From an uncultured Alistipes sp. (GTDB taxonomy: Bacteria > Bacteroidota > Bacteroidia > Bacteroidales > Rikenellaceae), in NCBI GenBank assembly GCA_944323075.1, contig CALURC010000014.1, forward strand, positions 1-64,000: DNA of 64,000 nucleotides, written 5' to 3'. Below are positions 1 to 64,000 of the stretch, one piece after another. Below the pieces are notes generated by a model that was not told the origin of the DNA, did no database searches, and saw only the letters and a list, made by a program, of their open reading frames with translations. Both the position numbers and the translations under genes were made by a program. Numbering within the stretch: the stretch's first letter is position 1; every line of letters begins with the position of its first letter.

Positions 1-2
1 GC

Positions 3-1154
3 CGCTATCATCTGGATCTGGTGATGATGACACACGGATGGAGACGGTTCCCCTCCGACAACCTGTTCCGTCCCGCACCATTCACCCCCAAGCACTTTAT
101 CGAACGGGGACAATATATCTCCGGACGAGTCGTCAGTTCGATCGGACTATCGGCAAAAAATGCTCAAGTCGATGCCATAGCACTTACCGGAGAAAATGTA
201 TTGGGAATGACTGTTGCCGATTCTTCTGGGTATTTTATACTTGACGGCTTGGATTATAAAGGTCCCACATTATTTATGGTCTCAGCAAAAACCGCGCGAG
301 GGAAAGGAAAAACAATCCCATTTATTGAATTTGACACGCTTTATCCACGACCTGTGGTCAAACAACAAAATTTATACAATTCGGTCTATTCATCTGAAGA
401 TTCAGCCACCATCAACAGTTACGTCAATCAACGCAAAAAAAATTATGAACAATCTCATTTTTTCAATGGATATGATCTGGATGAAATAGTTGTCGAAGCA
501 ACAAATCTTCGGAAACCCCAGACTTATCTGATGGGAAATTTGTATGATACAGCCGATTTGGCTCCATATAAAAAAGTGCCTTTATATATGTATTTATTGA
601 CTTTACCCGGTGTCACCACAGGAACTACTGGAGACGAAGAGAATATCCCATGCTTCAAATTAAAAAGATTTGATGGACCCGGTTTCAGTCCGGCTCAATT
701 AAAAATTGACAATAGAATTGTTTCCAATATCAATGAAGTCAGGTCTTATCATGTTGACGATGTCGAGTATCTTAATATTGTCAAAACGACAGGAGGAAGA
801 TTAGAGGGTATAAAGTATAATCTTGATTATCCCTATCGGGTCGAAATCTATTTGAAAGAAGATAGAAATACAAAGAAGAATTATTTGACATATAGGACTT
901 TGGGGTATTCCGAGTGTATGGAGTTCTACTCACCGGTATACGACACGCCCGAACGGGTGAACAATCCTCGACCGGACAACCGAACCACCCTGTACTGGAA
1001 TCCATACGTGCAAACCGATATGACCGGTAAAGGTTTTGTAGAGTTCTATACGGATGACCGCGAAGACGCCGAACTCGAAATCTCAATTGAAGGAGTTACC
1101 GATGAAGGGGAGCCTATCTTTCATCGTTCGACATTGTCTGAAAAGAAACCATAA
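3..1154 (+). CDS. C-terminal part of a carboxypeptidase-regulatory/TonB-plug-like protein (5' end outside window)
   Basis: The reading frame is open to the left edge and reads R-Y-H-L-D-L-V-M-M-T-H-G-W-R-R-F, so the visible part begins inside a gene. The motif L-M-T-H-G-W-R-R is typical of large Bacteroidota surface or periplasmic proteins that carry macroglobulin-like (MG2), carboxypeptidase-regulatory and TonB-plug domains. A carboxypeptidase-regulatory-like fold follows (I-S-G-R-V-V ... D-S-S-G-Y-F ... G-L-D-Y), then a plug-like stretch with D-L-D-E-I-V-V-E-A. There is no outer-membrane barrel, so it is probably not a complete TonB receptor. The last 100 residues (W-N-P-Y-V ... F-Y-T-D-D) fit the closing beta domain of that family. 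A link to the RiPP genes downstream is only positional. Confidence 0.6.
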   Translation, partial: RYHLDLVMMTHGWRRFPSDNLFRPAPFTPKHFIERGQYISGRVVSSIGLSAKNAQVDAIALTGENVLGMTVADSSGYFILDGLDYKGPTLFMVSAKTARGKGKTIPFIEFDTLYPRPVVKQQNLYNSVYSSEDSATINSYVNQRKKNYEQSHFFNGYDLDEIVVEATNLRKPQTYLMGNLYDTADLAPYKKVPLYMYLLTLPGVTTGTTGDEENIPCFKLKRFDGPGFSPAQLKIDNRIVSNINEVRSYHVDDVEYLNIVKTTGGRLEGIKYNLDYPYRVEIYLKEDRNTKKNYLTYRTLGYSECMEFYSPVYDTPERVNNPRPDNRTTLYWNPYVQTDMTGKGFVEFYTDDREDAELEISIEGVTDEGEPIFHRSTLSEKKP

Positions 1155-1223
1155 GTTTTATCCAACGGAGTAACCCGAAAATCCGTAAAACAGAGTAGGG
1201 AGAACTATTAATCTTTAATCATT

Positions 1224-1519
1224 ATGAAAAAATTAGTGTTAAAAAGGAGGTCGTTGCGAGAATCAATAAACAAGCAATGCAAAAACTAAAAGGAGGAGTA
1301 GGAGCCTCATATAACGGATCTACCATTCAATCCAATTGTGAAGTTCTAGTTTGTGATGGATCATGTATTACATGTCATCAAGATACTTGTGCAGCTTCTT
1401 GTAGTAATACTTATTCTCCAAGTTGTGTCCTAACTTGTGCAAATGAATGCTATGACCTTGATTTAATAATGATGGCATACACTTATTTATATCCAACTAA
1501 TTGGCGATGTGTTTATTAA
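1224..1519 (+). pseudogene. Class I lanthipeptide-like precursor with GG leader, frameshifted in the leader
   Basis: Starting at ATG 1224 the peptide begins MKKLVLK, then the frame breaks in the A-run 1241-1245. If one A is added, the reading continues K-E-V-V-A-R-I-N-K-Q-A-M-Q-K-L-K-G-G, which is the Bacteroidales GG-leader family (TIGR04149-like), about 25 residues. As given, frame 1 stops after 21 codons. An in-frame ATG at 1277 yields an 80-residue product with only M-Q-K-L-K-G-G as leader. The part after G-G is 73 residues with 10 Cys, 8 Ser and 7 Thr, many adjacent (GSC, ITC, DTC, AASC, PSC, LTC), as expected for a lanthionine-type substrate. It lies just before the split dehydratase genes. 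The lesion could be real decay, phase variation or a homopolymer sequencing error. Confidence 0.7.
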
Positions 1520-1606
1520 TATTAAAAGTACGAAGGGTTATAAATCGATTACTAACCGACTTATAGCTCTTTTGAAATCATTTTATTATAAATCAAATTG
1601 TATTTT

Positions 1607-3781
1607 ATGCGATCCAACCCCTTCCCATACATTCCATATGTAAATTATGTATTTCGTACTCCGTTGTTTCCCTATAAGGATAAACGAAGTCTTTCTGTTG
1701 TGCTGGATAATTCAACTTTCGAAGAAGCAGTATTCTTGGGATCTCCAGAGCTATACAAAGAGATGAAAGAAAAGTTTTTGGGAAAGGAGTGTAAATTGGC
1801 CGAATCTCTATGCAAATATCTGAACCGGAGCCGTACCCGCTGTACGCCTTTCGGACTGTTCGCTGGCTGCTCGGTGGGTGAACTTGCGGATAGAACTGAA
1901 ATCGAACTGGCTGATATATCGCAATACCGGCGTTGTACCCGTTTAGACATGAACTATCTTTGCGCTCTGATTCAGTTTCTAGAGAAGCAGGATGCTGTAC
2001 ATCAACAGCTGTTGTGGTATCCTAACGACAGTATATACAAGTTGGCAGGAAAACTCCGTTACATCGAATATTTTTATCGTGGCACCAAACGAATTCATCA
2101 GATCAATAGTGTCGAATCGTCGGAATATCTTGATAAAATCTTCGTGGTGGCTTGTTCCGGAGCCACCATCCGGCAGCTGGCAGAAACTGTGATTGAGGAG
2201 GATATTTCGTATGAGGAAGCAGAAGTATTCATTGAAGAGTTAATTGATTCTCAACTGCTTAAAAGTGAATTAGAAGCGAGTGTAACAGGAGATGATCTAC
2301 TTAATGTATTGATCCAAAAATTACAACGTTTTAAAAATGTGCCGCAGCTGTCCTTGCTTATACAGATCAGAGAATTACTACACGCGATTGATGTATCTTC
2401 CCCCGGAGATTCGATCGGTTATTATGATCGAATCATTGATATAATCAAACAAATAGGCGTCCCGTTTGAGCTTAAATTTCTGTTTCAGACAGACATGTTT
2501 AAACCAGTTCAACAAGCGGTAATATCGCGGGATGTGATTGCGGATATAAAAGATGTACTCGGTTTCCTGAACCGAGTTACACTTTCCCGCGGCGAATCCA
2601 ACCTCTCTCAGTTCGCAACGGCATTTTACGAACGTTTCGAGGAGCAGGAAATACCTTTGGTGCAGGCATTGGACAAGGAAGCTGGTATCGGCTATCCCGT
2701 ATCGACCCAGAATTCCGGAGATGTAAATGATTTGATTGATAATTTACAAATACCATTCCGTCAGTCTTTGAGTAATCAAATTCATTTTTCATGGTTAGAT
2801 GGTATTTTATTGGATAAATATATCGAATCACGTATCAATCACCAAACCTGTATTACGCTTACAGATGATGATATTCCTATTAAAACGGAAAATTGGGATG
2901 ACATGCCAGACACAATCTCCGTTATGTGCAATATACTTCAGGAAGCTGATGAAGGTAATTATAAATTACATATCAAGTCTGCAGGTGGTTCCTGTGCCGG
3001 ATACTTATTAGGCCGTTTTTGCCATCTCGATTCACAAATCTATGGACTTGTAAAAGAGATTGCCGATACCGAACAACAGCTTCATCCAGATGTTTTATAT
3101 GCAGAAATAGCCCACTTACCGGAATCTCGAATTGGAAATATTGCATCACGACCGATACTTCGTGATTATGAAATCCATTATTTAGCTCAATCCGGAGTCG
3201 AGATAGAGAAACAAATCCCTGTTTCAGATCTGCTGTTGTCCGTCAAAAACGGAAAGATCATCATGACATCCAAGAAATTCGGTAAAGAGGTTATTCCCCG
3301 TTTAACCAATGCTCATAACTACAGTTTTAACTCTATGCCGATTTATCATTTTTTATGTGATATGCAGACTCAAGGATTACGGGGTGGATTCTATTTTGGA
3401 TGGGGTGAACTGTTTAATCGTTTTTCTTATTTGCCACGTGTAGAGTACAAAGGTCATATTTTATTATTGCAAACATGGAATCTTTCTACAGATGATATCA
3501 AAGGTTTCGATAAACTCGATGACAAAGCTCTAATAATTAAAATGGAAGAGTTGAGAGAAAAAAAACATCTTCCGGCTGAAGTAGTTGTTCCCGATGGAGA
3601 TAACGAATTGTATGTAAATTTAACCGACATACTAAATATTCGGACGATGATTTCTTTAGTAAAAAAAAGAGGCAGATTTAAGTTGACAGAATTTATGTAT
3701 GAAACAGATTTGGGTATTGTAAAAAATCCACAAGGAGAATCTTTTACAAATGAATTCATTTTCACTTTTCACAAATCTTAG
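1607..3781 (+). CDS. Lantibiotic dehydratase, large (glutamylation) subunit of a split LanB
   Basis: This 724-residue protein matches the N-terminal lantibiotic dehydratase domain, which transfers glutamate from Glu-tRNA to Ser/Thr of the precursor. Motifs seen are F-R-T-P-L-F-P near residue 17 and R-S-R-T-R-C-T-P-F-G-L-F-A-G at 74-87, the Arg/Arg/Thr set of this family, followed by R-L-D-M-N-Y-L. A full LanB is about 1000 residues; here the elimination domain is a separate gene immediately downstream, as in thiopeptide and pinensin systems. ATG 1607 is chosen rather than an upstream TTG at 1598 because it gives the usual compact N-terminus. The gap to the precursor is 87 bases. The frame is intact and the key motifs are kept, so it may still be functional. 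Confidence 0.85.
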   Translation: MRSNPFPYIPYVNYVFRTPLFPYKDKRSLSVVLDNSTFEEAVFLGSPELYKEMKEKFLGKECKLAESLCKYLNRSRTRCTPFGLFAGCSVGELADRTEIELADISQYRRCTRLDMNYLCALIQFLEKQDAVHQQLLWYPNDSIYKLAGKLRYIEYFYRGTKRIHQINSVESSEYLDKIFVVACSGATIRQLAETVIEEDISYEEAEVFIEELIDSQLLKSELEASVTGDDLLNVLIQKLQRFKNVPQLSLLIQIRELLHAIDVSSPGDSIGYYDRIIDIIKQIGVPFELKFLFQTDMFKPVQQAVISRDVIADIKDVLGFLNRVTLSRGESNLSQFATAFYERFEEQEIPLVQALDKEAGIGYPVSTQNSGDVNDLIDNLQIPFRQSLSNQIHFSWLDGILLDKYIESRINHQTCITLTDDDIPIKTENWDDMPDTISVMCNILQEADEGNYKLHIKSAGGSCAGYLLGRFCHLDSQIYGLVKEIADTEQQLHPDVLYAEIAHLPESRIGNIASRPILRDYEIHYLAQSGVEIEKQIPVSDLLLSVKNGKIIMTSKKFGKEVIPRLTNAHNYSFNSMPIYHFLCDMQTQGLRGGFYFGWGELFNRFSYLPRVEYKGHILLLQTWNLSTDDIKGFDKLDDKALIIKMEELREKKHLPAEVVVPDGDNELYVNLTDILNIRTMISLVKKRGRFKLTEFMYETDLGIVKNPQGESFTNEFIFTFHKS

Positions 3782-3823
3782 ATATACGAGTCCAAACTAT
3801 CTGTAACCTAAATTATAAATTAG

Positions 3824-4702
3824 ATGCAAAGAACATTTATACCCGGCAGTGAATGGCTGTTTTTCAAAATATATACTGGGCATAAAAGTGCTGATGAAAT
3901 ATTGGTTTCGCACTTATATCCTATTGCCGAACAGTTGAGAGAAGAAAACACGATAGATGATTATTTTTTCATTCGTTATACCGATCCTAAATTTCATATT
4001 CGGTTCCGATTCCATGTTCCAGATGTACTGAATTACGGAAAAATTTTCAAAGCTGTGTATGAACCTTTATCAAGAAGCATTGAGAATGCGATGATATGGA
4101 GTGTAATGTGTGATACCTATCAACGGGAAATTGAACGTTACGGAGCATTGTCTATGGAATTATCAGAACATCTATTCTGCAAGGACAGTCGTTATGTTTT
4201 GATGTTGCTTGCCTCTTTAAAAGATTCACCGTCGGAGGAACAAGATCGATGGCAAATGTCATTATGTCTACTTGACGACACTCTTTCGGCTTTCGAATAT
4301 ACGGTCGAAGATAAAAAAGAGTTACTGGGAAAAATGAGTGCAGGTTTTAAGTCTGAGTTCGGATTTACTTCCAGTACCTTCAACAAACAGTTAAATGATA
4401 AATTTCGAATACAGCGGAAAAATATTGAAAGTGCATTCATCCCGGAAACGAGTCCACTTAAGGTATATGAAAATGTACTCAGACTACGTCGCGAAGAAAT
4501 AACTTCTCTGGCCCAACAGATCATACCGTTAATAAAACAAGGATCGATAGATAAAGACAGTTATGTGCGGAGTATCTGCCACATGACAATGAATCGTTTG
4601 TTCCGCTCAAAAAATCGATTATACGAAATGGTAATATATGATTTTCTGTTCCGCTACTATCAGTCGGTTTTGGCCAAACTTAAGTATGCAAAAAATAAAT
4701 AG
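3824..4702 (+). CDS. Thiopeptide-type/LanB C-terminal elimination protein (SpaB_C)
   Basis: This is a 292-residue stand-alone elimination domain, which removes the glutamate installed by the large subunit to leave dehydroalanine or dehydrobutyrine. The family pattern is clear: F-I-R-Y-T-D-P-K-F-H-I-R-F-R-F (Arg near 60), Y-Q-R-E-I-E-R-Y-G (101-107) and a C-terminal S-I-C-H-M-T-M-N-R-L-F with His near 253. These correspond to the NisB elimination-site Arg, Arg and His. It follows the large subunit by 42 bases and precedes the exporter by 6, so the three are probably co-transcribed. The active site looks intact, in contrast to the LanC-like protein of the same cluster. Confidence 0.85.
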   Translation: MQRTFIPGSEWLFFKIYTGHKSADEILVSHLYPIAEQLREENTIDDYFFIRYTDPKFHIRFRFHVPDVLNYGKIFKAVYEPLSRSIENAMIWSVMCDTYQREIERYGALSMELSEHLFCKDSRYVLMLLASLKDSPSEEQDRWQMSLCLLDDTLSAFEYTVEDKKELLGKMSAGFKSEFGFTSSTFNKQLNDKFRIQRKNIESAFIPETSPLKVYENVLRLRREEITSLAQQIIPLIKQGSIDKDSYVRSICHMTMNRLFRSKNRLYEMVIYDFLFRYYQSVLAKLKYAKNK

Positions 4703-4708
4703 TTTCCT

Positions 4709-6928
4709 ATGAAATTTCCGATATATAGACAATTGGACGCTATGGATTGCGGTCCCACCTGTTTGAGAATGATAGCCCGGTTTTACGGTAAAAATTATTC
4801 TTTGCAGTCGTTGCGAACCAAATGTCATATTACACGAGAAGGGGTCTCGATGTTGGGTATTAGTGACGCAGCAGAATTGATCGGATTCCGAACAGAAGGC
4901 GTAAAGTTGACATGGGAACAATTACGGGACAATATTCCGTTTCCGTGTATTGTCCATTGGAAACAAAGACATTTCGTTGTGGTATATGACATCAAAAAAA
5001 ATCGCGGTTCATCTCAAAAAAACGATTATTGGATATGTGTTGCGGACCCCGCTGGCGGTTTGCTAAAATACAGAAAAGACGATTTCCTTAAATGTTGGTA
5101 TTCGACAAAAGAAGACGACCTGATGATCGGCACCGCATTGATTATCGAACCTTCTCCTCGTTTCTATGAAGAAAAAGACGATTCAGATAAAAAGTCTGTC
5201 ATGAGGTTGGGTTATGCAATACATTATTTGCGGCCTTATACAAAATTTATCCTTCAGCTTTTTCTCGCAATGCTGACAGGAAGTATGATCAGTCTGATAT
5301 TTCCTTTCCTTACCCAAGGTGTTGTCGATTATGGTATTAATAATAGCGATTTAGGATTTATTATCACCATATTGATTGCTCAGGTAGCTTTGACCCTCGG
5401 ACAGACAGCTAACGGTCTGATCCAAAGTTGGCTCTCTTTGCACGTAACTACACGGATCAGTATTGCCTTTATATCAGATTTTTTGGCAAAACTGATGCGT
5501 TTGCCAATTTCATTTTTCGATGTAAAAATGGTAGGCGATATTATGCAGCGAATCGGAGACAATGGTCGTATTCAAAGCTTTTTGATGGGAACATTGCTCA
5601 GTATTATTTTTTCATGTTTTACATTCGTCGTGTATGGAGCAATTATGACTACATATAACTTGACAATTCTCGGAATTTTTTTGTTGGGTAGTGCTTTGTA
5701 TGCCGGATGGGTTGTCGTGTTTTTAAAGAAACGAAAGGAACTTGATTATAAACGCTTCCAACAGGGAGCAGATAATCAGAGCAGTCTGGTACAGTTGATC
5801 AATGGTATGCAAGAGATCAAACTCAACAGTTGTGAAAAACAAAAACGCTGGGAGTGGGAGCGGATTCAGGCCAAAATGTTCCGTATCAGCATTAAGTCAA
5901 TGGCTCTTGGACAGACACAACAAGTCGGAGGTCTATTTATCGATCAGACCAAGAATGTTCTGATTTCATTTATTGCGGCAAAATCTGTGGTTGAAGGAGA
6001 GATGACTCTTGGTATGATGATGGCCATGCAATACATTTTGGGGCAATTGAATGGCCCAATCTCACAATTTATCGGATTTATTCAAGCTGCACAAGATGCC
6101 AAAATCAGTGCGGAACGTTTGAATGAAATTCATGATATGGAGGACGAGGAACCTGAAGATAAAGAAAAAATACGGGATATTCCGGCTAATGCAGATATTG
6201 AATTGAAAAATGTGACTTTCCAGTATGAAGGCCCTCATTCTGAAAAAGTGTTGGATGAAGTTAGTCTAAAGATTCCAGCTGATAAAGTTACGGCTATCGT
6301 CGGGGTCAGTGGTAGTGGTAAAACGACTTTGTTAAAGTTACTATTGGGATTCTATAAACCTGTATCTGGAAGTATTACTCTTAATAATATTGCTTTAGAA
6401 CAATATAGTGATTCCTGTTGGCGACGTAATTGCGGTGTGGTTATGCAAGAGGGGTTTATCTTTTCCGACACATTGGAAAACAACATCGGTGTTGTGGATG
6501 AGATCCCTGATTTTGATCGAGTTGAGCATGCAGTCAAAGTGGCTAATGTGGAAGATTTTGTGGAAAGTCTCCCTCTGCGTTATAACACCAAGATCGGAGC
6601 TGATGGACATGGACTCAGTACCGGACAAAAACAACGATTGTTCATTGCACGGGCGGTTTACAAAAATCCTAAATATATCTTTTTTGATGAAGCGACCAAT
6701 TCACTGGATGCCAATAATGAAAAAATAATCATGGACAATATGAAACAATTCTTTGAAGGGCGTACAGTCGTAATCGTAGCTCATCGGTTGAGTACCGTAA
6801 AGAACGCGGATACGATAGTGGTTTTGAAAAAAGGGAAAATCGTCGAACAAGGAACACATAGTGAATTGATTGCCGTTAAAGGAGCTTACTATAATTTGGT
6901 CAAAGACCAATTAGAGTTAGGAAATTGA
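4709..6928 (+). CDS. Peptidase-containing ABC transporter (C39 protease, exporter of the RiPP)
   Basis: This 739-residue inner-membrane exporter cuts the leader after the double Gly and pumps out the mature peptide. The N-terminal C39 domain has Gln8, Cys14 (M-D-C-G-P-T-C-L), His88 (Q-R-H-F-V-V-V) and Asp113 (A-D-P-A-G-G), a complete cysteine protease set. A six-helix ABC membrane domain follows (about 165-450), then the ATPase with Walker A G-V-S-G-S-G-K-T-T, signature L-S-T-G-Q-K-Q-R, Walker B Y-I-F-F-D-E-A and H-loop V-A-H-R. With the HlyD and TolC-type genes downstream it would form a tripartite exporter. No sign of damage. Confidence 0.92.
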   Translation: MKFPIYRQLDAMDCGPTCLRMIARFYGKNYSLQSLRTKCHITREGVSMLGISDAAELIGFRTEGVKLTWEQLRDNIPFPCIVHWKQRHFVVVYDIKKNRGSSQKNDYWICVADPAGGLLKYRKDDFLKCWYSTKEDDLMIGTALIIEPSPRFYEEKDDSDKKSVMRLGYAIHYLRPYTKFILQLFLAMLTGSMISLIFPFLTQGVVDYGINNSDLGFIITILIAQVALTLGQTANGLIQSWLSLHVTTRISIAFISDFLAKLMRLPISFFDVKMVGDIMQRIGDNGRIQSFLMGTLLSIIFSCFTFVVYGAIMTTYNLTILGIFLLGSALYAGWVVVFLKKRKELDYKRFQQGADNQSSLVQLINGMQEIKLNSCEKQKRWEWERIQAKMFRISIKSMALGQTQQVGGLFIDQTKNVLISFIAAKSVVEGEMTLGMMMAMQYILGQLNGPISQFIGFIQAAQDAKISAERLNEIHDMEDEEPEDKEKIRDIPANADIELKNVTFQYEGPHSEKVLDEVSLKIPADKVTAIVGVSGSGKTTLLKLLLGFYKPVSGSITLNNIALEQYSDSCWRRNCGVVMQEGFIFSDTLENNIGVVDEIPDFDRVEHAVKVANVEDFVESLPLRYNTKIGADGHGLSTGQKQRLFIARAVYKNPKYIFFDEATNSLDANNEKIIMDNMKQFFEGRTVVIVAHRLSTVKNADTIVVLKKGKIVEQGTHSELIAVKGAYYNLVKDQLELGN

Positions 6929-6953
6929 TATATAACTTATTAAATTACGACAC

Positions 6954-8237
6954 ATGCCTAGACAAACAATATATAGTGAGGAGGTTCAAGAAATAATGGG
7001 GCGTATTCCCGGATGGGTAGTACGTTGGGGATTGATAGTACTCTTTTTTTTGTTTCTGCTGATTATGGGAATTACATGGTTCGTCAGATATCCCGAGACC
7101 ATATCGGCTCCGATTGTACTGACAACTCTTAACCCTCCAGCAGATCTAATAGCCCGTTCGTCAAATAAAATCGAGTATATCTTGGTGAAAGATGGTGCTT
7201 CGGTCAAAAAGGATGATGTTGTGGCTGTTTTATATAATACGGGTGACTTTCGATCAGTCTTGGAATTGGAAAATATTTTACTACAAAAAGGAGAAGATTG
7301 GAAACTCTATTTTTCAAAAGATTTTTTAAGAAAAGATTATTCGCTCGGAGAGCTACAATCATATTATATTCAGTTTGTTAAACAGTGCCTTTTGTATGAT
7401 CATTATTTGCAAACTGATTTTACTGTTCAAAAACAAAAATTAATTGAGGCTAATATCTTTAAAACTCAGCAAACTATCGAGAGTCAAAATCAGCAAATGT
7501 CCCTTTTAAAGAAAGATATGGAATTTGAAAATCGGAACCTCGAACGGGATTCTTTATTGTTACACTCAGAGGCTCTAACTCCGGCTGATTACGAACGTAC
7601 TAGACAATCTGTTTTACAAAAGCAGATCGCTTTACTTAGCCAAAATACGGTTATTACTTCAACCGAAGCTAATCTGATTAATATGGAACAACAATTACTC
7701 GAATTGCAGATACAACGTGATAATGAGACAACGAACTATCAGGTTCAGCTTTCGGAGGCAAGAGAACAATTGTTAATGCAGATCAATTTATGGAAAGAAA
7801 AATATATTCTTCAGTCGCCAATAGAAGGCAAAGTAACTTTTACAAAATATTGGAGTAGTAATCAGAATGTTATATCTGGCGAGCGATTGGCTTCAGTCGT
7901 ACCCGACGATTCATTACAAATAATCGGTAAAATGTATATTCCGTCACAAGGTTTCGCTAAAGTAAAACCAGGACAGATTGTGAATGTTAAACTAAACGGC
8001 TTCCCATATATGGAATACGGTATATTAAAAGGAAAGATCCACTCTCTTTCGTCGATTCCGGAAATGGAAGGATACGCAGCAGAAGTGGCATTTGAAAAAG
8101 GATTGATTTCCAGCTATAATACTCGGTTAAAATTTATTCAACAAATGGATGGGACTGGTGATATAATCACAAAAGATCAGCGATTGTTGGAACGTTTTCT
8201 CAGTCCGCTCAAATCTGCAATAAAAAATGACTTATAG
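6954..8237 (+). CDS. HlyD-family periplasmic adaptor (membrane fusion protein)
   Basis: This 427-residue protein has one N-terminal membrane helix (about 20-43) after a short cytoplasmic segment, a split biotinyl/lipoyl half-motif (D-G-A-S-V-K-K-D-D-V-V-A-V-L), a long coiled-coil hairpin rich in Gln, Glu and Leu (about 150-275) and the second half-motif (L-Q-S-P-I-E-G-K-V) leading to a beta domain with V-K-P-G-Q-I-V. This is the layout of bacteriocin-type adaptors that link a C39 ABC exporter to an outer-membrane channel. It lies 25 bases after the exporter and 6 bases before the glycosyltransferase, clearly in the same unit. Confidence 0.88.
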   Translation: MPRQTIYSEEVQEIMGRIPGWVVRWGLIVLFFLFLLIMGITWFVRYPETISAPIVLTTLNPPADLIARSSNKIEYILVKDGASVKKDDVVAVLYNTGDFRSVLELENILLQKGEDWKLYFSKDFLRKDYSLGELQSYYIQFVKQCLLYDHYLQTDFTVQKQKLIEANIFKTQQTIESQNQQMSLLKKDMEFENRNLERDSLLLHSEALTPADYERTRQSVLQKQIALLSQNTVITSTEANLINMEQQLLELQIQRDNETTNYQVQLSEAREQLLMQINLWKEKYILQSPIEGKVTFTKYWSSNQNVISGERLASVVPDDSLQIIGKMYIPSQGFAKVKPGQIVNVKLNGFPYMEYGILKGKIHSLSSIPEMEGYAAEVAFEKGLISSYNTRLKFIQQMDGTGDIITKDQRLLERFLSPLKSAIKNDL

Positions 8238-8243
8238 ATTGTT

Positions 8244-9197
8244 ATGACGACATCAGTAGCCATGTGTACATATAACGGAGCTCAATATATAGAAGAACAG
8301 CTTCGTTCTATTTTAAAGCAAACCCATCCGATCGATGAAATCGTTGTCTGTGATGATGGATCAAAAGATGGGACAGTCGCTCTAATAGAAAATTTTATAA
8401 AACATTATCCGGATAAAATACGACTAATCCGTAATCCGGTGAATATGGGCTATACCCGTAATTTTGAAAAAGCGATATGTAATTGCAATGGAGATATCAT
8501 TTTTCTTTCAGACCAAGATGATATATGGATGCCAGACAAAGTCGAAGTGATATGTAATTACTTCGAGACACATCCCGACAAAAGTTTTGTTTTTACTAAC
8601 GCCATTTTAGTAAATCGTTTCGGTACGCCATGTTATTCCTGTTCTTTGTTTGATGTTGTGGGTATGGATCGACGGAACAAGAAACTATTTCGTCAAGGAC
8701 ATGGATATCAAGTGTTGAGTACTTCAGGACGCGTTACTGGAGCAACAGCAGCTTTACGGGCCTCATTTGTCCCATATTGCATTCCGTTTCCCGCAATAGG
8801 ACAAGTCCATGATGAAATGATTGCAATCTCCGCACAATTAAGGAATAAACTCGGTTTTATCGAACGTAGTTTGATCCGTTACCGATTACACGAGGCTCAG
8901 TCGGTGGGATTAGGTGCTTTGTTCATATATCCAGCCCAACGATGGGAAATGGCCCGAGATATCCTAATGTGGCATCGTAGTCTGGCTGAATTTGATCCGG
9001 AGATACAGACTGATAAGTTAAGCTTTGTTTATAAACGTTTTTGGGCTCTTCGCTCACGGATCGCTCTATTTCGAATCATTGGGATGGGACTTCGTCATGA
9101 ATATCGAACTTACTACCCTGATGCGAATATTATGTTCTGGCAAGATGTGAAAGGAATTATAATCAGATTTATGTCGACATTTAAATATAAAGAATAA
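8244..9197 (+). CDS. Glycosyltransferase family 2 protein in the RiPP cluster
   Basis: This 317-residue soluble GT-A enzyme starts with M-C-T-Y-N-G-A-Q-Y-I-E-E-Q-L and has the nucleotide-sugar binding V-C-D-D-G-S-K-D-G-T near 35-44 and the metal-binding S-D-Q-D-D-I-W near 89-95. The family moves a sugar from a nucleotide donor to an acceptor; neither donor nor acceptor can be read from the sequence. H-D-E-M (about 191) and R-Y-R-L-H-E (about 212) resemble rhamnosyl-type GT2 enzymes. Its place inside the RiPP operon makes the peptide, or a cell-envelope glycan that supports it, the likely acceptor. That is inference. Confidence 0.85.
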   Translation: MTTSVAMCTYNGAQYIEEQLRSILKQTHPIDEIVVCDDGSKDGTVALIENFIKHYPDKIRLIRNPVNMGYTRNFEKAICNCNGDIIFLSDQDDIWMPDKVEVICNYFETHPDKSFVFTNAILVNRFGTPCYSCSLFDVVGMDRRNKKLFRQGHGYQVLSTSGRVTGATAALRASFVPYCIPFPAIGQVHDEMIAISAQLRNKLGFIERSLIRYRLHEAQSVGLGALFIYPAQRWEMARDILMWHRSLAEFDPEIQTDKLSFVYKRFWALRSRIALFRIIGMGLRHEYRTYYPDANIMFWQDVKGIIIRFMSTFKYKE

Positions 9198-9213
9198 TAA
9201 TTTGATATGCAAT

Positions 9214-11322
9214 ATGTTACGATCATTCTTTTTAAGTTCCGGATTGATTGGAGGCCGTAATCGCCGATTGATCATACAAAAAAAATATGCACAGACCAAT
9301 ATTCGGACAGTACGATGTGGACTACGTGCTTTTCGCTTTGACGTTTCACAGACAGCGAGTCTATATCTGAAACTCAAACGCAGGCAACCTCTTCCAGCTG
9401 ATACCTGTGTTCTCGAATTCGATTACATCTGCCCCGATTACATCGTTTTTTTTCGGGTCGTAGTGGGAAACGATTCTATTTATGTCCGCAATGTAAATCC
9501 ATCCAGTAGTTGGACTCCGTTCAGTATTGATCTATCGGGGTGTAAACGGTTTCTACGAGATAATATGACCCGCCTATACAATAACACGATCCAGCTTCAT
9601 GTTGTACCCTTTCCCACCGCTTCCGGAACAATTTTTCGACTTAGGAACATTCGTTTGCGTCCATATACAAAACAGGAAAAAGATAGGTTGACATATAAGA
9701 GACATTGTTTAGAACGCGAGACAGCCTCCACTGATCTGAATAACTACTATTTCAATCAAATTTTCCCTTGTACGATTCATTCTGTGGAGGTCATGGAAAA
9801 AGAGATTCGTATCGAAGGAACAACAAGATCCATCGGAACAGATCTATATCTATGTGAAATTCCCATGTTCTCGAATATTGCCTGCGACAATCTAAGGATG
9901 GTACAAAAAATTAAAGTGCTAAACGGAGCTTTTTCTGTTGTTGTCGATCGTTTGACCAACAAATATGGGAAAACCTATGATCGTCTCTATTCCCGTTGGT
10001 TTCTGGTATGTAAATCTCCTTCAGGTTATACGATCTGTTCACACGGTAGATATGCGGATAGTCAGGTTTCCGCCCATCGTTTCCTATTGCCGGAAGCCCG
10101 AACAAAAAAGGGAATCGGGTCGTTCCACGAAACTCCCTTCGAATCAGATCTCGATGAATTGGATATTTCCTACATGACAATCAATATTTATCTCAATGAC
10201 TACATCCGTTTGAAGCCAGAACCAGGAACAATTCCATTCGATTACAATGGTATAACTTATTACACTGTAAATAAGGAGATCGAAAAATATGACCATCTGA
10301 TGCTTGCTGCGTCCAAACGAAATATTCGAGTAGCCGTGATTTTGCTTATCAGGACTGAACAACAAAGTCCGAATAAGCAGGTGGGACTTATGTTAGAGTA
10401 TCCAGAAATGAATCCAGCTGGAGCTTACTCAATGCCTAATATGACTACCAACGATTCATTGCATTTATATGCGGCTGCAGTCGATTTTCTGGCATCCCGG
10501 TACAATCGTCCAGATGAAAAATATGGACGTATTCATTATTGGATTGCGCATAACGAAGTCGATTCAGGACAGGCTTGGACAAATGCAGGGAATAAAAAAC
10601 TACCTGAATTTCTCGAGCTCTATATGAAGTCTATGCGTTTGATTTACTATACGGCAAGGAAATACGATGCCGATGCACAAGTGCTGGTTTCGTTAACGCA
10701 TTATTGGAAAAGCCGCCATGGTGAACCCAACTGTTACGAACCAGCTATGCTGATGGAATTACTATTGCACTATTGTCGGATCGAAGGAGATTTTCATTGG
10801 GGAATAGCTCATCATCCTTATGCCGAAAATTTGCATGATCCAAAATCATGGTTGGATGCTCATGCTGTTTTCAATATGAATACCCAATACATTACTTTTA
10901 AAAATCTGGAAGTATTGGACGCTTGGATAAATCGTCCGGAAATGTTGTATAAAGGGGAAAAACGGACTTTATTACTATCTGAGCAGAACCCCAACTCTGT
11001 GGATTATTCACAGGAAGCTCTTGATGAACAGGCAGCATGTTTAGCTTATGCAATGAAAAAAGTACAGGCTCTTCCGGGCATAGATGCATACATTGCCCAT
11101 AGTTGGCACGATGAACATTTTGAAGGTGGATTGAAGACAGGATTAAGAAAGTACCCTGATGATCCGAATGACCCCTATGGTAAAAAAAGATCATGGTTCG
11201 TATTCCGGGATGCTGGTACAATACAAGAAGAGAAAACTTTCGAATTTGCGAAAGCCATAATCGGAATCGAAAACTGGAACGAAATATTTCAAAAAGTAGA
11301 AACTGCGACAATAGACAGATAG
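9214..11322 (+). CDS. DUF5722-like protein with glycoside-hydrolase-like TIM-barrel portion
   Basis: About 702 residues. The first 140 look like a beta-sandwich carbohydrate-binding region; a second beta region follows to about 290. The C-terminal 400 residues read like a glycosidase-fold barrel: I-H-Y-W-I-A-H-N-E-V-D (acid/base-type N-E), H-H-P-Y-A-E-N near 530, and L-L-L-S-E-Q-N-P-N as a candidate nucleophile strand, then A-H-S-W-H-D. This pattern agrees with the DUF5722 family as I remember it; I cannot confirm it without a search. There is no signal peptide, so it may act in the cytoplasm, which is odd for a hydrolase. ATG 9214 is preferred to TTG 9202. It sits between the GT2 gene and the LanC-like gene, suggesting a joint role in sugar decoration. 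Confidence 0.55.
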   Translation: MLRSFFLSSGLIGGRNRRLIIQKKYAQTNIRTVRCGLRAFRFDVSQTASLYLKLKRRQPLPADTCVLEFDYICPDYIVFFRVVVGNDSIYVRNVNPSSSWTPFSIDLSGCKRFLRDNMTRLYNNTIQLHVVPFPTASGTIFRLRNIRLRPYTKQEKDRLTYKRHCLERETASTDLNNYYFNQIFPCTIHSVEVMEKEIRIEGTTRSIGTDLYLCEIPMFSNIACDNLRMVQKIKVLNGAFSVVVDRLTNKYGKTYDRLYSRWFLVCKSPSGYTICSHGRYADSQVSAHRFLLPEARTKKGIGSFHETPFESDLDELDISYMTINIYLNDYIRLKPEPGTIPFDYNGITYYTVNKEIEKYDHLMLAASKRNIRVAVILLIRTEQQSPNKQVGLMLEYPEMNPAGAYSMPNMTTNDSLHLYAAAVDFLASRYNRPDEKYGRIHYWIAHNEVDSGQAWTNAGNKKLPEFLELYMKSMRLIYYTARKYDADAQVLVSLTHYWKSRHGEPNCYEPAMLMELLLHYCRIEGDFHWGIAHHPYAENLHDPKSWLDAHAVFNMNTQYITFKNLEVLDAWINRPEMLYKGEKRTLLLSEQNPNSVDYSQEALDEQAACLAYAMKKVQALPGIDAYIAHSWHDEHFEGGLKTGLRKYPDDPNDPYGKKRSWFVFRDAGTIQEEKTFEFAKAIIGIENWNEIFQKVETATIDR

Positions 11323-11342
11323 CTAAACCTAACACTAAACTT

Positions 11343-11702
11343 ATGAACTACAATTTAACTCAGAGGGAAGAAGAGATTATGGAGATAGTCTGACAAAATG
11401 ATTCTATGTTCATCGACGAAATCGGCGATATACTAAAACCTCTCAAGTTCTATTACAATACTATTTCGACAATAATAAGGAATTTAAAAAAGCGTGTATT
11501 TCTTGAAGTATTTGATAAAACTTTTCGCTACGGTCCGGCCATTACCAGACAGAAATATGGCAATATGTTTATAAATGAACTTCTCGTCAAATATTTTGGT
11601 GGATTGTATCGGTAAAGCCTCATCTAATATAAGAATAACTTAGTTACCTCGCAAGATATTGTAGAAATGCTCAAACGAACACAAAATAATAAAAATAAAT
11701 AA
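11343..11702 (+). pseudogene. Decayed BlaI/MecI-type transcriptional regulator with three in-frame stops
   Basis: In a single frame the sequence reads M-N-Y-N-L-T-Q-R-E-E-E-I-M-E-I-V, then TGA at 11391, then Q-N-D-S-M-F-I-D-E-I-G-D-I-L ... F-Y-Y-N-T-I-S-T-I-I-R-N-L, the winged-helix core of BlaI repressors (usual Y-N-T-V-S-T-I-x-R). The TGA replaces the conserved Trp of E-I-x-x-x-L-W, a single-base change from TGG. The frame continues to K-Y-F-G-G-L-Y-R, then TAA at 11613 and TAA at 11625, and still resembles the BlaI C-terminus afterwards (L-V-T-S-Q-D-I-V-E-M-L-K). No frameshift is needed, so the gene was inactivated by point mutations. No BlaR1-type partner lies next to it. Confidence 0.8.
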
Positions 11703-11706
11703 TACT

Positions 11707-12870
11707 ATGATATGGTCCCCAGTTTTGGTAGGTCCAGTCAAAGACGTAGCCAGCCAAAAAATTCGAGAAATTGCTGATATCATCCGAAATAAAGATCATC
11801 ATACAAATAGACATGGCTTGATGACCGGAAATGCGGGAGAAGCGCTTTTTTTGTACTATTATTGCTTCTGGACAGGAAATGATGAATTTTACGACATTGC
11901 ATCAGAATGTTTTATGGATGGAGTAGAGCACAATATAGTTTCCTTAACCTCTTCGACCTCTCCATTAAATTTACATGCTTCATTTTACGATGGGATCAGC
12001 GGTGTCGGATGGGAAATTGCTCATTTGTTGACTCACCAGATTATAGAAGGTGAGATTTCCGATACGATGGGAACTGTTGAACCCTGGTTGTATCGAAGAA
12101 TGATTTATGATACACAACAAAACCGACTGGATTTGCTTCAGGGCGCAGCAGGTATCGGATTGTACGCCGTTCGTCGTGACAATCGTCTCACCAAAGAATA
12201 TTTGCGGAGGTTTGTAAAAGAGTTGTCTTGTGCTGTTTTTGAGAAACAGGACTATGATTCGGGAACGGATTATTCTATCGCCAAGGGGATAGGAGCAATG
12301 ATTCTGTTACTCATAAAAATCGGTGTAAAATACCCCGATATGCCAGAAGTGCAAGTTTTATTAGATTATTTTGGGAAACGTCTGGCAGCCCGTATTCAAG
12401 ATTTGCTTTGTACCAAAGTATTATTGGATAATAAAGAATTAGGCTGGAGAGATGGAGTGTTAGGTACATTATGGGTTGCTCTTTGTTGCCGTGCGGTCAA
12501 TCCTACACTTTGTGAAGATTTAATCGAACGGGTAATCCTTGAATATCATAAACAAATTACTGATTCCATACCGTTCGATTCAGGAATGGCCGGAGGCCTA
12601 ATTAGTGCAGCCCACATTATGAACCGGATATATCACCTTACAGGTAATCGTACATGTAGGGAATTCGCTCGAATACTCTATGAAAAAGAGATAGAGGCTG
12701 CAACATTTATAGATCCTTCCTCGGGATATAATGTGTGGCTAACCGAATCCGACGGATTTTATGGTATACACACAGGTCTTCTAAACGGTCTGGCGGGAAT
12801 AGGTTTAGCTCTAATGGCTGCTGTTTCAGATAATGAGCCTGTTTGGGATGAATGCTTAATGTTGAGTTAA
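11707..12870 (+). CDS. LanC-like cyclase homologue lacking zinc ligands
   Basis: This 387-residue protein has the alpha/alpha-barrel repeats of LanC (G-N-A-G-E-A-L-F, G-I-S-G-V-G-W-E, Q-G-A-A-G-I-G-L-Y, N-G-L-A-G-I-G-L-A-L) and the Bacteroidota ending E-P-V-W-D-E-C-L. LanC enzymes form thioether rings using one zinc held by Cys, Cys and His. Here the usual W-C-Y-G is W-R-D-G (Arg248), the usual C-H-G is D-S-G (Asp291-Ser292), and the active-site A-H-G is A-K-G (Lys193). The frame is open over its full length, so it is not simply dead. It may be a scaffold, leader binder or non-zinc variant. It starts 4 bases after the BlaI remnant and ends 1 base before the TolC-type gene. Confidence 0.85.
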   Translation: MIWSPVLVGPVKDVASQKIREIADIIRNKDHHTNRHGLMTGNAGEALFLYYYCFWTGNDEFYDIASECFMDGVEHNIVSLTSSTSPLNLHASFYDGISGVGWEIAHLLTHQIIEGEISDTMGTVEPWLYRRMIYDTQQNRLDLLQGAAGIGLYAVRRDNRLTKEYLRRFVKELSCAVFEKQDYDSGTDYSIAKGIGAMILLLIKIGVKYPDMPEVQVLLDYFGKRLAARIQDLLCTKVLLDNKELGWRDGVLGTLWVALCCRAVNPTLCEDLIERVILEYHKQITDSIPFDSGMAGGLISAAHIMNRIYHLTGNRTCREFARILYEKEIEAATFIDPSSGYNVWLTESDGFYGIHTGLLNGLAGIGLALMAAVSDNEPVWDECLMLS

Positions 12871-12871
12871 C

Positions 12872-14221
12872 ATGTGGAAACTATTTTTTAAATTGGTTCG
12901 TCGGGGTGTCTGTCTTCTTCTGTTCTTGTCGGCTGAATTATCGGCACAAGAGAAATGGACACTCGAACAATGTATCGGTTATGCGTTGGAACACAACGTA
13001 GATATTAAACAAGCGGAGCTCTCGAGTCAAATCAAAGATATCAGTGTAAACACTGCTAGAAACAGTATATTGCCCAGCGTGACATCGAGTCTGGGACATA
13101 CGAACTATTTCGGACGAGGCCCCTCTCGTGATGGGACCTATACAGATAACAGTCAAATGTCGTCCAATTTAAGTTTATCGGCAGCATTGACTCTGTTTTC
13201 CGGATTTCGGATCAAGCACGACATAAAAAGTAAAACGTTCGATTTTCAGGCATCGCTCAAAGACCTAGAATCGACTCGGGATAATGTATCATTAAACATT
13301 ACCTCTCTTTTTCTGCAAGTACTACTATGTAGAGAACTAGTGCAGATAGCAGAAAATCAAGTAAATCTCAGCCGAGAGCTGGTCGATCGTAACGAGCTGT
13401 TGGTCAAAACGGGTAAAAGTCTGCGATCTCAACTTTTGGAAAGTAAATCCTTGTTGGCAAAAGACCGCTTAACACTGATTCAACGCGAAAATGAACTGAA
13501 ATCAGCTCTGTTAAACCTTAGTCAAGCTATAAATTGGAAAGATACCACTCGTTTTGACGTGTTCGATCCAGAACTAGACTCTTTATCCATATATTCCCCC
13601 ATATCGAATCAAGATGTGACACGAGTTTACGAATATGCCTTAAAAAACCGTCCAAATATCGAAGCGGAAAAACTTCGGCTACAAAGTAGTATGTATAATC
13701 TCTCTGTCGCCAAGTCTGCACGTTATCCTCAAATTTCATTGAGTGGAGGATATAGCAATAGTTATTATTATTCGTTTGTTACGGGTTATAATAATGTGGA
13801 TTTTGTCACTCAGTTGAAAAACAACGGTAATGAATACATTGGAATAAATATCAGTATTCCGATCTTCAATCGCCTGTCCACCCGGAATCAAATTCGCACA
13901 GCACAAACCAGTTTGCGGATGCAAGAATTGGTTTTGGATAATATCCGTAATTCGTTACGCAAAGAGATTGAACAGGCTTGCCAAAATGCTGATGCTGCAC
14001 TTCAGAAATACCTGACAGCTATCGAATCATGGAATGCAGCCACTGAAACGTTCCGATATACGGCAGAACTATCTAAAACCGGACGAGCAACTGTTTACGA
14101 CTACAATAACGCAAAGACTGATATGGAACGCTCCGAATCGGAGATGGTTCAGTCGAAATACGAACTCATATTCAGTCGGAAGATTCTGGATTTTTATGCC
14201 GGTATTCCACTGGTGAAATAG
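12872..14221 (+). CDS. TolC-family outer-membrane channel
   Basis: This 449-residue protein has a signal peptide (L-L-L-F-L-S-A-E-L-S-A near residue 25) and the TolC start W-T-L-E-Q-C-I-G-Y-A-L-E-H-N-V-D-I-K-Q-A. Two internally similar halves follow, each with a long helical stretch; the second half repeats the motif N-R-P-N-I-E-A. L-F-S-G-F-R-I and I-P-I-F-N-R are the usual strand borders. It completes a tripartite secretion path with the C39 exporter and the HlyD adaptor upstream and lies 1 base after the LanC-like gene. Its N-terminal region matches channels that work with RiPP or bacteriocin exporters, but the cargo is inferred only from context. Confidence 0.87.
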   Translation: MWKLFFKLVRRGVCLLLFLSAELSAQEKWTLEQCIGYALEHNVDIKQAELSSQIKDISVNTARNSILPSVTSSLGHTNYFGRGPSRDGTYTDNSQMSSNLSLSAALTLFSGFRIKHDIKSKTFDFQASLKDLESTRDNVSLNITSLFLQVLLCRELVQIAENQVNLSRELVDRNELLVKTGKSLRSQLLESKSLLAKDRLTLIQRENELKSALLNLSQAINWKDTTRFDVFDPELDSLSIYSPISNQDVTRVYEYALKNRPNIEAEKLRLQSSMYNLSVAKSARYPQISLSGGYSNSYYYSFVTGYNNVDFVTQLKNNGNEYIGINISIPIFNRLSTRNQIRTAQTSLRMQELVLDNIRNSLRKEIEQACQNADAALQKYLTAIESWNAATETFRYTAELSKTGRATVYDYNNAKTDMERSESEMVQSKYELIFSRKILDFYAGIPLVK

Positions 14222-14237
14222 AAAAATATTGGATGAT

Positions 14238-14856
14238 ATGGTTACTCGAACTGACATTATTAACTATCTGATTCGGAAACGGGGATACCATTCATATCTC
14301 GAGATCGGTTTAGATGACCCAGAACAGAATTTTACTAAAATACAATGTGAACATAAGGAGTCGGTCGATCCTTATGAACTTTCTAGTCGTTATTGCACAG
14401 CATGGACAGAAAAGGATCTAAATCAATTTTTACAATATTTGACATATAGAATGACATCTGATGAATTTTTTACTCATTATCCGAATAAAAAAGTACGATA
14501 TTATCTTCATTGATGGTTTGCATCTAGAAGAACAAGCAGATCGGGATATCCGAAATGCACTGATGCATCTGAATGAAGGTGGAGTCGTTGTAGTTCACGA
14601 TTGTCTACCTGATTCAGAAGCTTCTCAAAGTGAAGAACATCCCGAAGGATCATGGGTGGGTACTGTATGGAAATCGGTTATTAAATATACACAGTATACA
14701 CATTGTGATATCAAGGTAATTGAAACCGACTGGGGGGTAGGTGTTATAGAATATACGGATAATTTCGATTTTCAGATTCCGGAGAAGTTAAATCTTAATT
14801 ATGAGGAATTCTATAAAAAAGGTATGGATATTTACGGATTTATTCCGATAATTTGA
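14238..14856 (+). pseudogene. Class I SAM-dependent methyltransferase, split by a +1 A frameshift
   Basis: The first part (from ATG 14238) reads T-D-I-I-N-Y-L-I ... Y-L-E-I-G-L-D-D-P, a SAM-binding motif I of a small methyltransferase family, then V-D-P and M-T-S-D-E-F-F. After the A-run 14487-14492 the frame ends at a stop at 14511. One A fewer restores K-Y-D-I-I-F-I-D-G-L-H, E-E-Q-A-D-R-D-I-R-N-A and G-G-V-V-V-V-H-D-C-L-P, the conserved second half, ending at 14856. The joined product would be about 206 residues, the usual length. Gene loss, phase variation or a homopolymer error are all possible. Target unknown; its position suggests modification of the RiPP product or its sugar. Confidence 0.8.
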
Positions 14857-14885
14857 GAATGGTATTTTCATAGGCTTAACCAAGA

Positions 14886-15689
14886 TCACTTTATAGATGC
14901 TCTGAATTGATTATAACCATTTATTATTTCTTTATATCGCAGTTCTATTTCTTCTTTTATTGAAAGCATCCCTGGATTATAATCCCAAAACTCTTCCACC
15001 GCTCGAGTGCGAAGAGAATCCGAAGTCCCTTTGCTGATTTTTTTAAGCCATTCTTCAAAACTTTTGGTAAAATAGTGGTTAAGTTGAACTATGTCATTCG
15101 TAAAACGACTAAAAGCACGAGGTACATATATATATTTCTCATTGACTGCATAATATTCTTCATCATAACGAGGATAGTGTGAACTATCTACTGTATTTAC
15201 ATAATCTGGACGAACAATACTTTTTACATGTTGATTTGCTGGAAAATCGTAGGGCAGCGGTTCTGTATAATTCTGCATGACCGTTCCTTCCGGTTTTTCA
15301 ATATGGCCGTTGGCCGTATAGATTACCCAATTCATACAGACTCCCGCATATTCGTCGTAATCGGCTAAAAAAACGTGAATATCATGATGCTTTTTCAGAA
15401 TAATAAATTCATCAAGATCAATATAAGCAATCCATTTCGTTCGTCCATGCATGTTATATAAACAATGCGTATATGCTTTCAACTGTGGAGAGTTTGTTAT
15501 AGGACAGTCTATAACCTCTACGACTCCTTTCCGGACATACGCTTCGAGAGTCTGTTTGGCTGGGATCACGCTGTTGTTATCATAGAGGATGAAATGCTCG
15601 ATACCGATACTTAGATGATGCTCCACCCATTCGATTAAATAAGGTGTTTCATCCTTCAGGATGGCGCAGATAACAATATTGTATTTCAT
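14886..15689 (-). CDS. Glycosyltransferase family 92 protein
   Basis: The 267-residue reading begins M-K-Y-N-I-V-I-C-A-I-L-K-D-E (start at 15689; an upstream ATG at 15746 would add 19 residues unlike the family). It has the GT92 pattern: L-K-D-E-x-x-Y-L-x-E-W-V-E-H-H near the start, F-I-L-Y-D-N-N-S, and the metal-binding W-I-A-Y-I-D-L-D-E-F-I near 105. H-Y-F-T-K-S-F-E-E-W-L-K-K near the end is also typical. These enzymes add sugars such as galactose to glycans. It faces the RiPP genes, 29 bases from the broken methyltransferase. Whether it belongs to that cluster is uncertain, but similar GT92-methyltransferase neighbours suggest it does. Confidence 0.8.
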   Translation of the reverse strand: MKYNIVICAILKDETPYLIEWVEHHLSIGIEHFILYDNNSVIPAKQTLEAYVRKGVVEVIDCPITNSPQLKAYTHCLYNMHGRTKWIAYIDLDEFIILKKHHDIHVFLADYDEYAGVCMNWVIYTANGHIEKPEGTVMQNYTEPLPYDFPANQHVKSIVRPDYVNTVDSSHYPRYDEEYYAVNEKYIYVPRAFSRFTNDIVQLNHYFTKSFEEWLKKISKGTSDSLRTRAVEEFWDYNPGMLSIKEEIELRYKEIINGYNQFRASIK

Positions 15690-16348
15690 AATACATTGGG
15701 ATTTTATACAGCACTTTAAATATAAATATAAATAATTATAACACAAAGAAAGATCTTATTAATACTAATGACAGCAAAAAATTTATACGTCATTAATATT
15801 TTATTCCGTTCCTTGTTTGCGTTATTCAACCTTGAAATACTCCGACAATTTGAAAATGGATTTATTGCGTAAAAAGCATTTTCCTTGAGTGTAAACCGAA
15901 AAAGGTAAGCGTATTTTTTGATTTTTGAAGAAAACAGGATAAAACAAGAAGTATTATCCCTGCTGACTGTTTTCTTATAGGCTGTTGCTATTTGTTTTTA
16001 ACTCTGATCGTCCTCGTTTTTTCAATAAACATATTGTTAAATAGCTGCATTTTATGTGTTTATGAGACATGTTAATTGTAAGATGTCTTGCTTCCAGATC
16101 CCCAAAAAATAAGGGCGGAAAGACACGTGGCATTAGTGAACATTTACGTAAACACTGGTGTGTATTGCGTACAGACAGCTTTGTATTGATCCTTTCAAAG
16201 ACTTGGCATACATGGAAATCTGACATATTTTTTATAACTTGCTAATGCCATGTCATAAGTTACGATGAATGCAACTGTTCGATATGAAGTGGCTTTTAGA
16301 ATTCGATACACTTGATTATTGTTAATTATAACCTAAATTAAATACATT
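15690..16348. other. Gene-free stretch between GT92 and the Gfo/Idh/MocA cassette
   Basis: About 660 AT-rich bases. No convincing gene was found on either strand; the longest open frame (83 codons, minus strand, 15975-16226) has no recognisable motif. A weak inverted repeat with several mismatches links 16125-16140 and 16239-16254. The last 30 bases presumably hold the promoter of the downstream cassette. Confidence 0.5.
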
Positions 16349-17509
16349 ATGAACCGAAAACTTAGAATGGGGATGGTAGGCGGAGGAAATAACGCTTTCA
16401 TCGGAGCCGTACATCGTGCGGCTGCTCTTATGGACAACCATATAGAGTTGGTGTGTGGCTGTTTCAGCTCCCACCCCGACATTTCACTAGCTTCAGGAAA
16501 GGAATATTTTCTGCCGGAAGATCGTATCTATTTTTCATATTCAGAAATGATCGAAAAAGAGGCCGCTCTTCCGGAAGGCGAACGGATGGATTTCATATCG
16601 ATTGTTACCCCTAACGTCTCTCACTTCGAACCTGCTATGATGGCTCTGGATAAAGGGTTCGATGTAGTCATCGAGAAGCCCATGACCTTTACTCTCGATG
16701 AGGCGAAAAAACTAAAAGAGAAGGTTGACCAAACAGGACTTACTCTTGCCTTGACCCATACCTATTCGGGGTATCCGGCGGTCAAAGAGGCTAAGGAACG
16801 CATCGCAAAAGGAGAATTCGGAACGATTCGTAAGATATATACGGAGTATCCTCAGGGGTGGCTTTCGTCACGTGTTGAGCTTAATCCGGGTAGTAACGCC
16901 GGGTGGAGGACCGATCCCAAGCGTTCGGGTAAAGCCGGTTGTATGGGTGATATCGGAACTCACGCCCTGCATTTGGCTGAATATATATCGGGACTCAAAT
17001 GTACCGAAATGTGTGCCGATATGGCGACATTCGTTCCGGGACGTGCACTCGATGACGACGGAGCCGCACTGTTGCGATTCGACAACGGTGCACGAGGCGT
17101 ACTCATAGCCTCACAGGTGGCTGCAGGCGACGAAAACTCCCTTAAGATACGTATCTATGGCGAAAAAGGCGGCATAGAGTGGCGTCAGGAGGAACCCAAT
17201 ACTTTGCTCGTAAAATGGACAGATCGTCCTATGGAAGTAGTACGGGTCGGAAATGCGTATATGGGTGCTGCGGCAAAAGCCAATACACGTACCCCGGGAG
17301 GACACCCCGAAGGGTATATCGAAGCATTTGCCAACATCTATCTCAACTTTGCCAAAACGGTTATGGCCAAACGTGACGGACGCCAACCTGAAGCCTCATG
17401 GCTCGACTTCCCCGATGTGAATGATGGAGTCAGAGGCATGCAGTTCATCGAGACCATTGTGACATCGGGTTACGAAGAGGAGAAAAAATGGATAAAATGG
17501 ATCAAATAA
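16349..17509 (+). CDS. Gfo/Idh/MocA-family oxidoreductase (cytoplasmic)
   Basis: This 386-residue NAD(P)-dependent sugar dehydrogenase has the Rossmann start G-M-V-G-G-G-N-N-A-F-I-G, the family signature V-I-E-K-P-M-T near 110 and a beta-sheet substrate domain with D-I-G-T-H-A-L-H-L-A-E-Y near 205. The family oxidises or reduces sugar or cyclitol hydroxyls. It has no signal peptide. It is followed after 15 bases by a TIM-barrel isomerase and then by a secreted relative, a three-gene set often seen in Bacteroidota for breakdown of unusual sugars. The precise substrate cannot be read. Confidence 0.88.
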   Translation: MNRKLRMGMVGGGNNAFIGAVHRAAALMDNHIELVCGCFSSHPDISLASGKEYFLPEDRIYFSYSEMIEKEAALPEGERMDFISIVTPNVSHFEPAMMALDKGFDVVIEKPMTFTLDEAKKLKEKVDQTGLTLALTHTYSGYPAVKEAKERIAKGEFGTIRKIYTEYPQGWLSSRVELNPGSNAGWRTDPKRSGKAGCMGDIGTHALHLAEYISGLKCTEMCADMATFVPGRALDDDGAALLRFDNGARGVLIASQVAAGDENSLKIRIYGEKGGIEWRQEEPNTLLVKWTDRPMEVVRVGNAYMGAAAKANTRTPGGHPEGYIEAFANIYLNFAKTVMAKRDGRQPEASWLDFPDVNDGVRGMQFIETIVTSGYEEEKKWIKWIK

Positions 17510-17524
17510 AAAACAACGATTATT

Positions 17525-18517
17525 ATGGCACGTAAAGTAACTTTATATACCGCACAATGGGCTGACATGAGCCTTGAGACCATCTGTCAGAAAGCAAAGG
17601 AGATGGGGTATGACGGTCTCGAACTGGCATGTAACGACAATCACCTCAATCTTGATGTATTGAGTCAGGAGCATTGTGATCATATACTCGCGACGCTGAA
17701 AAAATACGGTCTCGAATTGTATACCGTATCCAACCATCCGCTTGGGCAGTGCGTATGCGATCCGATTGATCGACGCCACAAAAACATCTTGTCCCCACGG
17801 ATATGGGGGGACGGAGATCCGGAAGGCGTCCGCCAGCGGGCAACGGCTGAAATGATCAAGTTGGGTGAAGCGGCGAAGATGCTGGGTGTTGACACGGTAG
17901 TGGGGTTTACCGGAAGCCCCATATGGCATATGCTGTACGCATTCCCTCCCGTTTCTCAGGAAGATGTTCAAGCTGGGTTCGATGAATTTGCACGCCGGTT
18001 CCGTCCGATCCTCGATGCTTATCAGAAAATTGGGGTCAGATTCGCCCTCGAAGCGCACCCTACAGAAATAGCATTCGATATATCTTCGGCAAAACGGGCC
18101 CTCGAAGCACTCGATTACCATCCTGCCTTCGGGTTTAATTACGATCCGAGCCATATGGGATACCAAGGTGTCGATTACGTGGAATTCATATACACGTTTG
18201 CGGACCGCATATTCCACGTACACATGAAAGATGTGTGGTGGTCGGACAAACCGATGCGGGCAGGAGTTTTCGGAGGACATCTTCCGTTCGGCGACGTAGA
18301 GCGTTTCTGGGATTTCCGCAGTATGGGACGTGGAAAAATAAATTTCGAAGAGATTATCCGGGCTCTGAATCGCATAAACTATCAGGGACCGCTCTCCGTA
18401 GAGTGGGAAGACAGCGGTATGGACCGGGAACACGGAGCTTCGGAATCGCTTAAATTCGTCAAGAACATAGACTTCAAACCTTCGACCATCGCTTTCGATG
18501 CGGGATTTGAAAAATAA
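17525..18517 (+). CDS. Sugar phosphate isomerase/epimerase-like TIM barrel
   Basis: This 330-residue protein belongs to the xylose-isomerase-like TIM-barrel (AP endonuclease 2) superfamily. It has G-Y-D-G-L-E-L-A near 29-36, F-A-L-E-A-H-P-T-E near 175 and N-Y-D-P-S-H-M near 205, with H-V-H-M-K-D near 230 and V-E-W-E-D near 295. The Glu, Asp, His and Glu residues are the usual divalent metal ligands. It likely isomerises or epimerises the keto-sugar made by the neighbouring oxidoreductases. It belongs to one operon with both flanking genes (15- and 29-base gaps). Confidence 0.87.
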   Translation: MARKVTLYTAQWADMSLETICQKAKEMGYDGLELACNDNHLNLDVLSQEHCDHILATLKKYGLELYTVSNHPLGQCVCDPIDRRHKNILSPRIWGDGDPEGVRQRATAEMIKLGEAAKMLGVDTVVGFTGSPIWHMLYAFPPVSQEDVQAGFDEFARRFRPILDAYQKIGVRFALEAHPTEIAFDISSAKRALEALDYHPAFGFNYDPSHMGYQGVDYVEFIYTFADRIFHVHMKDVWWSDKPMRAGVFGGHLPFGDVERFWDFRSMGRGKINFEEIIRALNRINYQGPLSVEWEDSGMDREHGASESLKFVKNIDFKPSTIAFDAGFEK

Positions 18518-18546
18518 AATCTACTACTAACCTAAACTTCAATATT

Positions 18547-19938
18547 ATGACTAAAAAGAAAATTTCGAGAAGAGAGTTTCTCGCACAATCGGCATTGATC
18601 GGGGCCGGAACCGTAGGTGCGATGAGCATGGGCGGATTGTTGACCTCTTGCGGCGATGATTCAAAAAACAAGAAAACACCTTTGGAATCGGCTATTGCAC
18701 CTTATTATCCCGAACTGGGCGATAAGGCCATAGACGGAAAACCCCTCAAGGCGGGTGTAATCGGATGCGGAAGCCGCGGTGGTGGAGCAGCCTTTAATTT
18801 TCTCGATTCCGGGGATGGACTATCGATCGTTGCCATGGCCGATATATTCGAAGATCGTTTGGAAGACTTGCGCAAACGGTTGAAAGAGAGACAAGGAACA
18901 GACATTCCCGACAACAAGATTTATTACGGATTCGATGCCTACAAGAAGGTTTGCGAAGACCCCGAAATCGATCTCGTGTTGATCGCCACTCCGTCTGTTT
19001 TCCATGCACCGCACACGAAATATGCGATCGAATGTGGCAAACACGTATTCTGCGAAAAGCCTGCGGGGATCGATCCGGTGGGATGCCGCACGATGTTGGC
19101 CGCCATAAAGCAGGCGCGGGACAAGAATCTGGTGATCATGACCGGAACACAACGTCATCACAACCGCGATTACAATGAATGTTACCGTCGCATACGGGAA
19201 GGTGAAATCGGAAGAATAACCAATGCCGTAGTGAAATGGAATCAAGGGCACATGGGATACCGCGACCGTCAACCCGGCTGGACCGATATGGAATATATGC
19301 TGCGTGATTTTTTCAGTTGGAACTGGTTGTGCGGCGACCACGTGATCGACCAGTTAGTCCATAACGTCGATGTGTTCCAATGGTTCTCTCACCTGAAACC
19401 GGTCTCTGTCGTGGCGATGGGCAGTCAGCTGCAACGCAAGACAGGCGATATATACGACAACTTCTGTCTGGATCTGTTGTATGAAGGCAACGTCCGCGTC
19501 AATGCGCAGGCCCGTCAGATTGACGATTGTGCGAATGATGTCAGCGAAACGATCTACGGGACGGAGGGGTACTGGACAAGTAAGGACATGAGCATCCGTG
19601 ACCTGAACGACAACATTATCTGGAAATATGATTACGATGCACAGAATGCCAAATACAAACAGAACGACCCGTATGTTCTCGAACACATGGATATGGTCAA
19701 CCAGATACGTTCGGGCAATATCGTTCCCCAAGCCGAAACGACTGTCATCTCGTCGTTGACCTGTGCTATGGCCCGGGAATCGGCATATACGGGTAAAGAG
19801 CTGAAGTACGATGAGTTCATGACATCCGATCTGTCATTGATGTTGCCCGAATTGCATTTGAACAACATTGAAGATTTCGAAAAAAAATTTGTTGCCCCGA
19901 AAGCCGGACAGGCTCCGCCACCCAACAATAAAGCATAA
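18547..19938 (+). CDS. Secreted Gfo/Idh/MocA-family oxidoreductase with Tat-type lipoprotein signal
   Basis: This 463-residue protein begins with a twin-Arg motif (S-R-R-E-F-L), a hydrophobic stretch and the lipobox L-T-S-C near residue 36, so it is probably exported folded, with cofactor, and lipid-anchored. The Rossmann motif G-V-I-G-C-G-S-R-G-G lies near 70, and H-V-F-C-E-K-P-A-G near 165 is the family signature. Such Tat-exported members bind NAD(P) tightly and act on glycans in the periplasm. It is last in the cassette, and a strong hairpin follows 70 bases downstream. Substrate unknown. Confidence 0.87.
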   Translation: MTKKKISRREFLAQSALIGAGTVGAMSMGGLLTSCGDDSKNKKTPLESAIAPYYPELGDKAIDGKPLKAGVIGCGSRGGGAAFNFLDSGDGLSIVAMADIFEDRLEDLRKRLKERQGTDIPDNKIYYGFDAYKKVCEDPEIDLVLIATPSVFHAPHTKYAIECGKHVFCEKPAGIDPVGCRTMLAAIKQARDKNLVIMTGTQRHHNRDYNECYRRIREGEIGRITNAVVKWNQGHMGYRDRQPGWTDMEYMLRDFFSWNWLCGDHVIDQLVHNVDVFQWFSHLKPVSVVAMGSQLQRKTGDIYDNFCLDLLYEGNVRVNAQARQIDDCANDVSETIYGTEGYWTSKDMSIRDLNDNIIWKYDYDAQNAKYKQNDPYVLEHMDMVNQIRSGNIVPQAETTVISSLTCAMARESAYTGKELKYDEFMTSDLSLMLPELHLNNIEDFEKKFVAPKAGQAPPPNNKA

Positions 19939-20007
19939 TTCGCAAATCAGTTTAAATCTGATTTCTTACGGAAGTACTAAACTGACTTTGGGTTAGATTC
20001 CGACACT

Positions 20008-20050
20008 CAGAACAGATGCCGATTATGGATCGGCATCTGTTCTGTATTTA
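20008..20050. terminator. Bidirectional hairpin between convergent genes
   Basis: A 16-bp perfect stem (20008-20023 with 20029-20044, starting cagaacagatg) and a 5-base loop, followed by a T-rich stretch. It lies between the rightward oxidoreductase operon and the leftward hydrolase gene and probably ends transcription from the former. Confidence 0.8.
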
Positions 20051-20073
20051 TATGTTTTGTTAAGATAACTCCT

Positions 20074-22536
20074 CTATAACGGCTGAAGAGTATAAGTTTC
20101 GCCTGCTTCTGTCTTGAAATCAATTTCCTCTCCTTTATACACCTTACTTCCTGCAGCAGATGAAACCTTTACGCTACAGCCGGGCCATGGATTCCATACT
20201 CGACATACGCCTCCGCGCTCACTGTATATCTCTACTGGCTGTACCTCTCCACTCTGTAATGATGCGCTGACCAAAAAGGCACCCCTTGCTCGTAATGTGC
20301 TGAATGCCGCATCAGAAGAGTTGTCCCAATTTGGATACAAACGGATAAGTCCGTCGTAGCTTTGTATCAGACATTCGTTGATGACGGCAGGTAATGCGAA
20401 ATTTTCAAACCATATTCCTGCTTCATCCATCCACATATAATCGGTCAAATCATTGTAGCGTCCCCCGCTTTGGAGTACTGCATCCGTTACGGTACCTCCG
20501 GGCAAAGTCGCATAACGTACTTGACGCTTGAACTGATCCATGTCAAGTACGCCAAGACGAGCCTTTTGCATATTCAGAAAGACGATGTCATTGCCCCCTT
20601 CATTCTGATGAGCCTTGCATGTATTCAGAAGCCATCCGCGAATGCTGTCAGGAGCGCTGATTCCATACTCCTCTCCCGGAAATACATGTGTCAGGTTTGC
20701 CGGAACATTATACACGGTTTCATCACATTCCCCGGGTACCGATACATAAATGCGTCCATATTTTTCCGATTCATACATAGGATATTCGGGCATTCGCTCC
20801 AGGATATTTTCAACCGTATGCGCCAAATCGCGTTCTGTACGTCGAATATTAAGAATATCTATCGATTCGAGATAAGCCTTAAATATGAATTTGGCCAATG
20901 CAATATCTATCTGTGTGTCGTAATTGAACTTAAATCCGGGTTGCAAACCATATAGTTCTGGCGGTACTGAAGGGAAAATATGATAATTGTCGTCTCCCCA
21001 TTTTTCACCATGCGCCTCATCGCGTGTCATGTAGTCCACCAAAAAAAGTACAGCATCCTTCATGGGAACAAAGGCACGATCTTTCAGAAAATCTATATCG
21101 CCGGAGTATAAATAATGCCACCAAAGGCCCTGTACGATCCAAGGAGTTTCAAACACCTCCCATCCCCAATCCGGCACCGGATATGGATGAAGATTCATTT
21201 CCACAGGATAAGCGGAGTGGGGGAAAAATGCGCCACGCATCCCGTAATACTCCTTGGCCCACATTCGGCTCACGGGCAAAAGATGATCTACTAAATCGGC
21301 ATAGACAAGGTTTTTATCCAGGTGGTTGGATGAAAAGGTTACCCAGAAAGGTTGTTGTGTATTGTAATTCAAGTGATAATCCCCGTGCCATGCTGTTCCG
21401 ATGCTTCCGTAGCTCCAGTTGGCGAAAAGGCCGGGACAGGTCACTCCAGGACGAAGTGCACAGTTAAAGAAATAGAGATTTCGATACCAGATTTGCTCCA
21501 ACTCCTTGTCTGCCAACGATACGGAGGAACAGCTCCAATAACGGCTCCATATTTCCCGATTTTTTTCTTCACATCTTCTTGCCTCGTCGACTAAAGGCTC
21601 CAGATCTCCTCCTAAACGATTTTGCACGTCAGTTGCCATTCCTTCCCGTAATGCCACTCTGGTACAAAACGGTTCCTGTGAAGGTGCTGTATAACGCTCC
21701 ATATCTGCAAGATTTTCTTTTAGACCGAGCGTGTTTGTGCGTTGCCCTTCCCGGAGGACCGAAGTTGTATAGACCTGCAAGGCAAATGCTTTGTTTTTTT
21801 CAGGACATGGTTGTACGGTCGAATATGGCATTTCTTGATAGAATCCCAGACCGTGTTCGCCTGATTCCCACACACGATAGTGAGGTATATCTCCGGGAGT
21901 AGATGGATCAGGAATCACGCGAAGTCGGTTGAAACACGATGTTGTTGGATTTCCTTGTCCATCGTTTAATACGAGCCATACTTCATCCTTCTCCATGTCG
22001 GTGTATACCAGAAGTTCTCGTTTTTCTCCTTTATACAGCAGTGATATTCGGCAGATGCCGTCTGCTATGTTTAGGGAATGACCCAATAGCTCTACATCCC
22101 GACGATCGAACCCCAATAAAAGTGTGCCACAAGGAAATGGACGAGGGTAGGGCTTGCTGTAATTGTCAGCCATCAACAAAAGATAATCGGAAAATTCTTT
22201 ATCATGGTGAATGGATGGCAGTGAGTCAGGCAAAAGAGAAGCTTTGCGAAATACCTCTTCGAAAGTTCCAATCTTGTCCCGATGATTTTCTACTACACGG
22301 ATATCCCACACATTATTATGACCAAAATGCAGGCATACAGCATCCGGACGTGTGGTGACCACAACCCCTATTCCTCCATTTCCTAATAAAGCTCCTTCGA
22401 AAAAGTTCGGGGCAGGTTTGTCCATTACTATAGGATAAAGAGCCGCGGTTTGCATACCTGTTCCCGGTGTCACGGCTGATACAACATTTGACAACAGAAA
22501 CAGACCTCCGTATACAAAGATTACAAATTTGTTCAT
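20074..22536 (-). CDS. GH95-like (alpha/alpha)6-barrel glycoside hydrolase, secreted
   Basis: This 820-residue protein has an N-terminal signal peptide (hydrophobic segment ending S-A near 22), a beta-rich N-domain with F-F-E-G-A-L-L-G-N-G-G-I-G-V, and a helical barrel with W-S-Y-G-S-I-G-T-A-W-H-G-D-Y-H-L-N-Y-N-T-Q-Q and E-T-P-W-I-V-Q-G-L-W-W-H-Y. This matches GH95/GH65-like barrels, in which L-N-Y-N-x-Q-x-x-x-W is the hallmark. The most likely role is removal of fucose or a similar sugar from host or plant glycans, but I cannot confirm the family. It is convergent to the Gfo/Idh/MocA cassette, which could process the released sugar. Confidence 0.6.
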   Translation of the reverse strand: MNKFVIFVYGGLFLLSNVVSAVTPGTGMQTAALYPIVMDKPAPNFFEGALLGNGGIGVVVTTRPDAVCLHFGHNNVWDIRVVENHRDKIGTFEEVFRKASLLPDSLPSIHHDKEFSDYLLLMADNYSKPYPRPFPCGTLLLGFDRRDVELLGHSLNIADGICRISLLYKGEKRELLVYTDMEKDEVWLVLNDGQGNPTTSCFNRLRVIPDPSTPGDIPHYRVWESGEHGLGFYQEMPYSTVQPCPEKNKAFALQVYTTSVLREGQRTNTLGLKENLADMERYTAPSQEPFCTRVALREGMATDVQNRLGGDLEPLVDEARRCEEKNREIWSRYWSCSSVSLADKELEQIWYRNLYFFNCALRPGVTCPGLFANWSYGSIGTAWHGDYHLNYNTQQPFWVTFSSNHLDKNLVYADLVDHLLPVSRMWAKEYYGMRGAFFPHSAYPVEMNLHPYPVPDWGWEVFETPWIVQGLWWHYLYSGDIDFLKDRAFVPMKDAVLFLVDYMTRDEAHGEKWGDDNYHIFPSVPPELYGLQPGFKFNYDTQIDIALAKFIFKAYLESIDILNIRRTERDLAHTVENILERMPEYPMYESEKYGRIYVSVPGECDETVYNVPANLTHVFPGEEYGISAPDSIRGWLLNTCKAHQNEGGNDIVFLNMQKARLGVLDMDQFKRQVRYATLPGGTVTDAVLQSGGRYNDLTDYMWMDEAGIWFENFALPAVINECLIQSYDGLIRLYPNWDNSSDAAFSTLRARGAFLVSASLQSGEVQPVEIYSERGGVCRVWNPWPGCSVKVSSAAGSKVYKGEEIDFKTEAGETYTLQPL

Positions 22537-22970
22537 TTTCGTAGATGGGTAAATAAGGTTTATATGAGTTAAGTCGATTAACCGTTTGCTTTTTAAGCGT
22601 ACATCTCATCTATGCTGAGAGCTTTTTTGTACAAAAGATTAATTCTGAAAACATAAAGATACCTATTTATACGGATAAAAGCAAAAGATGCTTTTAATGA
22701 AGTTAATGCATGAAATTTATAATCAATATATTAAAGTTGTTGTTCCAACCGGTTTCTGAAAATAACTATTATGTTCAGGATTGAATCTGTGTTAGGCTCA
22801 CTCAGGTTCTCTTTTGTTGATCTTGCTTATCAACGGCTGCAAATTATAAACAGATCAATGGGGTCATATGAATCGGATACACAACAATAGTTGGCGTGCT
22901 GATGAAAATACGCATTAATAACCTCGTGTATATAGTAGTCCATAATTGATATGGATTCGAATTCGAAACA
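22537..22970. other. Intergenic region upstream of the GH95-like gene and downstream of pabC
   Basis: About 430 AT-rich bases with no gene that I can support on either strand. A TAAAGATA at about 22653-22660 is a near match to a reversed -7 box (TATCTTTA) that could serve the hydrolase gene; the match is weak. Confidence 0.4.
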
Positions 22971-23564
22971 TTATTTTATGCTTGAAATGCTTAATTGTAT
23001 CTCACCGAACTCGAGCATGGCATTGAAAATACAGATTTTCTGATAGTTGTATAAATTATCAAATAGCAGATCTTTTTCTATGATGACACCTTGAGTTATC
23101 AGATCAGCCCGGTGTGTACCTTTTAGTAATGGATATTTGGGCGTAAACCACTGATGACCATCATATAAGGCAATATTTCCAATAGAAGTGTCTGTTATTC
23201 TTCCTTGTTTGATTATTAGAATGTCATCTTCTTTGTCTCGCTGCTTGTAGAGCAAGTTTATCATGCTTCTGTCTGCATACTTGAAAGAGTAATCTAATGT
23301 ATCATTTTTTATAATATGTAATGATCCAACTGGACGTGGTTTGTATGATGAAAAACTGATTTCTTCAATCTCTTTTCCATACACTAATCTACATCGTGTC
23401 CGTTCTTTGTATTTGGAAGCTTCTTTAATTATTTGTTCTATGTTGTAATCAGGAATATCTTTCCCAAAAAAGAAATTCCGTGTAGTATTTATCCGGAGAT
23501 TATGTAATGGAGCACGAAGAATCGTTCCATTTTCTATGTGTATGGTTTCAACAAAGAGGCACAT
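22971..23564 (-). CDS. pabC: Aminodeoxychorismate lyase-like (aminotransferase class IV)
   Basis: This 197-residue class IV PLP enzyme would convert aminodeoxychorismate to p-aminobenzoate and pyruvate for folate synthesis. Visible features are the N-terminal F-V-E-T-I-H, the region F-K-Y-A-D-R-S (likely PLP-lysine), and D-D-I-L-I-I-K-Q-G-R-I-T-D-T-S-I-G-N-I-A, the family's cofactor-binding stretch. It is on the short side but normal for Bacteroidota. Its start overlaps the end of pabB by 17 bases, so the pair is translationally coupled. Confidence 0.8.
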   Translation of the reverse strand: MCLFVETIHIENGTILRAPLHNLRINTTRNFFFGKDIPDYNIEQIIKEASKYKERTRCRLVYGKEIEEISFSSYKPRPVGSLHIIKNDTLDYSFKYADRSMINLLYKQRDKEDDILIIKQGRITDTSIGNIALYDGHQWFTPKYPLLKGTHRADLITQGVIIEKDLLFDNLYNYQKICIFNAMLEFGEIQLSISSIK

Positions 23565-24546
23565 ATATTTTTTGTATCATTTCATTGTATTCACTCTGGG
23601 CATCACTCATAAATGTAATTCCACCTCCGCTTTTAAAACATAATGAACCGTCGAACTGTTGTTCCAAAAATCGTATCATGACAGCACTGTCTACATTTTC
23701 TCCGTCAAAGATACCCATTATACCGGTATAAAATTTTCGAGAATATGTTTCGGCTTCCGCAATAATAGATTGGGTTTTATGCTTGGGTGCCCCTGTAATA
23801 GAACCTGCTGGAAGTTGACTGAAAAGAATTTCCCCTAATGAAGCTTTCCATCCGTGGGGTAGTGTTCCCTCTATTTCGGAACTCACTTGTAATAAATTAC
23901 CCTTATGGGTAGTAATTTTATCTATATATCGATATCGTTTGACATGTACGTTTGATGCAACTTGACTCAGATCATTTCGAATTAAATCGGTAATAGTAGC
24001 ATGTTCTGCACTCTCTTTTATGTCATTAAGCAGAATTTCACGAGCGTTGTCTTGCGCCGCATCTATGGTGCCTTTCATGGGATAGGAGCTGATCTTATTT
24101 TTTGTTATGCGGACAAATATCTCAGGCGAAAACACTGTAAATCTATCTTTCCACCACAGACGGTATGGCGCTTCTGAATACTCAAAAGCTTGCAATAATG
24201 ACAAGTTCGTAATTACAGGTGTAGAACATGTGAGGTTTGTCAAGAAGCTGTTACCGGCACGAAGATTACGATGTACAACATCGAAAGATTGCTTGTAATA
24301 TTCGAAAGGTTGCGGTAAGGGTTTCCAGATAAGTGGCTCTGGCTTTACTGTTTGTTTTTCAGTGGTATTACTTATGCCATTGAAATTATATTTAAGTTCG
24401 GATGCTGGAACCTCGTGTAAAGATTTTAAATATGAATTTTGTAAATCATAACTGATAATGAATATAAAAGGGATATTGTCTTGTCCCCATTTATTCATCA
24501 AAGAGATGGCTTTATGTTTATTGAATAGTGTTGTTGTGGTGGTCAT
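23548..24546 (-). CDS. pabB: Aminodeoxychorismate synthase component I
   Basis: This 332-residue chorismate-binding enzyme aminates chorismate to aminodeoxychorismate. It carries the family motifs R-N-D-L-S-Q-V-A near 190, L-P-A-G-S-I-T-G-A-P-K near 252 and the C-terminal S-G-G-G-I-T-F-x-S-D-A-x-x-E-Y. It is shorter than E. coli PabB (453), lacking much of the N-terminal domain, as usual in Bacteroidota. A glutaminase subunit (PabA) is not in the window. A reversed -7 box (24573-24580) lies 27 bases upstream. Confidence 0.88.
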   Translation of the reverse strand: MTTTTTLFNKHKAISLMNKWGQDNIPFIFIISYDLQNSYLKSLHEVPASELKYNFNGISNTTEKQTVKPEPLIWKPLPQPFEYYKQSFDVVHRNLRAGNSFLTNLTCSTPVITNLSLLQAFEYSEAPYRLWWKDRFTVFSPEIFVRITKNKISSYPMKGTIDAAQDNAREILLNDIKESAEHATITDLIRNDLSQVASNVHVKRYRYIDKITTHKGNLLQVSSEIEGTLPHGWKASLGEILFSQLPAGSITGAPKHKTQSIIAEAETYSRKFYTGIMGIFDGENVDSAVMIRFLEQQFDGSLCFKSGGGITFMSDAQSEYNEMIQKIYVPLC

Positions 24547-24572
24547 TATTTAAGTATGAGGATATTTTCTTG

Positions 24573-24580
24573 CAAAGATA
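24573..24580 (-). promoter_or_regulatory. Bacteroidota -7 box for pabB-pabC
   Basis: TATCTTTG on the minus strand fits TAnnTTTG and lies 27 bases before the pabB start. Confidence 0.55.
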
Positions 24581-24823
24581 ACCATGGTTGTACTACTACC
24601 TATATTAAGTTAATAGTTGTTGAAACTTTATAAGCATTGAGGACTGTTGAGTTTTAGGGATCGGAGAGATAAAAATTCAGATGTCAGTGGTATCTCAGTA
24701 ATAAAAGGCAAGTTCTCAGGATAGAGCAGGGCAACTTTCACGATGTTATTTTTTTAGTCGTTGTCTTTACCCATCGCCAATCAGTCGTTCGATATGTAGT
24801 CGATTTGCAGGTTCCGCGAGGCT

Positions 24824-24978
24824 GTTCTTTTGGAAATTCCAATAAGTTGGATTAAAAAAGAGATGCCAATGCTCGAATATTTGCGTATACGATCTTTTGT
24901 GATACGAAGCATTAAGGGTGATTCATTGTTTGCCAATACTTTAGACTTGTAGCAAACGACTTCGATTGTTGCGTTCAT
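24824..24978 (-). pseudogene. Integrase N-terminal fragment (tyrosine recombinase arm domain remnant)
   Basis: From ATG 24978 the frame reads M-N-A-T-I-E-V-V-C-Y-K-S-K-V-L-A-N, P-L-M-L-R-I-T-K-D, R-K-Y-S-S-I-G-I-S, the arm DNA-binding start of Bacteroidota conjugative-element integrases. At an A-run (24854-24859 on the plus strand) the frame shifts; the other frame then gives N-P-T-Y-W-N-F-Q-K-N, the expected continuation. After that the similarity ends, so the catalytic domain is gone. It lies 100 bases beyond the 3' end of tRNA-Phe on the same strand, the classic place for an integrase. Confidence 0.7.
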
Positions 24979-25078
24979 GGTTTACACAGTGGTTTACACA
25001 ACCTGTTTAAACCGTCGTATAATCGTTGTGAAAAGGCATAAAAAAAGAGAGTCACATTTCTGTAACTCTCTCTTTCAG

Positions 25079-25151
25079 TGGTGCCACCACGAATCGAACG
25101 AGGGACACAAGGATTTTCAGTCCTTTGCTCTACCAACTGAGCTATGGCACC
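25079..25151 (-). tRNA. tRNA-Phe (anticodon GAA)
   Basis: A 73-base cloverleaf: 7-bp acceptor stem (GGTGCCA with TGGCACC), D arm with AGTTGGTA, anticodon arm AAGGA-CTGAAAA-TCCTT giving anticodon GAA, T loop TTCGATT and discriminator A. CCA is not encoded. The T stem (CCTCG with CGTGG) carries one T-T mismatch in the middle, slightly unusual. The 3' half is a common integration site, and an integrase fragment lies just beyond it. Confidence 0.95.
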
Positions 25152-25172
25152 ATCTTTCTTTGTTTGACGGTG

Positions 25173-25180
25173 CAAAGATA
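25173..25180 (-). promoter_or_regulatory. -7 box for tRNA-Phe
   Basis: TATCTTTG on the minus strand, 21 bases before the tRNA 5' end, in the right place for a Bacteroidota housekeeping promoter. Confidence 0.6.
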
Positions 25181-25238
25181 AGCACAAATTTTAATAAAAC
25201 AATAGCTAAGTTAAATTTTACTTCTAATTGAAATGTTT

Positions 25239-25246
25239 TATCTTTG
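25239..25246 (+). promoter_or_regulatory. -7 box for nadE
   Basis: TATCTTTG, fitting TAnnTTTG, 31 bases before the nadE ATG. Confidence 0.6.
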
Positions 25247-25277
25247 TCCCATCTACTGACACTAAAGATAATTTGTA

Positions 25278-26849
25278 ATGAAAATAGCTCTAGCCCAGTT
25301 GAATTACACAATCGGCGACTTCGAACACAACAAACAAAAAATTGTTGCGTGTATTGATGAGGCAAAAAAACAGTCCGTTCAACTGGTCGTCTTTTCAGAG
25401 CAGGCCATAAGCGGAGCCCCTGCCTACGATCTATTAAATAAGGTTTCGTTTCTGAATTTGTGCGAAGAGACGCTTCAAGAAATAGCTACCCATTGCGAGG
25501 GAATATCTGTACTGATAGGACTCCCCGTGCAGGGCGCAAATAAAACGATAAGTGTCGCTGCCCTTATCGAAAATGGGAGAATCAAACGATACGTCGGAAA
25601 ACAAACAATCTTGTCTCGAGACGAGATGTGCTATATCTCCCCGTCCAAAGGTTGTGAATATATCAAAATCGCAGGAAAAAAGATTGCGGTTGTCGTCGGT
25701 GAAGACATCAGAACCGAACAGCAATACGGTGAATACACCGATATTATTGTCAATCTTTGTAACAGCACATACTCCAGAGGTATTGTCGAGAAACGTTACG
25801 ACTTTTATAGGCAACTGGCTTTCATGACAGGAAAGCCGATTGTGTATGTTAATAATGTTGGCGGACAGACCGATGTGATATGCGACGGATCGTCCGCCTT
25901 TATCAATAGCCGCGGCGAAGCAATCGCGCTGCTTAAAAGCTTTGAAGAGGATTTCCAGATCGTCGATTGCGATGCGGATAACGAACCGATAAAGTTTCCC
26001 AAGCAGAATAAAACGGTCAATGTTTTCAAAGCCATTAGATTAGGTCTGAAGGATTATTTCTCAAAAAACGGTTTTAAAAAAGCTTGTCTGGGTCTGTCGG
26101 GAGGAATAGATTCTGCTGTTGTCTTGTCTATGGCAGTCGAGGCGCTGGGCCCCGAAAATGTGCGTGTATTGCTGATGCCTTCACAATTCTCTTCTGACCA
26201 TTCGGTCGAAGATGCACGGACATTGGCTGAAAATCTCGGAGTTGAATATCAAATCGTCCCTATCAACGAAACGTTTGCCGCTTTGACAACGACGCTCGGA
26301 CCCGTATTTGGAGAACTTCCGTTTGACGTTGCAGAAGAGAACATGCAATCCCGTATACGGGGTATGATGATGATGGCAATTTCAAACAAATTCGGCAATG
26401 TTTTGTTGTCTACGGCAAACAAAAGTGAAATAGCCACAGGATACGGAACGCTGTACGGGGATATGGTCGGTGCTTTAAGCATCATCGGAGATCTGTATAA
26501 AAGTGAGGTATACGACCTGGCGCGCTACATCAATCGTGACAAAGAGATCATCCCGATTAATACGATTATCAAGGCTCCCTCTGCAGAACTTCGGTTAGAA
26601 CAGAAAGATTCTGACTCCTTACCACCATACGATATATTGGATGCTATTTTATATCGGATGATCGAAGAGGGACAGAGCAGAGAAGAGATCATCAACGCCG
26701 GATTTGACGAAGAAGAGGTGTATCGGGTATACAACATGGTGTTGACCAGTGAATTCAAACGATATCAATATTGTCCGACCCTCCGTTTGTCTACATGTAC
26801 ACTGGGGATCAATCGTCATTTACCTTTGACCAATAAATACGGGTATTAA
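25278..26849 (+). CDS. nadE: NAD+ synthetase with a degenerate glutaminase (nitrilase-like) domain
   Basis: This 523-residue enzyme makes NAD+ from deamido-NAD+ and ATP. The N-terminal nitrilase-like domain (1-260) normally frees ammonia from glutamine with a Glu-Lys-Cys triad. Here Glu41 (F-S-E-Q) and Lys108 (V-G-K-Q) are present, but the expected I-C-E-D-I reads V-G-E-D-I, so the nucleophile is Gly141 (GGT at 25698-25700). The C-terminal synthetase domain is intact: G-L-S-G-G-I-D-S-A near 274-282 binds ATP, and S-T-A-N-K-S-E and Y-G-D-M-V-G-A-L bind substrate. It could use free ammonia instead of glutamine. The rest of the domain (N-N-V-G-G-Q, F-D/C-D-G-S) is preserved, so the fold is probably kept. 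Confidence 0.92.
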   Translation: MKIALAQLNYTIGDFEHNKQKIVACIDEAKKQSVQLVVFSEQAISGAPAYDLLNKVSFLNLCEETLQEIATHCEGISVLIGLPVQGANKTISVAALIENGRIKRYVGKQTILSRDEMCYISPSKGCEYIKIAGKKIAVVVGEDIRTEQQYGEYTDIIVNLCNSTYSRGIVEKRYDFYRQLAFMTGKPIVYVNNVGGQTDVICDGSSAFINSRGEAIALLKSFEEDFQIVDCDADNEPIKFPKQNKTVNVFKAIRLGLKDYFSKNGFKKACLGLSGGIDSAVVLSMAVEALGPENVRVLLMPSQFSSDHSVEDARTLAENLGVEYQIVPINETFAALTTTLGPVFGELPFDVAEENMQSRIRGMMMMAISNKFGNVLLSTANKSEIATGYGTLYGDMVGALSIIGDLYKSEVYDLARYINRDKEIIPINTIIKAPSAELRLEQKDSDSLPPYDILDAILYRMIEEGQSREEIINAGFDEEEVYRVYNMVLTSEFKRYQYCPTLRLSTCTLGINRHLPLTNKYGY

Positions 26850-26948
26850 AATTCACTTAAAAGGAATAGAGACAGAGACCGGATGAGAATGGCAGCAGGT
26901 TCGTAGATTTAAGTTTTAGCGACAAAAAGTGAAGAAAGGGTTAATGCG

Positions 26949-27374
26949 GTGAAAGGAGAAGTCATTACACATCGAGCTAAAGTTATTCATGTTGCGGATA
27001 ATTATGTCGACGTCATTGTTTTGTCGGAGAGTGCATGTGCTTCGTGTCATGCAAAAGGACAATGTGGCGCTGCCGAGAGTCGGGAAAAACGAATGGTCAT
27101 AGAGACACCCGTAGCTTCATACTTTTCGGAAGGAGAAGAAGTCGAGGTATACACCGAAAAGATCATGGGGGTAAAAGCAGTTTGGATGGCGTATGTCCTT
27201 CCTTTTTTGTTGGTGTTACTCCTATTGCTCATATTACTACAAACAGGATGCGGAGAGCTGATTTCCGGAGTGTGCGCCCTGCTGGCTTTGGTTGTATATT
27301 ATATCGTCCTGTACATCTTTCGTAACCGACTGTCCCGCGAGTTTATTTTCAATATCAGAAAAATAGATCAATAA
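26949..27374 (+). CDS. rseC: RseC/SoxR-reducing-type membrane protein
   Basis: This 141-residue protein starts at GTG 26949; no in-frame ATG is nearby. It has a Cys-rich N-terminal domain (A-C-A-S-C-H-A-K-G-Q-C-G near 31-42) and two membrane helices (about 75-120). RseC-family proteins are commonly encoded at the head of rnf operons, and here it precedes rnfB by 32 bases. Its job is probably to assist redox tuning or assembly of the Rnf complex. Confidence 0.85.
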   Translation: MKGEVITHRAKVIHVADNYVDVIVLSESACASCHAKGQCGAAESREKRMVIETPVASYFSEGEEVEVYTEKIMGVKAVWMAYVLPFLLVLLLLLILLQTGCGELISGVCALLALVVYYIVLYIFRNRLSREFIFNIRKIDQ

Positions 27375-27406
27375 ACACTTTAGATTAATAGTATATTTCA
27401 TTTAGA

Positions 27407-28255
27407 ATGAACATGATTGCTGTATTAATACTGTGTGCGATAGGGGCTGTGGCTGCAGTATTACTTTATGTGATCGCCCAAAAATTCCGAGTCGAGGAAG
27501 ATCCACGCATCGATGATGTAGAAAAAATGCTTCCTGGGGCTAATTGTGGCGGATGTGGTTTTCCCGGATGCCGCGGTCTGGCCGACCAACTTGTCAAAAG
27601 CGAAGACATCTCATCTCTCTACTGTTCGGTCGGTGGAGGCGATACCATGAAAAGAATTGCGGAATATTTGGGCAAAACCGCAGCCGAAAAGGAACCGATG
27701 ATCGCTGTCGTCCGTTGTAACGGTTCGTGCGATAAACGCCCCCACACAAATGTATACAATGGAGCTCCGTCCTGTAAAGTCGAAGCCGCCCTTTACGGAG
27801 GTGAAACCGGCTGTTCATACGGATGTTTGGGTAACGGAGACTGCGTTGTCGCATGCAAATTCGGAGCCATTACAATAAACCCCGAAACACGCCTTCCCGA
27901 AGTGGATGAAGAGAAGTGTACGGCATGCGGATCATGCGTAACGGCTTGCCCCAAAGGGATCATCGAGCTCCGAAAGAAAGGCATTAAAGGTCGTCGGATC
28001 TATGTCGGCTGTATGAACCAAGACAAAGGCGCAATCGCCCGCAAGGCTTGTTTGGCAGCTTGCATTGGCTGCGGCAAATGTGCAAAAACCTGTCCCTTTG
28101 AGGCAATTACACTACAAAACAATTTGGCCTATATCGATGCCGAAAAGTGTCGATTGTGTCGTAAATGTGTCGTAGAATGTCCAACAGGAGGTATTCGCGA
28201 AGTAAATTTTCCTCCCCGCAAACCTGCTGAAACCACATCATCAACCGGCGCATAA
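27407..28255 (+). CDS. rnfB: Rnf electron transport complex subunit B (iron-sulfur)
   Basis: This 282-residue protein has an N-terminal membrane helix, the Fes cluster motif G-A-N-C-G-G-C-G-F-P-G-C near 46-57, and further ferredoxin motifs: C-T-A-C-G-S-C-V-T-A-C-P, C-I-G-C-G-K-C-A-K-T-C-P and C-R-L-C-R-K-C-V-V-E-C-P. RnfB accepts electrons from ferredoxin and passes them through the complex, coupled to ion pumping (Na+ or H+). It heads the operon rnfBCDGEA with typical short gaps. Confidence 0.95.
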   Translation: MNMIAVLILCAIGAVAAVLLYVIAQKFRVEEDPRIDDVEKMLPGANCGGCGFPGCRGLADQLVKSEDISSLYCSVGGGDTMKRIAEYLGKTAAEKEPMIAVVRCNGSCDKRPHTNVYNGAPSCKVEAALYGGETGCSYGCLGNGDCVVACKFGAITINPETRLPEVDEEKCTACGSCVTACPKGIIELRKKGIKGRRIYVGCMNQDKGAIARKACLAACIGCGKCAKTCPFEAITLQNNLAYIDAEKCRLCRKCVVECPTGGIREVNFPPRKPAETTSSTGA

Positions 28256-28304
28256 TCACTAAACGGTCAGTTGCTATTTATTAGATCTATCGAAATTGAT
28301 TTTT

Positions 28305-29645
28305 ATGAAAGGATTTAGAAAAGGTGGTATTCATCCACCTGAATATAAGATCAGTAAAAAAGAGGCTATTCAAGACATGCCGCTTCCGGAGAGTGTCGTC
28401 TTGCCGCTCGGTCAACACATCGGCGCTCCGGCCACCCCTTGTGTTCAGAAAGGTGATCGCGTTTTGGTCGGCCAAATTATCGGCACACCGAATGGATTCG
28501 TCTCTTCATATATCCATTCATCGGTTTCGGGAACCGTAACGGCGATCGACAACCAACCAGATGTCAGAGGATTACGCAGCCCCTCTATTACAATAAAAGT
28601 AGAGGGAGACCAATGGCTCGAAACGATTGACAGAAGCGATGCACTGATAAAGAATTGCACATTACCCCGAGAAGCTATTCTTAAAAAAATCACAGAAGCC
28701 GGTATTGTCGGCTTAGGTGGGGCAACTTTTCCTGCTCACGTGAAATTGACAATTCCTCAAGGAAAACACGCCGATGTGTTGATTATAAATGGTGTAGAAT
28801 GTGAGCCATTTCTTACCGCCGACCATCGGTTGATGTTGGAGAAGAGTGAAGAAATATTAATCGGAGTCGACCTTTTGTGTAAGGTATTAGGAGTTGATGA
28901 GGCTTGTATCGGTATTGAAAACAACAAACCGGATGCAATCGAGCGCTTAAGCCAACTATCTTTAAATTATCCTCGAATCAAGGTAGTTCCATTACGTGTG
29001 CGTTATCCACAAGGAAGCGAGAAACAGTTGATCGAGGCCATTTCGGGCAGAGAGGTACCCTCCGGAAAATTACCATTAGATGTAGGCGTTGTAGTTCAGA
29101 ATGTAGGGACCGCATTTGCGGTATATGAAGCCGTGCAGAAAAACAAACCTCTGTTTGAACGCATTGTTACGGTTACGGGACGCTCATTAGCTCACACCTC
29201 CAACCTTCGGGTTCGTTTAGGAACACCTATTTCCTCATTGATAGATTATTGCGGAGGATTACCTGAAGATGTGGGTAAGGTAATATGCGGAGGTCCTATG
29301 ATGGGACGGGCGATCGCCAACATCAATGCTCCGGTGACTAAAGGAACTTCGGGTATTGTTACGATTCGTGAAAAAGGTGCTGTCAGAAAACAACCTCAAA
29401 ATTGTATCAAGTGTGCCAAATGTGTGAGTGTCTGCTGTATGGGGCTTGAACCCTACCTGATCAGTAAATTAGCACGATTGGAACGGTTCGACGAATTGGA
29501 AGCACTCCATGTCACCGACTGTCTCGAGTGTGGATCATGCTCCTACACTTGTCCGGCAAACCTCCCCCTGCTGGATTATATCCGAGTAGGCAAAGCTGAA
29601 GTATTGCGTCGCATAAGAATAAATAAAACACAACAAAACAAATAA
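28305..29645 (+). CDS. rnfC: Rnf complex subunit C
   Basis: This protein of about 446 residues carries NADH/FMN-binding motifs (G-L-G-G-A-T-F-P-A-H-V-K, N-G-V-E-C-E-P-F-L) near 135-170 and two C-terminal 4Fe-4S motifs (C-I-K-C-A-K-C-V-S-V-C-C and C-L-E-C-G-S-C-S-Y-T-C-P). It is the NADH-side subunit. ATG 28305 is used; an upstream TTG at 28296 would add only three residues. Confidence 0.95.
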   Translation: MKGFRKGGIHPPEYKISKKEAIQDMPLPESVVLPLGQHIGAPATPCVQKGDRVLVGQIIGTPNGFVSSYIHSSVSGTVTAIDNQPDVRGLRSPSITIKVEGDQWLETIDRSDALIKNCTLPREAILKKITEAGIVGLGGATFPAHVKLTIPQGKHADVLIINGVECEPFLTADHRLMLEKSEEILIGVDLLCKVLGVDEACIGIENNKPDAIERLSQLSLNYPRIKVVPLRVRYPQGSEKQLIEAISGREVPSGKLPLDVGVVVQNVGTAFAVYEAVQKNKPLFERIVTVTGRSLAHTSNLRVRLGTPISSLIDYCGGLPEDVGKVICGGPMMGRAIANINAPVTKGTSGIVTIREKGAVRKQPQNCIKCAKCVSVCCMGLEPYLISKLARLERFDELEALHVTDCLECGSCSYTCPANLPLLDYIRVGKAEVLRRIRINKTQQNK

Positions 29646-29662
29646 ATACGAATACAGAACCC

Positions 29663-30706
29663 ATGAAAAATGGAAAATTGATCGTTTCACCCTCTCCGCA
29701 TATACACGGTCCGTTATCGACCAAACGGTTGATGAGCGATGTGCTGATCGCCCTGATTCCGGCATTTATCGTATCGGTCATCGTCTACGGAGTCAATGCC
29801 CTGATCGTAACCGCTGTCTCGGTCGCCGGTTGCGTTCTATTTGAATATCTGATCCAGAAGTACCTGTTAAAAGGAGAACCGACGATCGGTAACCTTTCCG
29901 CCATTGTCACAGGTGTACTGCTGGGATTCAACTTACCGAGTACACTTCCCATTTGGATGATACTGCTCGGAGCACTGGTAGCTATCGGAGTAGGGAAGAT
30001 GTCGTTCGGAGGATTGGGGTGTAATCCGTTCAACCCGGCATTGGTCGGACGTGTCTTTTTGCTCATATCGTTTCCTGTACAAATGACAGGCTTCGTCACA
30101 CCGCCTAAAGTCGATTCGCTTTCAGGTGCCTCGATGCCCACCGAGATCAACGCCGATGCTGTTACCGATGCCGTCAGCGGCCCGACACTGCTCGGATACG
30201 TAAAAGAGTCGCTGGCCAACGGACTGACTACAGAAGACATTGCCAACAGATTGTCATACAACGACATGTTACTCGGTTTCAAATCCGGTTCACTGGGAGA
30301 AATCGCAGCTATGGCTCTGTTACTCGGATTTCTCTATATGCTGTGCCGTAAAGTTATTACATGGCATATTCCGGTTGCAGTTCTGGGATCGATGTTCATC
30401 TTCAGCGGAATCACATGGTTGATCGACCCGATGCACTACATGAATCCGGCCTTCCATTTGTTGACCGGAGGAGCGATCCTCGGTGCGGTATTCATGGCTA
30501 CGGATTATGTAACCTCGCCGATGTCACATAAAGGTATGCTGGTTTATGGTGTAGGAATAGGGGTCATTACGATGCTGATCCGCTTGTGGGGATCCTATCC
30601 CGAAGGTATGTCATTCGCTATTCTGATTATGAACGCGATAGTTCCGTTGATCAACAAATATATGAAACCGAAACGTTTCGGGGTATGCCCCGCTAAAATT
30701 CGCTGA
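29663..30706 (+). CDS. rnfD: Rnf complex subunit D (membrane, FMN-bound)
   Basis: This 347-residue membrane protein has about nine helices. D-A-V-S-G-P-T-L-L-G near 172 contains the Thr that carries the covalent FMN in this family. M-K-N-G-K-L-I-V-S-P-S-P-H-I-H is the typical start. It lies between rnfC (17-base gap) and rnfG (5-base gap). Confidence 0.94.
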   Translation: MKNGKLIVSPSPHIHGPLSTKRLMSDVLIALIPAFIVSVIVYGVNALIVTAVSVAGCVLFEYLIQKYLLKGEPTIGNLSAIVTGVLLGFNLPSTLPIWMILLGALVAIGVGKMSFGGLGCNPFNPALVGRVFLLISFPVQMTGFVTPPKVDSLSGASMPTEINADAVTDAVSGPTLLGYVKESLANGLTTEDIANRLSYNDMLLGFKSGSLGEIAAMALLLGFLYMLCRKVITWHIPVAVLGSMFIFSGITWLIDPMHYMNPAFHLLTGGAILGAVFMATDYVTSPMSHKGMLVYGVGIGVITMLIRLWGSYPEGMSFAILIMNAIVPLINKYMKPKRFGVCPAKIR

Positions 30707-30711
30707 ACACT

Positions 30712-31293
30712 ATGAAAAGTTCATTGAAAAATATGGTTATCGTACTTTTGGCCGTAACATTCGTAGCTTCGCTTTCGGTAACGGCGGTGTATGAAGTGAC
30801 CAAAGAGCCGATAGCCTTGAGTAAAGAGAAAAAAATAAGGGATGCGATCGCTGCGGTAGTGCCGGAATTCGACAACAATCCATCGGAGACCAAAATTGTC
30901 CAAAATGATGGCAAAGAAGAGATTGTGATCTATACCGCAAAAAAAGGAGATGAAGTGACCGGTTATGCAATCGAAACCTATACGAAAAAAGGATTCGGTG
31001 GAGAGATCAGCCTGATGGTCGGTTTCCGAAGCGACGGTACGATCTATCGGGTTGAAACACTTTCCCATAACGAAACACCCGGACTGGGTAACAAAATCGA
31101 ACGAAGCAAATCCGATTTTTCGGTGCAATTCGAAGGCAAGAACCCCGAAGATTTTAAGCTCTCGGTAAAAAAGGACGGAGGCGACGTGGATGCCATCACA
31201 GCTTCGACCATCTCGTCTCGTGCTTTCTGTGATGCCGTTGAACGAGCCTATGAAGTGTATAAAACGATTTCTAAAAACAACAACCATGAATAG
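30712..31293 (+). CDS. rnfG: Rnf complex subunit G (FMN-binding)
   Basis: This 193-residue protein has one N-terminal membrane helix and a periplasmic FMN domain. D-A-I-T-A-S-T-I-S-S near 161 is the family's covalent flavin motif. G-F-G-G-E-I-S and E-T-P-G-L-G are conserved. Its stop overlaps the rnfE start by 8 bases, a sign of translational coupling. Confidence 0.93.
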   Translation: MKSSLKNMVIVLLAVTFVASLSVTAVYEVTKEPIALSKEKKIRDAIAAVVPEFDNNPSETKIVQNDGKEEIVIYTAKKGDEVTGYAIETYTKKGFGGEISLMVGFRSDGTIYRVETLSHNETPGLGNKIERSKSDFSVQFEGKNPEDFKLSVKKDGGDVDAITASTISSRAFCDAVERAYEVYKTISKNNNHE

Positions 31294-31882
31294 ACTCCGA
31301 TTATTGACCAAAGGGATCATCAAGGAGAATCCGACGTTCGTATTGTTGCTGGGTATGTGCCCGACGTTGGGGACTACCACTTCAGCAATGAACGGATTGG
31401 GCATGGGTGTGGCCACTCTGTTTGTACTGACACTCTCAAACATGGCCATATCGCTGATCAAAAATCTGATTCCGGACAAGATCCGTATTCCATCATTCAT
31501 CGTTGTGATCGCCGCATTTGTAACGATCGTGCAACTCTGTATGGAAGCCTATACTCCCGGGCTATACAATACGCTGGGAGTGTTTATTCCGTTGATTGTC
31601 GTCAACTGTATCATTCTGGGTCGCGCTGAAGCCTTCGCTTCAAAGAACAACGTTCTCGATTCCGCTTTGGACGGACTGGGCATCGGATTGGGATTTACTC
31701 TCTCCTTGACTGTTTTGGGTGCGGTTCGTGAACTTCTCGGCAACGGATCGATTTTCGGCATGAAACTTCCTTTTGTCGAGGGAGACGGAATCCTGCTGTT
31801 CGTTCTGGCTCCGGGCGCATTCATCGCCTTGGCCTATCTGATGGTTATTTTCAATAAGATAACGGCTAAAACAAAACAATAA
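31286..31882 (+). CDS. rnfE: Rnf complex subunit E
   Basis: This 198-residue membrane protein with six helices starts at ATG 31286, inside the end of rnfG. Family motifs: [17 protein letters not shown] near 17 and [12 protein letters not shown] near 110. With RnfA it forms the membrane core. Its TAA overlaps the rnfA ATG by one base. Confidence 0.93.
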
Positions 31883-32448
31883 TGGAATACTTGATCATCG
31901 TCATAAGCGCCATCTTCGTCAATAACGTCGTATTGTCGCAATTTTTAGGGATATGTCCGTTTTTAGGAGTGTCCAGCAAGGTGAACACTTCGTTGGGTAT
32001 GGGTGCAGCCGTAACGTTCGTCATGACCATTGCATCAATCGTCACCTATTTGCTCCAACATTTCGTATTGGGCAGCATCGAATACATGCAGACCATCGTC
32101 TTTATTCTTGTAATCGCTGCATTGGTTCAGATGGTTGAGATTATTCTGAAAAAGGTTAGCCCTTCACTTTATCAAGCTTTGGGAATTTTTCTCCCGCTAA
32201 TCACAACCAACTGTGCCGTATTGGGAATTGCAATTTTAGCTGTACAGAAGGAGTATAACCTTGGACAGACAGTCGTATTCTCGGCTGCTACGGCTATCGG
32301 ATTCTCACTGGCTCTCGTATTGTTTGCAGGTCTGCGTGAGCGTCTTGAGTTGGAAAATATTCCTGGTGCAATGAAAGGTATGCCGATTGCTCTCTTGACA
32401 GCAGGCATTCTTGCAATGGCCTTTATGGGCTTTTCCGGATTGGTATAG
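31882..32448 (+). CDS. rnfA: Rnf complex subunit A
   Basis: This 188-residue membrane protein with six helices has the motifs [19 protein letters not shown] near 12-30 and N-C-A-V-L-G-I-A near 113. The paired Cys regions of RnfA and RnfE are thought to hold an iron-sulfur centre between them. It is last in the operon; a strong terminator follows within 35 bases. Confidence 0.94.
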
Positions 32449-32480
32449 TAACGACAAGCTTTTTGTTATACAACAAGTAT

Positions 32481-32526
32481 TTGCGGAAATGAGAGGTGAA
32501 AACCTCCTGTTTCCGCAATTTTTTTC
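32481..32526 (+). terminator. Terminator of the rnf operon
   Basis: A hairpin pairing TTGCGGAAA (32481-32489) with TTTCCGCAA (32510-32518), with an inner GAGGT/ACCTC stem around a GAAA loop, followed by a T-run. Confidence 0.8.
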
Positions 32527-32537
32527 TAAAAATCCGT

Positions 32538-32545
32538 TATCTTTG
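32538..32545 (+). promoter_or_regulatory. -7 box for the Omp85-like gene
   Basis: TATCTTTG, 14 bases before the ATG; the implied leader is very short. Confidence 0.5.
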
Positions 32546-32559
32546 ATAGGGGTAACAAA

Positions 32560-34350
32560 ATGTCGGTTCGCTTTTTTATCATATTTACCTTATTATGTTT
32601 GTTGTCTGCAGAGATGTGCGGACATCCGGAAGCGAACGTCGTAACAAAAACAGATTCGACATCCCAATCGACTCGTCGAAAGCTGGCCCGACTATTAAGA
32701 CAGACGATTACTGTCCAACCCCGAGACAGAGCTGCCGAACGGATTGCCGCCCAACAGGATCGAGAGTATTTCGAACGATATTCGGGACGAACAATCAACA
32801 GCATTCGGATTGTCCGCAGAAATGTATTCGATTCAACGACACAGGTTTGGGGCGAAAAAAAGGTAAACGCACTTCACCGCTTGTCACAAGAACGAACCAT
32901 TCGGCGTGATATTTTTATCCACCCGGGAGACACACTGAATCCTTTGCTGATCAAGAATAACCGGCAGTTGATCCGTTCCCGTGACTACATTTCCAAAGTG
33001 GATGTAGAGGTCGTTCCTCTTGCGGAGGATACCATGAAAGTAGATCTGATAATTTACACGCAAGACAGGTGGTCGATCGGCGTCGACCTTCACGCGGAGA
33101 GCAATGCCGACACCTACTTCGAGTTATATGACGACAATCTGCTCGGATGGGGTAACAGTCTCAACATTAAAACCTATTTTAACTGGAAAACATGGGCATA
33201 CGGAGGCAATCTGTTCGAATTCGCAACACCTAACCTCTGGGGAAGTTTTTTTGCGGGTAGAATCATTGCCGGAAAAGGATTCAACGAATCTGATTTCGGT
33301 GCGGAAATAAAGAAGGATTTTATCCGACCGACGGATTACATGGTAGGAGCCTACGGATATTACCGAAAGGAACCGATAAACAGCTATACAGAAGAGCTGG
33401 ATTTCAATACGACCTATACAAAAGTAGGAGTATGGGGTGGTAAATCGTTCTATATGCCCAACATGCGGAACAGTGTTTTTTTTACGGGACATTATCACAT
33501 GATAAGTTATGATGAACGACCGTATGTCGACATCGAAACCAATCCCTATTTTCACAACGAACATTCGCTGCTTTTCAGTGTAGGGTTATACAGGGAGCAA
33601 TTCCGCACATCATCACTTATTTATGGATATGGCGTTGACGAGGATATTGCCTATGGCTATCAGTTTGCCCTGTATGGAGGCCGAACCTGGGGAGAGTTCA
33701 GAAACCGATGGTATACGGGTGGAATGTTCCATGCCGGCCATTTCACCTCTATCGGTTACTTGCGCTGGGGAATCGGGTTGGGGAGTCACATCAATCCAGA
33801 CGGTAGATTTTATCGTACTACATTAATCTCGGATCTGAACTGGTTTTCCAATTTACTCGGCAACGGTCGCTATCGGGTACGACAATTTGTCGACCTGAAT
33901 TTCACTCGCGGATGGAACCGTCTAAAAGGATACTACGAATATATCGGATTCGATGACCATGCCGAAATCAGAGGATTGCAAGAGACGATTTACGGCACCC
34001 ACAGATTGGTACTCAACAGCGAGACCGTATGTTTCACACCATGGAATTTCAAGGGATTCCGTTTTGCACTCTACGGTTTTGCTGACATGGGAGTATTGGG
34101 ATACGACGGCAATCTGTTTAACAACAGCTTCTATTCGACATTAGGAATCGGAGTCCGCATCAAAAACGAACATCTGATTTTTCGAACAATCAACATTCGA
34201 TTAGGGATTGCATTAGGCAAGAACGGATGGCTCGGCATGCAGTATTTCAACATATCGACAGAAGATAAACGTCAACCCCTCCGGTTTATTCCTGAGAAAG
34301 CTACTGCTATTGATTACAATGCCGATCGAGATTACGGAACATGGAACTAA
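32560..34350 (+). CDS. Omp85/BamA-TamA-like outer-membrane protein
   Basis: This 596-residue protein has a signal peptide (hydrophobic to about residue 20), a helical linker, one POTRA-like repeat (I-N-S-I-R-I-V-R-R-N-V-F-D near 82, F-I-H-P-G-D-T-L-N, then R-S-R-D-Y-I-S-K-V-D-V-E-V-V) and a beta-barrel ending in aromatic strands (N-G-W-L-G-M-Q-Y-F-N). Omp85 proteins insert or translocate proteins or lipids at the outer membrane. It is shorter than BamA (the window also holds a true bamA), with a single POTRA domain, so it is probably an accessory member. Cargo unknown. It stands alone with its own promoter. Confidence 0.7.
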   Translation: MSVRFFIIFTLLCLLSAEMCGHPEANVVTKTDSTSQSTRRKLARLLRQTITVQPRDRAAERIAAQQDREYFERYSGRTINSIRIVRRNVFDSTTQVWGEKKVNALHRLSQERTIRRDIFIHPGDTLNPLLIKNNRQLIRSRDYISKVDVEVVPLAEDTMKVDLIIYTQDRWSIGVDLHAESNADTYFELYDDNLLGWGNSLNIKTYFNWKTWAYGGNLFEFATPNLWGSFFAGRIIAGKGFNESDFGAEIKKDFIRPTDYMVGAYGYYRKEPINSYTEELDFNTTYTKVGVWGGKSFYMPNMRNSVFFTGHYHMISYDERPYVDIETNPYFHNEHSLLFSVGLYREQFRTSSLIYGYGVDEDIAYGYQFALYGGRTWGEFRNRWYTGGMFHAGHFTSIGYLRWGIGLGSHINPDGRFYRTTLISDLNWFSNLLGNGRYRVRQFVDLNFTRGWNRLKGYYEYIGFDDHAEIRGLQETIYGTHRLVLNSETVCFTPWNFKGFRFALYGFADMGVLGYDGNLFNNSFYSTLGIGVRIKNEHLIFRTINIRLGIALGKNGWLGMQYFNISTEDKRQPLRFIPEKATAIDYNADRDYGTWN

Positions 34351-34410
34351 CGGATTTCGTATCAAAAGGGAAAAAAGAAAAAACAGTTTTTCCTAAGACG
34401 AACATGTCTG

Positions 34411-35208
34411 TCAGGCTAATAAAATCAGACTAATTGCCATTATGGCCATTCCGAAAAGCAATCCGTAAATCGAGATATGGTGTTCGCCATACTCTTCGGC
34501 TGCCGGAAGCAGTTCATCTAAAGATATAAACACCATGATGCCCGCAACAACGGCAAAGATACAGTTCAGCATAAGCGGAGACATGAAGGGCATCAGAATG
34601 AGATATCCAGCCAATGCACCAACAGGTTCGGCTAATCCCGAGAGAAACGAGTACCAGAAGGCTTTTTTCCGGCTTTGCGTAGCGAAATAGACCGGAACCG
34701 ACACGGCAATACCTTCGGGGATGTTGTGTATGGCAATCGCAACGGCAATGGCAATTCCGATCTCGGGAGAGTCCATCGAGGCCATGAACGTCGCGATACC
34801 TTCAGGAAAGTTATGTATTCCGACAACCAGTGCAGTAAGAACCCCTGTCCGCATCAATTTGCTGCGATTTTTCCCCTCCCGATTCATACTCTCGAGCGAC
34901 TTCATTTCGTGTGGATTCTCGTACGAGGGGACCAACTTGTCGATCACCGCCGATAGCAACATACCTCCGAAAAAGGCGAGCGCACAAACGGCTTTTCCGG
35001 TTCGCGGGCCCAACAATTCGTCGAGTCCGATTTGCGCCCCATGCAGAATTTCAACAAACGAGACATAGATCATCACTCCTGCCGATACGCCTAAGGCAAA
35101 CGACAAGAACTTTTTGTTCGTATGGTTTGCAAAAAAGGCGATTGCGCTGCCGATCCCCGTAGCGAGACCGGCGCACAACGTCAACAGAAATGCGATCCAG
35201 ATCGACAT
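34411..35208 (-). CDS. zupT: ZIP-family zinc transporter
   Basis: This 265-residue membrane protein has eight helices and the ZIP metal-site motifs H-N-F-P-E-G-I-A near 147 and H-N-I-P-E-G-I-A-V-S near 177. It imports zinc and possibly other divalent metals. It lies 9 bases after purE on the same strand, so it is probably read from the purE promoter. Confidence 0.92.
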   Translation of the reverse strand: MSIWIAFLLTLCAGLATGIGSAIAFFANHTNKKFLSFALGVSAGVMIYVSFVEILHGAQIGLDELLGPRTGKAVCALAFFGGMLLSAVIDKLVPSYENPHEMKSLESMNREGKNRSKLMRTGVLTALVVGIHNFPEGIATFMASMDSPEIGIAIAVAIAIHNIPEGIAVSVPVYFATQSRKKAFWYSFLSGLAEPVGALAGYLILMPFMSPLMLNCIFAVVAGIMVFISLDELLPAAEEYGEHHISIYGLLFGMAIMAISLILLA

Positions 35209-35217
35209 ATCATGCTA

Positions 35218-35730
35218 TCAATTGGTTTTGAACGGACGTTTGATCTGAGCCAATTCGCGATTGGCTTTGTCGATTTTCTGAGCCAGTTCAGCTTTGAATT
35301 TAACCATTTTTTCCATCAGTGCATCGTCGCCTGCGGCCAGAATCTCAACGGCAAGAATCGCTCCGTTTTTGGCTCCATCGAGCGCCATCGTTGCAACCGG
35401 GATTCCAGAAGGCATCTGCAAAATAGAGAGAATACTATCCCATCCATCGATCGAGTTGGAAGATTTGATCGGGATTCCGATTACGGGCAGAGGAGTCAGA
35501 GCCGCAATTACTCCGGGAAGATGGGCAGCTCCACCGGCTCCTGCGATAATCACCTTTACTCCGCGGCTACGTGCGTTCTTAGCAAAATCCATCACCTGCT
35601 CCGGTACGCGGTGGGCTGATAATGCGTTGATTTCGTAGGGGATTTCCATTTGATCGAGAAATTCGGCGGCAGCTTCCATAATTTTCAGATCAGACGTGCT
35701 GCCCATGATGATACTTACTTTCGGATTCAT
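35218..35730 (-). CDS. purE: N5-carboxyaminoimidazole ribonucleotide mutase
   Basis: This 170-residue purine biosynthesis enzyme has the N-terminal I-M-G-S-T-S-D-L, the catalytic S-A-H-R and A-G-A-G-G-A-A-H-L-P-G-V. It moves the carboxylate to make CAIR for IMP synthesis. It is transcribed away from hpt through the shared palindromic promoter at 35759-35774. Confidence 0.95.
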   Translation of the reverse strand: MNPKVSIIMGSTSDLKIMEAAAEFLDQMEIPYEINALSAHRVPEQVMDFAKNARSRGVKVIIAGAGGAAHLPGVIAALTPLPVIGIPIKSSNSIDGWDSILSILQMPSGIPVATMALDGAKNGAILAVEILAAGDDALMEKMVKFKAELAQKIDKANRELAQIKRPFKTN

Positions 35731-35758
35731 ATTATTTCGTTTTTCTATCGATTCCTAA

Positions 35759-35774
35759 TATCTTTGCAAAGATA
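35759..35774. promoter_or_regulatory. Back-to-back divergent -7 boxes (purE/zupT and hpt/queE)
   Basis: The perfect palindrome TATCTTTGCAAAGATA holds a TAnnTTTG box on each strand, abutting at the centre. The plus box would serve hpt (start 35819), the minus box purE (start 35730). The two implied start sites would fall within the partner's box, so both promoters probably cannot be occupied at once. Confidence 0.65.
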
Positions 35775-35818
35775 CGCATAAAACCGAGAAACCTCTCACC
35801 GAAAAACGATATATTATC

Positions 35819-36376
35819 ATGGAACGGCTCAAAACAACAGAAACCATCCGGGTTCACGACAAACGATTCAAACTCTTCATTCCGAATGAGGAGATCGTAG
35901 CATCTGTTAAACGGGTTGCAGACAAGATCAACAGCGACTACACAGACAAACCGACACCTTTGTTTGTCGGCGTACTGAACGGAGCATTTATGTTCATGGG
36001 CGAATTGATGAAACATATCGCTATCGATTGTGAGATTTCGTTTGTAAAGATTGCTTCTTATGCCGGAACCGAAAGCACAGGAAACGTCAAACAGCTGATC
36101 GGACTCAACACGTCGGTCGAAAATCGGCATGTCATTATCGTAGAGGATATTGTCGACACAGGAATCAGTATCGAGCACTCTACCGAGCTTTTGAAAAAGA
36201 TGAATCCGGCTTCAGTCTCGGTATGCACCCTGCTGTTCAAGCCCGAATCATATACAAAAACGATACCGGTTGACTATTGTGCATTCTCTATTCCCGATCG
36301 TTTCGTCGTCGGATTCGGGCTGGATTACGACGGTTTGGGCCGAAATTATAAAGACATTTATGAAATCGATGAATAA
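35819..36376 (+). CDS. hpt: Hypoxanthine phosphoribosyltransferase
   Basis: This 185-residue purine salvage enzyme has the PRPP-binding loop V-I-I-V-E-D-I-V-D-T-G-I-S near 105-117 and L-F-V-G-V-L-N-G-A-F-M-F near 51. It converts hypoxanthine or guanine to nucleotides. Its stop overlaps the queE start by 8 bases. Confidence 0.93.
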   Translation: MERLKTTETIRVHDKRFKLFIPNEEIVASVKRVADKINSDYTDKPTPLFVGVLNGAFMFMGELMKHIAIDCEISFVKIASYAGTESTGNVKQLIGLNTSVENRHVIIVEDIVDTGISIEHSTELLKKMNPASVSVCTLLFKPESYTKTIPVDYCAFSIPDRFVVGFGLDYDGLGRNYKDIYEIDE

Positions 36377-36992
36377 CGACATATTTTGTGGCGGAAAGAA
36401 ACTTCCGCTGGTGGAAGATTTTTACACGATACAGGGAGAAGGGTTTCACACCGGGAAGCCGGCCTATTTCATCCGTCTGGGTGGATGTGACGTCGGATGC
36501 AAATGGTGCGATGCAAAGATGACGTGGAATCCCCACATGTTTCCTCCGGTCGACGTAGATACGATTATTGACCGAGCCTGCTCATATGCAGCACAGGCCA
36601 TTGTCATTACAGGCGGAGAACCCTCGTTGTATCCATTGGAGTATCTGACCGGACAGTTGCGAGAACGCGGCCTGAAAATCTTTCTTGAGACTTCGGGAGC
36701 ACATGAGTTGAGCGGAACGTTCGACTGGATCTGCCTTTCGCCGAAGAAACAACATCCGCCGGTCGATTCGATTTTTAGCCGAGCCGACGAATTGAAGGTA
36801 ATTGTCGAAACCGAAGAGGATTTCAAGTGGGCCGAGACCAATGCGAAGAGGGTAGGGAAAGGGTGTATGCTCTATCTGCAACCCGAGTGGAGCCGATACG
36901 AGCAGATGATTCCGACAATGGTCGAATACGTCAAGGAGCATCCGCAGTGGAACATCTCGATCCAGACCCATAAATACATGCATATTCCCTAA
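36369..36992 (+). CDS. queE: 7-carboxy-7-deazaguanine synthase (radical SAM)
   Basis: About 207 residues. The radical-SAM cluster motif is C-D-V-G-C-K-W-C (C-x3-C-x2-C) in a G-G-C-D context near 36-43, preceded by D-F-Y-T-I-Q-G-E-G. It forms the deazaguanine core used for queuosine. ATG 36369 is chosen because it overlaps the hpt stop in the ATGAATAA pattern; ATG 36360 is the alternative. Co-transcription with a purine salvage gene makes sense because the pathway draws on GTP. Confidence 0.92.
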   Translation: MNNDIFCGGKKLPLVEDFYTIQGEGFHTGKPAYFIRLGGCDVGCKWCDAKMTWNPHMFPPVDVDTIIDRACSYAAQAIVITGGEPSLYPLEYLTGQLRERGLKIFLETSGAHELSGTFDWICLSPKKQHPPVDSIFSRADELKVIVETEEDFKWAETNAKRVGKGCMLYLQPEWSRYEQMIPTMVEYVKEHPQWNISIQTHKYMHIP

Positions 36993-37071
36993 CGGAAAAT
37001 AGAAACAGAGCCTATAAGGAGTGTGAGGTTGTAAAGAGTGACCGGCACACAAACCAACCACAAGAAATTTG

Positions 37072-37356
37072 TCAGCGTAACAGGTAGATCGTCTCGTCCT
37101 TACGCTTCATCAGGTAGTGTTCGCGCGCGTACTGCTCCAGATAGCGGTCGTCCTTCAGGTTTTCGAGGATCGTACTGTCTTCGGCGATTTTCTGGAGGTA
37201 GTAATCGCGCTGCTCCTCCAGCGCCTTGTTTTTCTGTTTGAGCCGCCACACCTCGATCAGGTTGTTCTTGTCGAACACAAGTATCAACAGCACAAACACC
37301 GCAATGCTGATGATCCACAACCGTCTGTCCCTTAAAAACGCCTTGGTAAATTTCAC
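37072..37356 (-). CDS. Septum formation initiator (FtsB/DivIC family)
   Basis: This 94-residue protein has a short cytoplasmic start, one membrane helix (about 14-30) and a coiled coil (about 38-65) ending Y-L-E-Q-Y-A-R-E-H-Y, the DivIC-family layout of the divisome FtsB-FtsL-FtsQ subcomplex. It is followed on the same strand, from the 5' side, by thiD (43 bases upstream). Confidence 0.85.
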   Translation of the reverse strand: MKFTKAFLRDRRLWIISIAVFVLLILVFDKNNLIEVWRLKQKNKALEEQRDYYLQKIAEDSTILENLKDDRYLEQYAREHYLMKRKDETIYLLR

Positions 37357-37399
37357 GACTCACATACTTTTGTGTAAAAATAGCAAACTTTCAGCAATA

Positions 37400-38206
37400 T
37401 TACTCCCAGAACCGATAAAAATGGTGCAAAGGTCCATGGCCGTGTCCGATCGCATAATCGCTTCCGCGACGAATGGCTTCATGAACATAGGCTTCGGCCC
37501 GTTCCACCGCCTCCCTTAACGAGTATCCCTGAGCCAAAAATGCCGCGATAGCTGAGGATAGGGTACAGCCAGTCCCGTGCGTATTATTTGTCTCGATCCG
37601 ATCGTATCGGAACACCGTACATTGCTCCCCTTCATAGAGATGATCGGCAACAGTCTCGCCATCGCAATGTCCGGCCTTCAGCAGCACGTTTTTCGCTCCC
37701 TGACTTTGCAATTCGGCTGCGGCTTCTGCAAAATCGGAATCTGATCGAATCGTCAGACCTGTTAAAAATTCGGCTTCGGGAATATTCGGCGTAATCAGCT
37801 CTGCCAACGGGAACAGCAACTCCCTAATGGAAGCCATCACCTCCTCGCCCGACAGGCAGCTACCCGACGTAGAGACCATAACCGGATCGACCACGACTCG
37901 GGATATACCGTGTCGACGCAACACGTCCGCCACCCGTTCGACCGTCTCGACCGAAGGCAGCATACCGATCTTTACGGCGTCTACACCAATATCTTCGATT
38001 ACGGCTGCCATTTGATCGGCTACATACGAGGAAGGAACAGGATGTATTCCCGCAACGCCGAGCGTATTCTGCACCGTTATCGCCGTGATGGCGGTCATTG
38101 CGTAGCTGCCACAAGCGGATATGGCCTTGATGTCGGCCTGGATACCCGCACCGCCACCGCTGTCCGATCCCGCTATAGATAATACCTTCTTATAACTTTT
38201 ACTCAT
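37400..38206 (-). CDS. thiD: Hydroxymethylpyrimidine/phosphomethylpyrimidine kinase
   Basis: This 268-residue ribokinase-fold enzyme phosphorylates HMP and HMP-P for thiamine synthesis. Motifs: G-S-D-S-G-G-G-A-G-I-Q-A-D-I-K near 13-27, and N-N-T-H-G-T-G-C-T-L-S-S near 208-219. Its start overlaps the preceding gene by 8 bases. I see no TPP riboswitch upstream. Confidence 0.94.
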   Translation of the reverse strand: MSKSYKKVLSIAGSDSGGGAGIQADIKAISACGSYAMTAITAITVQNTLGVAGIHPVPSSYVADQMAAVIEDIGVDAVKIGMLPSVETVERVADVLRRHGISRVVVDPVMVSTSGSCLSGEEVMASIRELLFPLAELITPNIPEAEFLTGLTIRSDSDFAEAAAELQSQGAKNVLLKAGHCDGETVADHLYEGEQCTVFRYDRIETNNTHGTGCTLSSAIAAFLAQGYSLREAVERAEAYVHEAIRRGSDYAIGHGHGPLHHFYRFWE

Positions 38207-38678
38207 CGCCTTGCAGCAGTTTGTTTTGAAGACCTTCCCAAATCATTTCATAAGCCTCAGGGGCTGTCAAAACGCCCTTATCTTCATAATAATAGTTTGG
38301 AGTGGCGTTCAAGTTTCCAGCCCAATTCCAATCTTCATATAAGATGTTTAACCGTACACACGACTCCTGCTCGTCTACACAACATGGACGGATGATGAAA
38401 TTGAGCGTTCTCCGTTCGCCCTTTTTGACGGATAACAAACGATCGTGTGGAATAAACCGGTCGGCACAGATAAAACCGGCATCGCTGTCGACCGAGCGGA
38501 TCCTATACCCCTCGTCCATCAGGTAGTCGATCGTCCCGTTCAGCAAAGAATCCTTTTCGCAGAAGAACCGTTTTACGGTAATCGAGTCGGAACCCTCCTT
38601 GCCCGACACGGAAACCGTACAGATTAACCCTATCAGCAAAATTAGAGACCGAACGGTATGTATCCAAACGTTTTTCAT
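38199..38678 (-). CDS. Hypothetical secreted protein
   Basis: This 159-residue protein has an N-terminal hydrophobic signal (about 8-26, probable cleavage after S-V-S-G). No lipobox fits. The mature part has a repeated mix of charged beta strands with three Cys (C-C-V-D, C-V-R-L). I do not recognise the family. It overlaps thiD and probably shares its transcript. Confidence 0.6.
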   Translation of the reverse strand: MKNVWIHTVRSLILLIGLICTVSVSGKEGSDSITVKRFFCEKDSLLNGTIDYLMDEGYRIRSVDSDAGFICADRFIPHDRLLSVKKGERRTLNFIIRPCCVDEQESCVRLNILYEDWNWAGNLNATPNYYYEDKGVLTAPEAYEMIWEGLQNKLLQGDE

Positions 38679-38724
38679 CTCTACTACAACTTTAGGTTGG
38701 ATATCGAGTATCTCATTAAGTGTC

Positions 38725-40182
38725 TTATTCCTTCTTTGAATTCAAGGCTTTGTGTTCCAAATTCAACACACTTCCTATCTCGAGGAAAGATGCACCTTTC
38801 GCTGCGCCGAAACTTCCTCCGATAACCACAACCAAATCCTCCTTTTTAAGCCATTTACGATCTTCAAGATAGTACAAAACATCAAGAAGAAAACTTTCGT
38901 GATCAACCGTCGGTTCCTGATAGATGGCGTGAATACCGTAAGAAATAGCCAACTGCCGCATCACACACTTCCGGTAACATACCGCATAGACCGGCTTAGC
39001 TCCTCGGAATGCAGCCAAATATCGTCCGGTCCGACCGGAAAGTGTATCGATAATGATCGCTCGAACCGGCAAATTCAAGCAGGCCCGCACAGCCGAACGA
39101 GCCAACTGAGCAGTAATTTCGTTGTTGATGCGCACCAAGTTCATGTCCGTATCGGGCGAGTGTTGAGCCGTATCCCGTTCGATTTCGCGGGCTACACGTG
39201 CCATCGTCTCTACCGCTTCAACCGGATATTGACCATTTGCCGTTTCACCGCTCAACATCACGGCGTCCACCCGTTGATATATGGCATTGGCAACATCGCT
39301 GATCTCTGCCCGGGTCGGTCTCGGGTGAGTAATCATCGTGTGCAGCATCTGCGTCGCAATGATCACCGGCTTCTTGCTCTCAATACACTTGTTTACCAGG
39401 AAACGCTGCACCACAGGAATCTCTTCGGCGGGAATCTCTACACCCAAATCTCCCCGCGCAACCATAATACCATAAGTCTCATCGAGGATTTCGTCGATGT
39501 TATCGACACCTTCGCGGTTCTCTATCTTGGAAATGATCTTTATCGAACTGTTACGCCGCTTTATAATCTCCTTCACGGCAAGCACATCCTCTTTTTTCCG
39601 CACGAATGAGTGGGCAATAAAATCGACATCATGCTCTATGGCCCAATCGATAAAACGGGCGTCACGTTCGGTCACCGACGGCAGATCAATCGCCACACCG
39701 GGAATATTGACACTTTTCCGGGCACATATCACACCACCGTTACAAACCTCACAAACCAATGCATTCTCCTTTTTATCGAGCACATGCAATTCGATCTCTC
39801 CGTCGTCGATCAGCACGACTGCGCCGACAGGAACATCTCTGCATACCATCGCATAATTCAGGTAAATACACTCCTTGCTCGACACCGCATCTTGGTCGGT
39901 TCCCTTCAACAGCAACCGATCTCCCGTTGTAACGGGTATTCCATCGACAAATGCGGGAGACATACCCGTTACCCGGATTTCAGGTCCTTTGGTGTCGATA
40001 ATTATGGCGATCTGATCGGAAACGCGGCGCACATTTTCGACAATCGAAGTTGCGCCTTCAGGGGTCAAGTGGGCCGAATTGATCCGCACGGCGTTCATGC
40101 CAGCTTCGTATAGTGAACGTATAAAATCCGATTCACAATGTCGGTCTGAGATGGTTGCAACTATTTTAGTTCTTTTATCCAT
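38725..40182 (-). CDS. pyk: Pyruvate kinase
   Basis: This glycolytic enzyme of about 485 residues converts PEP and ADP to pyruvate and ATP. M-D-K-R-T-K-I-V-A-T-I at the start (ATG 40182; an ATG at 40197 would add five residues), D-T-K-G-P-E-I-R near 60, S-K-I-E-N-R-E-G (active-site Lys) near 215 and M-V-A-R-G-D-L-G-V-E-I near 240 are the hallmarks. It follows aroQ by 15 bases and probably shares its promoter. Confidence 0.95.
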   Translation of the reverse strand: MDKRTKIVATISDRHCESDFIRSLYEAGMNAVRINSAHLTPEGATSIVENVRRVSDQIAIIIDTKGPEIRVTGMSPAFVDGIPVTTGDRLLLKGTDQDAVSSKECIYLNYAMVCRDVPVGAVVLIDDGEIELHVLDKKENALVCEVCNGGVICARKSVNIPGVAIDLPSVTERDARFIDWAIEHDVDFIAHSFVRKKEDVLAVKEIIKRRNSSIKIISKIENREGVDNIDEILDETYGIMVARGDLGVEIPAEEIPVVQRFLVNKCIESKKPVIIATQMLHTMITHPRPTRAEISDVANAIYQRVDAVMLSGETANGQYPVEAVETMARVAREIERDTAQHSPDTDMNLVRINNEITAQLARSAVRACLNLPVRAIIIDTLSGRTGRYLAAFRGAKPVYAVCYRKCVMRQLAISYGIHAIYQEPTVDHESFLLDVLYYLEDRKWLKKEDLVVVIGGSFGAAKGASFLEIGSVLNLEHKALNSKKE

Positions 40183-40197
40183 ACAAAAGCTCTCCAA

Positions 40198-40614
40198 TTA
40201 TCCGATAAAACTCAAAATTCCGAGACGATAGGAATCGAGACCGAATCCCATAATAGACCCTTTGCATTTCGGTGCAATCAACGATACATGACGGTACGAT
40301 TCACGAGCCAGAATGCACGAAATGTGAACTTCAACAACCGGAATACGGATACCGCCTATAGCATCGGCAATCGCTATCGACGTATGGGTATAAGCGCCGG
40401 CATTCATTACAACACCATCATATTCATCTTGTGCAGCGTGGAGCCGATCGACCAATTCCCCCTCGATATTCGACTGATAATATCCCAATTCGACCTGCGG
40501 GAACATTTTTTTCAGTTCATCAAAATAGGATTCGAAGGTACGTTCACCGTAGATGCTTTTTTCGCGTTGTCCCAATAAGTTCAAATTCGGACCGTTGATA
40601 ATCAAAATCTTCAT
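40198..40614 (-). CDS. aroQ: Type II 3-dehydroquinate dehydratase
   Basis: This 138-residue shikimate-pathway enzyme begins M-K-I-L-I-I-N-G-P-N-L-N-L-L-G-Q-R-E, with N-A-G-A-Y-T-H-T-S and E-V-H-I-S-C-I-L-A-R-E; the catalytic Tyr and His are present. An upstream ATG at 40668 is unlikely since the family starts at M-K-I. A reversed -7 box at 40668-40675 lies 54 bases upstream. Confidence 0.93.
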   Translation of the reverse strand: MKILIINGPNLNLLGQREKSIYGERTFESYFDELKKMFPQVELGYYQSNIEGELVDRLHAAQDEYDGVVMNAGAYTHTSIAIADAIGGIRIPVVEVHISCILARESYRHVSLIAPKCKGSIMGFGLDSYRLGILSFIG

Positions 40615-40667
40615 CGAAATAAATTTTACGGATAACTTAAATAAAAAACACTTTCTCAAATTCGTCA

Positions 40668-40675
40668 CAAAAATA
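40668..40675 (-). promoter_or_regulatory. -7 box for aroQ-pyk
   Basis: TATTTTTG on the minus strand fits TAnnTTTG. Confidence 0.5.
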
Positions 40676-40699
40676 CATCAGGAATCTGAATAATTAACA

Positions 40700-40707
40700 T
40701 ACTTTTG
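40700..40707 (+). promoter_or_regulatory. -7 box for thiL
   Basis: TACTTTTG fits TAnnTTTG, 32 bases before the thiL ATG. Confidence 0.6.
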
Positions 40708-40739
40708 TAACAATTTCATCGAACTATAACACGAAGAAC

Positions 40740-41690
40740 ATGCAACTGTACGAACTCGGAGAATTCGGGCTGATCGGTAAAATCAAAGAGCTTTTTTCCG
40801 CCATTCCGCTCCACGGTTGTCGGGGAATCGGAGACGACTGTGCGGTCATTCCCATAGGGACAGGAGAGTCCCTAACCGTTACGACTGACATGCTGGTCGA
40901 GGAGATTCATTTCCTGCGATCTGCAACCGATCCCTTTCGCTTGGGACGCAAATCCCTTGCCGTAAATCTCAGCGATGTGGCAGCTATGGGAGCAACACCT
41001 TTTGCATCATTTCTTTCGATCGCCCTGCCGCAAGACGTCTCTGCCGAGTGGGCTGAGCAGTTTATGGAAGGGTATCGGAGTCTGTCAGCCGAATTCGGCG
41101 TTGCCCTGCTGGGCGGAGACACGACCTCTGCTCCCGAACATATTGCTATCAATGTCGTGGCCATAGGACGTGCCGACAACCAAAAAATCAAGTACCGTTT
41201 TACTGCTAACGAGGAAGATGTTATCTATGTTACAGGATATTTAGGCGATTCAGCTCAAGGTCTGATAGATATACGAAACGGAGCGGGAGACTCAGCGTTT
41301 GCCCGAGTACATCTCGACCCAGCCCCGTGTATCCGCGAAGGCATCTGGCTTGGCCAACAACCCGAAGTGCATGCCATGATGGACCTTTCAGATGGCCTTG
41401 CCTCCGACCTGAGGCATATCCTGAAAGCCTCCGGCGTATCGGCTGAAGTTTTACTAGATAAGATACCTACTAAAGTAGATGTAAAACTGGCTGTTGGCGG
41501 TGGTGAAGACTACCAACTGCTATTAACTGTAGCGGCAAAATCTGCCCCCAAAATAGCTGCTGCATTTGCCGCTCAGTTCGGTAAGCCTTTATATGAGATC
41601 GGAAAAATCAAGGCAGGAGCACCTGACATTACATGGATCGGCGAAAAAGCTGCAGAAATCGCCGACAGCCGGGGGTTCAGCCATTTTTAG
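40740..41690 (+). CDS. thiL: Thiamine-monophosphate kinase
   Basis: This 316-residue enzyme makes thiamine pyrophosphate. Motifs: G-I-G-D-D-C-A-V near 25-32, T-D-M-L-V-E-x-I-H-F near 49, L-A-V-N-L-S-D-V-A-A-M-G-A near 73, L-L-G-G-D-T-T near 117 and M-D-L-S-D-G-L-A-S-D near 213. Monocistronic, with its own promoter and a terminator. Confidence 0.94.
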   Translation: MQLYELGEFGLIGKIKELFSAIPLHGCRGIGDDCAVIPIGTGESLTVTTDMLVEEIHFLRSATDPFRLGRKSLAVNLSDVAAMGATPFASFLSIALPQDVSAEWAEQFMEGYRSLSAEFGVALLGGDTTSAPEHIAINVVAIGRADNQKIKYRFTANEEDVIYVTGYLGDSAQGLIDIRNGAGDSAFARVHLDPAPCIREGIWLGQQPEVHAMMDLSDGLASDLRHILKASGVSAEVLLDKIPTKVDVKLAVGGGEDYQLLLTVAAKSAPKIAAAFAAQFGKPLYEIGKIKAGAPDITWIGEKAAEIADSRGFSHF

Positions 41691-41723
41691 AAAAGTTTTC
41701 CTATATACATCTTAAGGCACTAA

Positions 41724-41758
41724 AAAAGGTCGTACTGATTCCGCACGACCTTTTGCTT
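41724..41758. terminator. Hairpin between convergent thiL and galM
   Basis: AAAAGGTCGT (41724-41733) pairs with ACGACCTTTT (41745-41754); T-rich on both sides, so it could work in both directions. Confidence 0.75.
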
Positions 41759-41776
41759 TTATTCCGATCAGACAAT

Positions 41777-42916
41777 CTATTTCACTGAAAATGAATATAT
41801 TGTCGTTTGCGTATAGGTTTCTCCAGGTCGAAGTACGGCCGACGGGAAATTTTCGTGATTCGGTGCATCCGGATAGTTCTGCGCCTCCAGTGCGAAAGCC
41901 GAGCGGTAATAAGGCGATACCTCATCTTGCTGTACGCGCGACTTGCCGGTAAAGAACTGAATGCCGGGTGTATCAGTGAGAACCGTCATCAATACTCCTG
42001 TTGCTGGCTCATACACTTCGGCAGCGCAAACCACCACGCCACACGAGTCGCGACGGATCACATAGTTGTGGTCATAACCATTGCGGTAATCGAAAATGCT
42101 GTCTGCGTCCATAACCCGAGAACCGATCGTCTTCGGGGTTCTGAAATCCAAAGCCGTACCTTCGACCGGAGCGATCTCACCGAGAGGAATCAGCGTCGAA
42201 TCGGTCGGCGTATAGGTATCCGCATTAAGGGTGAGCGAATGAGAATTGATGCTGGTTTTATGGTCTCCACCGTGCAGATTGAAATAGGCATGACTGGTCA
42301 GATTGAGAACGGTCGGAGCATCGGTCGTGGCAGAGTAGTCAATCCGCAGTTGATTGTCGGCCGTCACCGTATAGATCACCCGTGTCGTAAGTGTGCCGGG
42401 AAAATTTTCCTCCCCATCGGGCGATACATAAACCAATTCCAAGGCCTCGTTTCCAGCCGTATCGGTAAACGGACGGGCATCCCAAACCTTTTTGCTGAAA
42501 CCTACGATTCCGCCGTGGAGCGTATTCGGGCCGTTGTTGATCGGCAGTGAGTACTCTTTGTCGTCCAACACGAAACGGCCGTTGGCAATCCGGTTGGCGT
42601 AACGTCCGGTAATCGCCGCAGCAAAAGTGTTTTCCGGAACAAAATAATCAGCCAGGGTAGGGTAGCCCAACACCACGTTAATCAGTTTCCCGTCGCGGGC
42701 CGGCACCCACGCATCGGTGACTATACCTCCGTAGTTCGTTACCTGAACAACCATACCGTTGGCATTCTGCAATGTATACAACGACACCGGTTTCCCTTGC
42801 ATGACGGAGTCGAAATTTTCAGCCGCAAAGAGTTCGGGTCCCTCCGGCTGAGGCGTTTTGTTGCACGATACCACTCCGAGCAGGACCGCACACAAAATAA
42901 AAATCCGTTTCATCAA
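41777..42916 (-). CDS. galM: Aldose 1-epimerase, lipoprotein form
   Basis: This 379-residue mutarotase has a lipoprotein signal ending V-V-S-C near residue 18. G-R-Y-A-N-R-I near 105, N-N-G-P-N-T-L-H-G-G near 128, the catalytic N-L-T-S-H-A-Y-F-N-L near 205 and the conserved Glu in A-L-E-A-Q near 347 are present. It interconverts sugar anomers, here outside the cytoplasm. It stands alone. Confidence 0.92.
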   Translation of the reverse strand: MMKRIFILCAVLLGVVSCNKTPQPEGPELFAAENFDSVMQGKPVSLYTLQNANGMVVQVTNYGGIVTDAWVPARDGKLINVVLGYPTLADYFVPENTFAAAITGRYANRIANGRFVLDDKEYSLPINNGPNTLHGGIVGFSKKVWDARPFTDTAGNEALELVYVSPDGEENFPGTLTTRVIYTVTADNQLRIDYSATTDAPTVLNLTSHAYFNLHGGDHKTSINSHSLTLNADTYTPTDSTLIPLGEIAPVEGTALDFRTPKTIGSRVMDADSIFDYRNGYDHNYVIRRDSCGVVVCAAEVYEPATGVLMTVLTDTPGIQFFTGKSRVQQDEVSPYYRSAFALEAQNYPDAPNHENFPSAVLRPGETYTQTTIYSFSVK

Positions 42917-43085
42917 ATAAATATAATTTTCGGTTAAAATTTCATGTCGCTAAATTAATAATTATTTGACAAAAAGGGAAAAAGACTCTTCATTTCTAAC
43001 AATTAAACAGCCCTATCCTTATTTTTCACCCCTTTCATCATCGTTTCGCACCAATCAAAAAATCTGATTTTTTCAATAAAAAATG

Positions 43086-43093
43086 TATCTTTG
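43086..43093 (+). promoter_or_regulatory. -7 box for the ResB-CcsA gene
   Basis: TATCTTTG, 21 bases before the ATG. Confidence 0.55.
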
Positions 43094-43113
43094 TCAGTCA
43101 CCCCTTTAACGAT

Positions 43114-45477
43114 ATGTTCATGGCGAATGGATTCAACGAAATCCGCAACTTACTGTCGCGCTGGAGTACTACATGGGTTCTGCTCGGTCTTATTGCAGTC
43201 GCTATGGCTGCTGCTACGCTGATCGAAGCAAAAACCAATGCCGAAACAGCCCGTTCGGTCATTTACCATGCATGGTGGTTCAACCTGCTGCTACTAGCCT
43301 TGGCGCTCAACTTCATCGCGCTCGCACATGAACGTAAATTGTGGACACGCCATCGTTGGGGAACCTTATTGTTGCATTACGGCTTCGTCACCATTTTAGC
43401 CGGTGCCTTCATTACTCATGTATGGGGGTTTGAAGGGTATATGCACATCCGTGAGGGTCTGACTTCAGACCGAATGATGACTTCCGACCGCGAGGCCCGC
43501 ACACTTCCTTTCTCTGTCAAACTCAATCGGTTTACGATAAGCCGCTATCACGGATCGCACAGCCCCTCATCGTATGAAAGCGATGTCACCATCCGATACA
43601 ACGGGATCGAACGGCAAACCAAAATCTACATGAACAACATCGCACGGGTCGGCGGCTATCGACTCTACCAATCCTCGTTCGATCAAGACGAAAAAGGTAC
43701 GGTTCTGTCGGTAAATTACGACCCTGTGGGAACAACTGTCACCTACATCGGTTATGCGTTGTTGTTCGTCGGGTTGATTTTGGCCGTCGCTCAAAAGAAT
43801 TCGCGATTGCGTACTCTCTACCAACAGTTAAAAAAGAGCAAGACCACACTGCTGATCACTCTATTGTTTGCGCTGTCAACTCCCAGTACCTACGGAGCGG
43901 CACCTGATGTTTCACGCGATGTAGCCGATCATTTCGGACACCTACCCGTCCAATCACCCGCCGGACGTATCGAACCTTTCGACAGTTATGCCTCCGAAAT
44001 TTTCCGCAAACTGCACCGTAAGGACACCTATGCAGGACTGAACGCTAATCAGGTTGTCCTCGGAACTCTGATCGATCCGATGCGGTGGAGTAAGGAACCA
44101 TTTATCTATATCGGTTCGACACCTCTTCCCGAAGAGCTGAATCTTCATGGGAAATACCTCTCATATGAACAGATGTTCGACCCGATGGGGCGCTACAAAC
44201 TTCATAATTTAGTAGAGAAGATATATGCCAAAGCTCCGGGCAAACGGACCAAGCAGGAACAGGCAGTACTTAAACTGGACGAAAAGGTCAATATCCTATA
44301 TGGCTTGTTGGAGTACGCCTCACTACCCCTGTTCCCGTTGCGTGACTCCGTGCATTGGAAGACTCCGATCGGTATCGGCATGCTGCCACAAGACTCTTCG
44401 AAGTGCGTCGCGCTCTTTTCCGCTTTTGTCCAAAACATAATGGACCAAAAAGACTCTGCGGCCATTGAAGCAATTCACTCGATCTCAGCATACCAACAGG
44501 AGCAAGCCCAATCGCACATCAATCCGGTCAAACTGTCGGCCGAGGTGCTCTACAATCGGACAGCTCCATTCGGATTTTCGTTCAGGGCCTACCTGATTCT
44601 GGGGGCCATTTTACTGTTTCTGGCTCTACGGGCACTCTCACGGCCCAATCAAAAAGGGCTATACCGAGCTATCCGTATCGTCTCGCTCGGCATCTGTTGT
44701 ATCTTTGCAATTCACACATTAGGACTGATTCTGAGAGGATACATCAGCGGACATGCCCCCTGGTCGAATACCTATGAAACAATCGTATACGTTGCATGGG
44801 CCACCGTGCTTTCGGGCCTTATCTTTATCCGCAGATCACCGCTGGCTCTGGCTCTTGCCTCCCTGTTGGGCGGGGTCGTGCTGTTTGTCGCCAATCTGAA
44901 CTGGCTCGACCCGCAAATCACCCCATTGGTTCCGGTATTGAAGTCTCCCTGGCTGATGATACATGTTTCGGTCATTACGGCGAGCTACGGATTTTTCGGC
45001 ATCTGTACGGCTTGTGGTATCACCTCACTCGTTGCAACCATTCGCGGACGCGATCTGACCGACTTGCGTATCATCAACGAGATGTCCATGATAGTCGGTG
45101 TCGTACTGCTTACGCTCGGTATATTTTTCGGTGCCATCTGGGCCAACGAATCCTGGGGAAGATACTGGGGCTGGGACCCAAAAGAGACATGGGCCCTGAT
45201 CACCCTGTTGGTCTATTCATTGATCATTCATCTGAAACTCACACCGCGTTATCACAATAATCAGTTGCTTTTCGACGTTTTATCCGTAATTGGATTTTCC
45301 ACTGTACTGATGACCTTTTTCGGGGTCAATTACTATCTTTCGGGGTTGCACTCTTACGGAACGAGCGAGGGTCTTCCATCCGGGATATTGCTCGGCTCGA
45401 TCGTTTGTGTCGCTGCCTTGATCCTGTGGGCCTCACGACGCTACTACAAAGACAATAAAAGAAGAAAAATATCGTGA
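43114..45477 (+). CDS. Fused ResB-CcsA system II cytochrome c assembly protein
   Basis: This 787-residue membrane protein joins a ResB-like half (about 1-260, four helices with a periplasmic loop) to a central soluble loop and a CcsA half (about 490-780) with W-G-R-Y-W-G-W-D-P-K-E-T-W, the heme-handling WWD motif. It carries heme to apocytochrome c. Fused forms are usual in Bacteroidota. The following gene starts 4 bases before its end. Confidence 0.9.
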   Translation: MFMANGFNEIRNLLSRWSTTWVLLGLIAVAMAAATLIEAKTNAETARSVIYHAWWFNLLLLALALNFIALAHERKLWTRHRWGTLLLHYGFVTILAGAFITHVWGFEGYMHIREGLTSDRMMTSDREARTLPFSVKLNRFTISRYHGSHSPSSYESDVTIRYNGIERQTKIYMNNIARVGGYRLYQSSFDQDEKGTVLSVNYDPVGTTVTYIGYALLFVGLILAVAQKNSRLRTLYQQLKKSKTTLLITLLFALSTPSTYGAAPDVSRDVADHFGHLPVQSPAGRIEPFDSYASEIFRKLHRKDTYAGLNANQVVLGTLIDPMRWSKEPFIYIGSTPLPEELNLHGKYLSYEQMFDPMGRYKLHNLVEKIYAKAPGKRTKQEQAVLKLDEKVNILYGLLEYASLPLFPLRDSVHWKTPIGIGMLPQDSSKCVALFSAFVQNIMDQKDSAAIEAIHSISAYQQEQAQSHINPVKLSAEVLYNRTAPFGFSFRAYLILGAILLFLALRALSRPNQKGLYRAIRIVSLGICCIFAIHTLGLILRGYISGHAPWSNTYETIVYVAWATVLSGLIFIRRSPLALALASLLGGVVLFVANLNWLDPQITPLVPVLKSPWLMIHVSVITASYGFFGICTACGITSLVATIRGRDLTDLRIINEMSMIVGVVLLTLGIFFGAIWANESWGRYWGWDPKETWALITLLVYSLIIHLKLTPRYHNNQLLFDVLSVIGFSTVLMTFFGVNYYLSGLHSYGTSEGLPSGILLGSIVCVAALILWASRRYYKDNKRRKIS

Positions 45478-46844
45478 AAATAAGATACTTATATGCTTTT
45501 CTGAGTTTACTTCTGATCATTTTCACACTGAACAGAAGCTACAATGAAGGTACCGGAAGTGTCTATACTCCTATTCCACAAATAGCGTTACCCGAGGGAA
45601 TCAACCATTGGTTCAATAACTCCGTATCGGAACTGGAAGAGATGGCCGCATTTGACCGAACCGTAGAGCGGTTTCTGCAACGATGGGAAATCAAGGGCGC
45701 TTCTATCGCTATCATGAAGGACGGCAAACTACTATACTGTAAAGGATTCGGATGGGCTGATAAAGAGCAGAATGTACCCACGGAAGTAAAGCACATCTTT
45801 CGCATAGCCTCTATCTCCAAATTGATAACGGCCACAGGCATCATGAAACTTTACGAATCGGGGAAGCTCTCTTTGGACGACAAAGTTTTCGGTGAAAACG
45901 GTATTTTATGCGACTCCATGTTCCGGAACATCAAGGATGCACGAATCAAACAGATTACCGTCGAACATTTGTTACGACATCAGGGCGGTTATTCGATTCG
46001 GGCCGGTGATCCGCTTTTTAACGAGGTCAGCGTGGCCCGACAATTAGGTATTCAACCACCGGTCAGTTTCGACGACATGGTTCGTTATGCAGCCGAGACC
46101 CGTTTGCGCTATCGGCCGGGAGCTGGTAACATGTACTCCAATTTAGGATACGTCGTGCTGAGCAAGGTTATCGAGAAGGTGAGCGGCATGCCCTATGAAA
46201 CATTCATTCAAGACAGTATTCTACACCCGATCGGATGCATGGATATGCACATCGGTTATTCGTTCTACGAAAAGCGTTACCCCAATGAGGTACATTATTA
46301 TGAACCTGAAGATACAGAGCCTGTCGAATTGTTCGACGGAAGCGGTCAGCTGGTACCGCGTTGTTACGGAGGGTGCGATCTTCAGGTTCTAAGTGGGGCA
46401 GGAGGTTGGGTAGCCTCACCGACCGAATTGATGAAATTCATTACAGCCATCGACCCGGAAGATTCCAAACCCGATATTTTGCAGGCCAGAACCATTGCCT
46501 ATATGACTGAGACAGATAAAGCCCGCTATCCGATCGGATGGATGCAAACGACCAAAAGTGACGACTGGTCGCGTACCGGATCGTTATCGGGATCGAGCGC
46601 CATGCTCAAACGGCAACATGACGGATTCACATGGGTATTCATTACCAATACCAGTTCTTGGGCCGGATCTCGTTTCCCGTCTAAAATATCCGCCATGATG
46701 AAGCAAGCGTTGGCAAAGGTAAAGAAGTGGCCCGATCGTGACCTCTTCGAAACAGCACCGGCCATAAATACAAGTTTCGATTTGTATGAACCTTCTGTTC
46801 CGTACAACTTTTCCCAGTCGACAGAATCCCCGTTCGTTAATTAG
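45474..46844 (+). CDS. Serine hydrolase, class C beta-lactamase/PBP4-like
   Basis: This 456-residue protein starts at GTG 45474 (overlapping the CcsA stop by 4 bases). A membrane-anchor or signal segment is at 5-20. Active-site motifs are S-I-S-K (nucleophile Ser near 111) and Y-S-N (near 222), with R-x-G-S-L-S-G-S further on. The family includes peptidases and esterases of cell-wall or small-molecule substrates; the true substrate is not clear. Confidence 0.82.
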   Translation: MKIRYLYAFLSLLLIIFTLNRSYNEGTGSVYTPIPQIALPEGINHWFNNSVSELEEMAAFDRTVERFLQRWEIKGASIAIMKDGKLLYCKGFGWADKEQNVPTEVKHIFRIASISKLITATGIMKLYESGKLSLDDKVFGENGILCDSMFRNIKDARIKQITVEHLLRHQGGYSIRAGDPLFNEVSVARQLGIQPPVSFDDMVRYAAETRLRYRPGAGNMYSNLGYVVLSKVIEKVSGMPYETFIQDSILHPIGCMDMHIGYSFYEKRYPNEVHYYEPEDTEPVELFDGSGQLVPRCYGGCDLQVLSGAGGWVASPTELMKFITAIDPEDSKPDILQARTIAYMTETDKARYPIGWMQTTKSDDWSRTGSLSGSSAMLKRQHDGFTWVFITNTSSWAGSRFPSKISAMMKQALAKVKKWPDRDLFETAPAINTSFDLYEPSVPYNFSQSTESPFVN

Positions 46845-47054
46845 CGGCAGCCGCCAGAAACAAGAGTTTTTTCGCTTGTATTGCGATCCTTTACTCTTTT
46901 TTACATCAGTAAAATACCCTCACAGTATCCATATTTAAGAATATACACACAAAATGTCACATAAACCAAAAGATTAAACAATCAAAGAAAAAACATTATA
47001 AACCAACTAAATAATGCTCAATACAGATAACACATCTAAAGAATCAGATAAAGT

Positions 47055-47095
47055 AAAAGGCGGGGAAATACCTTTCGGTGTTTCCCCGCCTTTTT
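47055..47095. terminator. Bidirectional terminator between the serine hydrolase and ackA
   Basis: GGCGGGGAAA (47059-47068) pairs with TTTCCCCGCC (47081-47090), with a small inner stem; A-run on one side, T-run on the other. Confidence 0.8.
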
Positions 47096-47112
47096 ATACA
47101 ATTCGGAAATAT

Positions 47113-48330
47113 CTATTTAACAGATGGAGTTGTTAAACGGAAAGTATCCGACGCGATTACAAGTTCTTCGTTTGTAGCCACAACAGCAACTTTCACCCGA
47201 GAATCGGGTAAAGAGAGCAATGTGTTCTCACCGTGTACACTTTCGTTCAATTCTGAATTGAAATGTACACCCATAAATTCGAGATTTTCAGAAACGAGGC
47301 GCCGTGTCGTCGCATCGTTTTCACCAATACCACCTGTAAAGACAATCATATCGAGGCCGCCCATCAATGCTGCATATGAACCGATAAATTTCTTGATTCT
47401 GGCAGCGAACATCTCAATGGCCAATTGAGCTCTTTCATTACCGCTTTGTGCAGCAGCCCGAATGTCCCGCATGTCAGAAGAGACACCAGTAACTCCAAGC
47501 ATTCCGGACTCCTTATTGATCAATACGCTCAACCGATTCAGGTTCAACCCCTCTTTTTCGGCAATGTAAATCAATGCCCCCGGGTCCGTACTACCGCAAC
47601 GGGTTCCCATAATCAGACCATCCACCGGAGTGAATCCCATTGAAGTATCGTACGACTCACCGTTCAGAATAGCGGTAACAGAAGCACCGCTACCGACATG
47701 ACAGGTCACGATCTTCGAATGTTTCAAATCAACATCGAAAAGTTCACAAGCCTTTTCTGCCACATAACGGTGGCTCGTCCCATGAAAACCATAGCGACGA
47801 ACTTTATAGTCTTCATAATATTTATAGGGGAGGGCATACATGAAACTTTTCGGCGGCATCGTTTGATGGAACGAGGTGTCGAATACAGCCACTTGCGGAG
47901 TCTCAGGCAAAACATGTTCGATAGCCAGAATTCCCTTTAAGTTGGCAGGATTGTGCAACGGAGCCAAATCGAAACAAGCTTCGATCTTCTGCTTCACCTC
48001 CTTATTTATAAGCGCACTCTGTTTGAAATATTCTCCTCCGTGAACGACGCGGTGTCCCACTGCTGCGATCTCGGTAATGTTTTCCAGAACGCCATGCTCC
48101 GGATCGACCAATGCATCAAGGATAAGATTGATTCCACAGGTGTGATCAGGAATTCCTCTAACCACTTCATAAGCCGGCTTGCCAACTGGTTTATGGGTCA
48201 GTATTGCATCGGACAGACCGATCCGTTCAACGATTCCTTTTCCCAACAAGGTATATTCCGTTGTGCTCTTCATGTCGATCACCTGATATTTAATCGACGA
48301 ACTACCACAATTTAAAACAAGAATCTTCAT
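47113..48330 (-). CDS. ackA: Acetate kinase
   Basis: This 405-residue enzyme converts acetyl phosphate and ADP to acetate and ATP. Motifs: N-C-G-S-S-S-I-K-Y at the start, V-F-D-T-S-F-H-Q-T-M near 147, Y-G-F-H-G-T-S-H near 178-185, M-G-T-R-C-G-S-T-D-P-G near 240, and F-T-G-G-I-G-E-N near 330. It is last in crcB-pta-ackA, 23 bases after pta, and ends at a terminator. Confidence 0.95.
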   Translation of the reverse strand: MKILVLNCGSSSIKYQVIDMKSTTEYTLLGKGIVERIGLSDAILTHKPVGKPAYEVVRGIPDHTCGINLILDALVDPEHGVLENITEIAAVGHRVVHGGEYFKQSALINKEVKQKIEACFDLAPLHNPANLKGILAIEHVLPETPQVAVFDTSFHQTMPPKSFMYALPYKYYEDYKVRRYGFHGTSHRYVAEKACELFDVDLKHSKIVTCHVGSGASVTAILNGESYDTSMGFTPVDGLIMGTRCGSTDPGALIYIAEKEGLNLNRLSVLINKESGMLGVTGVSSDMRDIRAAAQSGNERAQLAIEMFAARIKKFIGSYAALMGGLDMIVFTGGIGENDATTRRLVSENLEFMGVHFNSELNESVHGENTLLSLPDSRVKVAVVATNEELVIASDTFRLTTPSVK

Positions 48331-48353
48331 GAGTTATTTCGGTATTTTAGGTT

Positions 48354-49358
48354 TTATTTCATTCCACCAGCCTGACATGCCGTGATAGCCGTAAGACTGA
48401 CGATGTCCTCTACCGAACATCCTCTCGAAAGGTCGTTGATCGGAGCAGCCATACCTTGAAGAATAGGACCGAGAGCTTCACCATGAGCCATCCGTTGAAC
48501 TAATTTGTAAGCAATATTTCCGGCTTCAAGAGTCGGGAACACCAACACGTTGGCTTTACCTGCGATTTTGCTTCCGGGAGCCTTTTTCGCACCGATTCCG
48601 GGGATAATTGCCGCATCAGCCTGCAACTCACCGTCAATCATCAACGAAGGATCCATTTCGCGAGCTAACTCGGTAGCACGTACAACCTTATCGACCATCT
48701 CATGTTTTGCAGAACCTTTGGTCGAGAAGCTCAACATGGCAACCCGCGGTTCGAAACCTGCAAGTACACGGGCGGTACGACCGGTCATCACTGCGATTTG
48801 GGCCAACTCCTCAGCCGTCGGATTTGGCAAAACAGCGCAGTCCGCGAAAACCATAATGCCACCTTCACCGAACATCGTATCAGGGAGCAACATAATAAAA
48901 GCTCCCGAAACAACGCTGATACCCGGCATAGTCTTAACATATTGGAAAGCAGGACGCAAAACATCACCCGTAGCGTTGTTTGCACCTGCTACTTCTCCGT
49001 CGGCATCACCGGCTTTCACCATTACGGCTCCCAAATAAAGCGGATCGAGCAGTTGTTTTTCAGCCTGTTCAGGAGTCAAACCTTTAGATGCCCGAATCTT
49101 GAGCATTAAATCCATATACCGCTCTTTGTCGGGATTGTTTTTAGGATCGACGATTTTGAGGCCATCGATATGTTTCAGTCCGTACTCTTTTGCTTGACGA
49201 TGGATTTGGTCGGGATCGCCGATCAAAATCAGATTTGCAAAGCCCTCTTCGATAATTTTATCGGCAGCTTTTACATTGCGTTCTTCGAACGCTTCCGGCA
49301 ATACGATCGTTTTGATATCGCTTTTTGCCTTTTGTTTGATTTTTTCTACAAATTCCAT
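48354..49358 (-). CDS. pta: Phosphate acetyltransferase
   Basis: This 334-residue enzyme has only the catalytic PTA/PTB domain and no regulatory N-terminus. [12 protein letters not shown] near 122-133, F-S-T-K-G-S-A-K-H near 208 and the C-terminal G-C-S-V-E-D-I-V are typical. It supplies acetyl phosphate for ackA and lies 11 bases after crcB. Confidence 0.95.
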
Positions 49359-49369
49359 AATGACTGATA

Positions 49370-49744
49370 TTATTTAAAATCATTCCACTTCATACCAAAA
49401 TAAAAGCCGGCAATTACCGCAGCAATCGACAGCAAAAGGCTGACCGCAATGTAGATTACGCCCAAGCCCCAGTTACCCGAACGGAGCAGGTTCACACACT
49501 CCAATGAGAATGTGGAGAAAGTCGTAAAGCCTCCGCAAAACCCGGTCACAGCAAGCAGATACCACCCTCCGCCTGTTCCGGCCGACACCAAACTGCCGAT
49601 CAGCAGCGATCCGATCACGTTGACCGTCAACGTTGCAAACGGAAATCCACTGACCGCCACACAAGAGACCATTGCTCTGGACACCAAATACCTCAAAATA
49701 CTTCCGGCAAACCCTCCGGCTCCCACAATCAGTATTTCTTTCAT
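49370..49744 (-). CDS. crcB: Fluoride channel CrcB/FluC
   Basis: This 124-residue protein with four helices has [10 protein letters not shown] near the start and [14 protein letters not shown] near 66-79, the fluoride path. It exports fluoride that has entered as HF. It leads the pta-ackA operon; no fluoride riboswitch is visible because the implied leader is under 20 bases. Confidence 0.92.
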
Positions 49745-49768
49745 TACGGCACCTCATTTTTAATCACA

Positions 49769-49776
49769 CAAAGGTA
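49769..49776 (-). promoter_or_regulatory. -7 box for crcB-pta-ackA
   Basis: TACCTTTG on the minus strand, 25 bases before the crcB ATG. Confidence 0.55.
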
Positions 49777-49914
49777 GTTATTTACGGATGAATTGGAAAC
49801 AAGTTCCCATCAATTTTTCCGGTATTTTAATGATCAACCGTCAATCAATCCTCCGTAACAATAGATTAACATTACCAATTCTCCTTATTTCTCAAAAAAG
49901 GAACAGTCAGCCCT

Positions 49915-50289
49915 TTACGGAATGATGTATATGTTTTTCACTAAAAACTCGACTGCTTCAAATAATACATCCCTCAAACTGGAAGAAAATATCTGAATTT
50001 CACGTTTATACCTTATAATAAAATATAAGCCTTTGCGTTGAAAAACCGTTGTATTCTCGCTACTCATAACAATTTCCATCAGGTCTGCAATAGTAAAGGC
50101 CGGGATACTCGTTATGACAACACCCTCATCATAACTGTTTATAGGTAAGAATAATAGCTTATAACATCATCACAATAGCCCCATCTTACACTGGCCCTTT
50201 CTTCCGGTATACCCAATGCCCACAACCGTTGACTTTGTTCGATTGCTGTTATCTGCTCTTCCTTTTGCTTGCCTCCTTATTTCGTTCAT
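49915..50289 (-). pseudogene. Frameshifted small protein (mobile-element-type), unannotated remnant
   Basis: Two reading frames together give protein-like sequence. The 5' part (about 50275-50139) reads I-T-A-I-E-Q-S-Q-R-L-W-A-L-G-I-P, E-E-R-A-S-V-R-W-G-Y and stops at 50139. From 50145 another frame reads P-I-N-S-Y-D-E-G, I-P-A-F-T-I-A-D-L-M-E-I-V, then F-E-A-V-E-F-L-V-K-N, stopping at 49915. I-E-Q-S-x-x-L-x-x-L-G-I-P and P-A-F-T-x-A-D-L-x-E-I resemble small proteins I associate with Bacteroides phages and conjugative elements. The start is unclear (ATG near 50289 is in a third frame). No expression signal seen. Confidence 0.5.
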
Positions 50290-50368
50290 AATCTTTTGTA
50301 TTATTCCAAATCGTCCCGATAATGAGAACTTTTTACCGCTATTGACGAGGAATTTTAGAAAAAACATA

Positions 50369-50376
50369 TACTTTTG
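50369..50376 (+). promoter_or_regulatory. -7 box for the DUF349-pyrG-yidC run
   Basis: TACTTTTG fits TAnnTTTG, 42 bases before the DUF349 ATG. Confidence 0.55.
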
Positions 50377-50417
50377 TATCTTAAAGTTAGATCGTAAATT
50401 TATAAAAAAGTTGAACG

Positions 50418-54060
<3,643 letters not shown>

Positions 54061-54083
54061 TCACTGAGAAGTAGAATACACAC

Positions 54084-55967
54084 ATGGATAAGAATACACT
54101 ACTGGGCTTATTGATTATCGGAGTAATCCTTTTCGGTTTTTCATGGTATAATACAAAGAAACAGCAGGAGTTCGATAAACAACAGGCCCAGATGCTTGAT
54201 TCGATCAATAGGGCCTCAAAAGTTACGGAACAGATAAATGATTCCGTATTATTCTCGGACTTGAACGATAGTCTGAAAACCATACAGGCCGAACAGGCAC
54301 TGGAACAACACTTAGGTCATACGTTATTTCAGGCAACCAAAGGTACGGAAACATTCTATACGGTTGAAAACGACGTCATGGCCCTCACCTTTTCAAATAA
54401 AGGAGGACGTATCAGTTCGGTCGTTTTGAAGGATTATAAAACCTACGCTGGAGCACCTCTGAAACTTTTCGCGGATTCAAGTTCGCATTTTGACCTCTCG
54501 TTCTTTATCAAACAAGGGTATAACGATGCTCAAATTCAAACATCGGAATATTACTTTACGCCGCTGACAGCCGACTGGAATTTTTCGGAAAACGAAGAGC
54601 AGAAAGAGATCACATTGCGTCTGACCGTCGATTCCGCTTCATATGTGGATTATATCTATACGGTGAAACGCGACAGCTATATGATTGATTTCGATGTCCG
54701 CTTTGTGGGTATGCAACAGTTGCTTTCGCCAACCCAGAGCGATATGGAGATCGTATGGCAAAATGTCGGACCACAAAACGAAAAAGGTTTCGAGAACGAA
54801 AACAACTATACGACTATCGCCTACAACTTCCCGGGCGACGATGATATCGAAGAGTTGGGCATCTCCAAAGAATCAAAAGAGGAGACTATTAATGCAAAAA
54901 TGAAATGGGTTGCATTCAAACAACAGTTCTTCTCGTCGATTTTGATCGCCGACAACGATTTCACGAACGGTACGGTACGGTACACGACATTTGCTCCGGG
55001 CGAAGGAAAGATCAAGAACTTCCACGCACAGCTCTCTGTTCCTTACACCCAACAGACCGATCAATATCATTTCAATTTCTATTTCGGCCCGAATAAATAC
55101 TCGGTACTGAAACACTACAACGACTTGCACATCCAGAAATTGGTTCCTCTGGGAGGCTGGATCGTCGGATGGATCAACCGCTGGATCGTTATTCCCACGT
55201 TCGATTTTCTCGGAAAATATATTGCCAACTACGGAATCATCATCCTGCTGCTGACGATCTTTATCAAGATCCTGCTCTCGCCGCTAACCTACAAGTCTTA
55301 TCTCTCGACAGCCAAAATGCGGCTGCTGAAACCCGATATCGACAAGCTCAACGAGAAGTATCCGAAGCCCGAGGATGCAATGAAGAAACAACAGGCCATG
55401 CTGGCCCTCTACAAAAGTGCCGGAGCAAATCCGATGGGCGGTTGCTTGCCGTTGCTCATCCAGTTCCCGATCCTGATCGCCATGTTCCGGTTCTTCCCGG
55501 CCTCGATTGAGCTGCGCGGAAAATCGTTCCTTTGGGCAGATGACCTCTCTTCATACGACAGTATTCTGCAACTGCCGTTCAATATTCCGTTCTATGGCGA
55601 TCATGTAAGTTTATTCGCTTTGTTGATGGCTGTCTCGGTATTTATTTCATCGAAGATCAATTATGCCCAAAATGCTGCGACTACGGCTGGTCCGCAAATG
55701 TTTGGAATGAAATTTATGATGTTGTACCTTATGCCGTTGATGCTGCTCTTTTGGTTCAACAACTACTCAAGCGGATTGAGCTACTACTATTTGGTCAGCA
55801 ACATCATTACCATTGGTCAAACTTACGGGTTCCGCTTCATCGTTAACGAAGAGAAGCTCCACCAACGGATGAAAGAAAATGCCAAAAAGCCTCGCAAAAT
55901 GAGTAAATTCCAACAACGCTACGAGGAGATGATGAAACAACGCGAACAGATGATGCGAAAGAGATAA
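54084..55967 (+). CDS. yidC: Membrane protein insertase
   Basis: This 627-residue protein has an N-terminal helix (about 4-20), a large periplasmic beta domain (about 90-350) and the conserved insertase core of five helices (about 365-590: I-L-L-S-P-L-T-Y-K-S, N-P-M-G-G-C-L-P). A Lys/Arg-rich tail follows. It inserts proteins in the inner membrane. It is last in the operon and followed by a terminator. Confidence 0.95.
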   Translation: MDKNTLLGLLIIGVILFGFSWYNTKKQQEFDKQQAQMLDSINRASKVTEQINDSVLFSDLNDSLKTIQAEQALEQHLGHTLFQATKGTETFYTVENDVMALTFSNKGGRISSVVLKDYKTYAGAPLKLFADSSSHFDLSFFIKQGYNDAQIQTSEYYFTPLTADWNFSENEEQKEITLRLTVDSASYVDYIYTVKRDSYMIDFDVRFVGMQQLLSPTQSDMEIVWQNVGPQNEKGFENENNYTTIAYNFPGDDDIEELGISKESKEETINAKMKWVAFKQQFFSSILIADNDFTNGTVRYTTFAPGEGKIKNFHAQLSVPYTQQTDQYHFNFYFGPNKYSVLKHYNDLHIQKLVPLGGWIVGWINRWIVIPTFDFLGKYIANYGIIILLLTIFIKILLSPLTYKSYLSTAKMRLLKPDIDKLNEKYPKPEDAMKKQQAMLALYKSAGANPMGGCLPLLIQFPILIAMFRFFPASIELRGKSFLWADDLSSYDSILQLPFNIPFYGDHVSLFALLMAVSVFISSKINYAQNAATTAGPQMFGMKFMMLYLMPLMLLFWFNNYSSGLSYYYLVSNIITIGQTYGFRFIVNEEKLHQRMKENAKKPRKMSKFQQRYEEMMKQREQMMRKR

Positions 55968-55992
55968 ATCTCGCTTAACGTCAAACTATATT

Positions 55993-56036
55993 AAAAAGAG
56001 CGGAAACCTCAGAAACAGGTTTCCGCTCTTTTTATA
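55993..56036 (+). terminator. Terminator after yidC
   Basis: A 17-bp perfect stem (55993-56009 with 56017-56033) followed by a T-run. Confidence 0.85.
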
Positions 56037-56395
56037 CATGTTATTTCGTCATCAGATTGTAGTTCTTAGGGAGTTTTATAAAGATGAATAAATTCAGTAG
56101 GGTAGAGTACACTAAATGATATGGTTGTAAAGAATGAAATTACATGATCTAATTAAGGAGTTATATGAATTACGATAATTATGCTTGAAAATCTATCGAG
56201 TTAGACAAGACAAGTCCATATCTGATTGCATGTCTAAAAATATTCCATAATTCAAAGTTATACCCATTTGTTGATAATAATAACATGTCTAAGACATCTA
56301 ATTTAGGGTCATGTATCTGCTTCACTTATTCGAACAATAGAATTTTACCAGCATAACAATACAAATAAATTATACACACTAAAAAACATAAAGAA
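56037..56395. other. Intergenic region between two terminators, with a possible small minus-strand frame
   Basis: About 360 AT-rich bases between the yidC and ompH terminators. On the minus strand, 56325-56179 from a GTG gives 48 residues (including D-M-L-L-L-S-T-N-G-Y-N-F-E-L-W-N) with protein-like composition. No motif, promoter or ribosome-binding clue supports it, so it is only a candidate. Confidence 0.3.
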
Positions 56396-56432
56396 AAAGA
56401 AGGGGGAAGGATTAATACCTTCCCCCTTCTTT
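56396..56432 (-). terminator. Terminator of the uppS-bamA-ompH-ompH operon
   Basis: AAAGAAGGGGGAAGG (56396-56410) pairs with CCTTCCCCCTTCTTT (56418-56432); the minus-strand side continues T-rich. Confidence 0.75.
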
Positions 56433-56453
56433 ATGCAATCTTATACTATTGAT

Positions 56454-57014
56454 TTATTTCGTAGCCGTCGAATCAGCCGGAGCCGTCGCAACAGTAGGTT
56501 CTTTCAAGTTAAGTTCCTTTTTAATCAATGGCATCAAATCAGCCATAGAAGCTTTATCATAATAAGCTAACGATTCTGCAGCCAGGTTAAACACAGCCGT
56601 ATAACCGTTACTCTTGCTTATTTTTTCAACAGCCTGTTGGATCTTCTCAATAAGAGGGTTGTATAACTGTGCTTGCGTTTGTTCCAGTTGGTTTCTGGCC
56701 GTTTGTTGTAAATTCTGATACCGTTGTTGCATATCTGCAAACTCTTGCGTCTTCAACTCTTTTACCGCATCGGAATAGGTTGCCTGATTTTTTTGGAATT
56801 CATCATACTTCTTATTCAGCTCCACTTCCATCGCCTCAAGTTGTTCCATAAGTTCCTGTTGTAAAGCTTGTACTTTTACATCCGCAGAATCTTTTTCCGG
56901 CATCAACGTAAATACTTCTGCAGTATTGATATAACCGAATTTTTGAGCAAAAGAAGTCGTACTTGCGGTAATCAACAAAGCGACTACCAAACTCATTTTC
57001 ATAATCGTTTTCAT
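56454..57014 (-). CDS. OmpH/Skp-family periplasmic chaperone (second copy)
   Basis: This 186-residue protein has a signal peptide ending S-F-A near 23, F-G-Y-I-N-T-A-E-V-F after it, and a long coiled coil (about 45-115) typical of Skp. Skp binds unfolded outer-membrane proteins on their way to BamA. It follows another OmpH gene by 20 bases; the two differ clearly in sequence. Confidence 0.88.
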   Translation of the reverse strand: MKTIMKMSLVVALLITASTTSFAQKFGYINTAEVFTLMPEKDSADVKVQALQQELMEQLEAMEVELNKKYDEFQKNQATYSDAVKELKTQEFADMQQRYQNLQQTARNQLEQTQAQLYNPLIEKIQQAVEKISKSNGYTAVFNLAAESLAYYDKASMADLMPLIKKELNLKEPTVATAPADSTATK

Positions 57015-57034
57015 AGCATTTTTTGTAAAGTAAG

Positions 57035-57565
57035 TTATTTAGTATTCAACAAATTTATAATTTCTTCTGTTTTATCCAAAGCCGGGGCGTAATAAAGTAG
57101 CGTTTGATTGTTCGCTCGATCAATAATCATTCCTAATCCATTACTCTCTGCATAGCTATTGATCACTCCGAATACCCGCTCCTGAATGGGTTTGATTAGT
57201 TCTAGTCTCTTTTTCATCAGATCACCTTCCGGTCCGAATACTTGCTCCTGATATTGTTTGATCTCCTTTTCCCGGTTAATGATTTCGTCTTCGCGCATCT
57301 TTCTACTTGTTTCGGAAAGATAACCTCGTTGAGCTATATAGTTGTTATATTGTTCATCCAAATCGGCAAATGCCTGATCAATCTCCTTTTGATATTGTTC
57401 TGCCAAATCGTCTAATTGCTTGATCGCTTCATTATAATCGGTCTGTGATTTAAAGACAGCCTCTGAATTGATGAATATATATCCTTGTGCTTGAGGTTGA
57501 GTCTGAGCCTGCATGACATTTACTGCACAGCACATAAACACGAACAGTACGATTAATCTTTTCAT
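57035..57565 (-). CDS. OmpH/Skp-family periplasmic chaperone (first copy)
   Basis: This 176-residue protein has a signal peptide to about residue 20, G-Y-I-F-I-N-S-E-A-V-F, a helical coiled-coil hairpin (about 45-125) and a C-terminal M-I-I-D-R-A. It sits between bamA and the second OmpH gene, the standard arrangement in Bacteroidota. Confidence 0.88.
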   Translation of the reverse strand: MKRLIVLFVFMCCAVNVMQAQTQPQAQGYIFINSEAVFKSQTDYNEAIKQLDDLAEQYQKEIDQAFADLDEQYNNYIAQRGYLSETSRKMREDEIINREKEIKQYQEQVFGPEGDLMKKRLELIKPIQERVFGVINSYAESNGLGMIIDRANNQTLLYYAPALDKTEEIINLLNTK

Positions 57566-57585
57566 AATTCGAAATCGTTTAGTTG

Positions 57586-60117
57586 TTAAAACTGTTGGCC
57601 AATTAAGAAGTGAAGTTGCCCGCCACTTTTTGTTGTCCGACCGACTGGATTATCAAATCCATATCCCCAATCGATACCCAACAATCCAATAACAGGTATA
57701 TAAATACGCACACCAACACCTAATGAACGTTTGATTAATAGTGGATCAAACTCTTGCCAAGACCTAAAAGCATTTCCCCCTTCTGCAAATGCTAATGCAT
57801 ATATATTAGAATTAGGTTTCAATATGATAGGATATCTTATCTCCAATGTATATTTATTGTATGCTCTTGCATAATCGGAACGACCGTTTGCATCATATGA
57901 ATAAGGGGTCAAAGCTCCGTCTTCGTAACCTCTCAATCCAATAATATCGACCCCATATACATTGTAACCAGACATACCGTCTCCTCCAACATCAAAACCT
58001 TCAAAAGGAGATAATTTATGTTTATTATAAGCGCCAAGGTATCCCATCTCAGCTTTTGCCATCAAGACCAGTTTATTATTATTTGTCAAAGGATAGAACC
58101 ATTGTGCCTTTAACTGCCATTTGTGATATTCAATCCATTTATATCGTTGCTGATCGGATAAATTTTGATCAGAATAATCTATATTTTGGAACAACGAATA
58201 GGGAGGAGTCAATGCCAATGAAATCGAAAATTCTGACCCAGTACGCGGATAGATTGGTGAATCTACCGTATTTCTACTAAACACTGTTTTCAATGCTATA
58301 ATATTAGAAGTTCCGTTTTCAACAATAAATGAAGTCCAATCTTTTAAATTATAGGCCTCGTAGCTAAGTTCATGGTACATAGTAAAGTTTCTATCGGGCC
58401 ATGATAGCCGACGGCCCCAACCAATTGAAGCTCCTAATGTTCTGAAATGCTTAGTACCTGACTGCCATGCATAATATGCATTGGATTCATCAGAATAGAA
58501 AAGACCAACTGTAAAAGAATTAGGTTTGCGACCACCTAACCATGGTTCAGTAAAACTCAATGACAATGCCTTATAATAAGATCCGTTACTCTGAGCCCTT
58601 ATTGCTAATTGTTGTCCCTGTCCATGGGGATAAGGACGCCAAGCTCCCTTTTTAAAGAAGTTTTTAATCGAAATGTTATTTAACGTAACCCCAACAGATC
58701 CTACAAACATTCCGCTTCCCCATCCACCAGACACTTCAAATCTGTCATTAGATATCTCTTCTAAAGGAAAGCCAATATTAACCAATTCCGATGAACCTTC
58801 TACTGGCTGCACATCGGGCATCATCGTTTCGGGATTAAAATGTCCCATTTGGTTCAACTGACGAATCGTTGCCATCAACAATGATCGATTATACAATTCC
58901 CCAGGACGAACATACAACTCTCGCCGAATTACTTTATCATATACTTTTAAATTTCCCGATATGTCTACCTCGTTAATTTTCGCCTGCTTACCTTCATATA
59001 TTTTGATATTCAAATCGATCGAGTCCTCACCGACCACCTCTTCTCCTGGATCAATTCGTGAAAACAGATACCCGTTATTTTGATACCGGGAATTGACTGA
59101 GGTCATATCATCCGGATTATCCTCTTTTCCAAGGCCCAACCGTTTGTAGAGCGTCTTTTTATCATACGTATCACCCTTACGAATCGCCAATATGTTGTTC
59201 AATTCTTCGGTTTCGTAAATACTGTTTCCTGTCCAAGTGACATTCCGGTAATAGAATTTATTTCCTTCTTCTACCCGAAATACCAACCCGATACGATTGT
59301 CTTTTATCGCATAGACAGAATCGCTTAATATAGCTGCATTTCTGTAACCTTTCGAATTGTAATAGTCAACTATATTTTCTTTGTCTTCCTCCAATTCTTT
59401 TGATTTCAACTTACTATTTCGGAAAAAGTTGATACTTTTCTGATGGATCTTCTTCATTGAACCACGCAATTTTCCATCCGAAATAGCCTCATTCCCCTCA
59501 AAAGTAATTTTGCCGACCTTTACTCGTCTATTCTTATCCACAACAAAAATCACGTTAACCGTATTATTCACCGATTCATGATCTTCGATCCGATAAGTCA
59601 CTTCTGTATTGTAAAATCCTTTCTCTTTGAAAAAACGCTGGATTGCGTCTTTAGAACTATTTAGAATAAAATCCGACAACTGTTTTCCATCCAAGCTTAA
59701 CGTCTCGAATAGTTCGTCACGTTGACCTTTACGGATTCCTTCGACATCCCATTTATACACTCTGGGGCGCTCTTTCAATACTATTTCAAGATTGACACTG
59801 TCTCCCTCCGGTTCTGCATATATCTGTATATCAGAGAAATTCTGTGAACTCCACAGCTTAGATATGGTAGACGAAATATAATTACTCGGAAGCTGAATAG
59901 TGTCACCTTTCTCTATACCCAACAAACGGTCGACAATTCCCTTACTGTTCGAACCACTGACATTAATGTCCTTGACAATATAAGTCTTGGGGGTTGATTC
60001 ATAATCGAGCATCGGAGGCTCTTGCTTGTTTATCGAAGAATCGGCTTGAGCAGATACGGCATTATTTAAAGAAAGAAGTACTGCAATAACCGCTAAAGTC
60101 CTAAAAGAGTTTCTCAT
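57586..60117 (-). CDS. bamA: Outer-membrane protein assembly factor BamA
   Basis: This 843-residue Omp85 protein has a signal peptide, five POTRA domains (about 45-450; V-S-G-S-N, I-T-F-E-G-N-E-A-I, V-T-W-T-G-N, V-D-I-S-G-N mark the repeats) and a barrel with the V-D-I-I-G-L-R-G-Y-E motif near 735 and a C-terminal G-Q-Q-F. It folds outer-membrane proteins. It is 26 bases after uppS. Confidence 0.95.
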   Translation of the reverse strand: MRNSFRTLAVIAVLLSLNNAVSAQADSSINKQEPPMLDYESTPKTYIVKDINVSGSNSKGIVDRLLGIEKGDTIQLPSNYISSTISKLWSSQNFSDIQIYAEPEGDSVNLEIVLKERPRVYKWDVEGIRKGQRDELFETLSLDGKQLSDFILNSSKDAIQRFFKEKGFYNTEVTYRIEDHESVNNTVNVIFVVDKNRRVKVGKITFEGNEAISDGKLRGSMKKIHQKSINFFRNSKLKSKELEEDKENIVDYYNSKGYRNAAILSDSVYAIKDNRIGLVFRVEEGNKFYYRNVTWTGNSIYETEELNNILAIRKGDTYDKKTLYKRLGLGKEDNPDDMTSVNSRYQNNGYLFSRIDPGEEVVGEDSIDLNIKIYEGKQAKINEVDISGNLKVYDKVIRRELYVRPGELYNRSLLMATIRQLNQMGHFNPETMMPDVQPVEGSSELVNIGFPLEEISNDRFEVSGGWGSGMFVGSVGVTLNNISIKNFFKKGAWRPYPHGQGQQLAIRAQSNGSYYKALSLSFTEPWLGGRKPNSFTVGLFYSDESNAYYAWQSGTKHFRTLGASIGWGRRLSWPDRNFTMYHELSYEAYNLKDWTSFIVENGTSNIIALKTVFSRNTVDSPIYPRTGSEFSISLALTPPYSLFQNIDYSDQNLSDQQRYKWIEYHKWQLKAQWFYPLTNNNKLVLMAKAEMGYLGAYNKHKLSPFEGFDVGGDGMSGYNVYGVDIIGLRGYEDGALTPYSYDANGRSDYARAYNKYTLEIRYPIILKPNSNIYALAFAEGGNAFRSWQEFDPLLIKRSLGVGVRIYIPVIGLLGIDWGYGFDNPVGRTTKSGGQLHFLIGQQF

Positions 60118-60143
60118 TTTGCTGTTGTAGAATATAAATCACA

Positions 60144-60869
60144 TTATTTTTTCGCCAGTAAACCGTAACGTCTGTCTCTTTGTTGGTACTCGTGAATTGC
60201 CTGATAAAAGGCTTCTTCATCGAAATCGGGCCAGTAGATATCCGTAAAATACAGTTCGCTGTATGATAATTGCCAAAGCAGAAAATTACTCAATCTCAAT
60301 TCACCGCTGGTGCGGATCAGTAGATCGGGATCAGGAATACCTGCTGTTACTAAATTCGCAGCCACAGTGTCTGCCGTTATATCGTGTATCTGCAGGCCTT
60401 CATCACGTACCTGTACCGCCACCTTACGGACCATCTGCGTAATCTCCCAGCGTGCACTATAATTGACCGCTATGATGAGCGTCAACTTACGATTTTGAAA
60501 CGTTTCCTTTTCGCTTTTCGAAATAGCTGCACGCACCTCTTTGGATAGGGCCTGAATATCACCGATAAAACGCATCCGCACCCCGTTTTGCTTCAACTCA
60601 TTGGTTTCATTGGCAATCGTCTTACACAAGAGTTCCATAAGTGCTGTCACCTCTTGTTCCGGACGCCCCCAATTTTCAGTCGAAAAAGCATATACGGTCA
60701 AATATTCTACACCGCAATCAACCGCCGCACGAATCACCTTACGCATGCTTTCCACACCGTTGATGTGTCCATACACGCGATCTTCTCCACGTTCCTGAGC
60801 CCACCGACCATTTCCATCCATAATAACGGCGACATGTCGTGGAATATTTTCCGGATCCAGATTAACCAT
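60144..60869 (-). CDS. uppS: Undecaprenyl diphosphate synthase (isoprenyl transferase)
   Basis: This 241-residue enzyme makes the undecaprenyl carrier for peptidoglycan and glycans. V-I-M-D-G-N-G-R-W-A near 15-24 and R-T-S-G-E-L-R-L-S-N-F-L-L-W-Q near 195-209 are the family motifs. It heads the operon with bamA and the ompH genes. Confidence 0.95.
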   Translation of the reverse strand: MVNLDPENIPRHVAVIMDGNGRWAQERGEDRVYGHINGVESMRKVIRAAVDCGVEYLTVYAFSTENWGRPEQEVTALMELLCKTIANETNELKQNGVRMRFIGDIQALSKEVRAAISKSEKETFQNRKLTLIIAVNYSARWEITQMVRKVAVQVRDEGLQIHDITADTVAANLVTAGIPDPDLLIRTSGELRLSNFLLWQLSYSELYFTDIYWPDFDEEAFYQAIHEYQQRDRRYGLLAKK

Positions 60870-60893
60870 CTATATTTTTTAAAAAGTAACGTG

Positions 60894-60901
60894 CAAATAT
60901 A
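60894..60901 (-). promoter_or_regulatory. -7 box for uppS-bamA-ompH
   Basis: TATATTTG on the minus strand fits TAnnTTTG, 25 bases before the uppS start. Confidence 0.5.
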
Positions 60902-60957
60902 ACACTATTACCCGGATTTCCATTATAACGATTCGGGGTTTTGGTGGCAAAAACGCA

Positions 60958-61845
60958 TTATTTTACCAAATCACGGCTGTCAATTCCCCACATCATTTTA
61001 TTTCTTAACGTATCGTAGAACGATATATTTTGGAAGCGTACCAGAAAAATAGACTTTTCGTCTTTCGAAACGTGAAAAGAGGCTCCGTTGCAGGCTTTAT
61101 AATATTGATTGTCAATAGATATTGAAAATTCTCTTTCTCGACTGGAAACTTTTAAACGGATCGAACTGTCGTCAGGAACAACTACAGGACGCATCGTTAA
61201 GTTATGTGGTGCGATCGGTGAAATCAAAAAACATCGGCAATCGGGCGACACGACCGGTCCGCCGACACTAAGCGAATAGGCCGTCGATCCGGATGGAGTA
61301 GAAACCAATATTCCATCGCCCCAATAGGTAGCGATCATTTCGTCGTTGACATAAACCTCCGTCGAAATCATATTCGGGCCATTCCGCTGTACGGTAATCT
61401 CATTAAAAGCATACGGAAATTCCGGTTTTTGTAAAAATTCCCCATCAATATGGATCATTGTACGGGCCGTGGTTTCGTAGTTTCCCGCTTTAAGGTCGGC
61501 AAAGGCCCTAGACATCCCTTTTTTGGTCACGTTAGCCAGAAACCCGAGACGTCCGGAATTGATTCCCACAACCGGAACAGGCCTATGGTTCAACAACCGC
61601 ACACAATCCAAAAACGTTCCGTCGCCACCATAACTCACCATAATATCCTGCTGAGGATCAACCGCAACACAATCATCATAGAGCTGACTCTCTCCAAATT
61701 TTTTCCCGGTTTTTCCGGTGATCAGACAAGCAAATTCCCGATTAATCCGATAGGATAACCCGTTGCTCTCCAACGCCTCGAACAGTGCATTCAAATCCTC
61801 TTCCACGAACGACGCTTGCGGCCGGCCGTATAAAACTATATTCAT
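60958..61845 (-). CDS. nadK: NAD kinase
   Basis: About 295 residues. [10 protein letters not shown] near 75 is the GGDGT ATP/NAD motif; [10 protein letters not shown] near 97 and S-T-P-S-G-S-T-A-Y near 168 also match. It makes NADP+. The start at 61845 is preferred; 61863 would add six residues. With nadE it gives the window two NAD-pathway genes. Confidence 0.94.
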
Positions 61846-61883
61846 TCGATTCCGATTACTCAAAAAGTTGTACCTTTACAGCG

Positions 61884-61891
61884 CAAAAATA
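61884..61891 (-). promoter_or_regulatory. -7 box for nadK
   Basis: TATTTTTG on the minus strand. A near match on the plus strand (TACCTTTA, 61871-61878) could serve pdxJ, so the two promoters would overlap. Confidence 0.45.
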
Positions 61892-61900
61892 ACGAAAATT

Positions 61901-62620
61901 ATGACAAAGCTGAGTGTTAACATAAATAAGATCGCCACGTTGCGTAACTCTCGCGGGGGTGACCTTCCCAATGTAGTAGACGCAGCTCGAAATGCAGAAC
62001 GTTTCGGAGCGCAGGGTATCACGGTGCACCCTCGTCCTGATGAACGTCACATCCGCTATCAGGATGTGTACGACCTCAAAAAAGTCATTACGACCGAATT
62101 TAACATCGAAGGCAATCCGATCGACCGCTTTATCGATCTGGTGCTTGATGTGGTACCTACACAGGTAACTCTGGTTCCCGATGCGGTCGATGCGCTGACC
62201 TCCAACGGAGGTTGGGACACCATTGCCAATAAAGCATTTCTGACGGAGGTTATCGCTCGTTTCAAGGCAAAAGGAATCCGCACCTCGATCTTTATCGACG
62301 CCCGGCCCGAAATGATTCCCGCCGCAGCGGAAGCTGGAGCCGACCGGGTGGAGTTGTACACCGAGCCCTATGCTTCGATGTACGAAAAAGACCGGGAAGC
62401 TGCAATTGCTCCGTTCGTAGCTACGGCCGAAGAGGCTCTTCGATATGGATTGGGTGTCAATGGCGGACATGATTTAAATCTGGAAAATTTACACTATTTT
62501 GCTGAACGCATTCCGCACTTGGCCGAAGTGTCGATCGGACACGCTCTGATCTCAGACGCACTCTACTTGGGTCTTGAAAACACCATACAGCTCTATCTGA
62601 AACAACTGAAGATCGATTGA
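61901..62620 (+). CDS. pdxJ: Pyridoxine 5'-phosphate synthase
   Basis: This 239-residue TIM-barrel enzyme joins DXP with 3-amino-1-hydroxyacetone phosphate to make pyridoxine phosphate. [15 protein letters not shown] at the start, H-P-R-P-D-E-R-H near 48, E-L-Y-T-E-P near 155 and [10 protein letters not shown] near 184 are the active-site motifs. ATG 61901 is used because the frame upstream overlaps nadK. Its stop overlaps the next start by one base. Confidence 0.95.
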
Positions 62621-64000
62621 TGAACGACGCGCTGCAACATCCGCTGTTTCGCCGAATCGGAGCGATTGCCGACGCCAAAGGGGTGCAGGCATTCGTAATC
62701 GGAGGCTATGTCCGGGATTACTTTCTACGCCGTCCGTGCACCGACATCGACATCGTCGTCACGGGTAGCGGGATCGAAATGGCCGAAGCTCTCGGGAAAG
62801 AGGTCAAGAGCCACGTTTCCGTGTTCAAAAACTTCGGTACGGCCATGTTGCGTTACGACGGATGGGAAGTGGAATTCGTCGGCGCCCGCAAAGAGTCCTA
62901 TCGGGCCGACTCCCGAAAACCGATCGTCGAAAACGGCACCCTGCACGACGACCAGTTGCGACGCGACTTTACGATCAACGCGATGGCCTTTTCGCTCAAT
63001 GCAGACTCTTTCGGCGAATTGGTCGACCCGTTCAACGGCATGGAAGATCTGGAACGTTGCATCATCCGTACGCCGTGCGATCCGGACACCACCTTTTCAG
63101 ACGACCCACTGCGTATGATCCGGGCCGTACGGTTCGCTTCCCAGCTCGGATTCGACATCGCCCCGGACACATTCGAAGCCATCGGCCGCAACAAAGAGCG
63201 AATCAAGATCGTATCGAAGGAGCGGATCATCACCGAGCTCAACAAGATTATGGCTTCGCCCGTCCCCTCCATCGGATTCGAGCTGTTTGACCAAAGCGGC
63301 CTGCTGCCGCTGATCTTTCCGGAACTCGATCGGCTCAAAGGGGTAGAGCGGGTAGGGAAGCATGCCCATAAGGATAATTTCCGCCATACGCTTCAGGTTA
63401 CGGACAACGTGGCCCGGAGGTCGGACAACCTGTGGCTGCGGTGGGCTGCCCTGCTGCACGACATCGGCAAGCCCCGCACAAAAGCCTATGACCCGAAAGT
63501 CGGGTGGACGTTCCACGGCCACGAAGTAGTGGGTTCGAAGATGGTCGCAACCATTTTCCGGAACATGAAACTGCCGATGAACGAGAAGATGAAATACGTT
63601 CAAAAACTCGTTTTCCTGCACCTACGTCCCATCATTCTGTCGGAAGATACGGTGACCGACTCGGCGGTACGCCGCTTGCTTTTTGAGGCAGGCGACGACA
63701 TAGACGACCTGATGATGCTCTGCGAAGCCGACATCACCTCTGAAAATCGAGATAAGGTCAAACGATACCTGCGCAATTTCGAACTCGTCCGTATCAAGCT
63801 CCGAGAGATAGAAGAGAAAGACCGGATCCGCAACTTCCAGCCACCGATTTCGGGAGAGCTGATCATGCAGGTGTACGGTCTGAAACCGTGCCGAATCGTC
63901 GGTGATATCAAGAACGCCATCAAAGAGGCTATCCTCGACGGTATCATTGCAAATGACTACGATCAGGCTTACGCCTACATGGAACGTCTGGCCGCAGAAC
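62620..64000 (+). CDS. CCA-adding enzyme/poly(A) polymerase family nucleotidyltransferase (3' end outside window)
   Basis: The frame starts at ATG 62620, sharing the pdxJ stop (TGATG), and stays open to the window edge (460 codons seen). The N-terminal nucleotidyltransferase has G-G-Y-V-R-D-Y-F-L near 27-35 and D-I-D-I-V-V near 41, then [10 protein letters not shown] near 115. An HD-type region follows with A-L-L-H-D-I-G-K near 283. It adds or repairs CCA on tRNAs, which fits this window's tRNA-Phe lacking an encoded CCA. Confidence 0.92.

Follow-up and report, generated by a model that had tools for sequence, protein, structure and literature searches.

Gene content of the window locus

The DNA analyzed here (the window, 64,000 nucleotides) starts at the very start of contig C14, and the gene cluster that it carries is therefore truncated on its 5′ side. 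The features of the cluster are given below, where C1 denotes a second contig of the same genome and L085 a locus in another species of the same genus.

21..1154, + strand: surface gene of the plug/carboxypeptidase-regulatory type, 3′ part, truncated by the contig start (CarboxypepD_reg, 19.7 bits, below the cut-off of 32.3)
1170..1223, + strand: upstream element common to the window and C1 precursors (genome pattern search)
1224..1519, + strand: lanthipeptide precursor, frame broken within the leader (open reading frames; leader model match below cut-off)
1598..3781, + strand: LanB glutamylation half (Lant_dehydr_N, 466 bits, Pfam)
3824..4702, + strand: LanB elimination half (Lant_dehydr_C, 227 bits, Pfam; TIGR03891)
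4709..6928, + strand: C39 peptidase-ABC exporter (Peptidase_C39 and ABC, Pfam)
6954..8237, + strand: HlyD-type periplasmic adaptor (HlyD_3, Pfam)
8244..9197, + strand: GT2 glycosyltransferase (Glycos_transf_2, 108 bits, Pfam; 52% orthologue in L085)
9202..11322, + strand: DUF5722 protein with an extra N-terminal region (DUF5722, 378 bits, Pfam; 49% orthologue in L085)
about 11343..11690, + strand: BlaI-type repressor gene, broken (Penicillinase_R, 28.0 bits on the piece 11394-11615, cut-off 22.6)
11707..12870, + strand: LanC-fold protein without zinc ligands (LANC_like, 60 bits, Pfam)
12872..14221, + strand: TolC-type outer-membrane channel (OEP, Pfam)
14229..14856, + strand: methyltransferase in two frames (Methyltransf_24 on the second half, 14461-14856)
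14886..15746, − strand: GT92 glycosyltransferase (Glyco_transf_92, Pfam; likely ATG at 15689)

The first-pass annotation had proposed a class I lanthipeptide-like cluster that combines a split dehydratase with a complete tripartite exporter, and the Pfam profiles agree with nearly all of the genes it named, including the separate glutamylation and elimination proteins, the C39-ABC, HlyD and TolC components, the GT2 and GT92 glycosyltransferases, and the methyltransferase remnant, of which only the second half is matched (the first half, 14229-14513, had no match in the Pfam search). It had overlooked the broken BlaI/Penicillinase_R gene, which contains an in-frame stop and more stops downstream, and the position of the window at the start of contig C14. 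The precursor, BlaI-type and methyltransferase genes are broken, and the frames of LanB, the exporter, GT2, DUF5722 and TolC are intact. The HlyD and GT2 genes are separated by 6 bases, and GT2 and DUF5722 by 4 bases. The likelier start of the LanB glutamylation half is the ATG at 1607. Downstream of the cluster lie sugar genes encoding a GFO/IDH protein, a xylose-isomerase-like TIM barrel and a GH95 protein.

Aligned to NisB, the LanB_N half keeps the RxxRxTPFG, two Asp and GRF motifs and the LanB_C half keeps HIRxR and ERYG, with the His...NRL motif of LanB_C aligning only within a stretch whose own match is not significant. These motifs hold the catalytic residues of NisB, as expected of the glutamylation and elimination domains of a class I pathway. 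A thiopeptide pathway was rejected, given that no YcaO was present among the ten scanned cluster proteins and that LanB_C retains its elimination motifs, as was a radical-SAM GG (TIGR04148/04149) cluster, given that the radical SAM maturase was absent among the scanned cluster proteins.

Precursors and the canonical LanC on contig C1

A precursor with a GG leader had been described in the window, and the GG and a Cys-rich core (10 Cys and 15 Ser/Thr in 73 amino acids) are indeed present, but in two frames rather than in one open reading frame. The ATG at 1224 reaches a stop, and the GG and core are open in another frame (1277-1519); the leader piece at 1244-1519, its frame broken, scored 13.5 bits against lant_leader_L1a (cut-off 22). 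The start of contig C1 holds an intact second precursor, which exceeds the cut-off of NF038153, a model of class I leaders (27.5 bits against 22), together with a canonical LanC and a GT4 that reaches 407 bits against TIGR04157 (family cut-off 400). The pattern ACAGAGTAGG-N12..40-ATGAAAAAA was found upstream of the window and C1 precursors and at no other site genome-wide (2 sites); the backward version, which served as a control, had 1 site in the genome.

The C1 LanC scored 154 bits as a canonical LanC, keeps the zinc ligands Cys, Cys and His, and is the only LanC with zinc ligands found in the genome. It groups with the LanCs of split-LanB loci, namely L043 and two from Dysgonomonadaceae (100/94), and the LanM model fits it best (92.7 bits), as is noted for Bacteroidetes LanCs in the accessible part of PMC7268733. 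The single LanB_N match and the single LanB_C match of the genome (G000) are both in the window, and we propose that the C1 LanC serves the window locus. The start of C1 matches the first 130 bases of the window at 99% identity. Both contigs thus begin at one and the same repeat, where the assembly breaks, and C1 and the window may form a continuous locus or lie far apart in the genome.

The zinc-less LanC, GT2 and DUF5722 block

The LanC homologue of the first-pass annotation stands as a LanC-fold protein but lacks all three zinc ligands, with Arg, Ala and Gly in place of Cys, Cys and His. The ligands are kept in 42 of the 48 rows of an alignment of LanC-like proteins of 330-460 amino acids, with identical copies counted once, and are replaced in the window protein and its L085 orthologue. 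Given the loss of all three, the window protein cannot be an ordinary cyclase, and the likely cyclase is the LanC on C1. A structure model of the window protein, made with aligned LanCs (pLDDT 84), has the LanC fold, matching MadC (8byk; E 1.5e-09, TM 0.70) and NisC (2g02; E 8.9e-06, TM 0.63).

The order HlyD-GT2-DUF5722-LanC-TolC-methyltransferase recurs in L085, which indicates that GT2 and DUF5722 are conserved cluster members and upholds the earlier inclusion of sugar genes in the cluster. L085 also holds a GT4 that is 44% identical to the C1 GT4 and scores 362-379 bits against TIGR04157, below the cut-off of 400. At E 1e-60, TIGR04157 was found in 3 of 268 family genomes, namely in G000 and G188, which also have the block, and in G212; we give little weight to the association between block and TIGR04157 in the family (Fisher test, p 0.00025 including the window's own genome and 0.015 excluding it), given that the test was made post hoc, on 2 or 1 genomes that share both. 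Genome G188, the best syntenic relative, has neither LanB_N nor LanB_C, in a genome that is 79% complete and on a contig that ends inside HlyD. It is uncertain whether GT92 belongs to the cluster; it is absent from L085 but present in L190, a C39/HlyD/LanC-like locus.

For DUF5722, the glycosidase-fold part of the earlier description is left without structural backing: neither the single sequence nor a profile had a PDB match at E 1, and a single-sequence structure model was unusable (pLDDT 31). Two invariant residues, Glu452 and Glu594, hint at such a fold; no paper on DUF5722 was found in the literature searched. The window protein has no clear export signal, and the best 12-residue mean of N-terminal hydropathy is 1.34 for it and 0.27 for its L085 counterpart. 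Several species of the genus have free-standing DUF5722 genes, whose products appear mostly exported by sequence: the N-terminus was strongly hydrophobic (mean of at least 2.1) in 10 of 11 relatives, the eleventh, L093, having 1.83. These 11 are relatives with a full N-terminus, including two near-identical pairs and leaving out L088 (internal start given) and L090 (cut by the contig). Neighborhoods were examined with flanks for 18 of 21 DUF5722 matches, leaving out one in G182, G164 and G167.

LanB_N matches were found in 27 of 393 sampled Bacteroidales genomes and in one of nine genomes of the genus, some of which are incomplete; named Bacteroidales records carry LanB too. A glycosyltransferase was detected in 2 of 41 LanB loci of named records and in 1 of 27 of the other set. 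Contig ends truncate many of these loci, a few of the 27 are represented by pieces only, and in one of the three, L134, the glycosyltransferase is on the opposite strand. Two records are in both sets (L007 = L121, L060 = L127). Single loci combine a LanC-like gene, GT4, LanC, LanB_N, LanB_C, C39 and HlyD in L120, a named Bacteroidales metagenome-assembled genome (MAG), and a GT2-LanC-like fusion, GT4, GG precursor, LanB_N, LanB_C, C39 and HlyD in L180 (genome G399). The C39 gene is a remnant in G182 and interrupted in G229.

A proposed pathway and its alternatives

We consider it somewhat more probable than not, at about 55%, that the two loci hold most of one class I pathway of the kind known for GG-leader lanthipeptides of Bacteroidetes, extended by a module of sugar genes and zinc-less LanC, partly decayed and with a probably glycosylated product. 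LanB_N would bind LxLxKx5L...GG leaders and glutamylate Ser/Thr from Glu-tRNA, LanB_C would remove glutamate to give Dha/Dhb, and the C1 LanC would form the thioether rings, in both precursors or in that of C1 alone. We infer that the peptide is glycosylated: the window GT2 and the TIGR04157-type C1 GT4 would add sugars to it, zinc-less LanC-like proteins would hold the peptide as their partners, and the cytoplasmic DUF5722 protein might trim or transfer sugar. The C39-ABC, HlyD and TolC proteins would remove the leader, with cleavage expected after GG, and export the product. Because its precursor, methyltransferase and BlaI-type regulator are broken, the window locus may mainly serve the intact C1 precursor. 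Against this reading, the G188 block occurs without LanB and may travel with other core enzymes, few LanB loci have a detected glycosyltransferase, and the glycosyltransferases here could target something other than peptide.

Pinensin, from Chitinophaga pinensis and not known to carry a sugar, shares with the window separate glutamylation and elimination proteins in Bacteroidetes. Glycocins are made with SunS-type GT2 S-glycosyltransferases, and the window resembles them in having a GT2 in a cluster for a GG/C39-exported Cys-rich peptide, but unlike them it contains LanB, and no SunS-type model was among the best 25 of the 27 NCBIfam matches of the window GT2. The accessible part of Walker et al. 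2020 (PMC7268733) describes the split LanB of pinensin and, for Bacteroidetes, class I lanthipeptides that have LxLxKx5L...GG leaders and are associated with C39 proteases and split LanB; our locus shares the leader motif with GG, the split LanB and the C39 exporter, and differs in its GT2-DUF5722 and zinc-less LanC block and in having the canonical LanC on another contig. The accessible part of PMC10352776 describes radical-SAM GG clusters of Bacteroidales that include genes for LanC-like proteins and glycosyltransferases. These clusters share with our locus GG precursors, export by C39, glycosyltransferases and LanC-like proteins lacking the zinc motifs, whereas the core enzyme here is LanB. 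Given these two precedents, as far as the accessible text goes, the earlier label of an undescribed type was too strong. The survey of 1,136 Bacteroidales genomes in the same source (PMC10352776) reports LanB in none, as against our 27 of 393, and judges LanC-like proteins without zinc motifs likely uninvolved in lanthipeptides. For rumen MAGs, 19.2% of lanthipeptides were in Bacteroidota, with mostly class II overall, and the accessible part of that study held no mention of a glycosyltransferase (PMC8241843); nothing on LanB in Bacteroidota was found in the accessible part of PMC13289728. The combination of LanB, glycosyltransferases, zinc-less LanC and DUF5722 was not found in the literature searched.

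A less likely reading, though one that we take seriously, is that an ordinary Bacteroidetes class I cluster with split LanB and C39 lies beside GT2, DUF5722 and GT92 genes that serve a surface glycan or immunity rather than the peptide. The free-standing, mostly exported-looking DUF5722 relatives, the scarcity of LanB loci with a detected glycosyltransferase and the sugar genes that follow the cluster would fit this reading, but it accounts poorly for the tight spacing of HlyD, GT2 and DUF5722, the conservation of the block in L085 and the lack of an export signal in both cluster DUF5722 proteins. It is improbable that the locus is a decaying, non-functional relic from which nothing is made, given that its LanB, exporter, GT2, DUF5722 and TolC frames are intact, that the genome has an intact second precursor, and that sequencing errors could account for two of the breaks, which are close to runs of A; the three broken genes, the rarity of LanB_N in the genus and the damaged C39 genes of G182 and G229 speak for such decay. 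More improbable still is that the zinc-less LanC is itself a cyclase or an alternative ring-former and the C1 locus a separate pathway. Its gene is part of the operon and its fold is still that of a LanC, but all of its ligands are replaced, as in L085, against the 42 rows that keep them, and C1 offers a LanC of the normal type and a precursor whose leader is of class I, in a genome whose only LanB is in the window.

Bacteroidales are an order prominent in the gut, and a glycosylated lanthipeptide, if true, would be a rare kind from Bacteroidales. Beyond the proposed two-locus pathway, we tentatively suggest, as a broader idea more doubtful than that pathway, that zinc-less LanC-like domains could serve generally, in the GG-peptide pathways of Bacteroidales, as adaptors that hold the peptide for tailoring enzymes. 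One sugar module would then fit radical-SAM or LanB cores, and the window cluster would be the LanB version: its product would be a class I lanthipeptide bearing sugar, and DUF5722 a glycosidase-like enzyme that tailors it inside the cell. Zinc-less LanC-like domains adjoin or are fused to glycosyltransferases in both radical-SAM and LanB loci, and the fusions to GT2 in L180 and to an intact methyltransferase in L085 give LanC-like proteins without zinc motifs a testable role.

The window cluster and its predicted dehydratase

The families that the first-pass annotation had proposed from the sequence were borne out when a Pfam scan of ten proteins of the region returned them. The window spans positions 1-64000 of contig C14 in the source genome (2.5 Mb, 19 contigs), which contains one match to LanB_N and one to LanB_C. 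The genes between 1224 and 14856 are all encoded on the same strand, and the GT92 gene on the opposite one. Most of LanB_N could be aligned to NisB, and the RxxRxTPFG stretch, the two Asp motifs and GRF are all present. LanB_C kept the HIRxR and ERYG of NisB; its His-x4-NRL motif matches NisB only within a segment that on its own falls short of significance. We take these motifs to be the sites of the NisB catalytic residues, and we predict from sequence that both halves together form a working Glu-tRNA-dependent dehydratase. Two of the frame breaks, at 1224-1277 and at 14461-14513, are close to runs of A and may represent slippage, phase variation or sequencing error.

The zinc-less LanC and its glycosyltransferase neighbours

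Cys, Cys and His occupy the zinc positions, which are the WCYG and CHG columns of NisC and MadC in the profile alignment, in 42 of 48 LanC-like rows, including the canonical LanC of C1, another contig of the same genome. The remaining six rows lack this set: the window protein has Arg, Ala, Gly and its orthologue at L085, a locus of the same genus, has Ser, Tyr, Gly, and the other four belong to a separate LanC-like family. In the tree, the window protein and its L085 orthologue group together as a clade (100/99) separate from that other zinc-less family (99/99). The predicted structure of the window protein has the LanC fold (pLDDT 84), with MadC as the top PDB match. Given that the zinc ligands are gone, the clade is separate and the fold is retained, this is likely a cyclase-derived protein with a different role.

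TIGR04157-type GT4 genes were found at 14 places in 10/384 genomes of the order (E 1e-60), and a LanC-like gene or domain directly adjoins the GT4 at six of the 14 places (phmmer, 1e-4). At one of them, L180, the LanC-like neighbour is joined to a GT2 in a protein of 552 aa, in which the GT2 part scores 62 bits (Pfam) and the LanC-like part 111 bits with our own profile and 105 bits against the LanC-like protein of C1; Pfam LANC_like stayed short of the E 0.001 threshold there. This locus also carries LanB_N, LanB_C, C39 and HlyD, and a zinc LanC was not seen within its 20 kb. A weaker possible fusion of this kind occurs at L187, a radical-SAM locus (43 bits by our own profile, no Pfam LANC_like match), a piece at L188 matches it, and radical-SAM loci of a further genome (G212) carry LanC-like, GT4, C39 and HlyD genes. 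The sugar module is thus, as judged from gene content, paired with two core chemistries. Our own profiles found glycosyltransferases in few LanB loci (2/41 in the named set, 1/27 in the unnamed set), though many of the loci in these sets are short. At L190 (G341:C90, 3948-15712), two LanC-like genes, a GT4, a Gly_transf_sug protein and two GT92-like genes, one of them covered by the Pfam scan, lie by HlyD and C39.

Two papers already describe split LanB with GG class I leaders for Bacteroidetes (PMC7268733) and glycosyltransferase, LanC and radical SAM together in Bacteroidales (PMC10352776), the latter reporting LanB as absent from 1,136 Bacteroidales genomes. We found no paper describing the set of LanB, glycosyltransferase, zinc-less LanC and DUF5722 in the literature searched, which covered a minority of subscription papers.

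The sugar block in relatives and DUF5722

The order HlyD-GT2-DUF5722-LanC-like-TolC-methyltransferase is identical at L085, with identities to the window of 51%, 52%, 49%, 34%, 58% and 64-69%, respectively. The methyltransferase there is intact and joined to a LanC-like domain (Pfam LANC_like, 33.8 bits), and the locus also has a GT4 that is 44% identical to that of C1. No LanB was found in this genome, which is incomplete. In a sister species, L115 (G182:C1, ~8603-8890) retains 56 residues from the start of the C39 exporter, 80% identical, which probably mark a copy of the cluster that has been lost; LanB was looked for in that genome and none was found. In the related cluster L116 (G229:C7, 11302-19772), LanB_N is represented by a short piece and C39 by two, ~3.5 kb apart.

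DUF5722 occurs in 15/268 genomes of the family and, at E 1e-60, in 1/393 of the order, the source genome itself. Flanks were viewed for 18 of the 21 matches in the family. Besides the window, a LanC-like gene adjoins DUF5722 in 2 of 17 such loci (L085 and L090, the latter from G213, a genome of another genus), and the remaining 15 had no LanB or LanC match. Glu452 and Glu594 are invariant, among other columns, across 15 aligned DUF5722 proteins, which suggests, without proving it, a retaining glycosidase-type pair. Peptide glycosylation, an adaptor role and DUF5722 activity are what we infer. Relatives of the surface gene that is cut at the window start occur at L083 (1778-4726, 982 aa) and L087 (11412-14348, 978 aa); they are ~30% identical over the cut part, and each adjoins a free-standing DUF5722 gene in divergent orientation. 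The two gene types thus occur together outside the lanthipeptide cluster too.

Contig C1 and the second precursor

The two further LanC-like matches in the genome both lie at the start of C1, where a zinc-less LanC-like gene, a GT4 (above the TIGR04157 cut-off) and a canonical LanC are followed by an intact precursor whose leader fits LxLxKx5L...GG and whose core is rich in TCxxTC. An upstream pattern common to the window and C1 precursors has two sites genome-wide (backward control, one). A LanC-like-GT4 pair stands in a single locus with LanC, LanB_N, LanB_C, C39 and HlyD at L120, in a Bacteroidales MAG.

The first 130 bases of C1 and of the window contig, C14, are 99% identical (1-130 in each) and fall midway in a surface-protein gene; after these bases the two sequences diverge. 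The repeat has one more match, less strong and 46 bases long, at C14:84459. The surface-protein gene may be duplicated or recombining. Beyond the common bases, the two contigs carry different surface-gene 3' ends, with lanthipeptide genes next on each.
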